Source of the DNA: Owenia fusiformis
Lineage: Eukaryota; Annelida; Polychaeta; Sabellida; Oweniidae
Length of the DNA stretch: 64,000 nucleotides
NCBI GenBank assembly: GCA_903813345.2
Contig: CAIIXF020000004.1
Location: 4,545,525-4,609,524 of the forward strand
Direction of reading: 5' to 3'
Shown piece by piece: positions 1 to 64,000 of the stretch. How positions within the stretch are numbered: the first letter of the stretch is position 1; the number at the start of each line of letters is the position of its first letter. Under the pieces are notes generated by a model. The model was not told the DNA's origin and did no database searches. It saw only the letters and a list, made by a program, of their open reading frames with translations. Position numbers and translations under genes: made by a program.

Positions 1-2011
1 ATTATCCTTCCAGTTATCAAAATTGTTTAACATGATTTTTGCATGTGGCCAATTTCCTAGTTGCTGGAAACTTGGAAACATTTCTCCAATTTATAAGAAG
101 TCTGATAGATCTCAAGTTGAGAATTATAGACCGATTACTTTGCTAAGCACTTTTTCCAAAATTTTTGAAAAAGTTGTGCATAATCGCATTTTAACGCATC
201 TACTTGAAAATAACCTTCTTTATCAATTTCAATCTGGATTTCTTCCAGGACACAACACTGAGCTACAACTTTTAGCAATAACTGATTATATCTTTAACGA
301 AATGGAAAAAGGTAACTGTGTTAATTCTGTTTATTTAGACGTGGCGTCTGCTTTTGATACTGTACCGCATAACTTACTCATTCACAAGATGAAATCATAT
401 GGAATTCAAGGTAAATTAGCCGACCTCTGCTCTTCTTACTTAGAAAATCGAAAAGTCTGTGTCACTGTAGATGATCACACATCAAACTTCTCTCCTGACC
501 ACTTCATAAACTCCGGTGTGCCTCAGGGCTCCATAATCGGACCCCTGATGTTTCTGATATACATAAATGACCTCCCTGACACTCTGACCTCGAAAACTTT
601 TATCTATGCAGATGATACCTCCTTATACTCTTTCTTTCACCCTTCTGGTAATCAAACTGGCCAACTCCAAAATGACCTAAATCTTTTAAGTGCATGGTCT
701 AGAACCTGGCAATTGAAATTTAAAGCATCTAAAAGTGCTCATTTAATTTTTCGCTCAACCCGACTAAAAAATATTCAAATGTCTCCGCTTTACTTTGATG
801 GTGAAATGATCCCCCAAAAGCAATCACACAAGCACCTGGGTTTCATCTTAGATGAGAATTTGACTTTTAATGACCATATAAACTATCTGTCTAATAAAGT
901 TCAAAAACTGTTAAATCCTTTGAAGCTCATATCAAACAAAATACAATCGCACCATCTTGAAATAATGTATAATTCATATTTGGCGTCTCATTTTGACTAT
1001 TGTAGCTCCATTTACGGATCGTCATCCCTGGCGGCCTTGTCAAAGCTTGACAAAATCCACTACCAAGCTGCTGTTATATGTGCTGGGGTACTGCATGGCT
1101 CTAACACCTCAAAAACTTTAAAATGTTTACAGTGGAAATCGCTTACTGACAAAAGACACGAAAAAAATCTAAGACTGATGTTCAAAATTGTAAGAAAGGA
1201 AGTGCCTTATTATGTCCATAGTCTTTTTGACCAACATCGCAACCAAGCAACTAGAATTTTAAGACACTCTTTACCCTTTTCCTGCCCAAGAAATATTTCA
1301 ATGAGACTCTCCAAAGCACCAGTTTTAAAACTTATAAATGATTGGAACCAACTAAGCCAGACTTTTCGTGAAATTCAAACCATTTCTAGATTCAAAAGCT
1401 CTATTAAACAGATATTTATCCCTATTTCAAACTTCATACCAACTACAAAACTAAATTTAAGTAGAACCAACGAAAAACTGCTAAATAGGCTTCGAGTTGA
1501 TTTTGCCCTTAAAGACCATTTCTTTACTCATAATTTTACTGGAATAATTGACAACAAATGCCTCTGTGGCTCTACTGAAGACACAAAGCATTTCATTCTA
1601 ACCTGCCCTCGCCATACCCATGAACGTAATAAAATGATGACTGCACTTCGTGAACAAAATTTATTGTTTGATACTCAACTTATTTCTAGTAAGACAGAAC
1701 AGGTCAAATACTTAATTTATGAAAATGAACTCACTATTGATTCTCAGAAAATCCTGATAGATATAGTGATGCAATTTGTACAGGCCTGTTATAAGTTTCC
1801 ATCAAATTAATGTTTTTCTCATTTGTATCTTGTGACAACCCCCCCCTCCCTCCCAACCTCTCACATTACCAATAAACCATCTATGATTACTGTAATTAAT
1901 CCTCTATTGTAATTTAAACTACCTAGAATGCCTATGGCGATTGGTAGTAGATATTTTGTGTATTTTTTGTTTATGAAGGAAATAAATAATATGTTAAAAA
2001 AAAAAAAAAAA
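1..2011 (+). mobile_element. Non-LTR retrotransposon (CR1/Jockey-type LINE), 3' part
   Basis: The element enters from the left edge with its reverse-transcriptase frame already open and ends in an untemplated-looking run of 16 A (1996-2011). An AATAAA signal at 1981-1986 lies just before the tail. The 3' UTR (1811-1995) has a C-rich tract near 1839-1855. The poly(A) tail and single long ORF fit the Jockey/CR1 side of the LINE tree. Sequence right after the tail (2012-2135) matches a second locus at 51347-51470, so the LINE sits beside or inside an older dispersed repeat. The 5' end, endonuclease and target duplication are outside the window. Confidence 0.93.
2..1810 (+). CDS. LINE reverse transcriptase (ORF2, C-terminal part)
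   Basis: The frame is open from base 2, so the ATG at 23 is internal and not a start. The protein begins at the RT fingers (WKLGNISPIYKKSD, NYRPITLLS). It continues through the palm (AFDTVPHNLL), the GVPQGSIIGPLMFLIYINDLP block and the catalytic YADD at 605-616. The thumb and a C-terminal Cys/His knuckle (CLCGSTEDTKHFILTC, near 1561-1608) follow. This is the usual order for CR1/Jockey ORF2 after the endonuclease. There is no stop or frameshift over 600 codons, so the copy may be young. Its role is target-primed reverse transcription in the nucleus. Clade assignment is by motif memory only. Confidence 0.95.
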   Translation, partial: LSFQLSKLFNMIFACGQFPSCWKLGNISPIYKKSDRSQVENYRPITLLSTFSKIFEKVVHNRILTHLLENNLLYQFQSGFLPGHNTELQLLAITDYIFNEMEKGNCVNSVYLDVASAFDTVPHNLLIHKMKSYGIQGKLADLCSSYLENRKVCVTVDDHTSNFSPDHFINSGVPQGSIIGPLMFLIYINDLPDTLTSKTFIYADDTSLYSFFHPSGNQTGQLQNDLNLLSAWSRTWQLKFKASKSAHLIFRSTRLKNIQMSPLYFDGEMIPQKQSHKHLGFILDENLTFNDHINYLSNKVQKLLNPLKLISNKIQSHHLEIMYNSYLASHFDYCSSIYGSSSLAALSKLDKIHYQAAVICAGVLHGSNTSKTLKCLQWKSLTDKRHEKNLRLMFKIVRKEVPYYVHSLFDQHRNQATRILRHSLPFSCPRNISMRLSKAPVLKLINDWNQLSQTFREIQTISRFKSSIKQIFIPISNFIPTTKLNLSRTNEKLLNRLRVDFALKDHFFTHNFTGIIDNKCLCGSTEDTKHFILTCPRHTHERNKMMTALREQNLLFDTQLISSKTEQVKYLIYENELTIDSQKILIDIVMQFVQACYKFPSN

Positions 2012-2135
2012 TTTCCTTACTGGCCCTGACTGTTTATAAATAATAAGGAAAATAAGTGTAATTAGTTCATCATATAAATCAATAGAGAGTAGGACCAACA
2101 TTTGATAGGACCACCTACCCTTTTACACCGGGATT
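2012..2135 (+). repeat. Dispersed repeat, copy 1
   Basis: The stretch from CCTTACTGGCCCTGA to TTTTACACCGG matches 51347-51470 in the same orientation, with scattered substitutions. It abuts the LINE poly(A) tail, so its left part may have been removed or displaced by that insertion. No coding potential is seen. Confidence 0.8.
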
Positions 2136-5100
2136 CATTTGTTTTAATCAATTTAAATTTTTACTTTCCATTGAGTAATCTTTGTTTAGAAACATTCAAA
2201 GATATGCATTGTCTCATAGGTTTCTTTCCCGGAAAATCAGCGATGTCCCTTGAAATTGCTTAATATGTAATATCTTAAAAACCTTAGATAGTTATATATT
2301 TAGACAAACGTATGAGCTCAGTTATATTGCCGATATATTGAGGAAATCAACAGAAATGTTAGAATTGAACGCAATTTCAGCTTTCTACAATTAAATGGAA
2401 TTCCCGCCGAGTGACAGGAACGTAGTCACCTAACTTGAACCGAGGCAATCAATCAGATACAGAGCTTTTATTTTAATTTCTAACAAATTTCCGACCCTCC
2501 AGTTAATATTCAATTTCTATATACAATCAAGAGACCGTAAAGGTAGACGTCGGTATCTGACAGTTTGAGAGTCTCAGGAAACTGGGCAATTTAGACACAT
2601 TCAGCCTAATTTTCGTTATTGCTAAAAAGCGGATCTCAAAACTGGACACGATAATCCTACCAACGGTACCAAATCATACCAATCATATGTTGTTACAGTG
2701 TATTAAATTCTTTTTTGGACCTTCCTTTCTGACAGCCTAGTTGGCGAGTATACGGATGAACCTGTTTTACATAACCCAATGCAAAATAATATCAAGATGT
2801 ACTCTTAATAGAAGAATATCTAAATAGCTTTGAAATCTCGCTAATTCTCGTTTTTCATGAGATTTTAAAAGAATTACATTTTTTACCTCTATAATGACTT
2901 TAATACTTTTCTTTATTTTTTTGATAGCATATTTGCATTCAGTGACAACTTTTCTCCGATAATAGCTTTGATTTACACTGTTATGTCATTTAAATCATTT
3001 TCCATGACATAAAAAAACTTGGGCCAAATCTCCATTGGTGCAATGCTAAAATTCATTAAAACCTTGCCTTATTTGTGCGACAACCAACATTTTCGTGTTT
3101 AATCACAATATGTACAGTACCTTGACAGGGTCGTCCAAGAGTATGTCATTCGAGTTTCAGACATATTCAACCAACACTTTTTGATAAATAATGAAATTAA
3201 GTGACTATTGCAAGTTTCAGGCATTGAAGTGAATGGAGGATTGGCCCAAGCCGAAGGGAAAATCGCTTATTCCCACGTAACCGAGATCTTTAGTCACATA
3301 GTTCCGATATCAGGCGATCTTTTAAACTTTAATATTACATACTAATTAATGGGTCTCTTTTTTCTTATTATGTGATCATTCTTTTCTTTTAGACAACATT
3401 TCGTATAACATACATTCAAACTAATTGTATACGCTACTCTTCAATCAATTCAAAGTACGAACTATCAGATAATTTTATGTTATCATTACACAAAAATGAA
3501 GATATAATATTGATAAATATGTTTATTGGCCGTAATGAGATTGTATACCTTGATCAAAGTGTCTACTCGATCATAGTATTGCGCGCAAAGTATAACTGAT
3601 GGGCAAAAGAGAACGTGCTAATGGAAGGGTATCAGATGTTGTGACAATAATCCAGTGTTTGTTCGCATGCGAAATAATACGATACATCACTGGGCATCAG
3701 TTAGACACTGGATGAAAAAGATCAAAATATCGTCAAGGTAATACACTCATGAAGGTTTCAGACACGACTGTCTTTTCCACACCATTCGGGACTTGATGTT
3801 ATAATTTGCACTCTGGTGTTCGAAATTTATTCCAGTTCTTGAGTCTTCGTTTTTACATTTTTGAAGAATGTGTAGGGATATCCTTATAATGACTGCGATG
3901 TCCGGAGGTCCGTGGTTTAAAATGTTGCTATGATCCCGGGGCTATGATTTGATTTGGCTTGTGGGGTATGTTCATCGATGTCCTTATATAACGCTAGTGT
4001 CCTGGTTCTTGTCCAGTGGCCCATGCTTTGCAATATCCTAAAAACACAAACCCACTGCCTAATTATTCCTTGCAATTGGCACTTCAAATATTTTGAAAAC
4101 ACTGAAGTTCATTTACAGAAAAACTGTTCCTTATAATTTCTAAAATGTTTCTAATAGTAGTCTGATATACTAGACACCGGTGCTACTTTAAGAAAGGGGT
4201 TATGCTCAAAACATAGGATCAGTTATAATTATCGGAATTATCCCATCCGAACCAGTAACGACTGGTATTAGCACATCAATGAATGACATAACGGACATAA
4301 CATACTTCTAATTCTAACAATTATTCCTTATAAATTCTTTGATGTGACATTAGTCAACCTTTTTGATAAATTATGTGTAGCAATGGTAAAATGTGTAAAT
4401 TGTCAAGTGAGATCCACTTCAAAAATAATTCTAATTATCACCATTTTCACAAAACTAAACCACAGGACCATTGTATGTTTCATTTATACGGAAGCCAATC
4501 CAAGCCAGTTTTTATAAATTATGAAAGTGATACACATGTAGACTCCCCTCAATACGTTTTGCAATCTTAAACTTATGGAGGGGTGTGTAGGTATACCTGT
4601 TGAAAGCTAGGGGTTCTATAACAACTATTGTTTGTCAGAATATAGCCAAAGTATGGCGCCAATGACTTAATATTAAGGGCACTATTTAGATCTGTAGAGG
4701 CGACAAAATTGCAAGCAACACGTTCAATAGACCATTTGCTATATATTAATAGCGAAATGGATGAACAGATGACAAAGGGGGTGTTGGTAAGGCCAGTATA
4801 CCAGTCGTAGTATATAAAACTATCAGGATATCACTTAAAGAGGGACATGGGGTATAAATAGGAGCCAAATAAATGGAACAGCCAAAATAACTGTATTTTT
4901 GATATTTTCACAAAGCTGGTCAATTTTCTCATATTTCATATTGATTGAGAAGATGTATTGGTTCCAATTTTGTTATGTGTATCTTTCAATGTTTTTAAAT
5001 TCATATTCTGCAGTTAGATTTCAACTTCATCATTTTGTTAGATTGTGATAGGACATTAAAAAACACTGATAACATTTTTCAAATTTAAAAGTCCTCAAGA

Positions 5101-5323
5101 TTAGCCAATCAAAAGCAAGTAATGCTGTTAATTAACCTTACTAATCCTTACTATCTGTACCATGTTGAAGGGTGGATGTAACCTGATATTTTAATGAGAG
5201 TCGTTAGCAACTTTAAAACCGGCCTTTGTTACTTATCAAGCATTTTCATTGGCATTTCGTATGTAAAGTTCCACTGGCATTTAACTAGTATATGAAATCG
5301 TTTACATGTGGATTGTGATTTAA
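2136..5323. other. Gene-free AT-rich stretch
   Basis: No credible gene, RNA or repeat structure was found. The only open frames are under 70 codons, overlap on both strands (for example 3917-4136) and show no domain. Confidence 0.6.
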
Positions 5324-6490
5324 TATTGGTAAGGCACTTGAGCATAATGTAATACTACAATTCCCTGAACAAGTTCATAAATACTTAAACCTATTTGTAA
5401 TACTACAGTTTTCTGAACAAGTATAGAATACTTATAAATAATGTAATACTACAAGAGATCCTTAAATATTATGTTATACTACAATTCTCTTAATAAGTTC
5501 ATAAATACTTGAACATAATGTTATACGTCAAGCTCTACAATTTCTCCAACCGGTTTGTACTTGAGCATTACGTAATACTGCAAGTCTCTGAACAATTAAA
5601 TAAACCATTAAACATATAACAATGCTACAATTTTGTACATGATGTAAAACTACAATTCCCAGAACAAATTAATACATACTTGAATAATACTACAATTCCC
5701 TGAACAAATTAAAACATACTTGAATATGATGTAATACTACAATTCCCTGAACAAATTAATACAAACTTGAACATGATGTAATACTACAATTCCCTGAACA
5801 AATTAATACATACAAGTACTTGAATATGATGTAATACTACAATTCCCTGAAAAAATTAATACATACAGGTACTTGAATATGACAGTTCCCTAAACAAATT
5901 AATACATACTTGAATATGATGTAATACTACAATTCCAGAACAAATTAATACATACTTGAATATGATGTTATACTACAATTCCCTGGACAAAATTAATACA
6001 TACTTGAATATGATGTAATACTACAATTCCCTTAACAAATTAATACATACTTGAATATGATGTAATACTACAATTCCCTGAAAAAATTAATTCATACAAG
6101 TACTTGAATATGATGTAATACTACAATTCCCGGAACAAATTAATACATACTTGAATATGATGTAATACTAGAATTCTCTGAACAAATCAATACATACTTG
6201 AATATGATGTAATTCTACAGTTCTCTTAACAAGTTAGTAATTATTTTAACATTATGTTATACAACAATTCTCTAGCAAACAACGAAGTATATAAATACAT
6301 GAACATCAGTAAATACAATTCTCTTAACAAGTTACGAACTATTTTTACACTTTGTAATACCACAATTTGTTAATAGATATTTTAACATTATGTACTACTA
6401 CAATTCTCTGCACAAGCTAATAGATGCTTTAACATTATGTAATATAACAATTCTCTGAACGAGTTAGTTATGCAAGAGTTCAAGTCTCTG
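5324..6490. repeat. Minisatellite, unit about 50 bp
   Basis: More than 20 imperfect head-to-tail copies of a unit around 45-55 bp. The core reads roughly ACTTGAATATGATGTAATAC then TACAATTCCCTGAACAAATTAATACAT. Copies in the middle (about 5640-6200) are most alike, while both edges are more diverged and vary in length, as expected from unequal exchange. Some copies carry small insertions (ACAAGT, ACAGGT before TACTTGAATATG). No open frame runs through it. It is not a CRISPR array: there are no unique spacers and the context is eukaryotic. Confidence 0.95.
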
Positions 6491-6504
6491 ACAAGTTGAC
6501 CTTT

Positions 6505-6780
6505 CAATAAATGAGCCTGGCCATGGGAAAACCGTTCTTATCACAACAATTAAAATTGTGCTAAAGAGCCAATAATGTGCTCAATATTAAGAGGAAAATG
6601 TGCTAAATTCAAATCAGTCTTTTTGGTCTATACCTGCAAGGAAAACATGTTAAGACACAAGCCATGGCTCATTTGAAAGGTCTCCTTGTGATTTTTAAGA
6701 TAAAAATCAAAATATTGAACAAATATGTGATAAGACCCCTTTTCCCGTGACCTGGCTCAAATATAATAGTTCCATTTTTC
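6505..6780 (+). repeat. Dispersed repeat with second copy at 51624
   Basis: Begins AAATGAGCCTGGCCATGGGA and ends TGACCTGGCTCAAATATA. Matches 51624-51826 in the same orientation, except that this copy holds about 60 extra bases in the middle. Its outer ends (GAGCCTGGCCAT... and ...GACCTGGCTC) are short inverted repeats, suggesting a small nonautonomous DNA element. Confidence 0.8.
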
Positions 6781-8203
6781 AGTAAGATCAAGTAATTAGA
6801 AAATAAGAGATCGTTGCTATAATTTTAGTAATAACATTTACAGATTCATTACGTCTACTTGATTTAAGCTCATAAATTGCTTGACTCGAATTAAGCTTGC
6901 ATGACCGAGTCTTCAGAATGATTATTAGACTATATCCACTACTTATGAATTAATTCATAGTTATTAAATAAACCCAGTTAGCTTAATATAAGCTTGGGTT
7001 TAAGGAAATAGAAAGGAAGTCATTTATATCTAAGTTCTATACGTAATGAAACGATGGGGTGATTTAGAGTCAAGGCAAGCAGTAATTATCCAAGTAAGTA
7101 AAGGACGCAACCTAGGATTTATACGGTTTAAAGTGACAAAACGGCCTAAATTCATTGTTCTAACCATGGGAATTGTAACGACTTGGCTGAAAAATGCCAA
7201 TATCTTTATTTCTCCTCACTAGTAATATAAATACTACGCCTGGTGATCGAAAAAATGAACGAAGAAGGGCGGAGATCTGTTTAAAAAGGCGCAACGTCAA
7301 CATTTTTTGGTAAAAACCATGCAGTGGAGGTATACATAATTTTTAATTACAATTACGTTGCTTTTTTAAATAAAAGTTGCAAACCGTTGTAACAAGGACT
7401 AGATTTGATAATTATGATATAAGATAGATATAAACACGTTTTTACGCTTTTCTCAAACTTGATGTAAAATAACAAGCCAAGGTACTGTCTACTTACTTCA
7501 GAAACTAGCACTTTGTCCTTCGAAACATTTCTGATACTCGTGTATACAATTTTTTTATGTTTCACTGTTTCTATTGAATTTCCAAAGCAAATGGATAATC
7601 TCTTCTTGTTTATTTTCAGATATGTTTTTTCTCGGTACTGCTTTTTAATCACGACAATGGTGTCAATAATTTTACTGTCGTAAAGTAACCCAGGTTGACA
7701 CATGAACGAACCAGTTTACGACACTTCAAAATAAAGCAACATAGACCTAGAAACGCATAAATGATATATTATGATTGTGATGTTATTCTGATACCATTAC
7801 AGGCTAACCAAAGTGGTGATTAATGTTCTACTGTAGTTAGATGTCAGCAATGGATGGAATACTCACAGGATATTAATTGGAAATGGAGACTATTCATGGA
7901 ATATTTAAGCAATTTAGTTGATTTTCACATATAACAGCGCAGACTATAATATACAAAGGAGGCTTATACAGAGTGAATTGTGCCATAGGTATATAAAGCT
8001 AGAAATGTCGAGGCGTATCTATCTGAATCCTGGAATACCCCAAATTAATTTGCATTTTAAAATGTACTCGTATTCAATAGTTTCAAGTGAATTGATTTAA
8101 AATGATATTAGAAGCATCTAAAGAGACATAAAAACAAACTTGCATACGATTTAAACGAGTAACCAATTGGAAATTGTATCGTGGAAAGTTTAAATTGCAA
8201 ACA
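6781..8203. other. Upstream region of the first GPCR gene
   Basis: No gene recognised. A 116-codon frame on the minus strand (7353-7703) shows no domain and is probably chance. The last few hundred bases presumably include the promoter and 5' UTR of the gene starting at 8204, but I see no distinctive promoter motif. Confidence 0.5.
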
Positions 8204-9382
8204 ATGAAGTTGTTTGATATTACGACGGTAAGAAACGTTAACGACACCATTGTTTATAATTATTCGACAACATTTAAATTAGAGTCAGATTTGTCGATCA
8301 TCACATTCACAGTACTATCGACAATTCTTTGTTTAGCTGCGATTACGGCGAATTTCACTACAATGCTGATCGTGATCCTTCTACCAAAGCAAACACCATT
8401 CACGAAATTATTCATCAATTTAGCAACATGTGATATTCTGGGAACTATTGCTATTTATGTTGGCGATGTTGCATTTAGAGCTGGGACACATTGGAACCTT
8501 CCGATTGAAACGTGTAATATGCTCTTCAAAATTGGAGGGACATGCTTCAGTTTGTTTTTCTTCACGTCAGCCGTGACGCTGCTCGTGTTCGCCTTAATGC
8601 GGTACATCGGCATCACAAAACCACACTCATTCAAATCACTCTTTGAAAGTACTACAAAGGTCGTGCTGTATATTGTGCTCTGCTGGATAATATCACTCTG
8701 TTTCACATTACCCACTATCGTATGTGATAATGCGAAACAGAGGTGTAACAATTTATCGATTTACTCGCCGAGTGGCTGTATGTCAAAAAGTGCCTACAAA
8801 TTTTGCACGAACTATAAATACATCTGGGCGGGAGGTAAAGCTTCAATTCTGGTCATTGTTGTTTTTCTTTATCTGAGTCTCTCGCGAGATTTATTTGTGA
8901 GATCTGCATCGTTCAGTTCCAGTAAACGTAACAACAATACATCGACTCGGGACCCTGGGAAAGATAAACATGCTTTTATTACAATATTGATCCTACTTGT
9001 GATATTGGTTGCCACAGGTGTGCCATATATTACAGTGAAGGTGTTTAGGAGAGCCTATTATGACCAAACAACAATCAGTGTCTATAACAACTTCGTTGCA
9101 TATTTTCCATATATAAACTTTATCCTAGATCCTATTGTTTACAGCATCCGGTCATCGGATATACACACAACATATAAATGCTTATTTCGGCAACTATGCT
9201 CTTATCAAAAGTGCATGACGCAGCAGGAGCGTACCGACAATAAGTACACAGTGAGTCATAATAGCCACGACAAGCCAGTTGTCATAGCGATTAATGATTT
9301 GAAAACAAAACCAGAAAGTGTCAAGGATAGTCATGTTCGAATAGCCATGAGAGATACATCTACAAAACCAGAACTTGTTTAA
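8204..9382 (+). CDS. Class A (rhodopsin-like) GPCR, orphan, MECA-like
   Basis: Single-exon gene of 392 aa. The open frame extends 10 codons upstream, but the first ATG is at 8204. The N-terminus has sequons at N13 and N19. Seven membrane segments lie near residues 32-60 (N50, the TM1 Asn), 68-87 (D77 in TM2), 107-133, 154-175 (W161 in TM4), 207-228, 257-279 and 294-315. DRY is replaced by MRY (132-134), TM6 has GVPY without CWxP, and TM7 has DPIVY instead of NPxxY. The TM3 cysteine is not at its usual spacing from the MRY arginine, and TM5 lacks its proline. These features recall MECA-group receptors, but the ligand is unknown. The second extracellular loop is short (one sequon), unlike the two paralogues in this window. 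A possible AATAAA lies at 9511. Role: plasma-membrane receptor, probably G-protein coupled. Confidence 0.93.
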   Translation: MKLFDITTVRNVNDTIVYNYSTTFKLESDLSIITFTVLSTILCLAAITANFTTMLIVILLPKQTPFTKLFINLATCDILGTIAIYVGDVAFRAGTHWNLPIETCNMLFKIGGTCFSLFFFTSAVTLLVFALMRYIGITKPHSFKSLFESTTKVVLYIVLCWIISLCFTLPTIVCDNAKQRCNNLSIYSPSGCMSKSAYKFCTNYKYIWAGGKASILVIVVFLYLSLSRDLFVRSASFSSSKRNNNTSTRDPGKDKHAFITILILLVILVATGVPYITVKVFRRAYYDQTTISVYNNFVAYFPYINFILDPIVYSIRSSDIHTTYKCLFRQLCSYQKCMTQQERTDNKYTVSHNSHDKPVVIAINDLKTKPESVKDSHVRIAMRDTSTKPELV

Positions 9383-9649
9383 ATGCTTGCAGAATTACTT
9401 ACAATGTATCTATTGGTATCTCATGCAAAGGTCACATTTGTTATGGCGACTGACGATCAGTAATGTCTGCGGTCAGTAACATTAAAACGGTCGCCCTAGA
9501 ACTCGTGGTTAATAAATGATGACGCATGGTCAGCTTAGGGCGGCTCTTATTGAGGGCATAGTTCCAAAACCGAGCTAAAACCAGGGTTAAGACGCAAGCG
9601 GGCCGCATGAAGGCCCTCACTAAATGATTAATGTCCGAAGGCACGTGCC

Positions 9650-10215
9650 GTATATAGGGTGTTTCATATGTATGTACCCTATCATGTTATATATCATTTT
9701 GTTTCTTGTGAAAAGTTACAAGTCTGTTACATTACATCAGATCGCAAAGTTTCAGAATTCGGGGGTATCCTTGAAAAAAGATACAATGTATCTAGGTATG
9801 TGGGTATGGGGTCATGTAGGGGGAATTTCTGGTTATTTCGAGGGCAATTTGAGGAAAAAATTAGTTTCTCTATTGCAGAGTTATGCACGAAGATATATAG
9901 ATGGGATAAATGCTGTATCTTATAGGGAGGCCAGGGACTCTGGTGCGACCTCTGTCACTAGAAATAGGTACGAGACAAAGTAAACAGATCATCTCACTGA
10001 ATCCAAGAATGAACAGAAATTCCCCTCGGAACGATCCATACCTACATACTTTGATACATTGTATCTTTTTTCAATGACACCACTGAGTTCTGAAACTTTG
10101 CAACCTTATGTAACTGTCCAAAAGGAACAAAATGATATATAACATGATAGGGTGGCAATACTACATGTATGCGTTTATGGGGGGAGGGGTGCATACATAT
10201 GAAGCACCTTTTATA
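9650..10215. mobile_element. Foldback (long inverted repeat) element
   Basis: Left arm about 9650-9815 and right arm about 10040-10215 are reverse complements with moderate divergence. The shared core includes CCCTATCATGTTATATATCA, then GCAAAGTTTCAGAA and AAAAAGATACAATGTATC. The centre (about 9816-10040) is unique. No transposase is present. Open frames inside it are by-products of the palindrome. Confidence 0.85.
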
Positions 10216-11050
10216 CATTTTAGTACAGTTAAAATATGATCGAACTTAGCTAGGCAAAGTGTGTCAAATTCAAGCTAAGGAAAACACAGTATTTTAAATA
10301 ATGTATATGTATGAAATAATCAACCAGCTGCAAGCACCCTCTTTAATGCACTTGAGCTATTTTAAGATTCTAGTGAAACTGATAACATCAGATTCATGGT
10401 TGAGGGAAATTCTATAAATATTATTTTAGGGAAAAATAAGCCAAGTGCTTATTATGGTCAAATGTTTCATTATGTCTGAAGGTCTAATGGTAAGTGATGA
10501 CCTAGTTGACCATTGCAGAAACGTTTCCTTGCAAAATCATTATTTTACGTGATATTGTATTAGATATATTGCAAAATCGTAAAAGGAAGATTAAATTAAT
10601 ATGTCCTTTGTACATATGAATTAGTGTTAACATTACCCTACCGAACGACATCACCCTGTCTATCAAAACATTCATGACTTGTCATATAGAACATGGGCCA
10701 AATAGTTCAAATTTTAGTCGAAATTTCATATATGCTTGAAAAAAGGGTGGTACTATCTGCAATGAATGTCACGAAACAAATGAAATTATTTCTTAAAATG
10801 AGAAGCTTTCATGCAAAACTTTTTGAACGACACTTTTTCTTTGAAGATGGTGTATAAAATGGTGTTTGGAAAATAGTCACTGGAAGGATAACAGAGGACT
10901 TTCCATAGAAATTTTTTGAGATCAGCATTTTTAAAACTCAACATTTTCTTCTATTTGATTGCATCTTCTATCTTATTGGCCAACTCTACTTATGTATGTA
11001 AAACATGTTCATGAAGTGATTAGAGTTTACGATTAGGAACACAGTAAATA
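10216..11050. other. Gene-free stretch
   Basis: Nothing with coding, RNA or repeat character was recognised. Confidence 0.5.
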
Positions 11051-11084
11051 AACAACACAAATGGACATTTATAGTTTTCCATGA

Positions 11085-11580
11085 ATCATATAAACAAACT
11101 AAGATTTTCGACATCTAAAATGTCACTCGACTTTTTGGCAATTAAAAGTCCCTGCCTGCATTTAGTAGTCATATATTGTCATGTGCATACTTTTGAAGCC
11201 TTATCCTAATTATTTCACAAACCTTTTGTTGATTCTGCAATAGTTTCCAATTTGTAAACAGCATTTAGCCTTTTTAATTGGGAACTTTTTAGAAATTTCC
11301 AAAATGGCTGCCATGTGATTCCAGAATTAACATGAGTGTGATGTGACATCACAGTTGCTCATTCCTAGGTAACAACAAGATCACAATTGCTCGTTTCTAG
11401 GTAGCAACAAGAATATATTTGGAGAAACAATAAAAGGTAAGTGGAATAGATTAGAAGATGGTTTCAAGTTACCACAGAAGTCAATTTAAAACTCAAGAAT
11501 GCTTTCTTTGACTCATAATCACAAAAAGGTCGAGTGGCATTTTAAATGTTGAAGAGCTTAGTTTTAGTTTAATATGTCGA
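11085..11580. repeat. Imperfect inverted repeat with small internal tandem duplication
   Basis: Around 11095-11145 (AAACTAAGATTTTCGACATC, then AAAATGTCACTCGACTTTTTG) pairs with 11520-11575 in inverted orientation. Between them, 11336-11410 has two copies of a unit of about 45 bp containing CACAGTTGCTCATTCCTAGGTAACAACAAGA. Probably a decayed nonautonomous transposon. Confidence 0.5.
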
Positions 11581-12225
11581 GAAATTACAAAACAGGTTCC
11601 CACTCCCCCTGACTAATTTATAGGATTGTAACAATCTGCGTACCACTAGGCAGATACATTAATATCAGAATATATCCAGTTCCTTTTAAAGCTTAGGAAG
11701 GAATGGGAATGCGACCTCATGCTATTCTAAACTGAACGCTGGGTTTCAATTCGTAACATTTTCGCCATCTTTATTCAGTACAGTCACTTAGAACGAGGGG
11801 TGTCTCGGGTAGCGTATTTTAACCGATTACTTATACATGATTGTCTTAAAGGTTAAAGGGGAATTTCAAACTTACCAGCAGTCATCATTAAAACATCAGG
11901 TTACATGTACATCAATATTTTAATATGGTAAAAAACTCGAGATAAGTAAGTTTAATCATCAACACTGCTTGCGAATCAACTTTGACGATTTCTCCTATTT
12001 ATACCCTAAGGAGAGACACATCATACCCTGGTCGATTTCGCTGTTAGAGAGAAGCTTAATATGATATAAAGAGAAAGTGCCGTGAAAGTTGCTGTTGTGT
12101 GTATGGTCAAACAAATTTCAACATCGTGGATTTGTTATGGGAGGCCATATACGTTTTCAATAAACTCTGTCATCCTTTGCTTCATTAAAGAAGGTGGGAA
12201 ATAAAAAGATGAAGATTTATTAAAA

Positions 12226-12626
12226 TGTAACATGGCCATTTTCATATTTTTCATATTTCTCACTTTTCATGTTGATCAGTCCTATATATTTCCCTTATTC
12301 TCATTTTAACAGGTCCCTAGCTTACTATTGTATCAGTGCCAAATGTTTTAATCCTCTTGTTTGCTATACCCTTTCACTATCTTTTGTTTCAAACCTGTTT
12401 TTATTGCTGTTTATGCTGTGTTCATTTTGTTTTGTGTTATATTCCTTATATGGTAAAACATTCACTCACTTGAGTTTGGGTGTTGGCCCAGCCTCAGTAG
12501 TTGCTTTGAGATTGTACAGAGAACACTGTGTTTGTTTATTTGAAATAGACTATTTTATATATTTTAACTTTGGTTTTCTGTTTATACTATATATCGCCAC
12601 CCACGGCATTAGCCCCGGACATTACA
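12226..12626. mobile_element. Probable solo LTR
   Basis: This 401-bp piece begins TGTAACATGGCC and ends GGACATTACA, so it has the TG...CA form with an inverted TGTAA/TTACA pair typical of Ty3-like LTRs. It interrupts the 3' flank of sulfotransferase A and is missing from the paralogous position in block B, so it inserted after the duplication or was lost from B. A clear target duplication is not visible: TTAAAA stands before and AATACA after. A 136-codon frame inside it looks like chance. Superfamily is an inference. Confidence 0.6.
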
Positions 12627-12666
12627 AATACACATCTGATGGATTTTCAATTAGTCAGTCATACTT

Positions 12667-13920
12667 TTACACAGCGTAAGGCAATGCACACGATTCACCG
12701 CACGTTGCTTTGAGGGAATCATTCACAATCTTAATATGTGATGTTATTTTAACAGTTTGTTCTTCGGTGTACGGGAAGAAACTTTCGGATCTCCTATGAT
12801 GGTTGCCTTCGGCATTACAGATAGTGCATCGGAGAACATCAACCCAAATTTTGAATCCAAGAAAACTACAAATCCTAATTAATTCACGTTTTAAATTAGT
12901 TTGCAGGTTTTCGTAGTGTACTATCAATGTTGGCTTATCAGAACCAACTATCTTTAATGCGGAAAGGGTGGCGTTAAACCAACTTTCCAATCGTGTAACT
13001 CCATGTTTAGATTGGGTTCTCATAAACTGGCCAAAAGCAAATTGCATGTGTTTTTGGTTAATCCCTGTAATCTCGGAGGTATGTCCTCCAAAATGCCGTT
13101 TAAGTTCTGCAAGATAAGCTTCAAATGGATTACGTAATAATATTATGACTCGTTTATATTTCCCCTTGTCTAATTTATTCACACGATGTGTCTTCACTAC
13201 GACAACCTTCCCACTTTTCTCTCCCTCGCCAGGAAATCCATTTTGCAGAAGATCTGTGTCATTGTATACTGACCCTGTATATATACCTAAAATCAAAACG
13301 GAAGAGTACTGAAAAACAGTTTTTGTTTATTAACACAAAAGAGTAGACTTATATATTCCATATTCCGTTTCGACTATCTGCTAAGTATTGATTGAAGTAG
13401 ACGCACATTAGTGACAATTGAAATCTGTCATAAATGCGAGTCGTCGATACCATTGCATATCAGTTAAGAAAAAGCAGGAATTGGATGGTCTGAAATATTT
13501 GCATATTTGCCGAAAATACTGGTTTAACCAACCTGTTATTTGTTGTATAAGATGTCTCAACCACGTATTTCCAGAGCCAGGTATACTGTACAATGCAGTC
13601 ACAGGTAATAGCCTCTTGGAGAACTTCAGAGGCTGACATGTACTATTGGAATCCATTGGTTTGCATTTATAATCATACGCAACACTTTTATTGTTATCCG
13701 CAATATTTTTTGACATTTGAAACTTTCCGCTTTTAAGGTTATTCTCCTTATTTGAATTTCGTTCAATATCAATTATGACTTCTTTTGAATACATATCATT
13801 CTGGTGATTAATTACACTGCTAGATACATTTATTATAGTGTCACTATGTTGTTTTGTGTACAGTATCAGTATTATCACAATAACAGACAATATTATATAT
13901 GAGAGAAATGTATTCCTCAT
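12667..13920 (-). CDS. WSCD-like sulfotransferase, paralogue A (two exons)
   Basis: Exon 1 is 13920-13533 and exon 2 is 13286-12667, separated by a 246-bp phase-1 GT-AG intron; the protein is 335 aa. A short cytosolic tail and a hydrophobic anchor (residues 5-21) make it a type II membrane protein, expected in the Golgi. A variable stem (22-85) has several sequons. The catalytic domain starts with LYSIPGSGNTWLRHLI (110-125), the 5'-phosphosulfate-binding loop for PAPS. The splice joins into GIYTGSVYND and then VVVVKTHR. RNPFEAYLAELKRH (181-194) is the 3'-phosphate-binding motif. This order matches WSCD1/2-type sulfotransferases, but the WSC domains are absent. Substrate (glycan or sialic acid) is unknown. 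It is paralogous to the gene at 26328-27601. Confidence 0.9.
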
Positions 13921-14130
13921 CTCAAAAGTAGTTTATTGTAGAGTTTGCGATGTTTGATATATTTTATTGCATCTAAAGGGTCCTTTTTACATATTTGTTA
14001 GAAACAATTATGTTTCTTTCGATAAGATCATTGTTATATGTAAATAATGTGTTTTCAAACTACCGCAGGATAACTTGGACCATTAGGGAGGTTGAGCTTC
14101 ACGTTTTAAAGGCAACGTTTACCGAATGTG

Positions 14131-15541
14131 TAAAGCAATGGTCATACGCGGCGTAATTCTCCCCCTTATAGAATCTACTTGCCAGATTGAGTAACAACAC
14201 TCTGAACAACTGTACCAATTTGTAGCACTCTGTCTGTTTTTTTTCATTTCACAATAACTGTAATATCAACCTTTTGACGTTCTAAGGAAATGTGATGTTT
14301 TTCTTGATACCAGCATCAGCAACTACCAACGTTAAGAACAATACAAGAGCAATTTATCATTAAAAAAGGTTAACGTTTAAAATATAGCTTACTTTAGTAT
14401 AGTTTTAAATATTGAATTTAAGACACACAATGAAATTTTGTTTTCCATAGCTAAGGTGAACTTCGACTTAAAATAGGTTCCACGAGAATGATTCTAGCAT
14501 AAAACAAAGACAGCAATCCCATTTTTTATTATTTTATCTGAATTTGCTTGATATTCTCTAAAACTTGTTAAAATTTAAGAATATTTAACAATTTTGAAAG
14601 CTAAAAATTATAAATGTAAAAACAGTGCTGTTAACAGTAAAATCCCCATTGAAAGGAAGCACATTTTGCCCATAAAAATGCCCGAAATAAGGTGTTTTGG
14701 AGGTACTTTTGTAAGGCCTGTAACGAAAAAACTAAGTCGGAAGCATATTGTTATTTTGGTCTTATTTTTTAGGAAATTGAAGTATCTTTCATTTAAAATA
14801 CATTTTACAAAAATTGAAAATTTGCTTTAATTAGTCCACCACGTCCTTAACCCCAAGTCAAATCAACCCAGGGCCTGTAAAAGTCAACCCAAGTTAACTC
14901 GACCCTGTAAAACTCAACCCAAGTTAACTCAATCCATTAAATCTCAACGACACGTTTACTAAGCAAGTAAACTAAGCCCTAGTAAAACCCAATCGAAATA
15001 TTAAAATTCATTTTTCTCTGAACTACTTTAATGCATGAATGAGTTCATTTCCCTCTTGTTATGTATCACCTAACCTTTTTTTTCCGACAAAAAATGTGAA
15101 TATGAATACTTGTAAAACGCCCAATCTTTTCGTACTATACAGTTCAAGGCTATCGGGCAAAAATTAAAATATAGTGAGACCTAGTTTGATGCGACTGGAG
15201 AAAATGCCCTTGTTTCTTCAATTATTCAAATGTTAAAAAACATTAGATTTTCTCAAAAAGTCTTTCCAAACGTTAAAACATAGTCGACTGTTATTTTTAA
15301 GGGTTAAAACACATAAATAATTTAACTGATATAATGCCTTTCATATATCATATTCTCATCTCTTATCTTCATATTGTTGTTATATAACCTCGTATATAAA
15401 AGTAAATAGTGTAAGATATCATCAGCAGCTTTTAAGAAACTCAATATAAAAACTGCTAATGTACGCGATCTAAATATATTTGAACAATATCAATTGAACA
15501 GCAAAGGAATTTCAAAACCCAAATTCGACTTTACTAGAGAC
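14131..15541. other. Intergenic region between sulfotransferase A and the secreted-protein gene
   Basis: It contains the TCAACCC repeats described separately (14855-14955). A 78-codon frame at 14594-14830 has no recognisable domain. The end of the region should hold the promoter of the gene at 15542, though no motif stands out. Confidence 0.5.
14855..14955. repeat. Short tandem repeat, TCAACCCAAGTTAACTC type
   Basis: About three to four imperfect units of roughly 28 bp carrying TCAACCCAAGTTAACTC and CCCTGTAAAAC. The reverse complement of the same pattern, GGGTTGAGTT with (A/T)CTTTGGG, recurs at 30295-30400. Confidence 0.75.
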
Positions 15542-18500
15542 ATGCCTGGGTTAAATCGTAGCATTTTTATAGCATGTATTTTCTACATCAACAATGTGCA
15601 CTTTTGTGAGTCAGAAACGACATGCACGGTTGGACAAACGTCTTCTGATTTATTAGAAACTAATTTGACTGAGAGAATACTATCCTTTGTCGCAGATGGA
15701 AAACCTCAGGCTTTATTTGCCTCGATAAAAAACTTCCACGATACTTGGAAACTATGTGGTGTCAACACAAAATTACAAATCGTGAAAAAAGGTAAATCTT
15801 AGTTGCATTATCATTTTCCCCATACTATTTTATACTATTTCTCTATACTATTAGTAACAAATTAAAGAATATAGAGAGTACTTCAAATAAAGTAAAACAT
15901 AACCAGAAAGGAGGGCGAGTTGTTTGTAGAATGAATCGGGGGATTTTTTCATGAATTTCGCTTATGTTTTTCATCCAAAAAACATCAATACACTTTAAAA
16001 CATTTTGTTTACTTTAAGATTACACCATGTAATCCAAAAATATATTTCTCGTTTTCAAAGATAATCCATGGATTAACACCCATGTATTTTTATTTTTCAA
16101 ACTTTAGAGGGCTGGGAATCATTGATGCTCAACGCTTTTGAATATGATAAATGCTGTTTTAAGTAGGTTTTACGTATGCCAATAATTTCTCAAATTATGT
16201 AAGCTGAATGCATTCCATAATCCCTAGAATATTCTCTTAGAGGAATCCAATGGTATCCAATGGTAGTTCCAAGCAGATTTTTAGATGGCAGGTAAGTAAA
16301 TTCTTTAGTACTCGCCTTATTGGGTTGAGTTAGTTTATATTCAAAAATTATCTATGATTCTGTAAAGATGTCAGTGTGGATGCTATATAGATTGCACACG
16401 TATGGTTAGCTGTATAATCCTATATTATGTAACACGAGTACAGTTTTGGTTGACATGATTGTGACTGAGTGAGAGATTAAACTCTTTAAGGTAGTTCTGC
16501 ATGTTGATAATTTTTACTAATTTTGGTGATGAATAAATTATCTGATAATTATAAATTGGGCAATATTTTTGACATTTTAAGTGGATATAAAGAATTATGG
16601 TAACATACACATGGACCATGCATACACATACAATTACAAATGTGAAAATATTGTCCCTTTCATTGATTATCGGTATTTATTCCATAGTTAGCATGATATT
16701 CATAGGATAACATGTGAAAATAAAAACGGTATTTTTGTAATCAGTGGTAAAATATGATATTTTTGACAAATTTTCACTTTACCATAGCATACGGTTTTTT
16801 AGCCATGACATACGATGTCGTATGCGATGGTTTATGGATTTTTGCTACTTCAGACTCAAAACGAGGCTAAGTGTCAACATCACCGGATCGTTTGGAAAAT
16901 TCGAATTAAATCACCTAATTTCCGACGATTCTGATGTTGACTTTAACTATGGAATAAAAAGAACATCCTATGATTTACTCGTGATATGATTTTAATCCAC
17001 TCATGGATATTAATATCTGCACTCTCTCGCTACGCTCGCTCGTGCAGATATCATATCCATTCGTGGATAAAAATCATATCACTCATAAATCATAGGATAT
17101 CCTCTATTTATAATCATGAAAATTATTGAAAAATATCGAGACATGTCTACCTTAAAATCAGATTGGCTTACAAGTACCCTAAGCTATTTTCACATTTTTA
17201 TTGCAAGAAAATCTTTTTGCAAGGATTACAAAGGTTGAAATATTGTGGTGGCTCTATTTGGCTGGAGTTTAATATTCAGACCTAGCTATAGGTATTATTA
17301 CATTTATATGTACACTAGTATCTTGTTGACCTATATTCAGCACTGTATTGATGAATGGGCCACTTATTAGGGCCAATATTCAATCATAAAGTGTACAGGG
17401 GTAGAGATGCCAAACCAAGAAGTCTTTTTGTGTCTGTCAAAATCCATTTGCATCCTACACATCCCAACATATTATCCAAATATGTTATTAATTAATGAAA
17501 CATAACAGTATAATCTTTGGATTTAGAAAGTTGTATGGGATTTCATTAGTATAAAAGTTGCTTTTGAAGCATTTTTCTATAGCCATTTTGTAGGAAAAAA
17601 TGATGGAAAAAATGTATAATCTTTTAATTTGAAGTATGACCTGAATCGATTGCAAACTTTATATTTGCACATCTGATGTGATATACCATTTGTGTCATAC
17701 TGTGAAATTATTTAATTTGCAATCGATTCAGGTCATAGTGTATTTTAGGTATTTTTGTGAAAATCAATAGAAACCAATGGCCTCTATTGGAATTGATGAT
17801 ATCCACATGTTAAGTCAATGGAGCCCATTCAATGGCAAGTCAATACACCCTTGCTGAACTAAATGACCTCAACCTTTTCCACAGTATTATGTGACATTGT
17901 ATTCTTTATGTTACATCTAAAAATGATTCATTTTGTTCATGGGGATATCATAATGGAAAGTGCACTAGACCCTTATTGTAATTGTATGATATCGTATTTG
18001 TGATTTGAATATACACTGTGAGATTTGAGAAAAAGAATGTTTTGTTTTAGTTTCATTGCAATTTATAACCCTAATATCCTTCCCAGAATCCTCCCCTGTC
18101 TTCCAATTTTCTAATAACCTCAGAAGTTCCTACTTTTAAAAAAAAATACAATTTTCCATGATCATTTTTATGTCACCACCACAAGTGGTGACATATTGTT
18201 ATGGTCTCAGACTTTTTTGTGGACGGTGTTCAGTGGTTGGTGTTTATCATTTGGCAGTTGGTGTTTGGCAGTTGGTGTCTGTAACAAATGGCAGGTGTTG
18301 ACATTTTGCATGTGAATGCCTTGTCTTATAATGTAGCCAACTGCAATGGATGTAAAAGGGATACAGTTAACTAATACATTTCTTGGCATCAATTCAAATC
18401 ATATGCTAATTTTAAATGAAAATGCTTTTTTTCATGTTTTACCACTCATAAATGCCATAATATCTCGATGTCACATTCAGGAAAATATGGCTATCAACAA

Positions 18501-20045
18501 GTTTTGAATTCTTACAATCCTGGAAGTTGTACATGTAAGCGTACACATCTGTCAGTTCAGTTTATGTGTAAAAGTTAATCCCCTAAGCCTTAATACCTGA
18601 TGCATGAAATATTATGGATGAGTTACATAATATGTACTCGTGCTATTTAGGTAAATGTTGTGCTGTTTCACCAGATTTGACTGACATCTTTAAATAACAA
18701 CAATTTGATTTGATGATCAGACAGCAACAAAACATATTAAGTGGCCAAGACAAAAGAATGTTATTATGATAGGCATTCTAGGGATTAAGGAATGCATTCA
18801 GCTTACATAATTTGAGAAATTATTGGCATACGTAAAACCTACTTAAAACAGCATTTATCGTATTCAAAAGCGTTGAGCATCATTGATTCCCAGCCCTCTG
18901 AAGATTGAAAAATAAAAATACCTGGGTGTTAATCCATGGATTATCTTTGAAAATGAGAAATATATTTTTGGATTACATGGTGTAATCTTAAAGTAAACAA
19001 AATGTTTTAAAGTGTATTGATGTTTTTTGGATGAAAAACATAAGCGAAATTCATGAAAAATTCCCCCGATTCATTCTACAAACAACTCGCCCTCCTTTAG
19101 GCCGATCATATCTGTAGGGAGTGACAAATATTTAGCAACATGTACAGTTATCTAAAAAGCTCAAAAATATATTCATTACGATCTCAAATATAATATATCT
19201 TAAGATATTAACGATATGTAAACAACTGATCAAGTTTCAAAGCGGTAAAAAGTGGAGAAAATGTTTAAATTTTCCCGAATGATAATGTGGTTGCCAAATT
19301 TATAGCATTGTGAATGCATTATTGCAAGAATATAGAAAATTAAAGTGACAAGAAATTTATGCAAAGCAATATAACAAAAAAATACATCAAAAGCCAATAT
19401 TGTATTGTTATTTATCAAGGATGGTGTTATTTTAGGAAGAGAGTTCGTGGAGTTTATTAAAAAAAGATTTGGCATTGATGCAAGCACCTTAACGGATGAG
19501 CAATTGTATCAGGGTCAGCCCGTAGAGTTAAGCGGCTATCTATTCTTTGGCTTTGTTTTTGATACTAAGCTAAGAACAGTGACTGAAATAACGCAAGGTC
19601 TCGGTAAAGTGACGAATTATAATGGCCCACATAGCAACGAGATCGGCTTTGCAGTCACTGCGAGAAAGACTATCGCATCAAAAGGTCAGTATTATTCCGT
19701 AAACTCTTGTTTATTAAAAATAGTCCTGTAAAATCAAAACATGCATTTATATGTAAATAGAACCTAACTAAACAGTGTCTGATTCATTAAGGCCAATGGA
19801 CTGGTACTATTCCGAGAGGTGCGTTTATGTACACGCGTAGCATTCTCCTACCCAAATGTGATAATACAGAGACTGACGTCATAGAAGGCAGTACAACATA
19901 TCCGTTGTACATTGACTCGGATGGATTTGCGTCATTTGAGTATGTCGTATACTCTGAAAAATATGGACAAGGGGTAATGCATGGCGAAGAAATACATTCC
20001 CAAGCAGCATATGTGGTATCAATGACTATGAAATTTTCTGATTAA
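15542..20045 (+). CDS. Predicted secreted protein of unknown family (three exons)
   Basis: Exons are 15542-15791, 19436-19684 and 19792-20045; both introns are phase 1 with GT-AG ends, and the joined frame is 250 aa. I chose the ATG at 15542 because a signal peptide follows it (hydrophobic SIFIACIFYI, likely cut near residues 22-24). An in-frame ATG at 15494 would bury the signal behind 16 polar residues. The mature part has one sequon (NLTE), a Cys after the signal (TTCTV), WKLC in exon 1 and LPKC in exon 3, and a Gly/aromatic-rich second half (SGYLFFGFVFD, GQWTGTIPRGAF). I recognise no domain; a beta-rich extracellular or lectin/defence-type protein is only a guess. AATAAA lies at 20059-20064. 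Intron 1 (3.6 kb) is filled by a 3.2-kb inverted-repeat element, while intron 2 is 107 bp. Confidence 0.75.
16964..17098. repeat. Long palindrome with CTCGCTACGCTCGCTCG loop
   Basis: About 60 bases on each side pair (ATCCTATGATTTA... with ...TAAATCATAGGAT; GGATATTAATATCTGCAC with GTGCAGATATCATATCC). The loop is the C/G-rich TCTCTCGCTACGCTCGCTC in otherwise AT-rich DNA. It looks like a MITE nested in the 3.2-kb element. Confidence 0.85.
17637..17738. repeat. Inverted repeat with 22-bp perfect arms
   Basis: TATGACCTGAATCGATTGCAAA at the left is the exact reverse complement of TTTGCAATCGATTCAGGTCATA at the right, about 58 bases apart. Another small palindromic insertion within the intronic element. 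Confidence 0.85.
18169..18292 (+). repeat. Dispersed repeat (second copy at 37192)
   Basis: TTATGTCACCACCACAAGTGGTGACATATTGTTA includes a perfect hairpin (TGTCACCAC/GTGGTGACA). The following GGCAGTTGGTGTCTGTAACAAA also matches 37192-37302. The copies are in the same orientation and diverged. Confidence 0.75.
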
Positions 20046-20125
20046 AACAAAAGAACAAAATAAAGACTTTTTAGAGATAATAACTATACTTTTTAACTGT
20101 CTTTGTATAGCTAATTGGCAACACA

Positions 20126-20275
20126 CAAGAGAGGTTTCGCACAACCTCGGGTTATAGCTTTAACATATCAGCATCCACATCTCGTTTTAATTGAACTACT
20201 ACGCTCAAATCTGAATAATGCGTTTCGTATTTTAGAAACATTTATAGGCTAAAAAGTTGTACGAAACCTCTTAAT
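20126..20275. repeat. Small inverted-repeat element (MITE-like)
   Basis: AAGAGAGGTTTCGCACAACCT at the left pairs with GTTGTACGAAACCTCTTAATT at the right. It lies just downstream of the polyadenylation signal of the secreted-protein gene. Confidence 0.55.
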
Positions 20276-20320
20276 TTATAGTAACTAAACAGAAGCTAGA
20301 CGCACACGGGATGAAACATG

Positions 20321-21818
20321 CACTCCACTCCATAAGTTTAGCAATATTAGCTCCCCCGTTGAACTACGCGTTTAAGCCTCTTTACCTTTTTGTCAATACC
20401 TCCAAATTTTCTCAATTTTATTTCTCAATTACAATAGGTCGAATATTGATGACTTTTTGAAAATGATATTAATAGACATTCCCATGTTAACCAATGGGAA
20501 ATGGTAGGTTTGTCGCAAGTCATATGACAGGATACCCATCCATCAGAGTCCTTGCAAAAATATGTATCAGGCAATCAAATTTTCTAACTTTATTTAACAA
20601 AAATGTATAAGTTTCTTCAGGTTCAGCAAAGTTACGTCTTTAAAGTCATTTTTTTTCAAAAAACCTCTCCCATTGAAATAACACAGGAGGCGAAAAATGA
20701 TTTTCAAAAATGACTTTGAAGCTCTGTAACTTTAGTATTCATCAAGTAAACTAAACACTTCGTGTGCGAAAATGTTAGACAATTCAATTTTCTATATAAA
20801 AATATCTTTTTTGAATCTTTTACTGAATATATATCCTTTTTTCTGATTAGCCCCGAACCTACCATTTCCTGTTTGTTAACATGGTAATGTCGATTTTCAA
20901 AAATGCATCAAAGGAGCACGTGGGTTATCGCAAACAATTTCAGAAGGTTATATCTTGGATTATGACTATTTTCTGACAATGAAGACAAGTTTATCTTTTA
21001 GATCAATTCATTATCTCAAAGAAAATTATGCACAGTAATAATAAATTCAAACAAACTCGGTGATATTTAACTAGCAATTAACCCATCAACACACTTTTTG
21101 ACCCCATTTTGAAGATGTTGACCCCATTTTCACCAAAAATGCAATCATTTTTTACAATGTTTAATGCATTACTATTCTTTATTTTGATGTATCAAATAGT
21201 TCTTGAAAGAAAAACTTAATTGCATTAAGATAAGTGTTCCCCATGTTATTTCTCCATTGAAAAATCTCATGCTATCCATTGGTTTCAGTTCATTTTGGTC
21301 ATCCAAATTGAATATCTTTAAAGTCCCTGGAGCAATCACATTTTCCTTTTAGGAAATCGAACATGTCTCAAAGCACATTCTAATTATGCATTCAACAATA
21401 TAATAATAGGTTGCATTTTTGGTGAAAATTAGGTCAACATTTTTGAAAAAGTATGTTGATCGGTCCATTGCCCCTTCAATATCACTAAGGTCTGATTAAT
21501 TAAATTATCATTATATATGAAGATAATGAATGGATCTAAAAGATACACCCATGTTCATGATCAGAAAATATTTATAATTCAAGTTAGAATCGTTTGAAAT
21601 TGTTTGCGATAACCTACGTGCTCCTTTATCATCAATTTTCGATCTATTCCTTGAGGAAAAAATTGAGAAAATTTGGAGGTATTGGAAATAAAGTCAAATT
21701 ACGTTTAATTTCCATCAATAGTATAAGTATTTTAATCGCAGGTTAAGTAATTAAAAAACCAAACGTAATGCGTAGTTCAATGGGGGAGCTAAGGTTACCA
21801 AACTTATGGAGGGGAGTG
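20321..21818. mobile_element. Foldback element family 1, copy 1 (interrupted)
   Basis: Ends read CACTCCACTCCATAAGTTTAGCAA and TTACCAAACTTATGGAGGGGAGTG. Arms continue inward for several hundred bases (TTGAACTACGCGTTTAAGCC, CCTCCAAATTTTCTCAATTT, TTCCCATGTTAACCAATGGG). The sequence is shared with a copy at 47769-48634. A different palindromic element (20910-21627) is inserted in its right arm. No transposase. Confidence 0.9.
20910..21627. mobile_element. Second foldback nested inside family-1 copy 1
   Basis: A nearly complete palindrome of 718 bp. Ends are AAAGGAGCACGTGGGTTATC and GATAACCTACGTGCTCCTTT, and the arms also share CGCAAACAATTTC, TATCTTTTAGATC, TTCATTATCT and CATTTTTGGTGAAAA. It is flanked by ATC on both sides. 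The related element at 48380-48450 shows the uninterrupted arm, marking this as a later insertion. Confidence 0.88.
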
Positions 21819-22059
21819 TATTATGTTTTATAAAACATGAACAATAATGTGTTGTTTGACCCCTTGCGATTATATGGAAAAAGCTCAATAAAATGTTTTA
21901 AATAGTAAGAAAACTAATATGTTTCCAATCATAAATAACCTAAGTATTCCACACAATTATGTTGGATCTGCTTGGCTCATATTTGAAAAATCATACAAAA
22001 TCTGAAAATCACACTTGCGTTATTACACTAATTAAACACCGACATACAGTCGAAATGTT

Positions 22060-22880
22060 GAGGCATGCGCAGACCACTATTTAGTGATATTTTCATTTCA
22101 AATATGGCGGCCAATCCGATGTCTGACGACCCTTACAAAGAATCTAGGCAGTTTGCATTTTACCTCCTGTGAAATAACAAGTGGAATTTAGTAGTTGTTT
22201 TGTGTTTAATTATCATTCTGCATCGTAATTCTATGTGATGTGGTGTTGAAATGTCAGCAGAAATACATATCCATACGATAATCGAGTGAATCAGATAACA
22301 GATTTTTCGAAAACCCGTCTCGTGCTAAGAGTGTAAAAACTTGTATTAACATGCTCAAAAGTGCCAATGTGCACATCAATGTCAAGCTAAATCAAACAGG
22401 TACAGGTACAGGTACCCGATCTACTCAAAACAGCTTGTCATTCACGTATACACGCTTAGCCAACACGGCGAAATGACCTAAATCTTGGAATTTCGTTCGA
22501 GAGCTAGTAATGTTTGCTCCGGTCTTCGTCATAAGTGTTCATCAGACTTCACGCATGCGCAGGAGAAAAACCATCAACCAATAAGGTTTATAAAACAATT
22601 TTGCGCATGCGCCTTACAACGGTAAAGAAATTCGTATTTATAAACGAACCAGTTTGAGATAACCCGATATCAGTCGGAGAAATCTGACGATCTACGAAAC
22701 TCACTTCAAAAAATCAAATGCAGACTGACGGCGTATTCTACTATGTTTGGATCTAAGATTTTCAGTATAGATAAAGTCTTTTATGATCTTTCGAATGAGG
22801 TAAGTCTCTAGTTCGAAAGACAATCGTATCAACGAGAACAAAAGTTGAGTTTTGACGAAAAATTTTAACATGCGCAGAAG
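22060..22880. promoter_or_regulatory. Cluster of NRF1-like and YY1-like motifs, possible promoter
   Basis: GCATGCGCA at 22063, ACGCATGCGCAGG at 22551, the perfect palindrome GCGCATGCGC at 22603-22612 and CATGCGCAG at 22869 fit the NRF1 consensus. AAATATGGCGGCC at 22100 resembles a YY1 site, and an ACCAATAAGG box lies at 22577. Such motifs commonly mark CpG-rich metazoan promoters and are rare in the surrounding AT-rich DNA. No gene start could be tied to it. Confidence 0.35.
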
Positions 22881-23469
22881 TCCCATTTTCGTTGTACCAT
22901 ATTTACTGCATATACAGTGAAATTATTGTATATTTTTACATTATGATAATCAAGTTTTTGTTCGTATGCTTAGAATAACGGTCTCAGCCTTGGTCTGTGT
23001 CTTATAAAATGCATAAAAGTTCGAAACAAAATATTTACGTTTTGACCCCTTGTGATGAAAGAAAGTTTGAAGTTTTTTTTCAGCAAATGGTATTTTAAAA
23101 GAATAAAGACGTATGCCTCCATAAATATTGCTTCAAATGATGCTGCGCTATAGTGTGCTACGGATCCCTCACATTCGGAAGTCATACCATGAACTAATAT
23201 CACCGTTTGCATTCTTTTAAATCGGTCTGCATTAAAGGGGACCACCACCATGGTCACATGATCAGTCATGTGGAGGTAAGCTCCCAGTTGAAATAAAAGC
23301 ACTGTCCTCCTTTGGTTTATGTGAAAAGTAGCTAATACCCTCATGTATTGGTCAGTTTGTGTGTCACACGACTAAGCCACACCATATGCTTCATTCAACA
23401 TATTTTATGCTATTAAGCTGCATATAAAAACACTACTTTGCAGTAAAAACGTACTACTGGATGAACTAA

Positions 23470-23865
23470 GGTTAGGGTAATTAAATTAGTTGTTTCTCAT
23501 TCTTGCCCGCGTGTGACTCAATCCCCCCTCCACCTTTTTTCTGCCATTTCTGAGAAAAAAACACCATACCTCGCGCGCATCCATGGCGTGTGAAACACGC
23601 AATATCACAAGACAATATCGTGGTACTGATATATGATCAAATATACCAGTAAAGTAGGCTAAATTCATATAAATTCAACATAAACTCAGTTTATTTCCTT
23701 CAAAATTAGTTATTTGTTTTTACAGTTATTTCAAAGAAAAAAATCATCCCGTCCCTCATCAGCATTTTAGATAGACACAAAAGGTAATATAGAAACCGAA
23801 ATTCCCGTATCAATTTTGAAAAATAGAAGAAAGAGAAACAACTAATTGAATTACCCTGGCCTAAC
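23470..23865. mobile_element. MITE-like element, about 0.4 kb
   Basis: GGTTAGGGTAATTAAATTAGTTGTTTCT at the left pairs with AGAAACAACTAATTGAATTACCCTGGCCTAAC at the right. The interior is noncoding. No clear target duplication. Confidence 0.7.
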
Positions 23866-24328
23866 ATAAAATACAAAGCCACTAGCTAGCTCATACAGTA
23901 TACTTACCCCTTGCAAATTGTAATTTATTGAATTCACAGTAAATCCATCAATTTTAAAAAACAAAACAAAGAATATTGTTCTCATGGATCTATTATTCAT
24001 GTTAAACTAACTATGAAAATATAAATATGAAATAATATGTTAGCTTTAAGTCATATATAAGATTGAAATATATGTTCATGCATTTGCATTTTTCCAAAGG
24101 GAATATATTCCCATGTAAGTAAATACAGGTGCAATGTATAATGTATATGTATATCTATGTCATCTGTCTATACATGCGCGTATAGTGATACATTTGAACA
24201 AGATGGTTCTGGAAAGAAATGAGCGTGGTAGATTTGCTAAAAGCCACATACACCACAAAAGCACAAACATTTGAAAGTAAGTTCATTATTCTCAAGGGTA
24301 CACTTCAAGTGAAAGTTACATTGCTATA

Positions 24329-24573
24329 CAGGGTGGCCTATCATTCTGAGACAAATGTATTATCCAACGATTGTGATTTTCGAAGCTAAAATATAATATC
24401 TTGAGCAGATGGAAATACATTCCCATGAGATATGTATATATATAGTCAAAAGTGATAACTATTTATTGAGTGTAATGAAACGTATCCTTCGCCAACTGCT
24501 TTTGTTTGAGATAATTATCATGAAATATTTTTAAATAAATTTTTATGTGTGTCATTGATCCTAATCCACCCTG
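24329..24573. mobile_element. Short mariner/Tc1-type MITE
   Basis: CAGGGTGG at the left and CCACCCTG at the right, each bordered by TA (TATA before, TA after), as in Tc1/mariner target duplications. Similarity stops after about 10 bp of the ends. The ends match those of the larger elements at 33421 and 53587. Confidence 0.55.
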
Positions 24574-25767
24574 TAGTCTGGTGTTTGTAGAGCATTGCAC
24601 CTCGTACACCTTATTCTCACAAATATCAAACCTCATTTACTAATTAATTTTTTGTGTGAATATGAAGAGTCCAAACATTGCTTTTTATGTTAACTGTATA
24701 GCTATATTTAGCTATATTTTGAAATTCTAAGACGGTGAAAAATCATTAAAAAATATACAGATTCAGAATCCGGCAAGCATTTTCCCTTATTCCTCTCCGT
24801 TAAGAAGTTTTGTAAGGTGGTGGATCCCTTTAATTTCAACAGGTGGTCAATGTACACGGGCATTTGAGTTATTGGTTTAATGATAAATGTGACCCTTGAA
24901 TGCGTAATGCTTTATGTATGCGTGAAACAAATACTCCAATGACCTAATCTCAGTTTGCCTGCGTACTATATAACATTTAAATGATTGTCATCTGTTCAAT
25001 AAATTCCGGAGCACATGTGAAACAATTCAATGAGGTATTCCAGGATCGCTATAATCGCTACTTACCAGTGATGTTTATAGATGTTTAACAGCAGATAGTA
25101 ACAATCGTTTTGGTACATTAACCAATAGCATGCTTGAATGCGCTTAAATTCGAGTATATCAGATGTTTTTCAAACGGGTCAGACGTGTTAAATTGTCTTG
25201 TGTAGTACAATTCTTAGCATTCAATTTATAAATGCATAATTAAAAAACAAATGAGACAATTATTTCACCTACATTGTACAGCTATGTTGATCTTCAAGAT
25301 TTGACAAGTAAAAAATAATATTTATTTTATGTGTAATCCATGTTTTTTAATCATCTTTATCATTGGTGTTCTCCAGGGTTGGATTTATTGTCACGCCTAT
25401 TTTGATTCATGATCTTGTTATATTTTGATTTATGATTTTATTGGCAAGAAAATCTGAATGTGTGAGCGTATATCACCCATTTTGAGTTTGGAGACCATTT
25501 TGGTCTTATTTTCAGCTGAAATTGTATAAAATGTTCTTGATATCAAATAGGTTATGATATTTAATCTATTTATTAGCTATTCAAAAGAAACTTTAAAAAA
25601 AAGAAAATTGAAAATGACCCCTGCGTTATCCCGAATAAATATTAAACGGTAATGTGTGATGCTCAACGAGCAGAAAATCTACCAATACAATATATTTAAA
25701 ACAGTGCAGCTTCAACAGAAGGTCGTTATTAAATTTTGTTAATTCCTTTTGTACGACAACCCGTTAG

Positions 25768-25790
25768 TTGCATTCGCGAATACAAGCTTA
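25768..25790. repeat. Fragment of GCATTCGCGAATAC element
   Basis: TTGCATTCGCGAATACAAGC matches the right end of the element at 55368-55508. The surrounding sequence does not match clearly, so this is an end fragment. Confidence 0.5.
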
Positions 25791-25879
25791 GATTGTTTGA
25801 TTTGGTTTGGCAAACAGGGTTTTATAGAGAAACAATCTATAAATAGAAGGTATTGGCAGCAATGTAGTTTGTTACAAAT

Positions 25880-27810
25880 AATGTGCGACAATTAAGGCAA
25901 ATCAATTGACATCCGAATCCCTTTCATTACTTAGGCAAGAATGGGATTGCTTACTCATACCATCTATTGGACAATGAAACATTTTTGTACAATTCATAAT
26001 ATATTCGCCATCTTTATTCTGATAGAAAACGTTCTTCCCCTGAGGCTAGGTAAGCCACTTTGTTCGAGCGAATCTCACTTAGCGCATTTTAAAACATGAC
26101 TTCTACGACTTTGTAGTTGGCGAAGAGTTGAAAGTCTCTGACGTAATCTATGGTAACACATTTGCCAAGTTAAATTGTAATGGGAAGACGTTAAATTAAA
26201 GCATAGAATAAACGTTTCCCCTTATAAATCTTGGTACTTTTGCTTCATTATCAAAGAAGTAAGAAAATATAGTCATTCAGTCCTAGTGATTAAGATTAAG
26301 ACAACTGATGGATTTTTTGTTAACAAGTCACACTTTTCCGACGACGTAAGGCAATGTGCACGATTCACCACATGTTGCTCTGAGTGTTTCATTCACGATC
26401 TTTATATGTGCTGTAATGTTCATCGTTTGTCCTTTGGTGTACGGGAAGAAACGTTCGGATTTCCTATGATGGTTCCCTTCGGCATTACAGATAGTGCATT
26501 GAAGATCATCAACCCAAATGTTTAACCCAAGAAAACTACAAATCCTAATCAATTCTTGTTTCAAATTAGTTTTCAGATTGTCGTAGTGAATTATAAGTGT
26601 TGGTATATCAGAACTAACTATGTTTAATGCGGAAAGTGTGGCGTTTAACCAACTGTCTATTCGTGTAACTCCGTTTTTGAGAGTGTTCCTCATGAAATTA
26701 TTAAAACCATATCGCATGCGTGTTTGATTTAACATTTCTTTTGTAATTCCAGATGTATGTCCTCCAAAATGCCGTTTGAATTCTGCAAGGTAAGCTTCAA
26801 ATGGATTACGTAATAAAATGATGGCTTGTTTATAGTCTCCTTTGTCTAATGTCTGCACACGGTGTGTCTTGACAACGACAACCTTACCATCTTTTATTCC
26901 TTCACCGGGAAATCCATTCTGAAGGAGATCCGTGTCATTGTATACTGACCCTGTGTAAATTCCTACAATAAAAACACAAGGAAGGGTCGATTATGAAATG
27001 ACCAATGGAAAAGCTAATTTATTGTCCAAACCATTAAAATATGCGATATTTTCGACGATCTGTTAAGTATTTACGCGTGCGTGCACTAGTGGCAATATGT
27101 GAACTGCCATCTTTGTGAGTCCTCGATGCCATTGAATATCAATTGAAAACGGAGATTTGATGTTCTTAATAGGACATTTGTATATTTTCCGAAAATAGTA
27201 GTTCACCAACCTGTTATTTGTTGTATAAGATGTCTCATCCACGTATTTCCAGAGCCAGGTAGACTGTACAATGCAGTCACAGGTAACAGCCTCTTGGAGA
27301 ACTTCAGAGGTTGACAGGTACTATTGGAATCCATTGGTTCGCATGTATAATCATATAAGACACGTCTATTCATATCTCCAACATCGTTTGATATATTAAT
27401 GTTCCCACTAATATGGTTACTCTCATCTTTTGAGTCTCCTTTGATATCAGTTCTGTCTTCTGGATAGATCACATCATTTTGGTGATTGAATACACTATTA
27501 GATACATTTATTATAGTGTTACTATGTGGTCGTAAGCAGAGTATCAGAAGTATGACTAAAATGGCAGACAGTATGATAACCTTGAATGATTTATTCCTCA
27601 TTTTAAAGTCGCTTATGAAGAGTATGTAATGTTTTAATGTATGCCATTGCATCTTAAGGCATCATTTCTACATAGCGTTGTTATAAACAATAATGTTCCC
27701 TCACTTAATGTGTAATAACTTATCTTTCAAACTACCGTTGGGCAATTTGGGCTATAAATCAAGTTAAGCTACACGTTTTTAAGGGAACTTTAACACGACC
27801 GTGTAGGATA
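25880..27810. repeat. Segmental duplication block B (sulfotransferase locus)
   Basis: Paralogous to 11640-14130 in the same orientation. It lacks the 401-bp LTR-like insertion seen in block A. Intron position, phase and near-equal size (248 versus 246 bp) are kept. Confidence 0.85.
26328..27601 (-). CDS. WSCD-like sulfotransferase, paralogue B (two exons)
   Basis: Exon 1 is 27601-27211 and exon 2 is 26962-26328, with a 248-bp phase-1 GT-AG intron; the protein is 341 aa. I chose the ATG at 27601 (MRNKSF) because it aligns with the start of paralogue A; an upstream in-frame ATG at 27652 would precede the anchor with 17 extra residues. It has a type II anchor (about residues 8-24), a variable stem and then LYSLPGSGNTWMRHLI (PAPS 5'-phosphosulfate loop). 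The splice joins into GIYTGSVYND, followed by RNPFEAYLAEFKRH (3'-phosphate motif). Stem and C-terminus differ most from paralogue A, including a C-terminal extension (VVGKV), while the catalytic core is nearly the same. Expected Golgi sulfotransferase of unknown acceptor. Confidence 0.9.
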
Positions 27811-30290
27811 TTGATCCAATAGGGATTGGATCTTCATTGTGTTTTCTTGCGCGATTGGGTATCGATGTATAAGAACAGAAGTTCTAAGAAGGTCCCCGGA
27901 AAAAACAGATGAGACTGAAACGGTACACGTTAGCGCACACGTTATTTTGATAACGTGTAACTCACCCTATAGATATAATTTTAAGAATCAATCATTCATA
28001 AATTGAATTTTCTTTATTTTATTAAATGACATTCTTTGGTTTTTGAAGATTTTTTTACAAAGCAAAACATTTTTTCATTCTAGATACAATAACATGCATT
28101 TTGGCATACTTAGTTTTAATATAAGATTGTTATCACTCCAAGTTTTGAAAGTCACATGACCAATTCTTAGAGAGTTGATTGGTTGAAACAGTTGATATCA
28201 GATATGACAATTTGAAACCAAGTTTGTCTAGAGAGCCTGGAGATGGTACAATTTCACACTGAATTCTAGCTTAATGAGAGGGAATTGAGATTTAAAATTC
28301 AACACGTTTGAAATGAGAGTTGAATTATTTTATTTCCGGTTGATATAACGTCTTAGCGTTAGTGAAATCGAACGCGATTTCAACTGATTGGATAACATGA
28401 TGTGATCATGAGTAGGTTATGTGAGTGGATGCACGATGGGATCGTGTTATTCTGCGAGTAGCAACCGAAGCGTTTATACACAGTTTTAGTTAATGTTGTT
28501 GTAAGTTGTCATACAACCGATTCGAAAATTTAGTTTTATTGTTCGAGGAGGCATACCTTTTTCCCTTTCGAAAGTCACAAAGATTTTGATCTGGGTTTTA
28601 ACGGTGTCAGGTCGATAAACTAAAGTTTTTCATATTGAAGTCAATGAACACTTTCTTTAGTGCTGTTGACCAAATCAACGTTTTTGAATGAAGTATACGT
28701 GTTCTGACGTTGATGTAACCTGTTCCCAATAATTACTACTTTGGGAAGTATATTTTTCTGCAATTATTACAAAGCATTGCATAGCATAGGATGTTAATTA
28801 AGTTAATTAAAACATTTAGATATTACGTTTCTAAGAAGCAATTATGTAATGTGCATATAAATCTGAAACTCAAGGCATGGCTTTTTACTGACAGCACATT
28901 GAATCTAAGTGAATAAATATGTATTTAAGTGTGTTTCTGTCATATTGTTTCAAGGAAGGCACAAAGGTTTGCTTTTAAAATTATTGATTATATCCGAAAG
29001 TCCTTCATATTTTTAGATATGTAATATCTATTTCCAGAAGGGCATCAATTTTGGTATTTTAAGATGATAGTTGTGTTCCTTAACAACATTTACAGTAGTT
29101 GTGTTATATCAGTGTGACAAACACATTAAGAGAAGTGCTTGTCAACTAATTGTATTTTATATTAAACAGATAGTATTTAGATTTACAACGTTTCGAAGAA
29201 TTGTACTTTTGCTTTTGTTGCAATACGAGATTAGTTTGTATTAAGGTTTGCAAAGCATGGTGCTTTCCAGATATTATATTCTTCATCACAATAGTTTTAG
29301 AAGATCGTATGATTTGTGTAGTCCGGTCGTGTATTCTTGTGATAATCACGTAATTTTTGTCTTTTGTGACCAACAATGTCGCATATTACGACATTCTATT
29401 AAGGAAGAAAGGTTTCATTAACTTTCTGAGTTACGTGTTTTGCCAAAAGGCAATGTTATGGTTACAGTGCAAGTCTGTAGACAGTGATTTAGATTATTGT
29501 TATGTATTAATGACAGTGCGTGATTACTGTATTAGATAGTGAGGCATGTTACTCACAGATTTTGCCTAGTGCTAGAAGGCACTATAGATGTATGGTCCTT
29601 ATACAAGTTTTTTATATTGCAAGTTGACAGATAGTCACAATTTAGAATTGGTTTATTCCGAAATTTGTGAATTAGTTTGAGGTCTTTGACATGTTAACAA
29701 ACGTGTAGCCACAATGGTTTTAATGACAGTTGATCATTAGATATGGATGGGTTGTTGGATTTAGATGTTTTAATTAGGCACACGGTGCCTTATTGATGCC
29801 TTGAAGGCAGTTAAACATCGTAAATCAGCAGCGAGGTTGGGAGCCGAGGACGGATGTTGGGTATATTTGAGGTTTCTGGCATTAATGCCATCGGCATCGT
29901 GGCCGCTATGACATTGGCATCGTGGCCGTCATAGGTACCTGGATGCATCGCGACCTGGCTACATTTTTTCTTTTTTTTTTCACTCATTCTTTGTATCAGA
30001 TATACTTAATGCTATTCCAATAAACGCGGGCTGCTGGCTCGAATTTAATCCTATAATATATGTGATATTATGTTGTGTGGTTTGTGGTGAAGACTGTTTA
30101 ATTAGGAAATAAGGGGCATGTATCTGAGATGAAAGCCTGTGTTTCAAAAAGTAAAATTCCATGTCTATCTCAATTTTTTGGAAAATGGCAGTTAGTACAA
30201 AGTTATTCTCACGCGACGAAATATCATTTAGAATATGCAAAAGCTAGATTTTAAAGTAAATGAACTAAACAGCTCGGACACGAATGGCTC
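27811..30290. other. Gene-free region upstream of sulfotransferase B
   Basis: Mostly featureless AT-rich DNA. A short palindrome CACGTTATTTTGATAACGTG lies near 27938. A small tandem duplication of GGCATCGTGGCCG(C/T) at 29894-29931 stands out by its GC content. Open frames here are short and unsupported. Confidence 0.5.
29868..29935. repeat. Short GC-rich tandem duplication
   Basis: ATCGGCATCGTGGCCGCTATGACATTGGCATCGTGGCCGTCATAG: two copies of a unit of about 20 bp with GGCATCGTGGCCG. Confidence 0.7.
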
Positions 30291-30294
30291 GGTA

Positions 30295-30400
30295 TTGAGT
30301 TGACTTGCGGTTGAGTTTTACCGGGGTTGAGTTTTACTGGGGTTGAGTTGACTTTGGGTTGACTTTCACTGAGTTGAGTTGACTTTGGGTTGAGATGACC
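30295..30400. repeat. Short tandem repeat, GGGTTGAGTT type
   Basis: Repeats of GGTTGAGTTTTAC(C/T)GGG and GTTGAGTTGACTTTGGG. It is the reverse-complement counterpart of 14855-14955. Confidence 0.75.
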
Positions 30401-30613
30401 CGTCACCGTCGGTTCGTGTAAAACTAAAGTACCCGAAGCCGATAGGTAGAATCAGTTCAAGAATCGATCATTATAATAACAAGAATATTATTTGTTTTTA
30501 CTTATATTATGTTAATTGCATCACCATCGTGTTGTACCAAGTGCGTTTAACTCAAAAATTGTTCAATTTCCACTCGACAGAAACACCATTATCAAACTTT
30601 TACTTATTTACTC

Positions 30614-31074
30614 AAAGGTGTGGTATCGATATGGAGAATCTTTTGAATCACGTTTCTCTTGAACCAGTCATAAAAAATCTAAAAATTTAACACATCGTCA
30701 ATTTAATGGTCATCTTTTGAATGGTAGCAATATAATTTGAAAAAATATACTTTCATCTATATTTTTTCTAGAAAACACATCAAACACTTGTTTTGTTCTT
30801 GTTGTATATGCTATTTTGTTCCAATAAGGTTCGGAAAGACATTTTATTTCATTCTCAAGCATTGGTAGAAAGGATTAAAAACAATTACACAAAAGAACAA
30901 CAAATGTTATCAAAAAGAGTTATATAAAATATTTCTAAATAAGTTTTGCATTAAATTGTTGTCAATCAGTCAACATTACATGAAATAACGTGTTTTTTAC
31001 AGAATGTTTTCAATGATTGGTGTAAGAGAAAAAACATTGTTGAATTCAGTTCTCCATATCGATACCACTCCTTT
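30614..31074. mobile_element. Foldback element family 2, copy 1 (uninterrupted)
   Basis: 461 bp with ends AAAGGTGTGGTATCGATATGG and CCATATCGATACCACTCCTTT. The interior contains TTGTTGTATATGCTATTTTGTTCCAATAAGG, which is the intact form of the site broken in the copy at 47323-48890. No coding capacity. Confidence 0.88.
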
Positions 31075-32271
31075 GTCATTTTGATTTTCATTAGTCAACT
31101 TCTGCATTCATTAAATATGAGAGAATCCACATGCTTCGTGAACATGAACTTATATGTAAAAATCGTTATGGATGAAATGATTTCTTGCAAACTAATACAA
31201 CGAACATTGTAATATCATGTATTAATACCCTTTTTCATGGAGACATTTAAGCTCTTTCTTTAGGCAAATGGGAAAAGATGATTTAGTTATAAGTATTGAA
31301 CATTTAATACGTATAGTGGTATATTCTACTAATTATGAATTCCCTAGGTTTCTTGATATCGATTCAGACCATGTTAACAAAAATTATTTATTCTCTTCTT
31401 TAATGTAATTACTTAGGTTTGTCTTGTTAATCTCTATATTGAAAAGAATCTGTGTACTACAGAGAATACTTTTCTCAGAGACAGACAGCATGTTAATACT
31501 TCCAATGAATTTACATAGCTTAAAGAAATTGTAAATTGTGTATTTTCAATAGCTAGGCAGATACACAATATAGTTTCGTTATTTAGATAAACATATAAAA
31601 AGTACAATTAAAGAATCGAATTTCCAGGGAGATATCTTCTCTTGTCTTTTATTTGCAACAGTTTAAACCGTGTAGAATAATCTGGATAATTTTTAACCAA
31701 TGTTAGATTCCTGTGAGATATACTAGACTGAATCATTTTCTCAAGGGGCGACTGACAGTAACGCGAATGTTGAAAGGTACAACTTCACGCTGTAGCTATC
31801 ATTTGATACATTACCATTTTCACATCAACATTTACAGAGTCTACGGTATATTCATATAGAATGCAATATTTTAGCTATAGATTGATTTAGCGTTCCATTT
31901 AAACAATGAAAGTATCCTTTCATAATCCACATTGACTTTTGATTTTCAAGATCAACTTGACATGCAGTTAGCATGATTAGCATTACTTCAGCATGATGTT
32001 CACGTAACAATGATTCCGTAGATATTTCTCAATCACTTTGATTAAACACAAGAGAGTGCTATGCTACGATGTTCCTGCTTGCCTTTTAACTCACTCGGTT
32101 AGTTTGTCATGTTGGTACCAACCTTTACATTCTTCGATGGTTTGAACACCACTATAGCCAGAGCGGTCGACCTTTAAGCGCTACCTGCTGTACGCACTCT
32201 GCCCTTGTTGGTAAAGGGATGGTGAACAAACCCTCGATGAATGTATTAGCAATTGTCAAATAAGTCGTTGG
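31075..32271. other. Gene-free stretch
   Basis: No gene, RNA or repeat recognised between the foldback element and the retroelement remnant. Confidence 0.5.
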
Positions 32272-33190
32272 TTAATGTTGTCTCCCCTTTGCCCATTTGT
32301 CATTTCTCCTCAGCCAGAGCCATCGGGAGGCTTCCTCTGCTGCAGATCCAACTGCTCTGTTCGCTCTCTTGAGCCATGAGGGTGGGAGTCCTACGTTCTT
32401 GAACATTCGGTTGAGAGATGTTGATGGAAATCCTCTACAACCTACTTCAACGGGATAGTAATGAACTTTCCACCCTTTGGCCTCTATCTCCTCAACCAGA
32501 TCTTGGTACTTTGCGCTTTTGAGTTGGTGTGCTATCTCAATGCGATCTTCCTAAGGTACTGTCAGTTCTATTATAACAGCAATTCTTTTATCCTCTGAGA
32601 ATAAAAGCATATCTGGTCTTTGGTTTGTTGTCGTGATACAGCTGGGAAATGTGAGTCTTTGGTGTAGATCTACTCTCAGCTCCCAGCCCTGTGCTTGTTG
32701 TAAGATGCCATATTTTCCTCGAGAGGTGTGCCTGCTACCGCTAGGCAAAACCTTCCCTTTAGGATTTGCGTTAGCACCCACAAAATGTTTCTCTAAGGGT
32801 TGCAACATATCTGCCCTTGGTCCTGGTGTTACAGTTGCATTCGTTTTGTTCATGATCCGTGATTGGTCCACCTAGTGAGAAATCTTTTGAAGAACTTTGT
32901 CATGCCTCCATGTGTACCTTCCCTCTGCAAGTGCAGCCTTGCACGAACTCAGGATGTGTTGGATGTTACTTCTCAGAGCTCCACAGTGGATACATGATGC
33001 ATCTTCATTAAGACCCCAGGTAGTGAGATTGGCAGGAGATGGTAAAAGATCAGATATTGCTCTTAATAAGAAGCTAATCTTGCCCTGCTCCATATCCCAT
33101 ATGTCTTTCCATGAGAGCTGTCGATCGAGTGTAGACTCCCAGTGGGTCCATGCACCCTGTTTGTCAATTTGAATAGAATCTAAAACAATC
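32272..33190 (-). pseudogene. Retroelement RT C-terminal region, decayed (PD-(D/E)XK-like)
   Basis: One reading frame runs from about 33190 to the stop at 32272, broken by two in-frame TAG codons (32872-32874 and 32551-32553; the second falls where a Trp is expected after ELTVP). Visible in order are the QGAWTHWE block, ISFLLRAISDLLPSP, a Cys/His knuckle (CIHCGALRSNIQHILSSC), GRYTWRHDKVL, RPDMLLFSEDKRIAVIIELTVP, KYQDLVEEIEAKGW, VEVGCRGFPS and a final RWLWLRR. From memory this matches the C-terminus of reverse-transcriptase proteins common in marine invertebrate genomes. The RPD...IELT spacing resembles a restriction-like nuclease core, which I infer and have not shown. The RT palm itself is absent here. 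Confidence 0.8.
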
Positions 33191-33420
33191 TAGACTTTCC
33201 TGTCCTGGCATATTAGTTTATATTTGACAGACAAAGACTCATACGAAGATTGACATATTGTCAAATAATGGTGTTGGGAACATCGATCAAGTCAAACTTA
33301 GCGAGAAGGTCGTGTTTCCCACTTTTTCTATATGTCGCCATATATTATTATACCACTTACTGCATTACATTATCATGATTGCACCAAAATGTTTTCATTT
33401 CATGACTACAAGCATGTATA

Positions 33421-34957
33421 CAGGGTCGGCCAAAAAAACATCCCCTAGTTTGGAACAAAATGATACATAAATGAACAATTTTCAACCACCCTCACTTGAG
33501 ATATAACCAATTATGTGACATGGGGGTAAAAAACACCTCAATTTTAATCAATTTTGCGAACGTTAGGCTATTTCTTTCAAAATATTTTACCATTCAGTTA
33601 AAGCTTGCATCGTTGTCGTGAAACTTTCCTAACTGGATATTAATGTTGTTTTCATTTAGTTTTTGAACCATGCATGTTTAAAATACATGTTTATGGTTGT
33701 AAAACAGATTAATTACTTCAGTCTGTCCAAATATGGCTCAATCGGCCCACCTTCTGATTGGATTATTCGCTTAAGACATTTGCTGATGGGACGATTGATT
33801 GATGTTTGCGGAAGTACCATCCAACTCCAAATTATTTGTTCTTTCAATTCGTCTACATCCCTGATGGGCTAGGGATCTTCATAGCTATAGACAAACTGTT
33901 ATAGATGCCCCCAAGTATGATAATCATCAGGGTAGGCCCTATGTATCAGCAAGCGAAAGAATGACATTTGCGAAAAGGGCAACTCAAATCAAAAAAATGA
34001 CATTTTCTGGACATGTAGTAGTGCAGTTTGTTTTTTCCAAAAAAAGAAGAGATCGGCTATGTTTTTGTTCAACCAGAAGCAGAAGTATACTTTGAATATT
34101 ACTGAAATGAAGTGCTAAAAGGGAATTGCACAAGATATAAGAAACACGTAAAAGACATTTTCCGATAGTACAGTGCTCTTTCACACAGGTCAAATGCCAT
34201 CCTGGAGTTTTTTGACTTGAAATGTCACCATTACCAGCCCAGACAAATAGCTTCCTTGCAGTCCAGATGCAAATCATTTTGATTACAACATTTAGGGGCA
34301 TCTAGAATAGCTGGTCTCTTAAGATACCCTGCCAATCGGGAATGTAGAGGAACTGGAAGAACGAATAACTAAGGGTTGAATGGTACATTGACTTCCACAT
34401 ACATCCATCAATCATGCCACCAACCAATGGCTTCAACGTCTCTTAAACGAATAATGGAATCAGAAGGTGGGCCTATTTGGACAGACTGAAGAAGAAATGA
34501 ATTTGTATTATATGCATTAACTTGTACTTTAAGCATACATGGCTCAAAATCAGAATGAAAACAATATATATATTCCAATTAGGAATGTTTCGCAACAGTA
34601 TTATATAAACTTGTTATAGGAACAAGGTATAGAATTTAGATTGATATCTGTCACTGAAAACTAGTACACATTAGTCTGTCATATTACGATATTTGAAATA
34701 GAGAGTTCTTTTTAGTTAAACTGGTTTAGGTAGAGTTGACTTTTATGTTAATGAGTCGTACAAGGTTGAGTCTGTGAGTTAACCAGAGGGCATGATATGG
34801 CGAAGACTGTATGGTTGTGGCTTCTTGCAATTGTTTGATGTTTGGATTTTGGACTATAGTTTGTTTAGTCTTGTTTAGGTTTAATATGCCCAAATTCCCT
34901 TAAGATTGATGCAAAAATAAGAAAGTTTCATCATCTTTCATCGTATTGGACACCCTG
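33421..34957. mobile_element. Decayed mariner-like element, partly palindromic
   Basis: Left end CAGGGTCGGCCAAAAAA after TATA; right end TTGGACACCCTG. Inside, 33718-33780 (CAGTCTGTCCAAATATGGCT and CCCACCTTCTGATTGGATTATTCG) is the inverse of 34436-34490. The plus-strand frame near 33745 reads GPPSDWIIRLRHLLMGRLI, loosely like the Tc1/mariner WPPRSPDLxPLDFxLWG block, but with no intact transposase. The match is weak. Confidence 0.5.
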
Positions 34958-35509
34958 TGTATGACCATTACGGCCATGTCATTTTAAACTCATTTCACTA
35001 AGTATAACATGCGATACATAAGTGTGATTTAAATCAGTGTCACGTTATTTCTATATTGTTTTCATTCTCACAAAGCACTAAAATTTACTATTGCTGTCAT
35101 ATTATTCTAGATTCTATCCATTGACATTTACAAGATCAATATGACATTAAAACACAACGTTGTTAGTTCAGCACTTGTTTAGCAAGATTTAATGTTGAAT
35201 ATCAAGCTTGATACTGAAATCAGAGCTAATACTAATGGTCAATAAGACACGAGAGTTAGTAATGCTGTAGATTAAGTGCACTACGTACAAGGGGTGATCA
35301 ACAAATAACGCAATATAGAGCCCTATATCAAAAACTAATTGGAGTTAGAACACTTAATTTAATACATAGTATCAATAAACATTCATCTACATTTCAAGAA
35401 AATTAAACAAACCCAACAATCCTGACCAATGATTAAGCTCGTGTACATAGACTGTGATCATGAACAATATTTAAAAACACGATGACTTTTTGACAAATCA
35501 TGACAATTG
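34958..35509. other. 3' flank of the second GPCR gene
   Basis: No feature recognised; it probably includes the 3' UTR of the minus-strand gene ending at 35510. Confidence 0.5.
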
Positions 35510-36694
35510 TTAAAGAGAATTCACTTGTCTAAGTTCAGTTGCGATAGGGACATTTCCTTTGTGAGTCCCGGAAACGATCTCATAAGCGTTCTGCACGGTT
35601 CTCTGGTTCCGTTGTTTACATGATATTTGGTCAATGACGGACTTATACTTGGCATATATATCTGGCGATCGTATGCTGTATACAAGCGGATCTAGGATAA
35701 AATTAATATATGGAAAGTATGTTATAAAATGATGATAAACTGCAATAGTTGTTTGGCTAAAAACAGCTCGTCTGTAAACTTTGACTATGATGTAGGGTAC
35801 CCCTAACAACACCATCGTCACTATAAGTATCACTATGGTGATAAAGGCGTGTTGGTCATTTCTCCTATTTCTCATTGCACAGTCTTCGTCTCGAAATGAC
35901 CCGCACCTTTTAAATAAATCGCGAGACACGTAGATATACAAAAGCACTATGATAATAAGGATGAGACCTTTTCCAACGGCCCAACTATACTTCCATTGGT
36001 AGCAGACTACATATGCTGCCTCGGTTGGACATGACTGCTGCTGCTCATCAGTAATATTGTTAATTGTGACGTCATTGATTTGTAAGTTTGTAAGGTTGTC
36101 CTCGATTAGAAAGTTTGTGAGGTTGTCCTCGATTTGAAAGGTTGTATTAAAGAAGTTACTTGAGTTTTGACTCTGTTTGTGGATTCCTCCACATTTTTCT
36201 TTTGCGGTATATTCGCAGATTATGCTTGGAAATGCCACACAAGTAGAAATTATCCAACATAGACAGATATAGATAAGAATTTTCTTTGAACTTGCAAAGT
36301 ATAACTTAAACAAATGCGGTTTTTTGATTGCGATAAAACGCATGATTGCAAACACGAGCAATGTTACGGTTGAAGTTAGAAAGAGCAGGTTAAAGCATAT
36401 ACCAGCAACTATAAATATTGAATTAAGTCTTTCCAAGCTCAACAAATTCCAATGTATCCCCGCTCTGTAGAATCCATCTCCTATATAGATTGCAAATGTT
36501 CCGAGAATATCACAAATCGCAAGATTTACAAATAATTTCGAGAACGGCGTTTGCTTTGGAAGATATATAACAATTATGGTCGTCAGGGAGTTTGTAAGTA
36601 CTGATATTGCACACAATAATGTTGAAAGTACGGTAAATATGATCACGGTAGCGTCCGATTCAAACTGCACTTCTTCTACTGTGGAACCATCCAT
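35510..36694 (-). CDS. Class A GPCR, orphan, MECA-like, long glycosylated ECL2
   Basis: Single-exon gene of 394 aa; an in-frame TAA lies five codons upstream of the ATG, so the start is firm. TM segments lie near residues 16-45, 53-72 (D62), 91-120 (MRF 118-120 replacing DRY), 138-158 (W147), 238-257, 282-305 (GVPY) and 318-341 (DPLVY 335-339). It lacks the TM3 disulfide cysteine and the TM5 proline. The second extracellular loop (about 160-236) is unusually long and has five N-glycosylation sequons, two of them created by a tandem 30-bp duplication (IEDNLTN(F/L)). Residues 65-125 are nearly identical to the 61.5-kb paralogue, while the rest is clearly more diverged. The C-tail has clusters of Ser/Thr. 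Ligand unknown; plasma membrane. Confidence 0.93.
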   Translation of the reverse strand: MDGSTVEEVQFESDATVIIFTVLSTLLCAISVLTNSLTTIIVIYLPKQTPFSKLFVNLAICDILGTFAIYIGDGFYRAGIHWNLLSLERLNSIFIVAGICFNLLFLTSTVTLLVFAIMRFIAIKKPHLFKLYFASSKKILIYICLCWIISTCVAFPSIICEYTAKEKCGGIHKQSQNSSNFFNTTFQIEDNLTNFLIEDNLTNLQINDVTINNITDEQQQSCPTEAAYVVCYQWKYSWAVGKGLILIIIVLLYIYVSRDLFKRCGSFRDEDCAMRNRRNDQHAFITIVILIVTMVLLGVPYIIVKVYRRAVFSQTTIAVYHHFITYFPYINFILDPLVYSIRSPDIYAKYKSVIDQISCKQRNQRTVQNAYEIVSGTHKGNVPIATELRQVNSL

Positions 36695-37190
36695 TGCGCC
36701 ATTACCTTAAAGAAATACACAATATTCCGAAGCCATTATTTCACAGTCATGTCGAAATCGAAGCTAATTTCCTTCGTGATTGAAGACCAAGACTAGTGTT
36801 TGCTATCGAACGGCAGTGCGTTGGTTTATCACCGATAAACATGTTCTAAATAACACGAATCATCCTTGTGATATTGTACTTTTAATTCTTTGATAATCTC
36901 CTTCTTTGACTTACTGCACTATTGCCTTTTAGGATCACAAAACACTGCTGTATCACTTTATACATCCTTATACAAACTAATTAGTTATCGTAGTTCAGCT
37001 TTACCATGTGCCAATCTCCTTCCTTGACTCGATTCCATGCATACCAAGTGCCAGTCATTTGCAATAAGACTAAAATGACACTACGCAATAACACAGGCAT
37101 CGAAATCACTGGCAAGAAAATATCAGGAGATCGTAACGGCAGTTAGCTTCGTATTCAAAATGGTGGAGAAAAGAAAAGTGTCGGTTTTTT
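36695..37190. other. 5' flank of the second GPCR gene
   Basis: No clear core promoter or repeat. Contains a possible 5' UTR ending at 36695. Confidence 0.5.
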
Positions 37191-37191
37191 A

Positions 37192-37302
37192 TTATGTCAC
37201 CACCAAAGAGTGTTGACATATTGTTACGGTGTCCATTTTATGACGGCGGATGGCAGTTGGCGATCGACAGTTGGCGTTTTGCGATTGGTGTCTGTAACAA
37301 AG
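37192..37302 (+). repeat. Dispersed repeat (copy of 18169-18292)
   Basis: TTATGTCACCACCAAAGAGTGTTGACATATTGTTACGGT followed by GCAGTTGG motifs and TTGGTGTCTGTAACAAA. Same orientation as the intronic copy; the terminal hairpin is imperfect here. Confidence 0.75.
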
Positions 37303-37429
37303 TCTTACAACTTCCAATGACTTAACAAATACTGTTTAGTCTGACTTCAATTTTTTTCAAATTCATCTACAAGTTTTCAGAAGTTCACAAGTCTGACTTT
37401 ATATTTAAGATTTGACCTTTGACATTTGA

Positions 37430-37647
37430 TTAAGTCTTTCCAAGCTCAACAAATTCCAATGTATCCCCGCTCGGTAGAATCCATCTCCTATATAGATTGC
37501 AAATGTTCCAAGAGTATCACAGATCGCAAGATTTACAAATAATTTCGAGAACGGCGTTTGCTTTGGAAGATAAATAACAATTATGGTCGTCAGGGAGTTT
37601 GTAAGTACTGATATTGCACACAATAATGTTGAAAATACAGTAAATGG
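37430..37647 (-). pseudogene. GPCR fragment (TM1 to start of TM3)
   Basis: The translated piece corresponds to TM1, TM2 and the first extracellular loop of the GPCR at 35510-36694, with motifs LTNSLTTIIVIYLPKQTPFS, LAICDTLGTFAIYIGDG and GIHWNLLSLERLN. Homology stops abruptly at both ends, and TM3-TM7 and the N-terminus are missing, so it cannot encode a receptor. Diagnostic bases are mosaic: CTCGGTAG and CCAAGAGTATCACAGATC match the 61.5-kb gene, whereas GGTCGTCAGGGAGTTTG and AACGGCGTTTGCTTTGG match the 35.5-kb gene. It lies about 740 bp upstream of the intact gene. Confidence 0.88.
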
Positions 37648-38933
37648 TCTATGATCAAAACAATTTCAAAAGTTATAAAACAATGTGTACTTTCTGGGGA
37701 ATGGTTCATATCAGTCTAGAGTTATTTTTAAAATTTATTTAATTCATCGAATAGACAGCTAATTTCAGGATTTGACCTTTATTCATTCCATAAACATCAC
37801 TATCCCCATATTAGTTTGTGTTCTTTTATCTTTTTGTACCATTGTTCTCGTTTAAGTATATTTCTTCATCTCTTTTGGCCCACAAAGAATATTCAGTCAT
37901 TGAAATCCGTACTGGTTGGAACATTGATACCCCAGTCGGTACATTGAGTTCTCTTTAACAAAACGAAAAATTTGCAACGGGGGCTTCTTTTAAATGAATT
38001 TCCAAAAACGTCTCGTCTAATCTCCTCCTCGTGCTCTGCATAAGGCGCACTTAGAACAAATGCATCTTTCTGCCCTGAAACACTACAATTCCATGAACCT
38101 CATCAGTTAATACCGCACCATCCTGAAAACCAATCACCGTTATCGCATCATGCATTTCACGTACCCCTCCTTTACGCGGTCGAATATATCGTTTTACCAT
38201 AGCCTACACAAGCAGTTATGGAACAATAAAGTATATGACTCAGTTACTCTTACACATAATATTAATGCTGTGCAAATATGAAAGCCAAATGTCAACTACA
38301 AAATGGTTGAATTCGATGAAAAATAAAAATGTAGAAACCAGCACTACCCGTCCGCCATCTTGAATGCGAGCGTAACTGCTGTTACCGCCTCCTGATACAG
38401 TGAAAATAATCGAAAAATAAAACAAATTCATCGTAAGAACTGTCATCTTTCGAGTAATTACACGCTATCCACCTCCTCTTATTTATGATAGCAGTAAATC
38501 GTTACTTCCATTGGAAAAGTCATTGTGTCGACACTCACATTTTAATGTCTTGTATATTGTACAAATACTCATAAGGACCTACTAAATGTCGTACTTTGCT
38601 GATTGATTTGATAACTTGGTTCTTCCGAACGTAATCATAAATCGTATAATAATTTGTAATATAAACCTCTTATAATAAATCACATACGCTAATTGAATTA
38701 CACCGATCTGCAAAACGTAAATGGATCGTCGAATCGGTTTATGTAGCGTGACTAAGATATGCATGTTCTGTATCATAATACGTCTATCTTTGATAATCTC
38801 AATCGAATAAGATATAATTCACGTCCATCTTTCTAATGAAAATGTTCAATGTCTGTGACTAGATAGCACATTTTTATCAGGGAATTTTCAAAGGCATACG
38901 TCAATACCATGTGCACAAAAGGAGGGAGGCTAA
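37648..38933. other. Gene-free stretch
   Basis: Short frames only; no domain, RNA or repeat recognised. Confidence 0.5.
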
Positions 38934-39741
38934 CCCTACTATCACACCAAACTAGTTCTCACTACGTTCTCGAAAACGGGCTTCAACTGTGTACGAACGG
39001 ACTGGACGTACTAAGAACCGTTTGGGATCTATTTACAAACTTCATCGAACGTACTCGAACGGGTAGGTCCTCTAGAACTTAGACAATGCTCAAAATGTTT
39101 TCGTGGTCGTCACGTTCTACAATTAGAACGAGTGGCAACGTACTACCGACGAGCTGGACGTACTACGAACGGAACCGTCGTACTTCAATCCTACTAGGGA
39201 CGTTTTAACAACGAGTGGAACTGTCTGAGGACGTGTTGAGAACGAGGTAGAACTCATTGCAAACGGGTTTAAACTGATAAAGAACGTATTTAACACTGCT
39301 TATGAACGAGTTAGCAAAAATATAGCTATCACACCAAACAAGTTGCCACTGCGTTCTTCAAAACTGGTTCTAAACTGTGTGCGAACGGAATGAACGTAGC
39401 TGCAACTTTCTAAGGTCTATTTAAGAACTTTATGAACGTTCTCAGACGGGAATGTGATTTTAGAAGTTTGAATCGATTCAAAATTCGATTGCGACCATAC
39501 CGTTCTGTTATCAGGTCATGTTGACCTTCTAGACTAAGGGACGCGTTCTACGGCGTTGCACACCGACGTGGTGCGACCTGAACGAACTGCGAACGAGATG
39601 GACGTATTGAAGACTGTTTAAGAACGAAGAAGCTAATTATTTCAGACATATTTCCCGACCACAGCCAGTTTGAGCCCGTTTTACGACGTTTTCGTAGGAC
39701 TGGCAAGAACGGGTAAGAACGAGTTTGGTGTGATAGGGGGG
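38934..39741. mobile_element. AGAACG-rich inverted-end element, copy 1
   Basis: Ends CCCTACTATCACACCAAACTAGTTCT and AGAACGAGTTTGGTGTGATAGGGGGG. The body is packed with AGAACG, GAACGG and CGTTCT words and is made of two related halves: CTATCACACCAAAC restarts at 39326. TA precedes and follows the copy at 52507, suggesting TA target use. It is noncoding. The 52507-53320 copy lies in inverted orientation with few differences. Confidence 0.88.
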
Positions 39742-39744
39742 TAA

Positions 39745-40742
39745 GCAAGCACTCTGTTGAAGACTTGAAAACGCTGTCTTTGGAATTAGGGGTTTACTCT
39801 CTTGAATGAGGGGAATTTTTTTTGCAAGGGTCGAGTTGTCACTCCAGTTCGTGCCAGTCAGCATCATTTGAAAGCATTTTAATGACAAACTTAACTACAT
39901 ATAAATAGTGCCGTCTATGTATCATGCATATTCTCTCAATGTACATGTGTTACTATTCTCAGTATCAAGGCAACATATTTGTATAACAGCCGGTTATTGT
40001 TTTGAAATTTGCTTTTACTTTACACAAAACCTGTACCTAGTAACGCCTTTAAACAAGCAATGCTCTTCAATATAATAAGTGCAGGATTAAGTATGGATCT
40101 TTTCATTTACCAACTGGTTATAATTGGCATTCATTGAACGCTGACATTTAGTAAATTATTCACAGCTTGAAGATGTGTATTGCATTAACAAACCATTATG
40201 TTGCATCCATTTTCATCCATTATGTAAGCTTCACAGAACACACATAAATGATATATGAACTTTTAATTGTGTAATTTTGTCTTCGGGGTGATACGTTATT
40301 TTATGAAACTGTATCCTAATTGTTTTTGCATCTTTTTTTATGATGCAATATCCACTTATCAAGTACCGTAAACATTAAGATAATGATTTTTTTAAATCAT
40401 ACGTCTTACATGATTCATTTACAGGCGTCTCATTATTTACAAGCGTTTTTATTCTTATCTTCAAGGTATTTCTTGTACATTTTGCTAAATAATAGAGAGT
40501 CTAAGTTAGCGATATTGTTCACAGCGTTAAACCGTGACCGTAAAGCCAATAAGTCAATACAGTAATGCTATATCATAGCGCGCATAAAAACAAGCGCTAC
40601 CAAGTCTACTTCAGATACCCGATCATCTTCAGAGCTGTGTTTAGAAAGGGAGATTTGCAATTTTACGTTGGTGGCAACGGAAATCATTAAACTCATGTCT
40701 TTTGAATACTATGCTGGCAATTTTGATTTCGAAGAATACTAT
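39745..40742. other. Gene-free stretch
   Basis: Nothing recognised except AGGGAGATTTGCAATTTTACG near 40648, which faintly resembles AAGGAGATTTGCAAAATTTTGCGG near 45751 just inside the CACGGTG element. Confidence 0.45.
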
Positions 40743-41600
40743 AATAGTGGGGGGAATTTACCCCCATATTAGGCAGAATATTTCAGATGGTGATACAAGT
40801 ATAAACTTTGGCTTTTCTGCTTCTTAAAACCTTTTTCCAAAAATATGTCCCTGTGATCGACGGAATATTTCACTACTTCCCCCAAAATCCAAGATGGCCG
40901 ACAAAGTATGACTTAAATAATATGTAGGGTGGGCAATTCTTTTTTGGGAAAATTCATGCTCTCATGGTGAAATGTTGTTCTTTAAGGTGAAAATAGTCAT
41001 GTGAATTTTTTTCAAATTTTTAAACTGAGTTTTAGCCCTCTCCCATGGCCCCAAAGTGTGACGATTTGGCGTAAAATGGGAAATAATGTTCATTTTCTAG
41101 GTTCAAATAAAGAATGCAATGACAAATAGCATTAATTATTATTTGAAAAACATCTAATAACTTTGCCTGATACTACAATATGAAGATTTCAATTATTGAA
41201 AAATTGAAAGTATTTTTTAAAAAGCGTTGAAAGTGCCCTACCCCATAAAATTGGAAAAAGGAAGTTGTGGTCAATTTTATCATTCTGTAGGATTAAGTTA
41301 GAAACGTTTATCAATAGAAAACAAATAGGTACATTCAGACCATCTTCAAAGGTAGCTGGATATTATAATATGATTATTATAACTATATAGGACACAACAT
41401 ATTTTATATATGTGTATGATTATGTGTTTATGTAGTACATGTATCACTGTGTAATGTAATGTAATCATAAAATAGAGAGGTTGCTATGATTTCATCAGAG
41501 TATGATTGGGCATGTTTATCTTTATGTTTAGAGCTGTTGTATACAACATACACACATAACACATAATACTGTTATGAACTCAAGTCAAAATAAATAATTA

Positions 41601-41838
41601 GGAGTTAAGCAAGGTTCATTCCTGACACCCTTTTTATTTTGTATACTCACAAATTGGTACAATGGATACTCTATTTAATTTAATGAATTTAACATAATTG
41701 GTACTACTGTTCTATAATTAGGAATATACATTCACTAATTTACAACAAAATCAGTTTTTAAAAGTTTATTACATATGAGCCGTTTAAGGTTCACTTTTGA
41801 CACCCTTCTTATTCTTTACACTTACAAATGCACTTAAT
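41601..41838 (+). pseudogene. Short duplicated RT-motif remnants
   Basis: The plus-strand frame near 41603 reads GVKQGSFLTPFLFCILTNW, resembling the RT block GVxQGxxLSPxLFxIYxND. About 185 bases later a related but damaged GSLLTPFLFFTLTN appears. Nothing around them stays open. These are probably old LINE relics, and the call rests on about 20 residues. Confidence 0.35.
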
Positions 41839-42329
41839 TTACAACAAAATCAATTTATGTAAATTGCCAAAACAACTGAAAGTTGCCAAAACAACTGATC
41901 ATTGAGTACTGAGTGAGTTTTGCAGATTTATCAATGTATTTACCATGTTTCACAACTACAACACCATTACTTTGACACCAGCAAGAAAATAATTGCAGAA
42001 TTTTGACGTGAGTTTAAACAATGGAGTATTATTGCTTGTGGCACTATTGTCCTTCAGGTTTTGTTGTGATTAGCAGCTTTAGTCGTTGTTGTCAGTTTAA
42101 TTTCCATTGATTCTGCTTCTACCCCTAAAGCTGCATACAAACTCAGAGAGGTTGGAAAACAGGTTGATCAAACCTCACTAAGTTATTCAGCCAGCTCTGC
42201 ACAATGCAGCCATAGTCACCATTTATGTTTGGCCTATTACTAAGAGAGCCCTTTTCCACTCTGTTGCTGTAACTCCAGCAGAACTTAACAGCCAGGAAAA
42301 GGACTATCATATGCATATTGTTCTGATGT

Positions 42330-43669
42330 GATGTATGTATGTATGTATAATTTATTTGCATCTTTTATAAAAAGACAGTTACATTGCATACAGTATATAA
42401 TTAGGAATAAAGGTATAAAAATACATATATTATATAGTACCATTTACAAGAATGATATTATCATACCACACTACATGTGATTAGCCTAGTAAATGCCATT
42501 GTATGAGATCAATGAATTGCGCTTAGTATACATTTGAGTTACTATTCCTGAGATAAAAACTAGCGTATCAATGTCATCTATTGACACTTGAATCCCAAGA
42601 GACATTCTCATTTTCTGGTCATTTGACATTAAATGCATTTCATTGAAAAATATTGCCAAGGGTCTTCTAACATCAGCAAGTGCTTCACAATGCAACATGA
42701 AGTGCTCAATTGTGTCATAACAAGAATTGCAACAAGGACACATCGATTCGGAGAATCTGAAACAACCGGTTTGCAAATGTAACATGAGCTGGCATGATTT
42801 TTTCATCATTGGAAATTCTTGACAAATTTTCCACCAAATAGTAGGGCATAAAGTAGGTGTGGTCGTTAAAGATTCACAATACCATTTCAAAGAACTATAT
42901 AATGAGCACATGATTCTTAAACTCTGTAAATCAGAGTTACCGACGATCATTTTTACCTTTTTGCTCCAACTGAATTTCGACCCATATTGCGCTGTACCTA
43001 ACATTTTTACAACACTACCTCTCATATTGTACCTTACAACTGTGTTCCACATACTAACTAGAGGTGACATAGAGTGCCCAACACCATTCATTATTTGAAC
43101 GAGTCTGTGGATTGCAACGCATTTATAAATATTACTCATAGGTAAGCTCAAGATTCCCCAGAAGAACATTAACCTATATATATCTATTTTCCTGGATATC
43201 TTACTCAAACCTAATGGAGTTGTAGCTATTGGGTTGGCAGACCCCTTCGGTAGGTTTTGAACTCGTCTACCAATCTCTCTGTGTACTATTTCAAGACGTT
43301 CTACTTCCTGTGGGGTGTACTGTATAACGGCGCAACCATACAGCATTGTGTTAAGGGAATACGTAGTATATAGTCTACTGGCAGTGAGGGGACTAAGACC
43401 CCCTGTCAGAGAACCGAGGCCTAACAGTGAAAAGAATTTCCGTTTCCCCCTGCTTATGACATCTGTAATATAGTCGGTACGTTGGCCGAGTGGGATTCCA
43501 ACATGAATCGCGCCAGTTTTCAATGTGATTGTATCATGGCCAAGCTTAACTGGTTCGTTTATTGGAAGCTTATTTCCGAAAGCTAACATCACACATTTCC
43601 CTGGGTGGAATTCTATTCTCCACATCTGACTATATTGCCATACGGCATCCAGAAGATAGTCATTTGGGC
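42330..43669 (-). mobile_element. 5'-truncated LINE with (TACA)n tail
   Basis: The coding part is on the minus strand. The 3' UTR is followed by AAATAAATTA (42348-42357) and a microsatellite tail of TACA repeats (42330-42348) rather than poly(A). The frame starts abruptly near 43664, after two in-frame TGA codons, consistent with 5' truncation on insertion. It sits within the 4.8-kb inverted-repeat unit. It differs from the LINE at 1-2011 in tail type and sequence. Confidence 0.8.
42486..43664 (-). pseudogene. LINE reverse transcriptase C-terminal part (truncated)
   Basis: An open frame of about 390 codons starts downstream of the RT active site. MWRIEFHPGKCVMLAFG is the segment that follows YADD in LINE reverse transcriptases, and GAIHVGIPLG occupies the position of the usual YLG motif. 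A helical thumb/linker region follows. The C-terminus has a Cys/His knuckle (CPCCNSCYDTIEHFMLHC) about 80 residues from the end. No internal stop. The endonuclease and RT palm are missing, so it is dead on arrival rather than functional. Confidence 0.85.
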
Positions 43670-43739
43670 ATAGTCATCAAGTCATTTGGGCAATAAAGGA
43701 GTCTCATTGTAATAGTATTACAGTTAGTCACCTTCCAAT

Positions 43740-44420
43740 CTGTTGCCTGAATCACATATGTTGCTTTAGGACTCTTTAGGCAGTTTGAAGTACTTGTGAC
43801 AATTGGGTCAATATGTTGGATGTTCTCTTAAGACGTCCTGCCTTGCCTAGTTGGTTGGGTAAGTTTTGTGTCATTTAGTGTTCTATAAGGAAGTGACAGG
43901 GAGCTTCCAGGAGACTGCAACATTTGATATGATTCCTAGGTTTTTTTAGTTCAGTGAAGATACACAGAATGGCTATTTCAGTGTCATTTGTTAGAGGGAC
44001 CCCATCAATCCATGAAAATGTGATACTAGTATGTTGGATGTGGGTTACTATTTCTCATTTTAAATTCATTGCACTCCTTGTGACTCCTTTCAGAAGGATG
44101 TTCATAGCTGCCATGAATAGTAATATGCAGCCTGCAATGATTCCCTTCTCTAAAGGCTGCCAACCAGTGGTGATTGTTTCAGTCAAGAATCTCAACTGAA
44201 TACCTTCAAGGTGCTCTATCTCTAGGCCAATCACATGCTGAGGAACATTATAATGCTTCAGAGCTGTTGAGTTCATTTGTGTGGTACACTGCTGCCTTGC
44301 TTATATCAAGCCATACAATTGGCAAGTTGGTTTGTTTCTGCTATTAGCTGTGTTATAGCTGCAACATCACATGGCCTTTACTGTTGACCTCACTGTAGAC
44401 AACTCGACACAGGGCTCTAA
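43740..44420 (-). pseudogene. Degenerate reverse-transcriptase palm fragment
   Basis: The best part (44276-44055, minus) reads LKHYNVPQHVIGLEIEHLEG, GIQLRFLTETITTGWQPLEKGIIAGC and MNILLKG. It resembles the RT palm of the marine retroelement type whose C-terminus is seen at 32272-33190. FMDW follows about 30 codons later where (F/Y)xDD is expected. Several stops and frame changes are present. Family assignment is from memory of the motif pattern. Confidence 0.5.
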
Positions 44421-44559
44421 ACCCAGCAAGTCTCTAGACATGTTTAGTTTGCTTTTGTAAAAAATCTGTACTTAAATGTACAGTATTGTGTAATTCCACA
44501 TGTAATTCTGTATAATTGATAAGTTCTTGTCTACCTGCCCTTATTTCATCATACTATTA

Positions 44560-45550
44560 AGAGATTGTGATAATAATTGACTAAGGAAGAACCTTGGAAG
44601 ACTACTTCAATGTTTGCATTTATACTTGGTTGACAATATTCTCATTCAAACTTGAAATATATTCTTGAATTATGTCTTAGATATTAAATGTATTAGAGAA
44701 TGTTATAAAGTAATTCAAGTTCTAACAGAGAGGGCAAAAATAGAACCTTGAAGAACTCAATGTTTGCCAAAATTCAAATCAAAGAAGATCATAGCATTTC
44801 TAAATATATTTGCATGTCTTAGTACTGAGTGAACCTATTTTTTAACCATATTATCTCTATGTATGAATCTAAGGTGTCATTTTTACCGAATCATGTACAT
44901 ATTTCGACAACCTTAAATTTTTTACTGAAATAGTATTAGGTTTGGCTGATTTGAGGGATGGAATTTTTTTTATTTGTATAAATGACTGACTAGCCCATAA
45001 ATTTGCATGTATCGCAATTTTGAATATTTTCCACCGAATTCCAAGAGATTGTGATAATAATGGAGTGTAGTAGAACTTTTCAGGACTCCTTCAAAGTCTC
45101 CTTAGTACTTGTAAGACAGTGTTTTCATGTAAACTTGAAATATTAGATTGAATTATGTGTGAAATATCAACATTATTCAAGAAAACAAGTTTAATGACTA
45201 AAGTTGATGCAAAATAAGTGTGCTCCCAAAATAGAACCTTGTAGAATCCCTATGTAAAGTCATTTTGCCCAAATTCAGCTCAATAATGAATGTAACTGTA
45301 TTTTTAGATATAATGTACATGCTTTACTACTGAATTAATATAATTTTAAACCATATCTATCTCTATATATGAATCTAGAGTGTCATTTGTATCGAATTAC
45401 ACATATACGGCAGCCATCTTGAATTTTTTCCTGAAATAGTGTTCAGTTTGATCGATCACAGGGACAGAATTTTTCCAAACAGTTTAAATAACAGATTAAG
45501 CCAATAGATTTGCTTGTATCACCATTTGAAATATTTTCCACTAAATTCCC
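44560..45550. repeat. Tandem duplication of about 490 bp
   Basis: AAGAGATTGTGATAATAAT marks the start of each copy (44560 and 45042). Shared landmarks are AAAATAGAACCTTG(A/T)AGAA, CAAATTC, GTGTCATTT and TGAAATAGT(A/G)TT(A/C)G. The copies are well diverged. The second copy includes the right inverted repeat of the 4.8-kb unit. Confidence 0.7.
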
Positions 45551-45721
45551 CCCACTATGATGCTTTCTGAAAAAAACGTCATGCACGTCATACATGTGTT
45601 AGCTCCAAATATCTTACGAAACGAGCATGTTTAAAATATGTGATCATAGAAAAAGAGATTTATAACTATCAATGACATAGTACACGATGATGTGTAGTCT
45701 AAATAACCGACTAAGTAACAC

Positions 45722-46997
45722 CACGGTGTTATAGCATGACGGTTACGACAAGGAGATTTGCAAAATTTTGCGGTAACGATAACAAAAAATGGTGGATGGG
45801 AAAGACAGCATGTCCTCTTTCTCGCCTGTAGGCAAGATTCACAGATACGATTTCCTTTTCAACTAGTTCCATTCGGTGACGTATATATGGATGGTTATAA
45901 AGACTGGGTCAAATCTGCCAGGTGGTTTACAAGATGGGGAATATAAGCTGTAAACTTACCGACTGAGATGTCCAAGTTCATATTTTTTAGTCCTTTCTCG
46001 TGATTTCTCAGTATATGTGCCTCAGAGCCACTCAAACTATTAACAGTAAGTAAACTGTGTATAAACAAGCCATAAAATGACAAATCCAGAACAGGAACGT
46101 GGTCATATTGTAAATAACAAGGTTTCAAACGCAATGTCGTTAGACGACAACGTATGAATTCTATGGACAGTAACGTATTGTATTAGTTGTACATTAGATA
46201 TTATTTAGTTGACGGTTACGTGTATGTACATCTTTCAAGTTAAGGTTGCTAGTTTTGATAGCCTCTTTCCATGTAATTGTTATAATGGGTAAGAAATGGA
46301 ATGTTGTGAATTGCTTATATTTGTTTTCAGGACTCGCAAGAGACGCTCTTGTTTGAGCCTCTATAGGGCAAGAAAAAAATTGTGTCTTGCTTTATTTATG
46401 AAACCAATTTTAGTCAAAAAGATAGCAATGAAGAGGCAAAAGAAGAATTAGCATCAAGTACTGATGAATATGACAAAATTAATAACAATGAATCTGGGAT
46501 ACATATTTGAATGAGGTTCGCGTAACCGTCAATCAATTTTTGGCGTAACCGCAAATTAAAAATACAATATTATGGCTAAAGTACAACATATTAGGTGGTT
46601 TCCAATGCTCAATTGGCTTTTTATGATCGTATGTAGCTTACATCTATATACCCCGAGGTCGTTAGGCAATGTAGACCATGCCCTTACGACAAAAATAAAC
46701 AAATTACTAAATTTTGTGTAGTTTTGAATTTCAAACTCAACAGTTTTTTGCTTATTTCATGTTATCCCCGGGCATCAATTTGCAAAGAATACGTTCAAAA
46801 TATATATCACAAAATGCATCACCGAATGCGATGCCTACAAAAATCATTCATCCTTTCATTGATACACAGTAGAAAAAAAATAATGCACCAACCTTAGTTT
46901 TCTGTTCCATCGCGGCCATTTTATTGAATAAATCAGTGATCGTAGTCGTCTATTCTCGTTTTCAGAGATGTCGTAACCGTCATGCTATAACACCGTG
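45722..46997. mobile_element. DNA transposon with CACGGTG 28-bp ends and 5-bp target duplication
   Basis: 45722-45749 and 46970-46997 are perfect 28-bp inverted repeats, starting CACGGTGTTATAGCATGACG and then GTTACGAC. The pentamer AACAC occurs on both sides (45717-45721 and 46998-47002). Among DNA transposons, a 5-bp duplication and a heptamer like CACxxTG suggest Transib/RAG-like elements. GTAACCG/CGGTTAC words recur inside (45739, about 45761, 46207, 46517, 46544, 46972) like subterminal binding sites. No transposase-sized frame is present, so it is nonautonomous. Superfamily is an inference from the ends only. Confidence 0.85.
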
Positions 46998-47322
46998 AAC
47001 ACTGTAACCGAATCATTGTTTTATGTGTGAAAACTACAGTACATGCATTCGAATAGGGCGATGTATACGTACAGGTTTCCCGTTCGATTTTATATACATT
47101 GCTTAAAGCGAAATAACAAAATTGACGTACTTCTGCCGACAAAAAATTAAGATTTTTTATTTTCATAATTTACACCAACAAAGAGGTTGATTTGTATCCC
47201 GTTACTTAACCGAAGTGTTACTTGCAAGCTCCAGTTACTAAAAAGCTAGTCAGTGACAGTTATATGTACCCAGCAGCTCCAATAATTGGGTGAGAAATTG
47301 AGCATCCAAGACGTTATCTGGT

Positions 47323-48890
47323 AAAGGATAGGTATCGATATGGAAAACTGAATTCAACAATGTTTTTCTCTTAAACCAATCATTGAAAACATTCTGTAAA
47401 AAACACTTTAATATTTATGTAATGTTGACTGATTGACAACAATTTAATGCGAAAATTGTTTAGAAATACCTTATATACCCGTTTTTGTTAACATTTTTTG
47501 TTTTTTTATTGCAATTGTTTTTGCTCTTTTCTACCAATTCTTGAGAGTGAAATAAAATGTCTTTCCGAACCTTGTTGGAAGAAAATAGCGTATACAACAA
47601 GGAATTTTGGGTTGATTTAAAAAAGTATTCAAAAATTAAAACAAAATCCCCCAAAATAGATAAAAATCAAGATAAACCTTTTATTTCATTAACAAGATAT
47701 TTTTTTAAATCAACCAAACTTTCCTTTGTACAATTACAATATTGAGAGTCCTAAACATGTTGTGTTTACACTCCCCTCCATAAGTTTGGCAACCTTTTTT
47801 CCCCATTGAACTACGTGTTAAAGCCTCTTTACGTTTGACTTTTTATTTATTTAACCGGCGATGAAATAACTTATAATATTGATGAAAACGTAACTTGACT
47901 TTATCTCAAATACCTCCAAATTTTCTCAATTTTTTCCTTTATTACAATAGGTCGAAAATTGATGATAAATTTGATGAAATTTTGAAAATCGTCATTCCCA
48001 TGTAATCCAATGGGAAATGGAGGGTTCGGGGCAAATCAGAAATCAGGATATCTTTTCAGTAAAAGATTCAGCAAAAAGATATTTTTATATAGAAAATTGA
48101 ATTGTCTAGCTTTTTTTAACACTAAGTGTTTAGTTTATTGGATGAATATTAAAGTTACAGCGCTTCAAAGTCAATTTTTCGCCTCCTGTGTTATTTCAAT
48201 GGGAGAGGTTTTTTGAAAAACAATTTCGACTTTAAAGACCTATAACGTTGTTGAACCTGCAGAAACATATCAATTTTTTGTTAACTAAAGTTAGCAAATT
48301 CTATTGCCTGCCTAACTCGTATTTTTTGCAAGGACTCGGATGGATGGATATTCTATCATATGATTTGCGGCAAACCTACCATTTCCCATTGGTTAACATG
48401 GGAATGTCGATTTTCAAATATTCATCAAATTCATCATCAATTTTCGACCTATTGTAATTGAGGAAAAAAATTGAGAAAATTTGGAGGTATTGGAAATAAA
48501 GTCAAGATACGTTTCCATCAATATTATAAGTTATTTCATCGCCGGTTAAACAAATTTAAAATTCAAACGTAAAGAGACTTTAACACGTAGTTCAATTGGG
48601 AAAAAAGGTTGCCAAACTTATGGAGGGGACTGTGTGTCGTTTTGTTCCAATGAGGTTTGGAAAGATGTTTCATTTCACTCTGGAAACATGATACCAAAAA
48701 CAAAACAAGTGTTTGATGTGTTTTCTAAAACAATATAGATGAAAGTATATATATATATATTTCAAATTATATTGTTACCATTCAAAAGATGACCATTGAA
48801 TTGAGGTGTTAAATTTTTAGATTTTTTTAATGACTGGTTTATAAGAGAAACGTTTGTTCAAAAAGTTCTCCATATCGATACCACTCCTTT
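47323..48890. mobile_element. Foldback family 2, copy 2, interrupted by a family-1 foldback
   Basis: Ends AAAGGATAGGTATCGATATGG and CCATATCGATACCACTCCTTT match the uninterrupted element at 30614-31074, which here appears in reverse orientation. The middle is occupied by 47769-48634, a member of the other family. Part of the centre is duplicated as an inverse around the insertion (TTGTTGGAAGAAAATAGCG on the left, TTTTGTTCCAATGAGG on the right). Confidence 0.85.
47769..48634. mobile_element. Foldback element family 1, copy 2 (uninterrupted)
   Basis: An 866-bp near-palindrome starting CACTCCCCTCCATAAGTTTG and ending CAAACTTATGGAGGGGACTGTG. Arms of about 400 bp each include CGGCGATGAAATAACTTATAATATTGATG and its inverse. 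It supplies the intact form of the arm that is broken in copy 1 at 20321-21818. Confidence 0.9.
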
Positions 48891-50973
48891 TATAATATTA
48901 TTAAGACGTTCAAGTCTGGTTATAGTGACTGGGAACATGATGGACTCGTTACATTAAATAATCAACACCCTTGAAATTATCCTTACCACAATACAGCACA
49001 CGTGATTGTATGGTGTTTTAATTCATTCATACGATTTCAAATAAGAATATACTATGCTACTACCATGATACGACATCTATACATTAAATATAAACACAAC
49101 AGCCTGGACCAAAATCTAGCCGGAAAATCCACCCGTGACAGAAAACATAGCCAGGGAGACAATATTTACTCGGATATGGTCTTTGCAAACAAGTTATAAT
49201 TAATTAAACCCTGATGTCATGAAAATCTATGGGGATGAATTGTAATGTTTTTTACGTTACTGATAGAGACGTCCCATCATCCCAACGCTCATTACCTTCA
49301 CAATACAACCGTAAACAGGAGATACGATTGAGCAAGATAATTATTATACCTATAAATATGTTTTGAAAATTGTTATTAAAAAAATATCTGCATTCACAAT
49401 GCACAGTCATCGTTACGCTTAAACTCCCATGAAATAAATAGCTGCTTTAATAGTGCTCTTTTGCATAACCGGTGTTGCGTGTAATCTTGTATTCTAATAA
49501 AAATACCATGGATCTATGATGACATGTGCTCTGTATGTATGGCTATAGTAAACAATAGATTTTCGCTACATGTGACTAAGCTTGATTCGCGAATGCAACT
49601 TTCGGCTGTCAGCTACCGGATTAACCTACTATTTTATGGGCAACACATTTAAACATGAATATCACATGCTACTATTCCGGGGATCCATTTGAATGAATTA
49701 AAATAATAAATTAAGTGAGTAACTGATTGTGCCTCAGTGCAAATAATAATAGTTATCCTTGGTTGACAAAGTGTGACATAATAATAAGCATTTCTCATTG
49801 GTTATGACTGACTTAGTGTGAGAGTGTTGTTTAATGTGTTCCATATTAATTATCTTTTGCATTTTTCATTAGCATTATCTTCGTTGGCATTGCTATTTCT
49901 CAGTGCTCGCTGACGCCATATAACGTGACTAAAAACCTATCGACAAGATTGACATCCGTTTTGACATACTTTCATCCATCAAGCAATTAGCCTGAGGTCT
50001 TTATTCAATCATAAAAGTGCCCATTCTGTAATTTTGATCTACCAAATGTTGGTTAGCCGTCATAAAAGATTGTCCTAACAATCTATTTAACGAGTTTTGT
50101 CATATTACATAGTGGCACGGATGCGTTTCTTATTACATCAAACCAGTGTCAACGGAATATAAATGGTTGAAGAGCTGTCTTGGTTAAATTTAGTATCCGG
50201 TCTAACGAAATTCTATGGGATTCAAATAACTTACTTGGAATGTCAATCCCTTCGTCTGTCTTTAAGTTAACAAAATACCTATACCGAGGTATTTCCTCAT
50301 GTTTTAAAAAAGAAAAAATAAGAATACAACTGATTGTAAAAAAGGAACACAGCACAATGATTTACAGTGCAAAGAAACAATGTTTTGTTCAAATATTAAA
50401 CATAACATTGTTGAAAATATATTATTCAGATATGTGCTATTATCACATACTATGTAGAAATCTATGTAGAAATCTATGATTTGATTGGTTACTTTCTTTG
50501 ACGTAATAGTGCCAATTTCGCATTTAAGGGATCATGTTAGTCACATCCCAAAATACATTCTGAAAAATCTCTCAAACAACCATTTGTCTTGGATGAACAC
50601 CAGTATTAGTCCGCATTCATGGATTATAGTTCTATAAAATAAATGCTTTATACATGAATAGATGTCTCTGCATACATTGTCTTTGTGTTTTGATGGGCAT
50701 GTTGGGTCATTTCGTACAGTTAGTTGATGGAACAAGTTGAATTGGGCAGCTTAAAGTTCATTTCGTTTTCACTGCAGAAGAACAGCGCAAGTATACACTG
50801 CTTTATTTTGAGTGATTCGGCCACTAACTATTGAGCTATTCCTGGTGGAGGAGATAAAACCATGACAAGAAAAAATTCAATGTACCGATTATAATTATTT
50901 TAGGAAATGTGACTGGCCATGGGGTGTTAGGAAACAATTTTTTAAATGAATAAGCCCTTGGGCTTTGTGACGC
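48891..50973. other. Gene-free region
   Basis: Apart from the GATTCGCGAATGC element fragment at 49583-49680, no feature is supported. Frames at 50149-50479 overlap on opposite strands and show no domain. Confidence 0.5.
49583..49680. repeat. Fragment of the TTCGCGAATGCAA element
   Basis: AAGCTTGATTCGCGAATGCAA followed by CCGGATTAACCTACTATTT matches, in inverse orientation, 55395-55508. Confidence 0.7.
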
Positions 50974-50976
50974 TTA

Positions 50977-51089
50977 TGCCTAGGTCACATTTGCTCCGAT
51001 CCATCGGCTCAATATTGTTTTCAATTTTGCACAAAATACTCAATCGGCCGGGCGCCGTAGTGAAAATCGGAGCAAATGTGACCAAGGCA
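50977..51089. mobile_element. Palindromic MITE (TGCC...GGCA), copy 1
   Basis: TGCCTAGGTCACATTTGCTC at the left is the inverse of GAGCAAATGTGACCAAGGCA at the right, with TTA on both sides. The core ACTCAATCGGCCGGGCGCCG is GC-rich. A TTA duplication suggests PIF/Harbinger type. Confidence 0.88.
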
Positions 51090-51346
51090 TTACACGACAA
51101 CATTGTAAACACCGATGTAATATGTACAGTGTACAGTTTTTTTAGATAAATTAATTCCGAATTTAGCCTATCACTGTCTGATACTATTACATCAACTACA
51201 AAAATGAACATTTTTCTTCTCCGTTCCAAATGCCCACGTGTAATCCAGCTTGAAACATCGATATACCAGAATGTCTAAGGATTTAAGGACCGGTGTAAAA
51301 GAAATGATGGTCCCCAAGGGATTATGGTCCCCTTTCTTAACGGCCC

Positions 51347-51470
51347 TTACTGGCCCTGATTGTATATAAGATAATGAGGGAAAGAGTTGTATTTATGTCA
51401 CCATATAAATAAATGGAGAGTAGGACCATAATTTGATAAGACCTCCCACCCTTTTACACTGGACTCACTG
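51347..51470 (+). repeat. Dispersed repeat, copy 2 (of 2012-2135)
   Basis: CCTTACTGGCCCTGATTG to TTTTACACTGG matches the sequence following the LINE poly(A) tail at the left of the window. Confidence 0.8.
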
Positions 51471-51623
51471 TTCATAACAAGACAAATGAGACACATAAGA
51501 ACAAAAAGAGTAAACATTGATCATGGCGTGGACACGTATAATAGTAGTGTACTTGCAAAATGAAATTGATTATTGTACTAAATCTGAGTCAAGACTGAAA
51601 TAACCGTTCATATGTTGTTAAAT

Positions 51624-51826
51624 GAGCCTGGCCATAGGAAAACCGGTCTTATCACAAAAATTAAAATTGTGCTACAGAGCCAAAAATGTGCCCACGATTA
51701 AGAGGAAAATGTGCTAAATTCAGATCCGACTTTTTGGTCTATATATGCAAGGAAAAATGTTTAGGACATAAGCCATATGGCTAAATCTGTGATAAGACCC
51801 CTTTTTCTGTGGCCTGGCTCAAATAT
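51624..51826 (+). repeat. Dispersed repeat (copy of 6505-6780)
   Basis: AAATGAGCCTGGCCATAGGA to GGCCTGGCTCAAATATA. Same orientation as the other copy; lacks about 60 internal bases. Confidence 0.8.
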
Positions 51827-52504
51827 AGAATGGTTGTGCTATGTTGTATAATAAATATGATATGGCATGCCTGGTCATATGTCAATATATTGTCCTTACA
51901 TCCACGATGATGTTTTCCTTATCAATGTTTTCCAATATTTTCAGATGAATGCTAATTGGAATCAATACGCCACTTACACTTTGATGGTATCCTTCCTTTT
52001 GGTCGAGTATATCGTATACATTTCCTTAGTATCTTCTCAATTTAATAACAAAAATCATTACGATAACTATAAGTGGCTTTGACGATTAAACGTTTTTTCG
52101 TATCAGGTTTTTACAGCTCGTTGAGAATATAAAATCAATTATGATTATATTTTTATCCCGTAAAGGCCATTCGTAAAATATATTTTCCTCAATTCCGCAA
52201 GATTTAGTAAGAATAATTGTACAATAAACCATGCTAATGGCTAGAACTTGATCGAGTCTTCAAGTCATTGACTCGCATATTTACTGTACACAGGTACATG
52301 TAAATTGTATCACGTTGCTGTGTTACGTGGAACCTTAACTCGACTTGCATCAGAGGTGAGCCAGTTTCGTGTCGTAAAAACGTTGTGCGTTAGTATTGAA
52401 TACAGATAGAGGATATCTTATAATTTTGGAGAAATACCATTTTATCCATGGGTGGATATCGCCCATCTTCACGAGTGAGCGCAGCCCCAAGAGGGTCAAG
52501 TCTA
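51827..52504. other. Gene-free stretch
   Basis: Nothing recognised except a short GC-rich patch at 52448-52500 (GGGTGGATATCGCCCATC). Confidence 0.45.
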
Positions 52505-52506
52505 TA

Positions 52507-53320
52507 CCCCCCTATCACACCAAACTAGTTCTTACCCGTTCTTGCCAGTCCTACGAAAACGTCGTAAAACGGGCTCAATCTGGCTGTGGTCGGGAAATAT
52601 GTCAGAAATAATTAGCTTCTTCGTTCTTAAACAGTCCAGTCTTCAATACGTCCATCTCGTTGGCAGTTCGTTCAGGTCGCACCACGTCGGTGTGCAACGT
52701 AGTAGAACGCGTCCCTTAGTCAAGAAGCTCAACATGACCTGATTACAGAACGCTATGGTCGCCATCGAATTTTGAATCGATTCAAAATTCTTAAATCACA
52801 TTCCCGTCTGAGAACGTTCATAAAGTTCGTAAATAGACCTTAGAAAGTTGCAGCTACGTTCATTCCGTTCGCACACAGTTTAAAACCAGTTTTGAAGAAC
52901 GCGGTGGCAACTTGTTTGGTGTGATAGCTATATTTTTGCTAACTCGTTCATAAGTAGTGTTAAATACGTTCTTAATCAGTTTAAACCCGTTTGCAATTAG
53001 TTCTACCTCGTTCTCAACACGTCCTCAGACTGTTCAACTCGTTGTTAAAACGTCCCTAGTAGGATTGAAGTACGACGGTTCCGTTCGTAGTATGTCCAGC
53101 TCGTCGTTAGTACGTTGTCACTCGTTCTAATTGTAGAACGTGACGACCACGAGAACATTTTGAGCATTTGTCTAAGATCTAGAGGACCTACCCGTTCGAG
53201 TACGTTCGATGAAGTTTGTAAATAGATCCCAAACGGTTCTTAGTAGGTCCAGTCCGTTCGTGCACAGTTGAAGCCCGTTTTCGAGAACGTAGTGAGAACT
53301 AGTTTGGTGTGATAGTAGGG
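52507..53320. mobile_element. AGAACG-rich inverted-end element, copy 2
   Basis: Inverted copy of 38934-39741, ends CCCCCCTATCACACCAAACT and AGTTTGGTGTGATAGTAGGG, bordered by TA on both sides (52505-52506 and 53321-53322). Confidence 0.88.
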
Positions 53321-53586
53321 TACACTATGGACTTGTCTTTACAAAATAATTGCATGAAAAAACGTTGGAACTATATTGTCAAACAGACAAGTGGTTATCA
53401 CAATTTCTTTTTCAAATTTGTTTTCAAGATTATTTTTCAAAATTAATTTTAAAAATATTTTTAAATTTTCTTTCAAAATGTTTTTGAAATAGTATCCATC
53501 GGATACGCTTATATATCACGTCATATGGATCGGATACGATTTTAGTGGCTCATACCAAAATAATCTTGTTTCGTTATCCCCATATA

Positions 53587-54694
53587 CAGGGTGGTCCCAA
53601 AAAATTGGAACATTTGATAATTGAACGCAAAACCTTTATTTTTCTTCTAAAATGCACCAAACTTTAATTGAGCATAGTTCAGTCAGTTTATTTTCAGATG
53701 TAAAGTTTATCAATGCAAACAACAAAGTTAGTGCATTAAACTAGACAATGTTTGATATGACCACTCTTCTCCTCAATTACAAGTTGAAGCCTGGGACTCA
53801 GTTTTGAAAAGATTCATTCACCTGTATTGCTGTTCGTTTGAATTTGTCCAATCCATCCCAAAAATTCAGCTTTAACAAACTACTTATATATGTTTGCCTT
53901 TGAAGATCAAATCTTGTAACATATTCAACATTTTTTTACCCAAATTGATGGGTATTAAGCATATTTTGATGGCTATAGTTGGGTGTATTACTGATTCCTC
54001 TGCCCTGGCCCCCAGAAAGATGCCCTGGCCTACAGAAAGAGGCCAGGGCAGTCTGTTTTGACTGGTAAATGAAGACCCCGCCCTTCTTGTTCTAATATGA
54101 ATAATATTCATTTAATATCAATATATGTATATCAATATCATAAAGGAGTTTCACAGAACACAAAGGATACATTATATGTGCTTAGATGTGGTCTTTAATA
54201 AAGCCTTGTAAATGACTGGTCAGTTTCCCCTTTACTGAAAAGTGGAAACAATGATTTTGATTTTGTAGCTGTATCACTCACCTCTAACATGTTCCTTCTG
54301 TCCTACTCTTAAATACAAATACAGATTTGGGGTATATTTGAGTTAACAATAACACAATAGTTTTTCTAGTAAACCATAGATGTTAATACCTCTTGACAAC
54401 TAAATACTATTTTATAAAATATGTATAGCAATCAACATGTTCATTAAAGCTTTGAAATACAGAAAACTTGAAAAATAGCGGTGAAATTGACAAAGTGTAT
54501 ATTTAAGAAAAGGGGGTCATATCAAAATTGACTAGTTTAATGTATTAACTCTGTGGTTTGCACCTATAAACGTTTCATCAGAGAGATAACTGACTGAAGT
54601 ATGCTCAGTAAAATTTTGGTGCATTTCGGAGAAAAATAAAGGTCTCAATAAAGGTTCAATTCACAAAATTATGTTCCAATTTTGGACCACCCTG
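53587..54694. mobile_element. Mariner/Tc1-like element with about 190-bp inverted ends
   Basis: CAGGGTGGTCCCAAAAAATTGGAAC and GTTCCAATTTTGGACCACCCTG, each next to TA. The arms go on inward: AAAATGCACCAAA with TTTGGTGCATTT, GAGCATAGTTCAGTCAGTT with AACTGACTGAAGTATGCTC, GCATTAAACTAG with CTAGTTTAATGT, GATATGACC with GGTCATATC. Only about 700 unique bases remain inside, without an intact transposase. A minus-strand stretch near 53800 (VNESFQN) might be a trace of a transposase C-terminus. Confidence 0.85.
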
Positions 54695-54730
54695 TATATT
54701 TAGTAAACATCAGATAATATGTATCTATAT

Positions 54731-54845
54731 ATACTCCCCCATTGGACTACGTGGTAAAGCCTCTTCATGATTGAATTTTTATTTACATAACCAGCAAAAT
54801 ACAATATGATAAAGGTGGAAATGTAACCTGACTTCATTTCCAATG
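54731..54845. repeat. Foldback family 1, end fragment
   Basis: ACTCCCCCATTGGACTACGTGGTAAAGCCTCTTCATG, then ACATAACCAGCAAAAT and ACCTGACTTCATTTCCAAT, match the left arm of 47769-48634 (CCCCATTGAACTACGTGTTAAAGCC). The rest of the element is missing. Confidence 0.75.
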
Positions 54846-55367
54846 CAGAGACGATGATTCAACACACACAGAAACAGCGCCCAATGCCCATGTCTCATTA
54901 TTCAGATACCGCTATCACCATCCAGATCAATCTGAGAAATTGTCCATCACACGCATCGTATGATAGATTAATAATTAGTGAATTAAAGCATTCAACAAGG
55001 TACTTATTGCACCCGGTCAAATTAAAATATATCGATAATATGCCGGATAAACATGACGATCTATATCACTTTCTCCAAGTACTAATTAGGGTTGTTAAGA
55101 GGCTATTCAAAGTTCCCTAACTACTCCACCTCGTGTATTGACAGAGTAAATTAGATAAGTTCGGGGCTTTAGTGTTGGTCAAGGCTCACACTAATCTTCG
55201 TGATGATCAATTGCGACAATTCGTGATCTGACTAATCCACGCTTAGTGCCAATTGCAGACCTAAGTGTAGCAGTGACTTAAGCACAATGTACAAACGATT
55301 GAAATCTTCCCAAAAAGCGATTGTAATACCGTTACCTTTGCCTCAAAGTATTCGGGCTTACCTTGTA
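54846..55367. other. Gene-free stretch
   Basis: An 88-codon frame at 54854-55120 shows no recognisable domain and is not called. Confidence 0.45.
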
Positions 55368-55508
55368 TTCGCGAATGCAACTTAATACATTTAGTACCTG
55401 CCACTTACTAGTTGCACTATTTCATTCATATTTAAATGAGTTGATCACAAATAGTAGGTTAATCCGGAAGCCGCTAGCCGCAATTTGCATTCGCGAATAC
55501 AAGCTTAG
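55368..55508. mobile_element. MITE with TTGTATTCGCGAATGCAA ends
   Basis: TTGTATTCGCGAATGCAACTT at the left and GCATTCGCGAATACAAGC at the right form inverted ends of a unit of about 140 bp. Related pieces occur at 49583-49680 and 25768-25790. The end itself is a near palindrome around TTCGCGAA. Confidence 0.75.
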
Positions 55509-56009
55509 TTTCAACTCTGCATACATGTAATGTCTATGTGAATATTTAGATTGACAGAAACAGTCGACAAGACGCGAAATCTAGAGTATCTATGAAATCT
55601 ACAGTGACATAATATTCATACGATTCTAGAATGCTATAATACGTATTGTCATTTTTCTAAATGAATTTCTATATGAAGTCTTATAATGTTATCTAAAAAT
55701 AGCAACTGGGTGTTGAAAAGGAAGTTCTATTCAGAATAAGTCATGATCGGCGTTTAAAACTAGTTTTGCATTATATGTAAATAAAACGTGTAATATTTGT
55801 TCAGAAAATTAATTAGTATTAAGATGAAAAAATCAAAAAAGCTTATTTGGACACGATCTCTTAAAACTATGTGTGAAAGGCTTTGTGTTCTACCTTCTTG
55901 GATAGCTGGAAAGGTCACTCTAAACACATTTTACCCGTCGAGCGTCTGAAACATCACACAGCACCATGACGTCAATAGATACAACGATATTCAAAGGACA
56001 GGAGTACCT

Positions 56010-57288
56010 CCACGGCTAACAATCGACAACGTACAGTGACACGATATGCCGTCGTACACTTTAGGTGTACGGTGTCAGTATTAACTGATTTGAAGCGAAA
56101 ACTATGATGTAGGTTTGATTGTGGTTTTCAAAAATTAATTTGAGGAGTACATAAAGGATTTCATGTTTGATTCCGTGTGTATTCGATTTGGAAGACATTT
56201 ACCTTTCTAATTACGTTCAAAGAATCTCGAGCAGTGCTCGATTTTTTCGTTGTTAATCTACCCATGCAATTGGTCGGTTGGAAAAATGTGTTTTTACACA
56301 TTTCCTTTGATCAATTTTTCCTCTGTCGTCTAAGAGTGCCTAATATTTTTATGAGAATATTTTTCTCTAAACTACAAAATTTAAGACGGTTGAAGGTTTA
56401 ATAAATATTCATGTATTTGTTCCGTTGCAGTTTTAAATGAACCTGATCCCCCTGCCCCTTAGTGTTATGAAAATTACGTTGTCTACATAAGGGTTAACTG
56501 TGAATTCAGATATGTAAGTTCAATGGAACAACGTACATCGAGATCACAACGTACACTTACGATTTAAAAAAATATTTTAGCAAAAACGTGAATATTTATT
56601 AAATCTTTAACCGTCCTTAATAATGTAACTTTGGGAAACATATTCTTATAAAAATAATCGACACTTTTAGGCAACGAGGAAACGGGGAAAGAATGACCAA
56701 AGGAAATGTGAAAAAAACAACATTTTCAAACCGATCATTGTTGGTGGGTAGATTTAATTCGAAAAAACTCGTGCACTGCCCGAAAATCTTTTCACGGAAT
56801 TAGAAAAGTAAATGTCTTCCAAATCGAATAAACACAACGTACACTTACGATTTAAAAAAATATTTTAGCAAAAGCGTGACTATTTATTAAATCTTCAACC
56901 GTCCTTAATAATGTAACTTTGGGAAACATATTCTTATAAAAATAATCGACACTTTTAGGTGACAGGGAAACGGGGAAAGAATGACCAAAGGAAATGTGAA
57001 AAAACCAACATTTTCAAAATGATCATTGTTGGTGGGTAGATTTACTTCGAAAAAACTCGTGCACTGCCCGAAAATCTTTTTACGGAATTAGAAAAGTAAA
57101 TGTCTTCCAAATCGAATACACACAAAATTACACATAAAATCCCTTAAGTATTACTCAGATTAATTTTTAAAACCTACACCACACCCACATCATCGTTGTT
57201 GCTTCATATCAGTTAGAATAGTTACACCGTACATGTAAAGTGTACGACTGTATATTTTGTCACTGTGCGTTGTCGATGGTTAGGCGTG
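56010..57288. mobile_element. Foldback family 3 with internal tandem duplication
   Basis: Left arm (CACGGCTAACAATCGACAAC, ACAGTGACACGATATGCCGTC, then GTATTCGATTTGGAAGACAT) is the inverse of the right arm ending GTTGTCGATGGTTAGGCGTG. Arms are about 350-400 bp. Between them a 286-bp block is repeated in tandem (see 56547-57119). Each arm also has a short hairpin CGTACACTTTAGGTGTACG. No coding capacity. Confidence 0.88.
56547..57119. repeat. Two tandem copies of a 286-bp block
   Basis: CACAACGTACACTTACGATTTAAAAAAATATT opens both copies (56547 and 56833), and GTAAATGTCTTCCAAATCGAATA closes both. The copies differ at only about 15 positions by eye, so the duplication is younger than the element's arms. 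Confidence 0.9.
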
Positions 57289-58540
57289 ACCTCGTCGAAT
57301 AGATACGTAGCATGTTGTTCACAGAATAAGAAATTGATGAGAGAAATTGTTCTAATGTAAATCAATTTATCGAAGAAGATCTGTTGCGTTCATAAATACT
57401 ATTAAGAAACTGAACAAATTATGTCTTTAATCTCTTCTTTTATCTGAACATATTGGAAAGCCATTATTGATCCAGCGTTAACGAAATTGGACAGTACAAC
57501 ATTACTTTAATGCTGTTTGTATCATTAAAAGGAAATAAAGACCAAACATGATATTTCATAGAATAAGTGCGTCATTTCATCCAGATATATAAAATAGTTT
57601 TATGTTTCTCTTTTGTAGTCTGATGCAATTTATTAACATTGTAGATACAATTACACGGGTAGAAAACATAACCTTATGAGCATTATAGTTTTGGTCTAAT
57701 GGGTTTTTGTAGCGGTTAAACAAGTATTAAGCCGTTAAAAATTTGGATAACAAGTCATATTCATTTATTAAATATTTTCAAAGAAAAACGAATAATGCAA
57801 ACTTGCCAATACATTAATTAAAAAATCCAGGTCGATGTGAAATGACATCTGAGGTAATGAATGGTGTACATGTATGTTCATGTACGAGTGTTTTGCATAA
57901 TATATGATAAGTATTCCCCCCCAGGTATCATGAAAAAGAACAATGAGCTCATGTTGCAAATCACATGGTCACACGTTTTAAACAAAATTAATGCAGTTCA
58001 TCCAAGCGAACGTAAACCGCTAATTACGCTATGGCTACCTTGTCTGCTGCTCGCGTGTGTCAACTGCGCCGGCTTGTTGCGAGTGCATCAAAGAAGTTAT
58101 GTTGCAATAAGATGATGTCATTCGAAATAATTAATGTGAGCGTTAACCCTTATGGCTGCAGGGGGAGGGGGGGGGGCAATCCGACGCCCTCGATTTGATC
58201 GGTGCTTAGCGATATCATTTTTATTGATGTAAAATATAAGTACTGTACCCTTGTGATGAACAGGGCATCTTTATTAATTAATGCGAGAGCTTTTAGGAGA
58301 ATGACAGAGAATATAATGTTATATTGCTTTATTGAGTTATCATATGTAATACTAATGCCTTTAATTCCCTATGGTTGGTTTTCAGCTCAGAATTTCCCCC
58401 TGAAATATGAATGGGCCATTCGCGTTATAGTATAATTATACAGTGAATGTTCTGTTATAACATGGCATTCACTGTATATTTATTTATTATAAGTTCCTTG
58501 ATACGGGGAACAAAAAAAAACATACAATGCATATTTTCTT
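57289..58540. other. Gene-free stretch
   Basis: No gene recognised. A G-run at 58159-58175 (GGGGGAGGGGGGGGGG) could form a quadruplex. Confidence 0.45.
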
Positions 58541-58543
58541 TTA

Positions 58544-58689
58544 TGCCAATGTCTGGGTTACATTTGCTGCGATTCATCGGTCGGCGCCAAGCCGATTGAG
58601 TATTCTGTTGAAAACTGAATTCATTTGGGAACATGATACTCAATCGGCCGGGCGCCGGCCGATGAATCGGAGCAAATGTGACCCAGGCA
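58544..58689. mobile_element. Palindromic MITE (TGCC...GGCA), copy 2
   Basis: TTA on both sides. The arms contain GGTTACATTTGCTGCGATTC/GAATCGGAGCAAATGTGACC and GGCGCCAAGCCGATTGAGTA/TACTCAATCGGCCGGGCGCC. Confidence 0.9.
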
Positions 58690-58881
58690 TTACCATTGAT
58701 GTTAATTCAATAGCATCTACATTACAGTGTTTTTGCAAGTTTTGAACACGATTCAGATTTTCATGCATTTGTTATTAACAGATTACCCACTTAGCCACAA
58801 TTATAATATACTCTATACGGATTCTAGACGCTCATTATAGTTTATTTATGGTCACATTCCCAAATAAGAAATCACTGCTTA

Positions 58882-59016
58882 TGCCTTGGTCACATTTGCT
58901 CCGATCCATCCGTCAGCGCCCGCCCGATTGAGTGTTTTGTTCAATATTGTATTCAATTTTGAACAAAATACTCAATCGGCCGGGCGCCGTAAATAGGAGC
59001 AAATGTGACCAAGGCA
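58882..59016. mobile_element. Palindromic MITE (TGCC...GGCA), copy 3
   Basis: TTA before and TAA after. GGTCACATTTGCTCCGATCC and its inverse at the end; the centre TTTTGTTCAATATTG/CAATTTTGAACAAAA pairs almost fully. Confidence 0.9.
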
Positions 59017-59183
59017 TAACAGCGGAGATAAGATGTACTAATCACAGGTTAGGTCATGTGACCAGTCATAAATATAAAATACTATGAATCAAATAATACT
59101 GAACGCATGATGTTCTTTGATATATGAGGTATGTATTGTGTTATAGTCAAGAGCTATTTTCCAAGGCCATTGACTATTATTTA

Positions 59184-59323
59184 TGCCCGGGTCACATTTG
59201 TTTCGATCCATCGGCAGGCGCCCAGCCGATTGAGTACTTTGTTTAAAATTGTATTTTGTTTTGAAGAAAACACTCAATCGGACGGGCGCTGGTCGATGAA
59301 TCGGGGCAAATGAGACCAAGGCA
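59184..59323. mobile_element. Palindromic MITE (TGCC...GGCA), copy 4
   Basis: TTA on both sides. Shows more substitutions than copies 1-3 (GAGACC, CGGGGCAAATG), so probably an older insertion. Confidence 0.9.
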
Positions 59324-59604
59324 TTACGAATGGGTTATCAAGCTTAACTCCACACTAACACTTATGAAAGGTAAATGGCCCATGATCCAATTTTAGGAAA
59401 ATTTTATTTATTTTGTATTGATTATGAGGTAAGTGTTTTGAGATATGAGTTGCTGTAATTATTGTATGTAGTATTCAATCGTTGTTTGTACCACATTGGT
59501 TTTGGATAACTCGTCAAGTGTAATTTTACAACTGTATATTATCTTAAGGCCGGAGTGCACTTTGGATTTTTTGCAATTTTGAAAAGTAAACCACTAAAAA
59601 CAGA

Positions 59605-59671
59605 CTTTTTTGATGACTGGTTTAAAAGAAACATGTGTTCAAAATGTTCCCCATATCGATACCAATCCTTT
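59605..59671. repeat. Foldback family 2, end fragment
   Basis: TTTTTGATGACTGGTTTAAAAGAAACATGTGTTCAAAATGTTCCCCATATCGATACCAATCCTTT corresponds to the right end of 47323-48890. Confidence 0.8.
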
Positions 59672-61525
59672 AACGAATAGGAGATATGCAATTGAAAATT
59701 TTAAGTCACTATTTGCAGGAGGTTTCTTGACAGGTTTATCTCAACCGTTACACAATTGTAGTCAAGCCCAGCACTCAATTTCCCTAGAGTTTCACAATAT
59801 ATTTATACAAAAAGCTTTGCTCTCATTGTAGATTAATAACATCACTCAATAAATATAGACATCGTTAGTTTAATATCAGGATATCGTAAGCCAAGATGAC
59901 CTCGACGGGAGCCATAAACAGGATGTCTCGCCATCCAGTGCCATTTGGGAATTGCGAAATATAATACAGTATACATTAAATCCCATAATTTTTATTTTTA
60001 ATGCAAAAGGCTAGAAGGTATATAACTAAATATCTCGGTGTCTAATTATCTTGGCAAGAGTCAAAAATGTACATCGAGACAATGCAAATCGCAAATTATC
60101 CCCGCGAGAGGTTAATCGGCATTAAAACAAGAATACATGACCAATACGTCAATGAAAATACTTAAAACACGCAAACTTTGCACGGGTTCCTGGTGACATT
60201 TATGAATATGTAGTAAAGGACGCAGGGCTATATTGTATATTATCAATTTCACGGTGTCAACGGCACTTATGAGCACACTCCTAGATTATTTTCAACAAAA
60301 GCAGACTACTCTAGTTAAACATCGAAAGAGAGGGCAGATTTTAAGATTTTGAGATTTGATCTTTGCTTGACCTTTAATTACCCTCAGCGACCTTCGAACG
60401 AAAATGTGAATTTGAAATTTATTTTGTTATGATTCAAACTTTATTCACCTTAATCAAAAAGGATCCAATGAGGTCTAAAAAGTCAATTTTCAGTTTTAAA
60501 GGTGACATCGAATAAGGTCACACGTTATCTGTGTTTCTCAAAGTTAGAGACTACAAATCGATTATTGTCATCAAACTACCCAGAAACCCATTACTCTGTT
60601 CAGCTTGAAAATTTTACAGATGCAAGAGCAGACTTATGCCAAGATCTGATTACATTTAGGGCATGTTCGGTTAATTACTTGGCAGCCATTTTTGAATTGT
60701 AAATGAATATTGTCATTACAATTTCAGGAAAACTACTCATCTGTTTAACTTGACATTTTTCAGCTACAAGAGCTGAGACTAGTGCAAAGACCTGTTTATT
60801 GTGTGTCTTTTTGATTTGTTATATCAAAATTGATCGATGTTGTCTCTGTCACTTTTATTCTGATAGTCCTTCAAGGATTTTCCTTAAATTATATTGTAAC
60901 GACCTCAGTGTAAAAGGAGTCTCTCACGGTCTGTAGTGTTGTATGATCATAGTTTGGGGAAACTGTTTAACTATAGCTGTGCCATTGTAGCACTTCATAT
61001 GCTTACATAAGCCAGATTTGATTTCGAATAGTCCTTTTAAGATTATAAGTGGCATAGGAACATATTTATCGAGGATTACTTCTGACAACTTAACAATCTC
61101 ACTCATAGATCAATTAACTTATTCATGAAGTGATTCTCATGATACTATTCTATGTTTAGTCATACAGAGCTTATTTCTATTCTGTATATATGTGCTAAAT
61201 GCATATCTTATGGAGTCTGTTTTTAAGAAATTCAGGCTATTGTAAATGAGCAGAAAATAAGATCAGGGATAAACAGATCTAAACTGCTAGCAAATGGATT
61301 GACAGGTTTTTCGAATTTATTCGAATGTAATGTACGTTCATGTGTAATAATATTCAATACAATAACATATAGATAATCATCATTCGCCTCTATAACTTCA
61401 GAACCTCTCATTTCCTCATTTTCAAGTGTTTGTTTAACTTTATTATGATTCTAGTATTTGGTACATTAATATGTCCAAATCGATATGTAGTCAATTCTAG
61501 TATTTAATAATTATCAAGATTGGAT
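59672..61525. other. Gene-free region, 3' of the third GPCR
   Basis: A diverged tandem duplication of roughly 150 bp is visible at 60560-60830 (GAAAATTTTACAGATGCAAGAGCAGAC and ACATTTTTCAGCTACAAGAGCTGAGAC). Otherwise nothing. Confidence 0.45.
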
Positions 61526-62809
61526 TTAAACGACATCTTCTTTTGTCGGACCATGATTGTTTGGAATTGTTTGAGTAACAGTTTCTCCATTGTTCATACT
61601 AATGACGCCATAACCATTCCCCCTGGGCTCCTGTCCCCTGATGTGACATATAATACGTTCAATGATGGATTTATACTTATCGTATATATCTGGAGATCTT
61701 ATGCTATACACAAGCGGATCTAGGATAAAGTTGATATACGGAAAGTAGATAATACAATGTTGGTATACGTCAATTGTAGTTTGATCAAAAACAGCTCGTC
61801 TGTAAACCCTGACGACAATGTAAGGTACTCCAAGCAAAACAAGGGAGACCGTTAGTATAATGATCGTAATAAACGCTCGTAGGTCGTGTGCCCTTTTTCG
61901 CACCGAATCGTCATTTTCTCGAAATGACCCAGACCTCTTTAATAAGTCTTTTGAGACATGAACGTACAATAGAACTACTATTATGAGAATAAGCGCTTTT
62001 CCACCAGCCCAAGTATATTTCCAATGGTAGCAAACTGAATAGGCCAACTCTGTTAGACATGGTTGAGGATTGTGTCTTCCAGTGTCTGATGTATTAAAAC
62101 TACTACCAGATAGCACTGGAGTACCTCGGGTGGCGTCATATAGGCTTATATTCATGGAATTTACCGATTCTATGGTTACATTACTGTTGTCTAGTAATCT
62201 TCTGTCGTTGTACTGGTTAAGGTTGCTGTCAGAAAAAGAAACATTTTGATTGTCTTTGAAAAAGGTTCCACATTTCTTTTTCGGGGAATACTCACATATG
62301 ATGCTCGGAAGGGCAACAAATGTGGAAATAATCCAGCACAAACATATGTAGATAAGTATCCTCTTCGAGCTTACGAAATACGACTTAAACAGATGTGGCT
62401 TTTTGATTGCGATAAAGCGCATGATTGCAAACACGAGCAATGTTACGGTCGAAGTTAGAAAGAGCAGGTTAAAGCATATACCAGCAACTATAAATATTGA
62501 ATTAAGTCTTTCCAAGCTCAACAAATTCCAGTGTATCCCCGCTCGGTAGAATCCATCTCCTATATAGATTGCAACTGTTCCAAGAGTATCACAGATCGCA
62601 AGATTTATGAATAGTTTCGAGAATGGCGTCTGTTTTGGAAGATATATAACAATTATCATAGTAGTGATATTCAAAAACGCTGAGATTGCGCATAGAAACG
62701 TTGAGAGTATTGTAAATATAACAACAGTTGTGTCGGACTCCAATTTCACTTCCATGACAGTCGTGTTATCCATAATTATGATATCTTCTCCAACCATTAA
62801 GAGATACAT
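61526..62809 (-). CDS. Class A GPCR, orphan, MECA-like, third paralogue
   Basis: Single-exon gene, 427 aa from the first ATG (62809, with an in-frame TAG just upstream). An in-frame ATG at 62773 (MDNTTV, 415 aa) matches the start of the 35.5-kb paralogue and may be the real one. TM segments lie near residues 28-56, 66-84 (D74), 103-132 (MRF 130-132 for DRY), 149-170 (W159), 268-287, 312-334 (GVPY) and 347-370 (DPLVY 364-368). It lacks the TM3 cysteine and TM5 proline. ECL2 is very long (about 172-265) with four sequons, and its sequence is unrelated to the ECL2 of the other paralogues except for flanking Cys residues. Residues across TM2-TM3 are nearly identical to the 35.5-kb gene. Ligand unknown. 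Confidence 0.93.
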   Translation of the reverse strand: MYLLMVGEDIIIMDNTTVMEVKLESDTTVVIFTILSTFLCAISAFLNITTMIIVIYLPKQTPFSKLFINLAICDTLGTVAIYIGDGFYRAGIHWNLLSLERLNSIFIVAGICFNLLFLTSTVTLLVFAIMRFIAIKKPHLFKSYFVSSKRILIYICLCWIISTFVALPSIICEYSPKKKCGTFFKDNQNVSFSDSNLNQYNDRRLLDNSNVTIESVNSMNISLYDATRGTPVLSGSSFNTSDTGRHNPQPCLTELAYSVCYHWKYTWAGGKALILIIVVLLYVHVSKDLLKRSGSFRENDDSVRKRAHDLRAFITIIILTVSLVLLGVPYIVVRVYRRAVFDQTTIDVYQHCIIYFPYINFILDPLVYSIRSPDIYDKYKSIIERIICHIRGQEPRGNGYGVISMNNGETVTQTIPNNHGPTKEDVV

Positions 62810-63845
62810 GTATTTCTAAATCTGAATCAATAAAGCACTTGATTCTATAATGGTATCCTTCCTCGGGCGAATCTGCATTAAGTGCTTGTGCGAAAAATCC
62901 ACATGCAAAGAGCATTATCGTACATCTATAATTTTAATCGATAGAGAAATATGTTGCGCAAGGAGGAGGTCTTTCATATCAGTTTTATAGCTCTTTAAGA
63001 GTGTTAAATCTTCGTTTGATGTATTTTCATCGCCTTGCGGTCGTTACTGTGCTTTACAACACATTTAGTCATAATTTATAGTTCGTTATCTTAGGCTATA
63101 AGACCAAAGTGGTACACCTTTTCACCAATTACTATGAATCAATGCGCTTTAATCGACACCGTAAGTTAAGTGTCGTTTTATGGTTTGTTCAATACGCTCA
63201 TTGGTTTAATTGTCTTTGTACATGAATGCAGCAAACGTTTTTAACTTCAGCAAAGTTGCTTCTGTAGTCATGAAGCCATTTTCGACCTGGAAAGAAATTG
63301 AAAAAGCTTTATTACATTTAATGTTAATACACTCTTTAAAGGATTAAAGCACACGGCACAATGGATTGTACACACCAACGTTGTTTTGATAGAAAATTAC
63401 ACACAGAATCCAAATACCATCAAATAGAAAAATGTCAGTCTTTAGTGGTTAATAATGCAGATCTCCTAAAATCTCATTAAATACGAGACTTTGACGAGAT
63501 TTCAAAGTTATATGGAAAAGCCTCTATTCATTGAGCCATGTGCTTTGTTTTCACAGATGGCAAAATAGTGTACATTATCACTAACAAGAATATAATTCAA
63601 CCAGGATCGTATTACTCACTACAAGTGTATCAATTAACGAACATAATAACCATGTTTATCTTCCTTTATGGGAGAAACACTTCTGACTTTGAAATATTAC
63701 AATTTTCTTCATCCCCATTTCAGAAAGTTTACAAATGCCTTTATCCCTATTTCACAACGTCGATGATAAATTACACCATTTGTTTATTTCTTTAGATAAA
63801 CTTCATTCCCCCAATGTACATATTCCCACTACTGTTTTCTTTCTA
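62810..63845. other. 5' flank of the third GPCR gene
   Basis: No clear promoter motif and no second gene. An 85-codon frame at 63538-63795 has no domain. Confidence 0.45.
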
Positions 63846-63849
63846 TTTC

Positions 63850-64000
63850 CATATAGAAAATAATTTAGCCCATGTGCTGAACAAATATATAGTATCCATT
63901 TCAATAGATAAAATTAATAAGCCCATGTGCTGAACAAATATATGGTATCCATTTTAATAGAGAAAATAATTTAGCCCATGTGCTGAACAAATATATAGTA
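63850..64000. repeat. Tandem repeat, unit about 63 bp, running off the window
   Basis: Three copies of TTAGCCCATGTGCTGAACAAATATAT(A/G)GTATCCATTT(C/T)AATAGA(T/G)AAAAT, nearly identical. The array continues beyond base 64000. Confidence 0.92.

Follow-up and report, generated by a model that had tools for sequence, protein, structure and literature searches.

A CACGGTG-ended non-autonomous DNA transposon in Owenia fusiformis and its possible Transib/RAG affinity

Genes and repeats of the window

The window, meaning the whole 64-kb stretch of Owenia fusiformis DNA that was analyzed (contig CAIIXF020000004.1, positions 4,545,525 to 4,609,524), contains several gene families and several repeats. 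Among its open reading frames (ORFs) of at least 90 aa, Pfam recognizes rhodopsin-type 7TM receptors, sulfotransferases, and a zf-RVT fragment, a set indicative of an animal host. Three receptor ORFs (8132-9379, 35513-36706, and 61529-62815) form a local family, and there is a partial duplicate of a receptor ORF at 37424-37645. Two related gene copies on the minus strand (12670-13932 and 26331-27661) are 76% identical over about 1.5 kb, and the ORFs downstream from them match Sulfotransfer_1. A 395-aa ORF at 42489-43673 has no match in the PDB, and scans of the whole window for Rfam families and tRNAs returned nothing. The repeats are of various kinds. The 3192 bp at 15907-19098 are bounded by 324-bp inverted repeats that start with AAAGGAGGG and are 97.5% identical, so that this segment resembles a larger transposon with long terminal inverted repeats (TIRs). 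A repeat of about 0.8 kb is present in two copies of opposite orientation (38933-39743 and 52505-53321) that are 96% identical. A probable inverted-repeat element whose ends start with AAAGGA occupies 47323-48890, with related pieces at 30614-31074. Roughly 320 bp to the left of this AAAGGA-ended element lies the short transposon considered here (Table 1).

Table 1. Window coordinates of the transposon, its ends, its boxes, and the duplicated target
Feature	Position	Strand	Remarks
Whole non-autonomous element	45722-46997	.	1276 bp; no coding detected
Left target-site duplication AACAC	45717-45721	.	
Left TIR	45722-45750	+	29 bp; CACGGTG (heptamer-like) at 45722-45728, CGGTTACG box at 45740-45747
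Variant box CGGTAAC	45771-45777	+	element position 50
Internal box TTGACGGTTACG	46209-46220	+	inverted partner of 46521-46532
Internal box TTGACGGTTACG	46521-46532	-	inverted partner of 46209-46220
Internal box CGGTTACG	46544-46551	-	
Right TIR	46969-46997	-	29 bp, same as left; CGGTTACG box at 46972-46979
Right target-site duplication AACAC	46998-47002	.	

Ends, duplication, and coding capacity of the element

The two arms of the element are 100% complementary over 29 nt. Both ends read CACGGTGTTATAGCATGACGGTTACGACA, and they then diverge abruptly, with the first mismatch at position 30. The initial annotation had described perfect 28-bp inverted repeats beginning with CACGGTG. The perfection and the starting point are right, but the length is one base too few, since the mismatch comes only at position 30. 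That annotation had also placed AACAC on both sides, and both flanks do read AACAC, directly abutting the element. Among the duplication lengths of 2-10 bp that were tried, 5 bp is the longest that fits, and at 1-4 bp the left and right flanks differ, leaving 5 bp as the sole fitting length. A search of the window for exact 10-bp arms bearing a 2-10 bp duplication gave 86 candidates, three of which have a 5-bp duplication, and the arms of the other two are just 12-13 bp long. When up to three mismatches are allowed, the terminal 21-mer occurs at two sites in the window, which are the two ends of the element (0.00 expected). The window was dinucleotide-shuffled 20 times as a control: perfect inverted repeats within 6 kb then had a maximum length of 14-17 bp, and those accompanied by a 5-bp duplication reached 14 bp at most. 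The real window also has a 106-bp perfect inverted repeat, which is without a 5-bp duplication. The ends pair when the DNA of the whole element is folded, a result obtained without a shuffle control at that length and set aside as evidence. There is good support for regarding the element as a cut-and-paste DNA transposon of the non-autonomous kind. The insertion seems to be young, as suggested by the absence of any change in the 29 aligned end positions and in the 5 positions of the duplication.

The longest stop-free stretch in the element is 95 aa, and 23.6% of 1000 shuffles have one at least as long. Among the 35 ORFs of at least 25 aa that lie in or overlap the element, the ten compared with Pfam gave nothing above the family cut-off (best E 0.042), and the three compared with the PDB had no match (best E 0.38). 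To the extent of these comparisons, the initial report of no visible transposase is upheld. One possible coding remnant, an ORF at 46367-46510 that sits behind a possible splice acceptor and appears protein-like by eye, was rejected for want of a Pfam or PDB match. In the window at large, a Pfam transposase domain is absent from all 31 ORFs of at least 90 aa, with E limits of 0.01 for ten of them, 0.1 for twenty, and 5 for one; these ORFs are stop-to-stop stretches, so a transposase in shorter pieces or one leaving the window could escape. The window holds no further copy of the element, as blastn against the masked window stayed at chance level (best E 0.068). The exact end patterns had no match in viral and prokaryote contig collections, nor did the whole element in phages by blastn. 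These negative results are weak because the viral, prokaryotic, and phage collections contain little animal DNA.

Internal boxes and target site

The layout of each end appears bipartite, with CACGGTG at positions 1-7 and CGGTTACG at positions 19-26. The second word recurs: it has six sites in the 64-kb window (0.38 expected), and five of these are within the element, two of them terminal and three internal. When the interior was dinucleotide-shuffled 1000 times, three copies were never reached. The orientation changes between the halves, with plus-strand copies on the left (element positions 19 and 492) and minus-strand copies on the right (801, 824, and 1252). A 12-bp version of the box, TTGACGGTTACG, makes an internal inverted pair. 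The recurrent CGGTTAC/GTAACCG words pointed out in the initial annotation are real, as the element contains five of the seven CGGTTAC sites in the window; a further one is found at 47004, just beyond the right end. Transposase binding is inferred to be the likeliest role for the repeated CGGTTACG boxes.

Repeated internal boxes are a hAT habit, and hAT ends usually start with CAG or TAG (consensus YARNG). The presence of one box both inside the element and near its ends would suit a non-autonomous member of the hAT5 group, whose hAT transposase would bind the CGGTTACG boxes as subterminal repeats. The element starts with CACGG, however, and the C in third position departs from the purine of YARNG, a consensus for hATs in general and not one drawn from the ends of hAT5 itself. 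Ends in print include CAGRGGTAGGC for Mar and TAGGGTG for hATm, and our literature search did not find hAT5 end sequences. As for the duplication, 5 bp is what hAT5 makes, and this lineage includes animal hATs (PMC12730594). Dependence of a hAT transposase on subterminal repeats is described for yeast Kat1 (PMC4763223). In a mollusc survey hATs are abundant, being among the richest groups, and Transib provides one of 14,275 DDE elements (PMC10294476); the surveyed phylum may not be that of the host. On balance, we consider a hAT5 origin unlikely.

Subterminal repeats are also carried by CACTA elements, and Chapaev has CAC..GTG ends like those seen here, with a 4-bp duplication as against 5 bp in the element. 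The internal boxes in both orientations resemble the CACTA repeats, which would fit a different CMC lineage (CACTA/EnSpm or Chapaev) having an atypical 5-bp duplication. We hold this to be very unlikely: 5'-CAC..GTG ends are typical of CACTA, but its duplications are 2-3 bp long (PMC6004678, PMC12730594), and the element fits 5 bp only.

The box might instead mark an undescribed superfamily, or a lineage with ends outside the consulted sources. CGGTTACG is unlike the two inner boxes with which it was compared, GCCATCTTG of ProtoRAG (PMC8289069) and CCTCAAYAYG of AanRAGL (PMC9435367), and no match was found for the exact end in the viral and prokaryote collections mentioned above or for the whole element in phages. 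The viral and prokaryotic nature of these collections means that such an absence says little, and the ends and the duplication already fit a known kind of transposon. We assign this reading a low probability.

The target site is GT[AACAC]TG. This differs from CCANTGG, the target motif of the Drosophila Transibs hopper and transib2 (PMC3276498). The mismatch weighs little because a single insertion is involved and the motif, known here from Drosophila only, is not taken as defining the superfamily. Transib and RAG duplications are reported to be GC-biased (PMC8289069), and that of Hztransib is GCTCG (PMC1852546), unlike AACAC, which has no such bias.

The flanks also contain a short word. TAACCGA, whose reverse TCGGTTA includes the CGGTTA of the element, is present on the same strand at 45704-45710 and at 47005-47011. 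It stands six bases outside the left duplication and two bases outside the right one, so that in the empty site the starts of the two copies would be separated by 20 bp. Finding CGGTTA within 20 bp of both flanks has a roughly estimated probability of 2e-5, based on its density outside the element with both sites counted; the word was noticed post hoc and at one insertion. The transposase may choose targets next to its own word, or the arrangement may be meaningless. Three more GTTAC words are clustered at 47201, 47217, and 47234. Insertion into an older relative was considered and rejected, as the outer inverted repeats of the flanks are at chance level (up to 17 bases in a short-word search).

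Family assignment and proposed mechanism

The family that best fits the element is Transib/RAG-like, because CAC..GTG ends are combined with a 5-bp duplication. In the CMCT clade (CACTA, Mirage, Chapaev, Transib, and others), ends are mostly CA..TG and duplications 2-5 bp (PMC12730594). Within it, 5 bp is typical of Transib (PMC4411706) and was recorded in 532 of 533 hopper insertions and in all seven of transib2 (PMC3276498). RAG-like transposons make 5-bp duplications as well, and the CAC start is invariant among their ends, those of Transib, and recombination signal sequences, or RSSs (PMC7204232). At the 5' end of ProtoRAG, substitutions in CAC abolished recombination, whereas changes to bases 4-6 did not affect it significantly (PMC8289069). 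A RAG assay in cells gave a score of 0.925 to CACGGTG and of 0.829 to CACAGTG when TT came next, and CACGGTG scored lower than CACAGTG with AT, GT, or CT spacers (PMC9723617, Table 1). The end of the element, CACGGTG followed by TT, is exactly the 0.925 sequence. Such an end can thus act as an RSS heptamer given a nonamer, without this implying descent.

Several features set the element apart from the described members of the clade. An A-rich nonamer was looked for by eye and is absent both after a 23-bp spacer (positions 31-39: GGAGATTTG at the left end, CTCTGAAAA at the right end) and after a 12-bp spacer (positions 20-28: GGTTACGAC). What is shared with Transib is the 5-bp duplication, a heptamer-like 7-mer starting with CAC, and the occurrence of symmetric ends; what differs is the lack of a transposase, of the CCANTGG target, and of the nonamer, and the second box CGGTTACG. 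With RAG-like elements (RAGL) and ProtoRAG, the CAC start, the 5-bp duplication, and a bipartite end made of a heptamer and an inner box are held in common. Non-autonomous RAGL copies exist, including some without intact genes, and the protostome RAGL consensus end is CACTWMCAAACKTYKBB, with AAA at positions 8-10 (PMC7204232). The element instead has TTA there and fits 7 of the 17 consensus positions by eye. The convergent RAG1L and RAG2L genes that are a feature of protostome RAGL are absent from the element, in which no coding was detected. ProtoRAG ends are asymmetric, 27/31 (PMC8289069), unlike the symmetric ends seen here. Symmetric ends occur in many Transibs, among them Hztransib (PMC8289069, PMC9435367); those of Anopheles gambiae Transibs are imperfect (PMC3442997), in contrast to the perfect ends of the element. 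A symmetric-ended Transib is more likely than a RAG1L-RAG2L element. Our literature search returned no paper combining Transib with CACGGTG. The ends of Hztransib may start with CACGGTG as well, a point that is not used as evidence.

The suggestion in the initial annotation of a non-autonomous Transib/RAG relative stands as regards non-autonomy, the CAC start, and the 5-bp duplication, while the CCANTGG target and the protostome RAG-like consensus do not agree with it. With this family evidence for and against, we think it somewhat probable, from the single copy at hand, that the element is mobilized in trans by a Transib/RAG1-clade DDE transposase; hAT5, unlikely as judged above, is the chief competing reading.

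A mechanism can be proposed for such a Transib/RAG-clade transposase. It would be supplied in trans by an autonomous relative at another place in the genome, and would bind the CGGTTACG box at positions 19-26 of each end. After pairing the two ends, it would cut just outside CACGGTG. The flanks would then be closed into hairpins and the transposon ends left blunt, as we assume by analogy with Hztransib, whose cleavage yields a hairpin on the flank and a blunt signal end (PMC6941560). The ends would join the target DNA with a 5-bp stagger, placing AACAC on either side. A bolder and quite improbable version is that of an undescribed RAG1-related lineage, whose ends would combine CACGGTG-TT, a heptamer functional with vertebrate RAG, and the new second box CGGTTACG, and whose transposase might prefer targets beside its own binding word.

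Membership in hAT5 or some other family would make the element an ordinary non-autonomous transposon. Transibs are relatives of the enzyme that assembles human antibodies. If the element is Transib/RAG-like, its two ends, fresh and intact, would help in tracing the autonomous partner, and it would supply a natural heptamer of a kind accepted by vertebrate RAG when TT follows. It would also document further the diversification of RSS-like ends outside the vertebrates.
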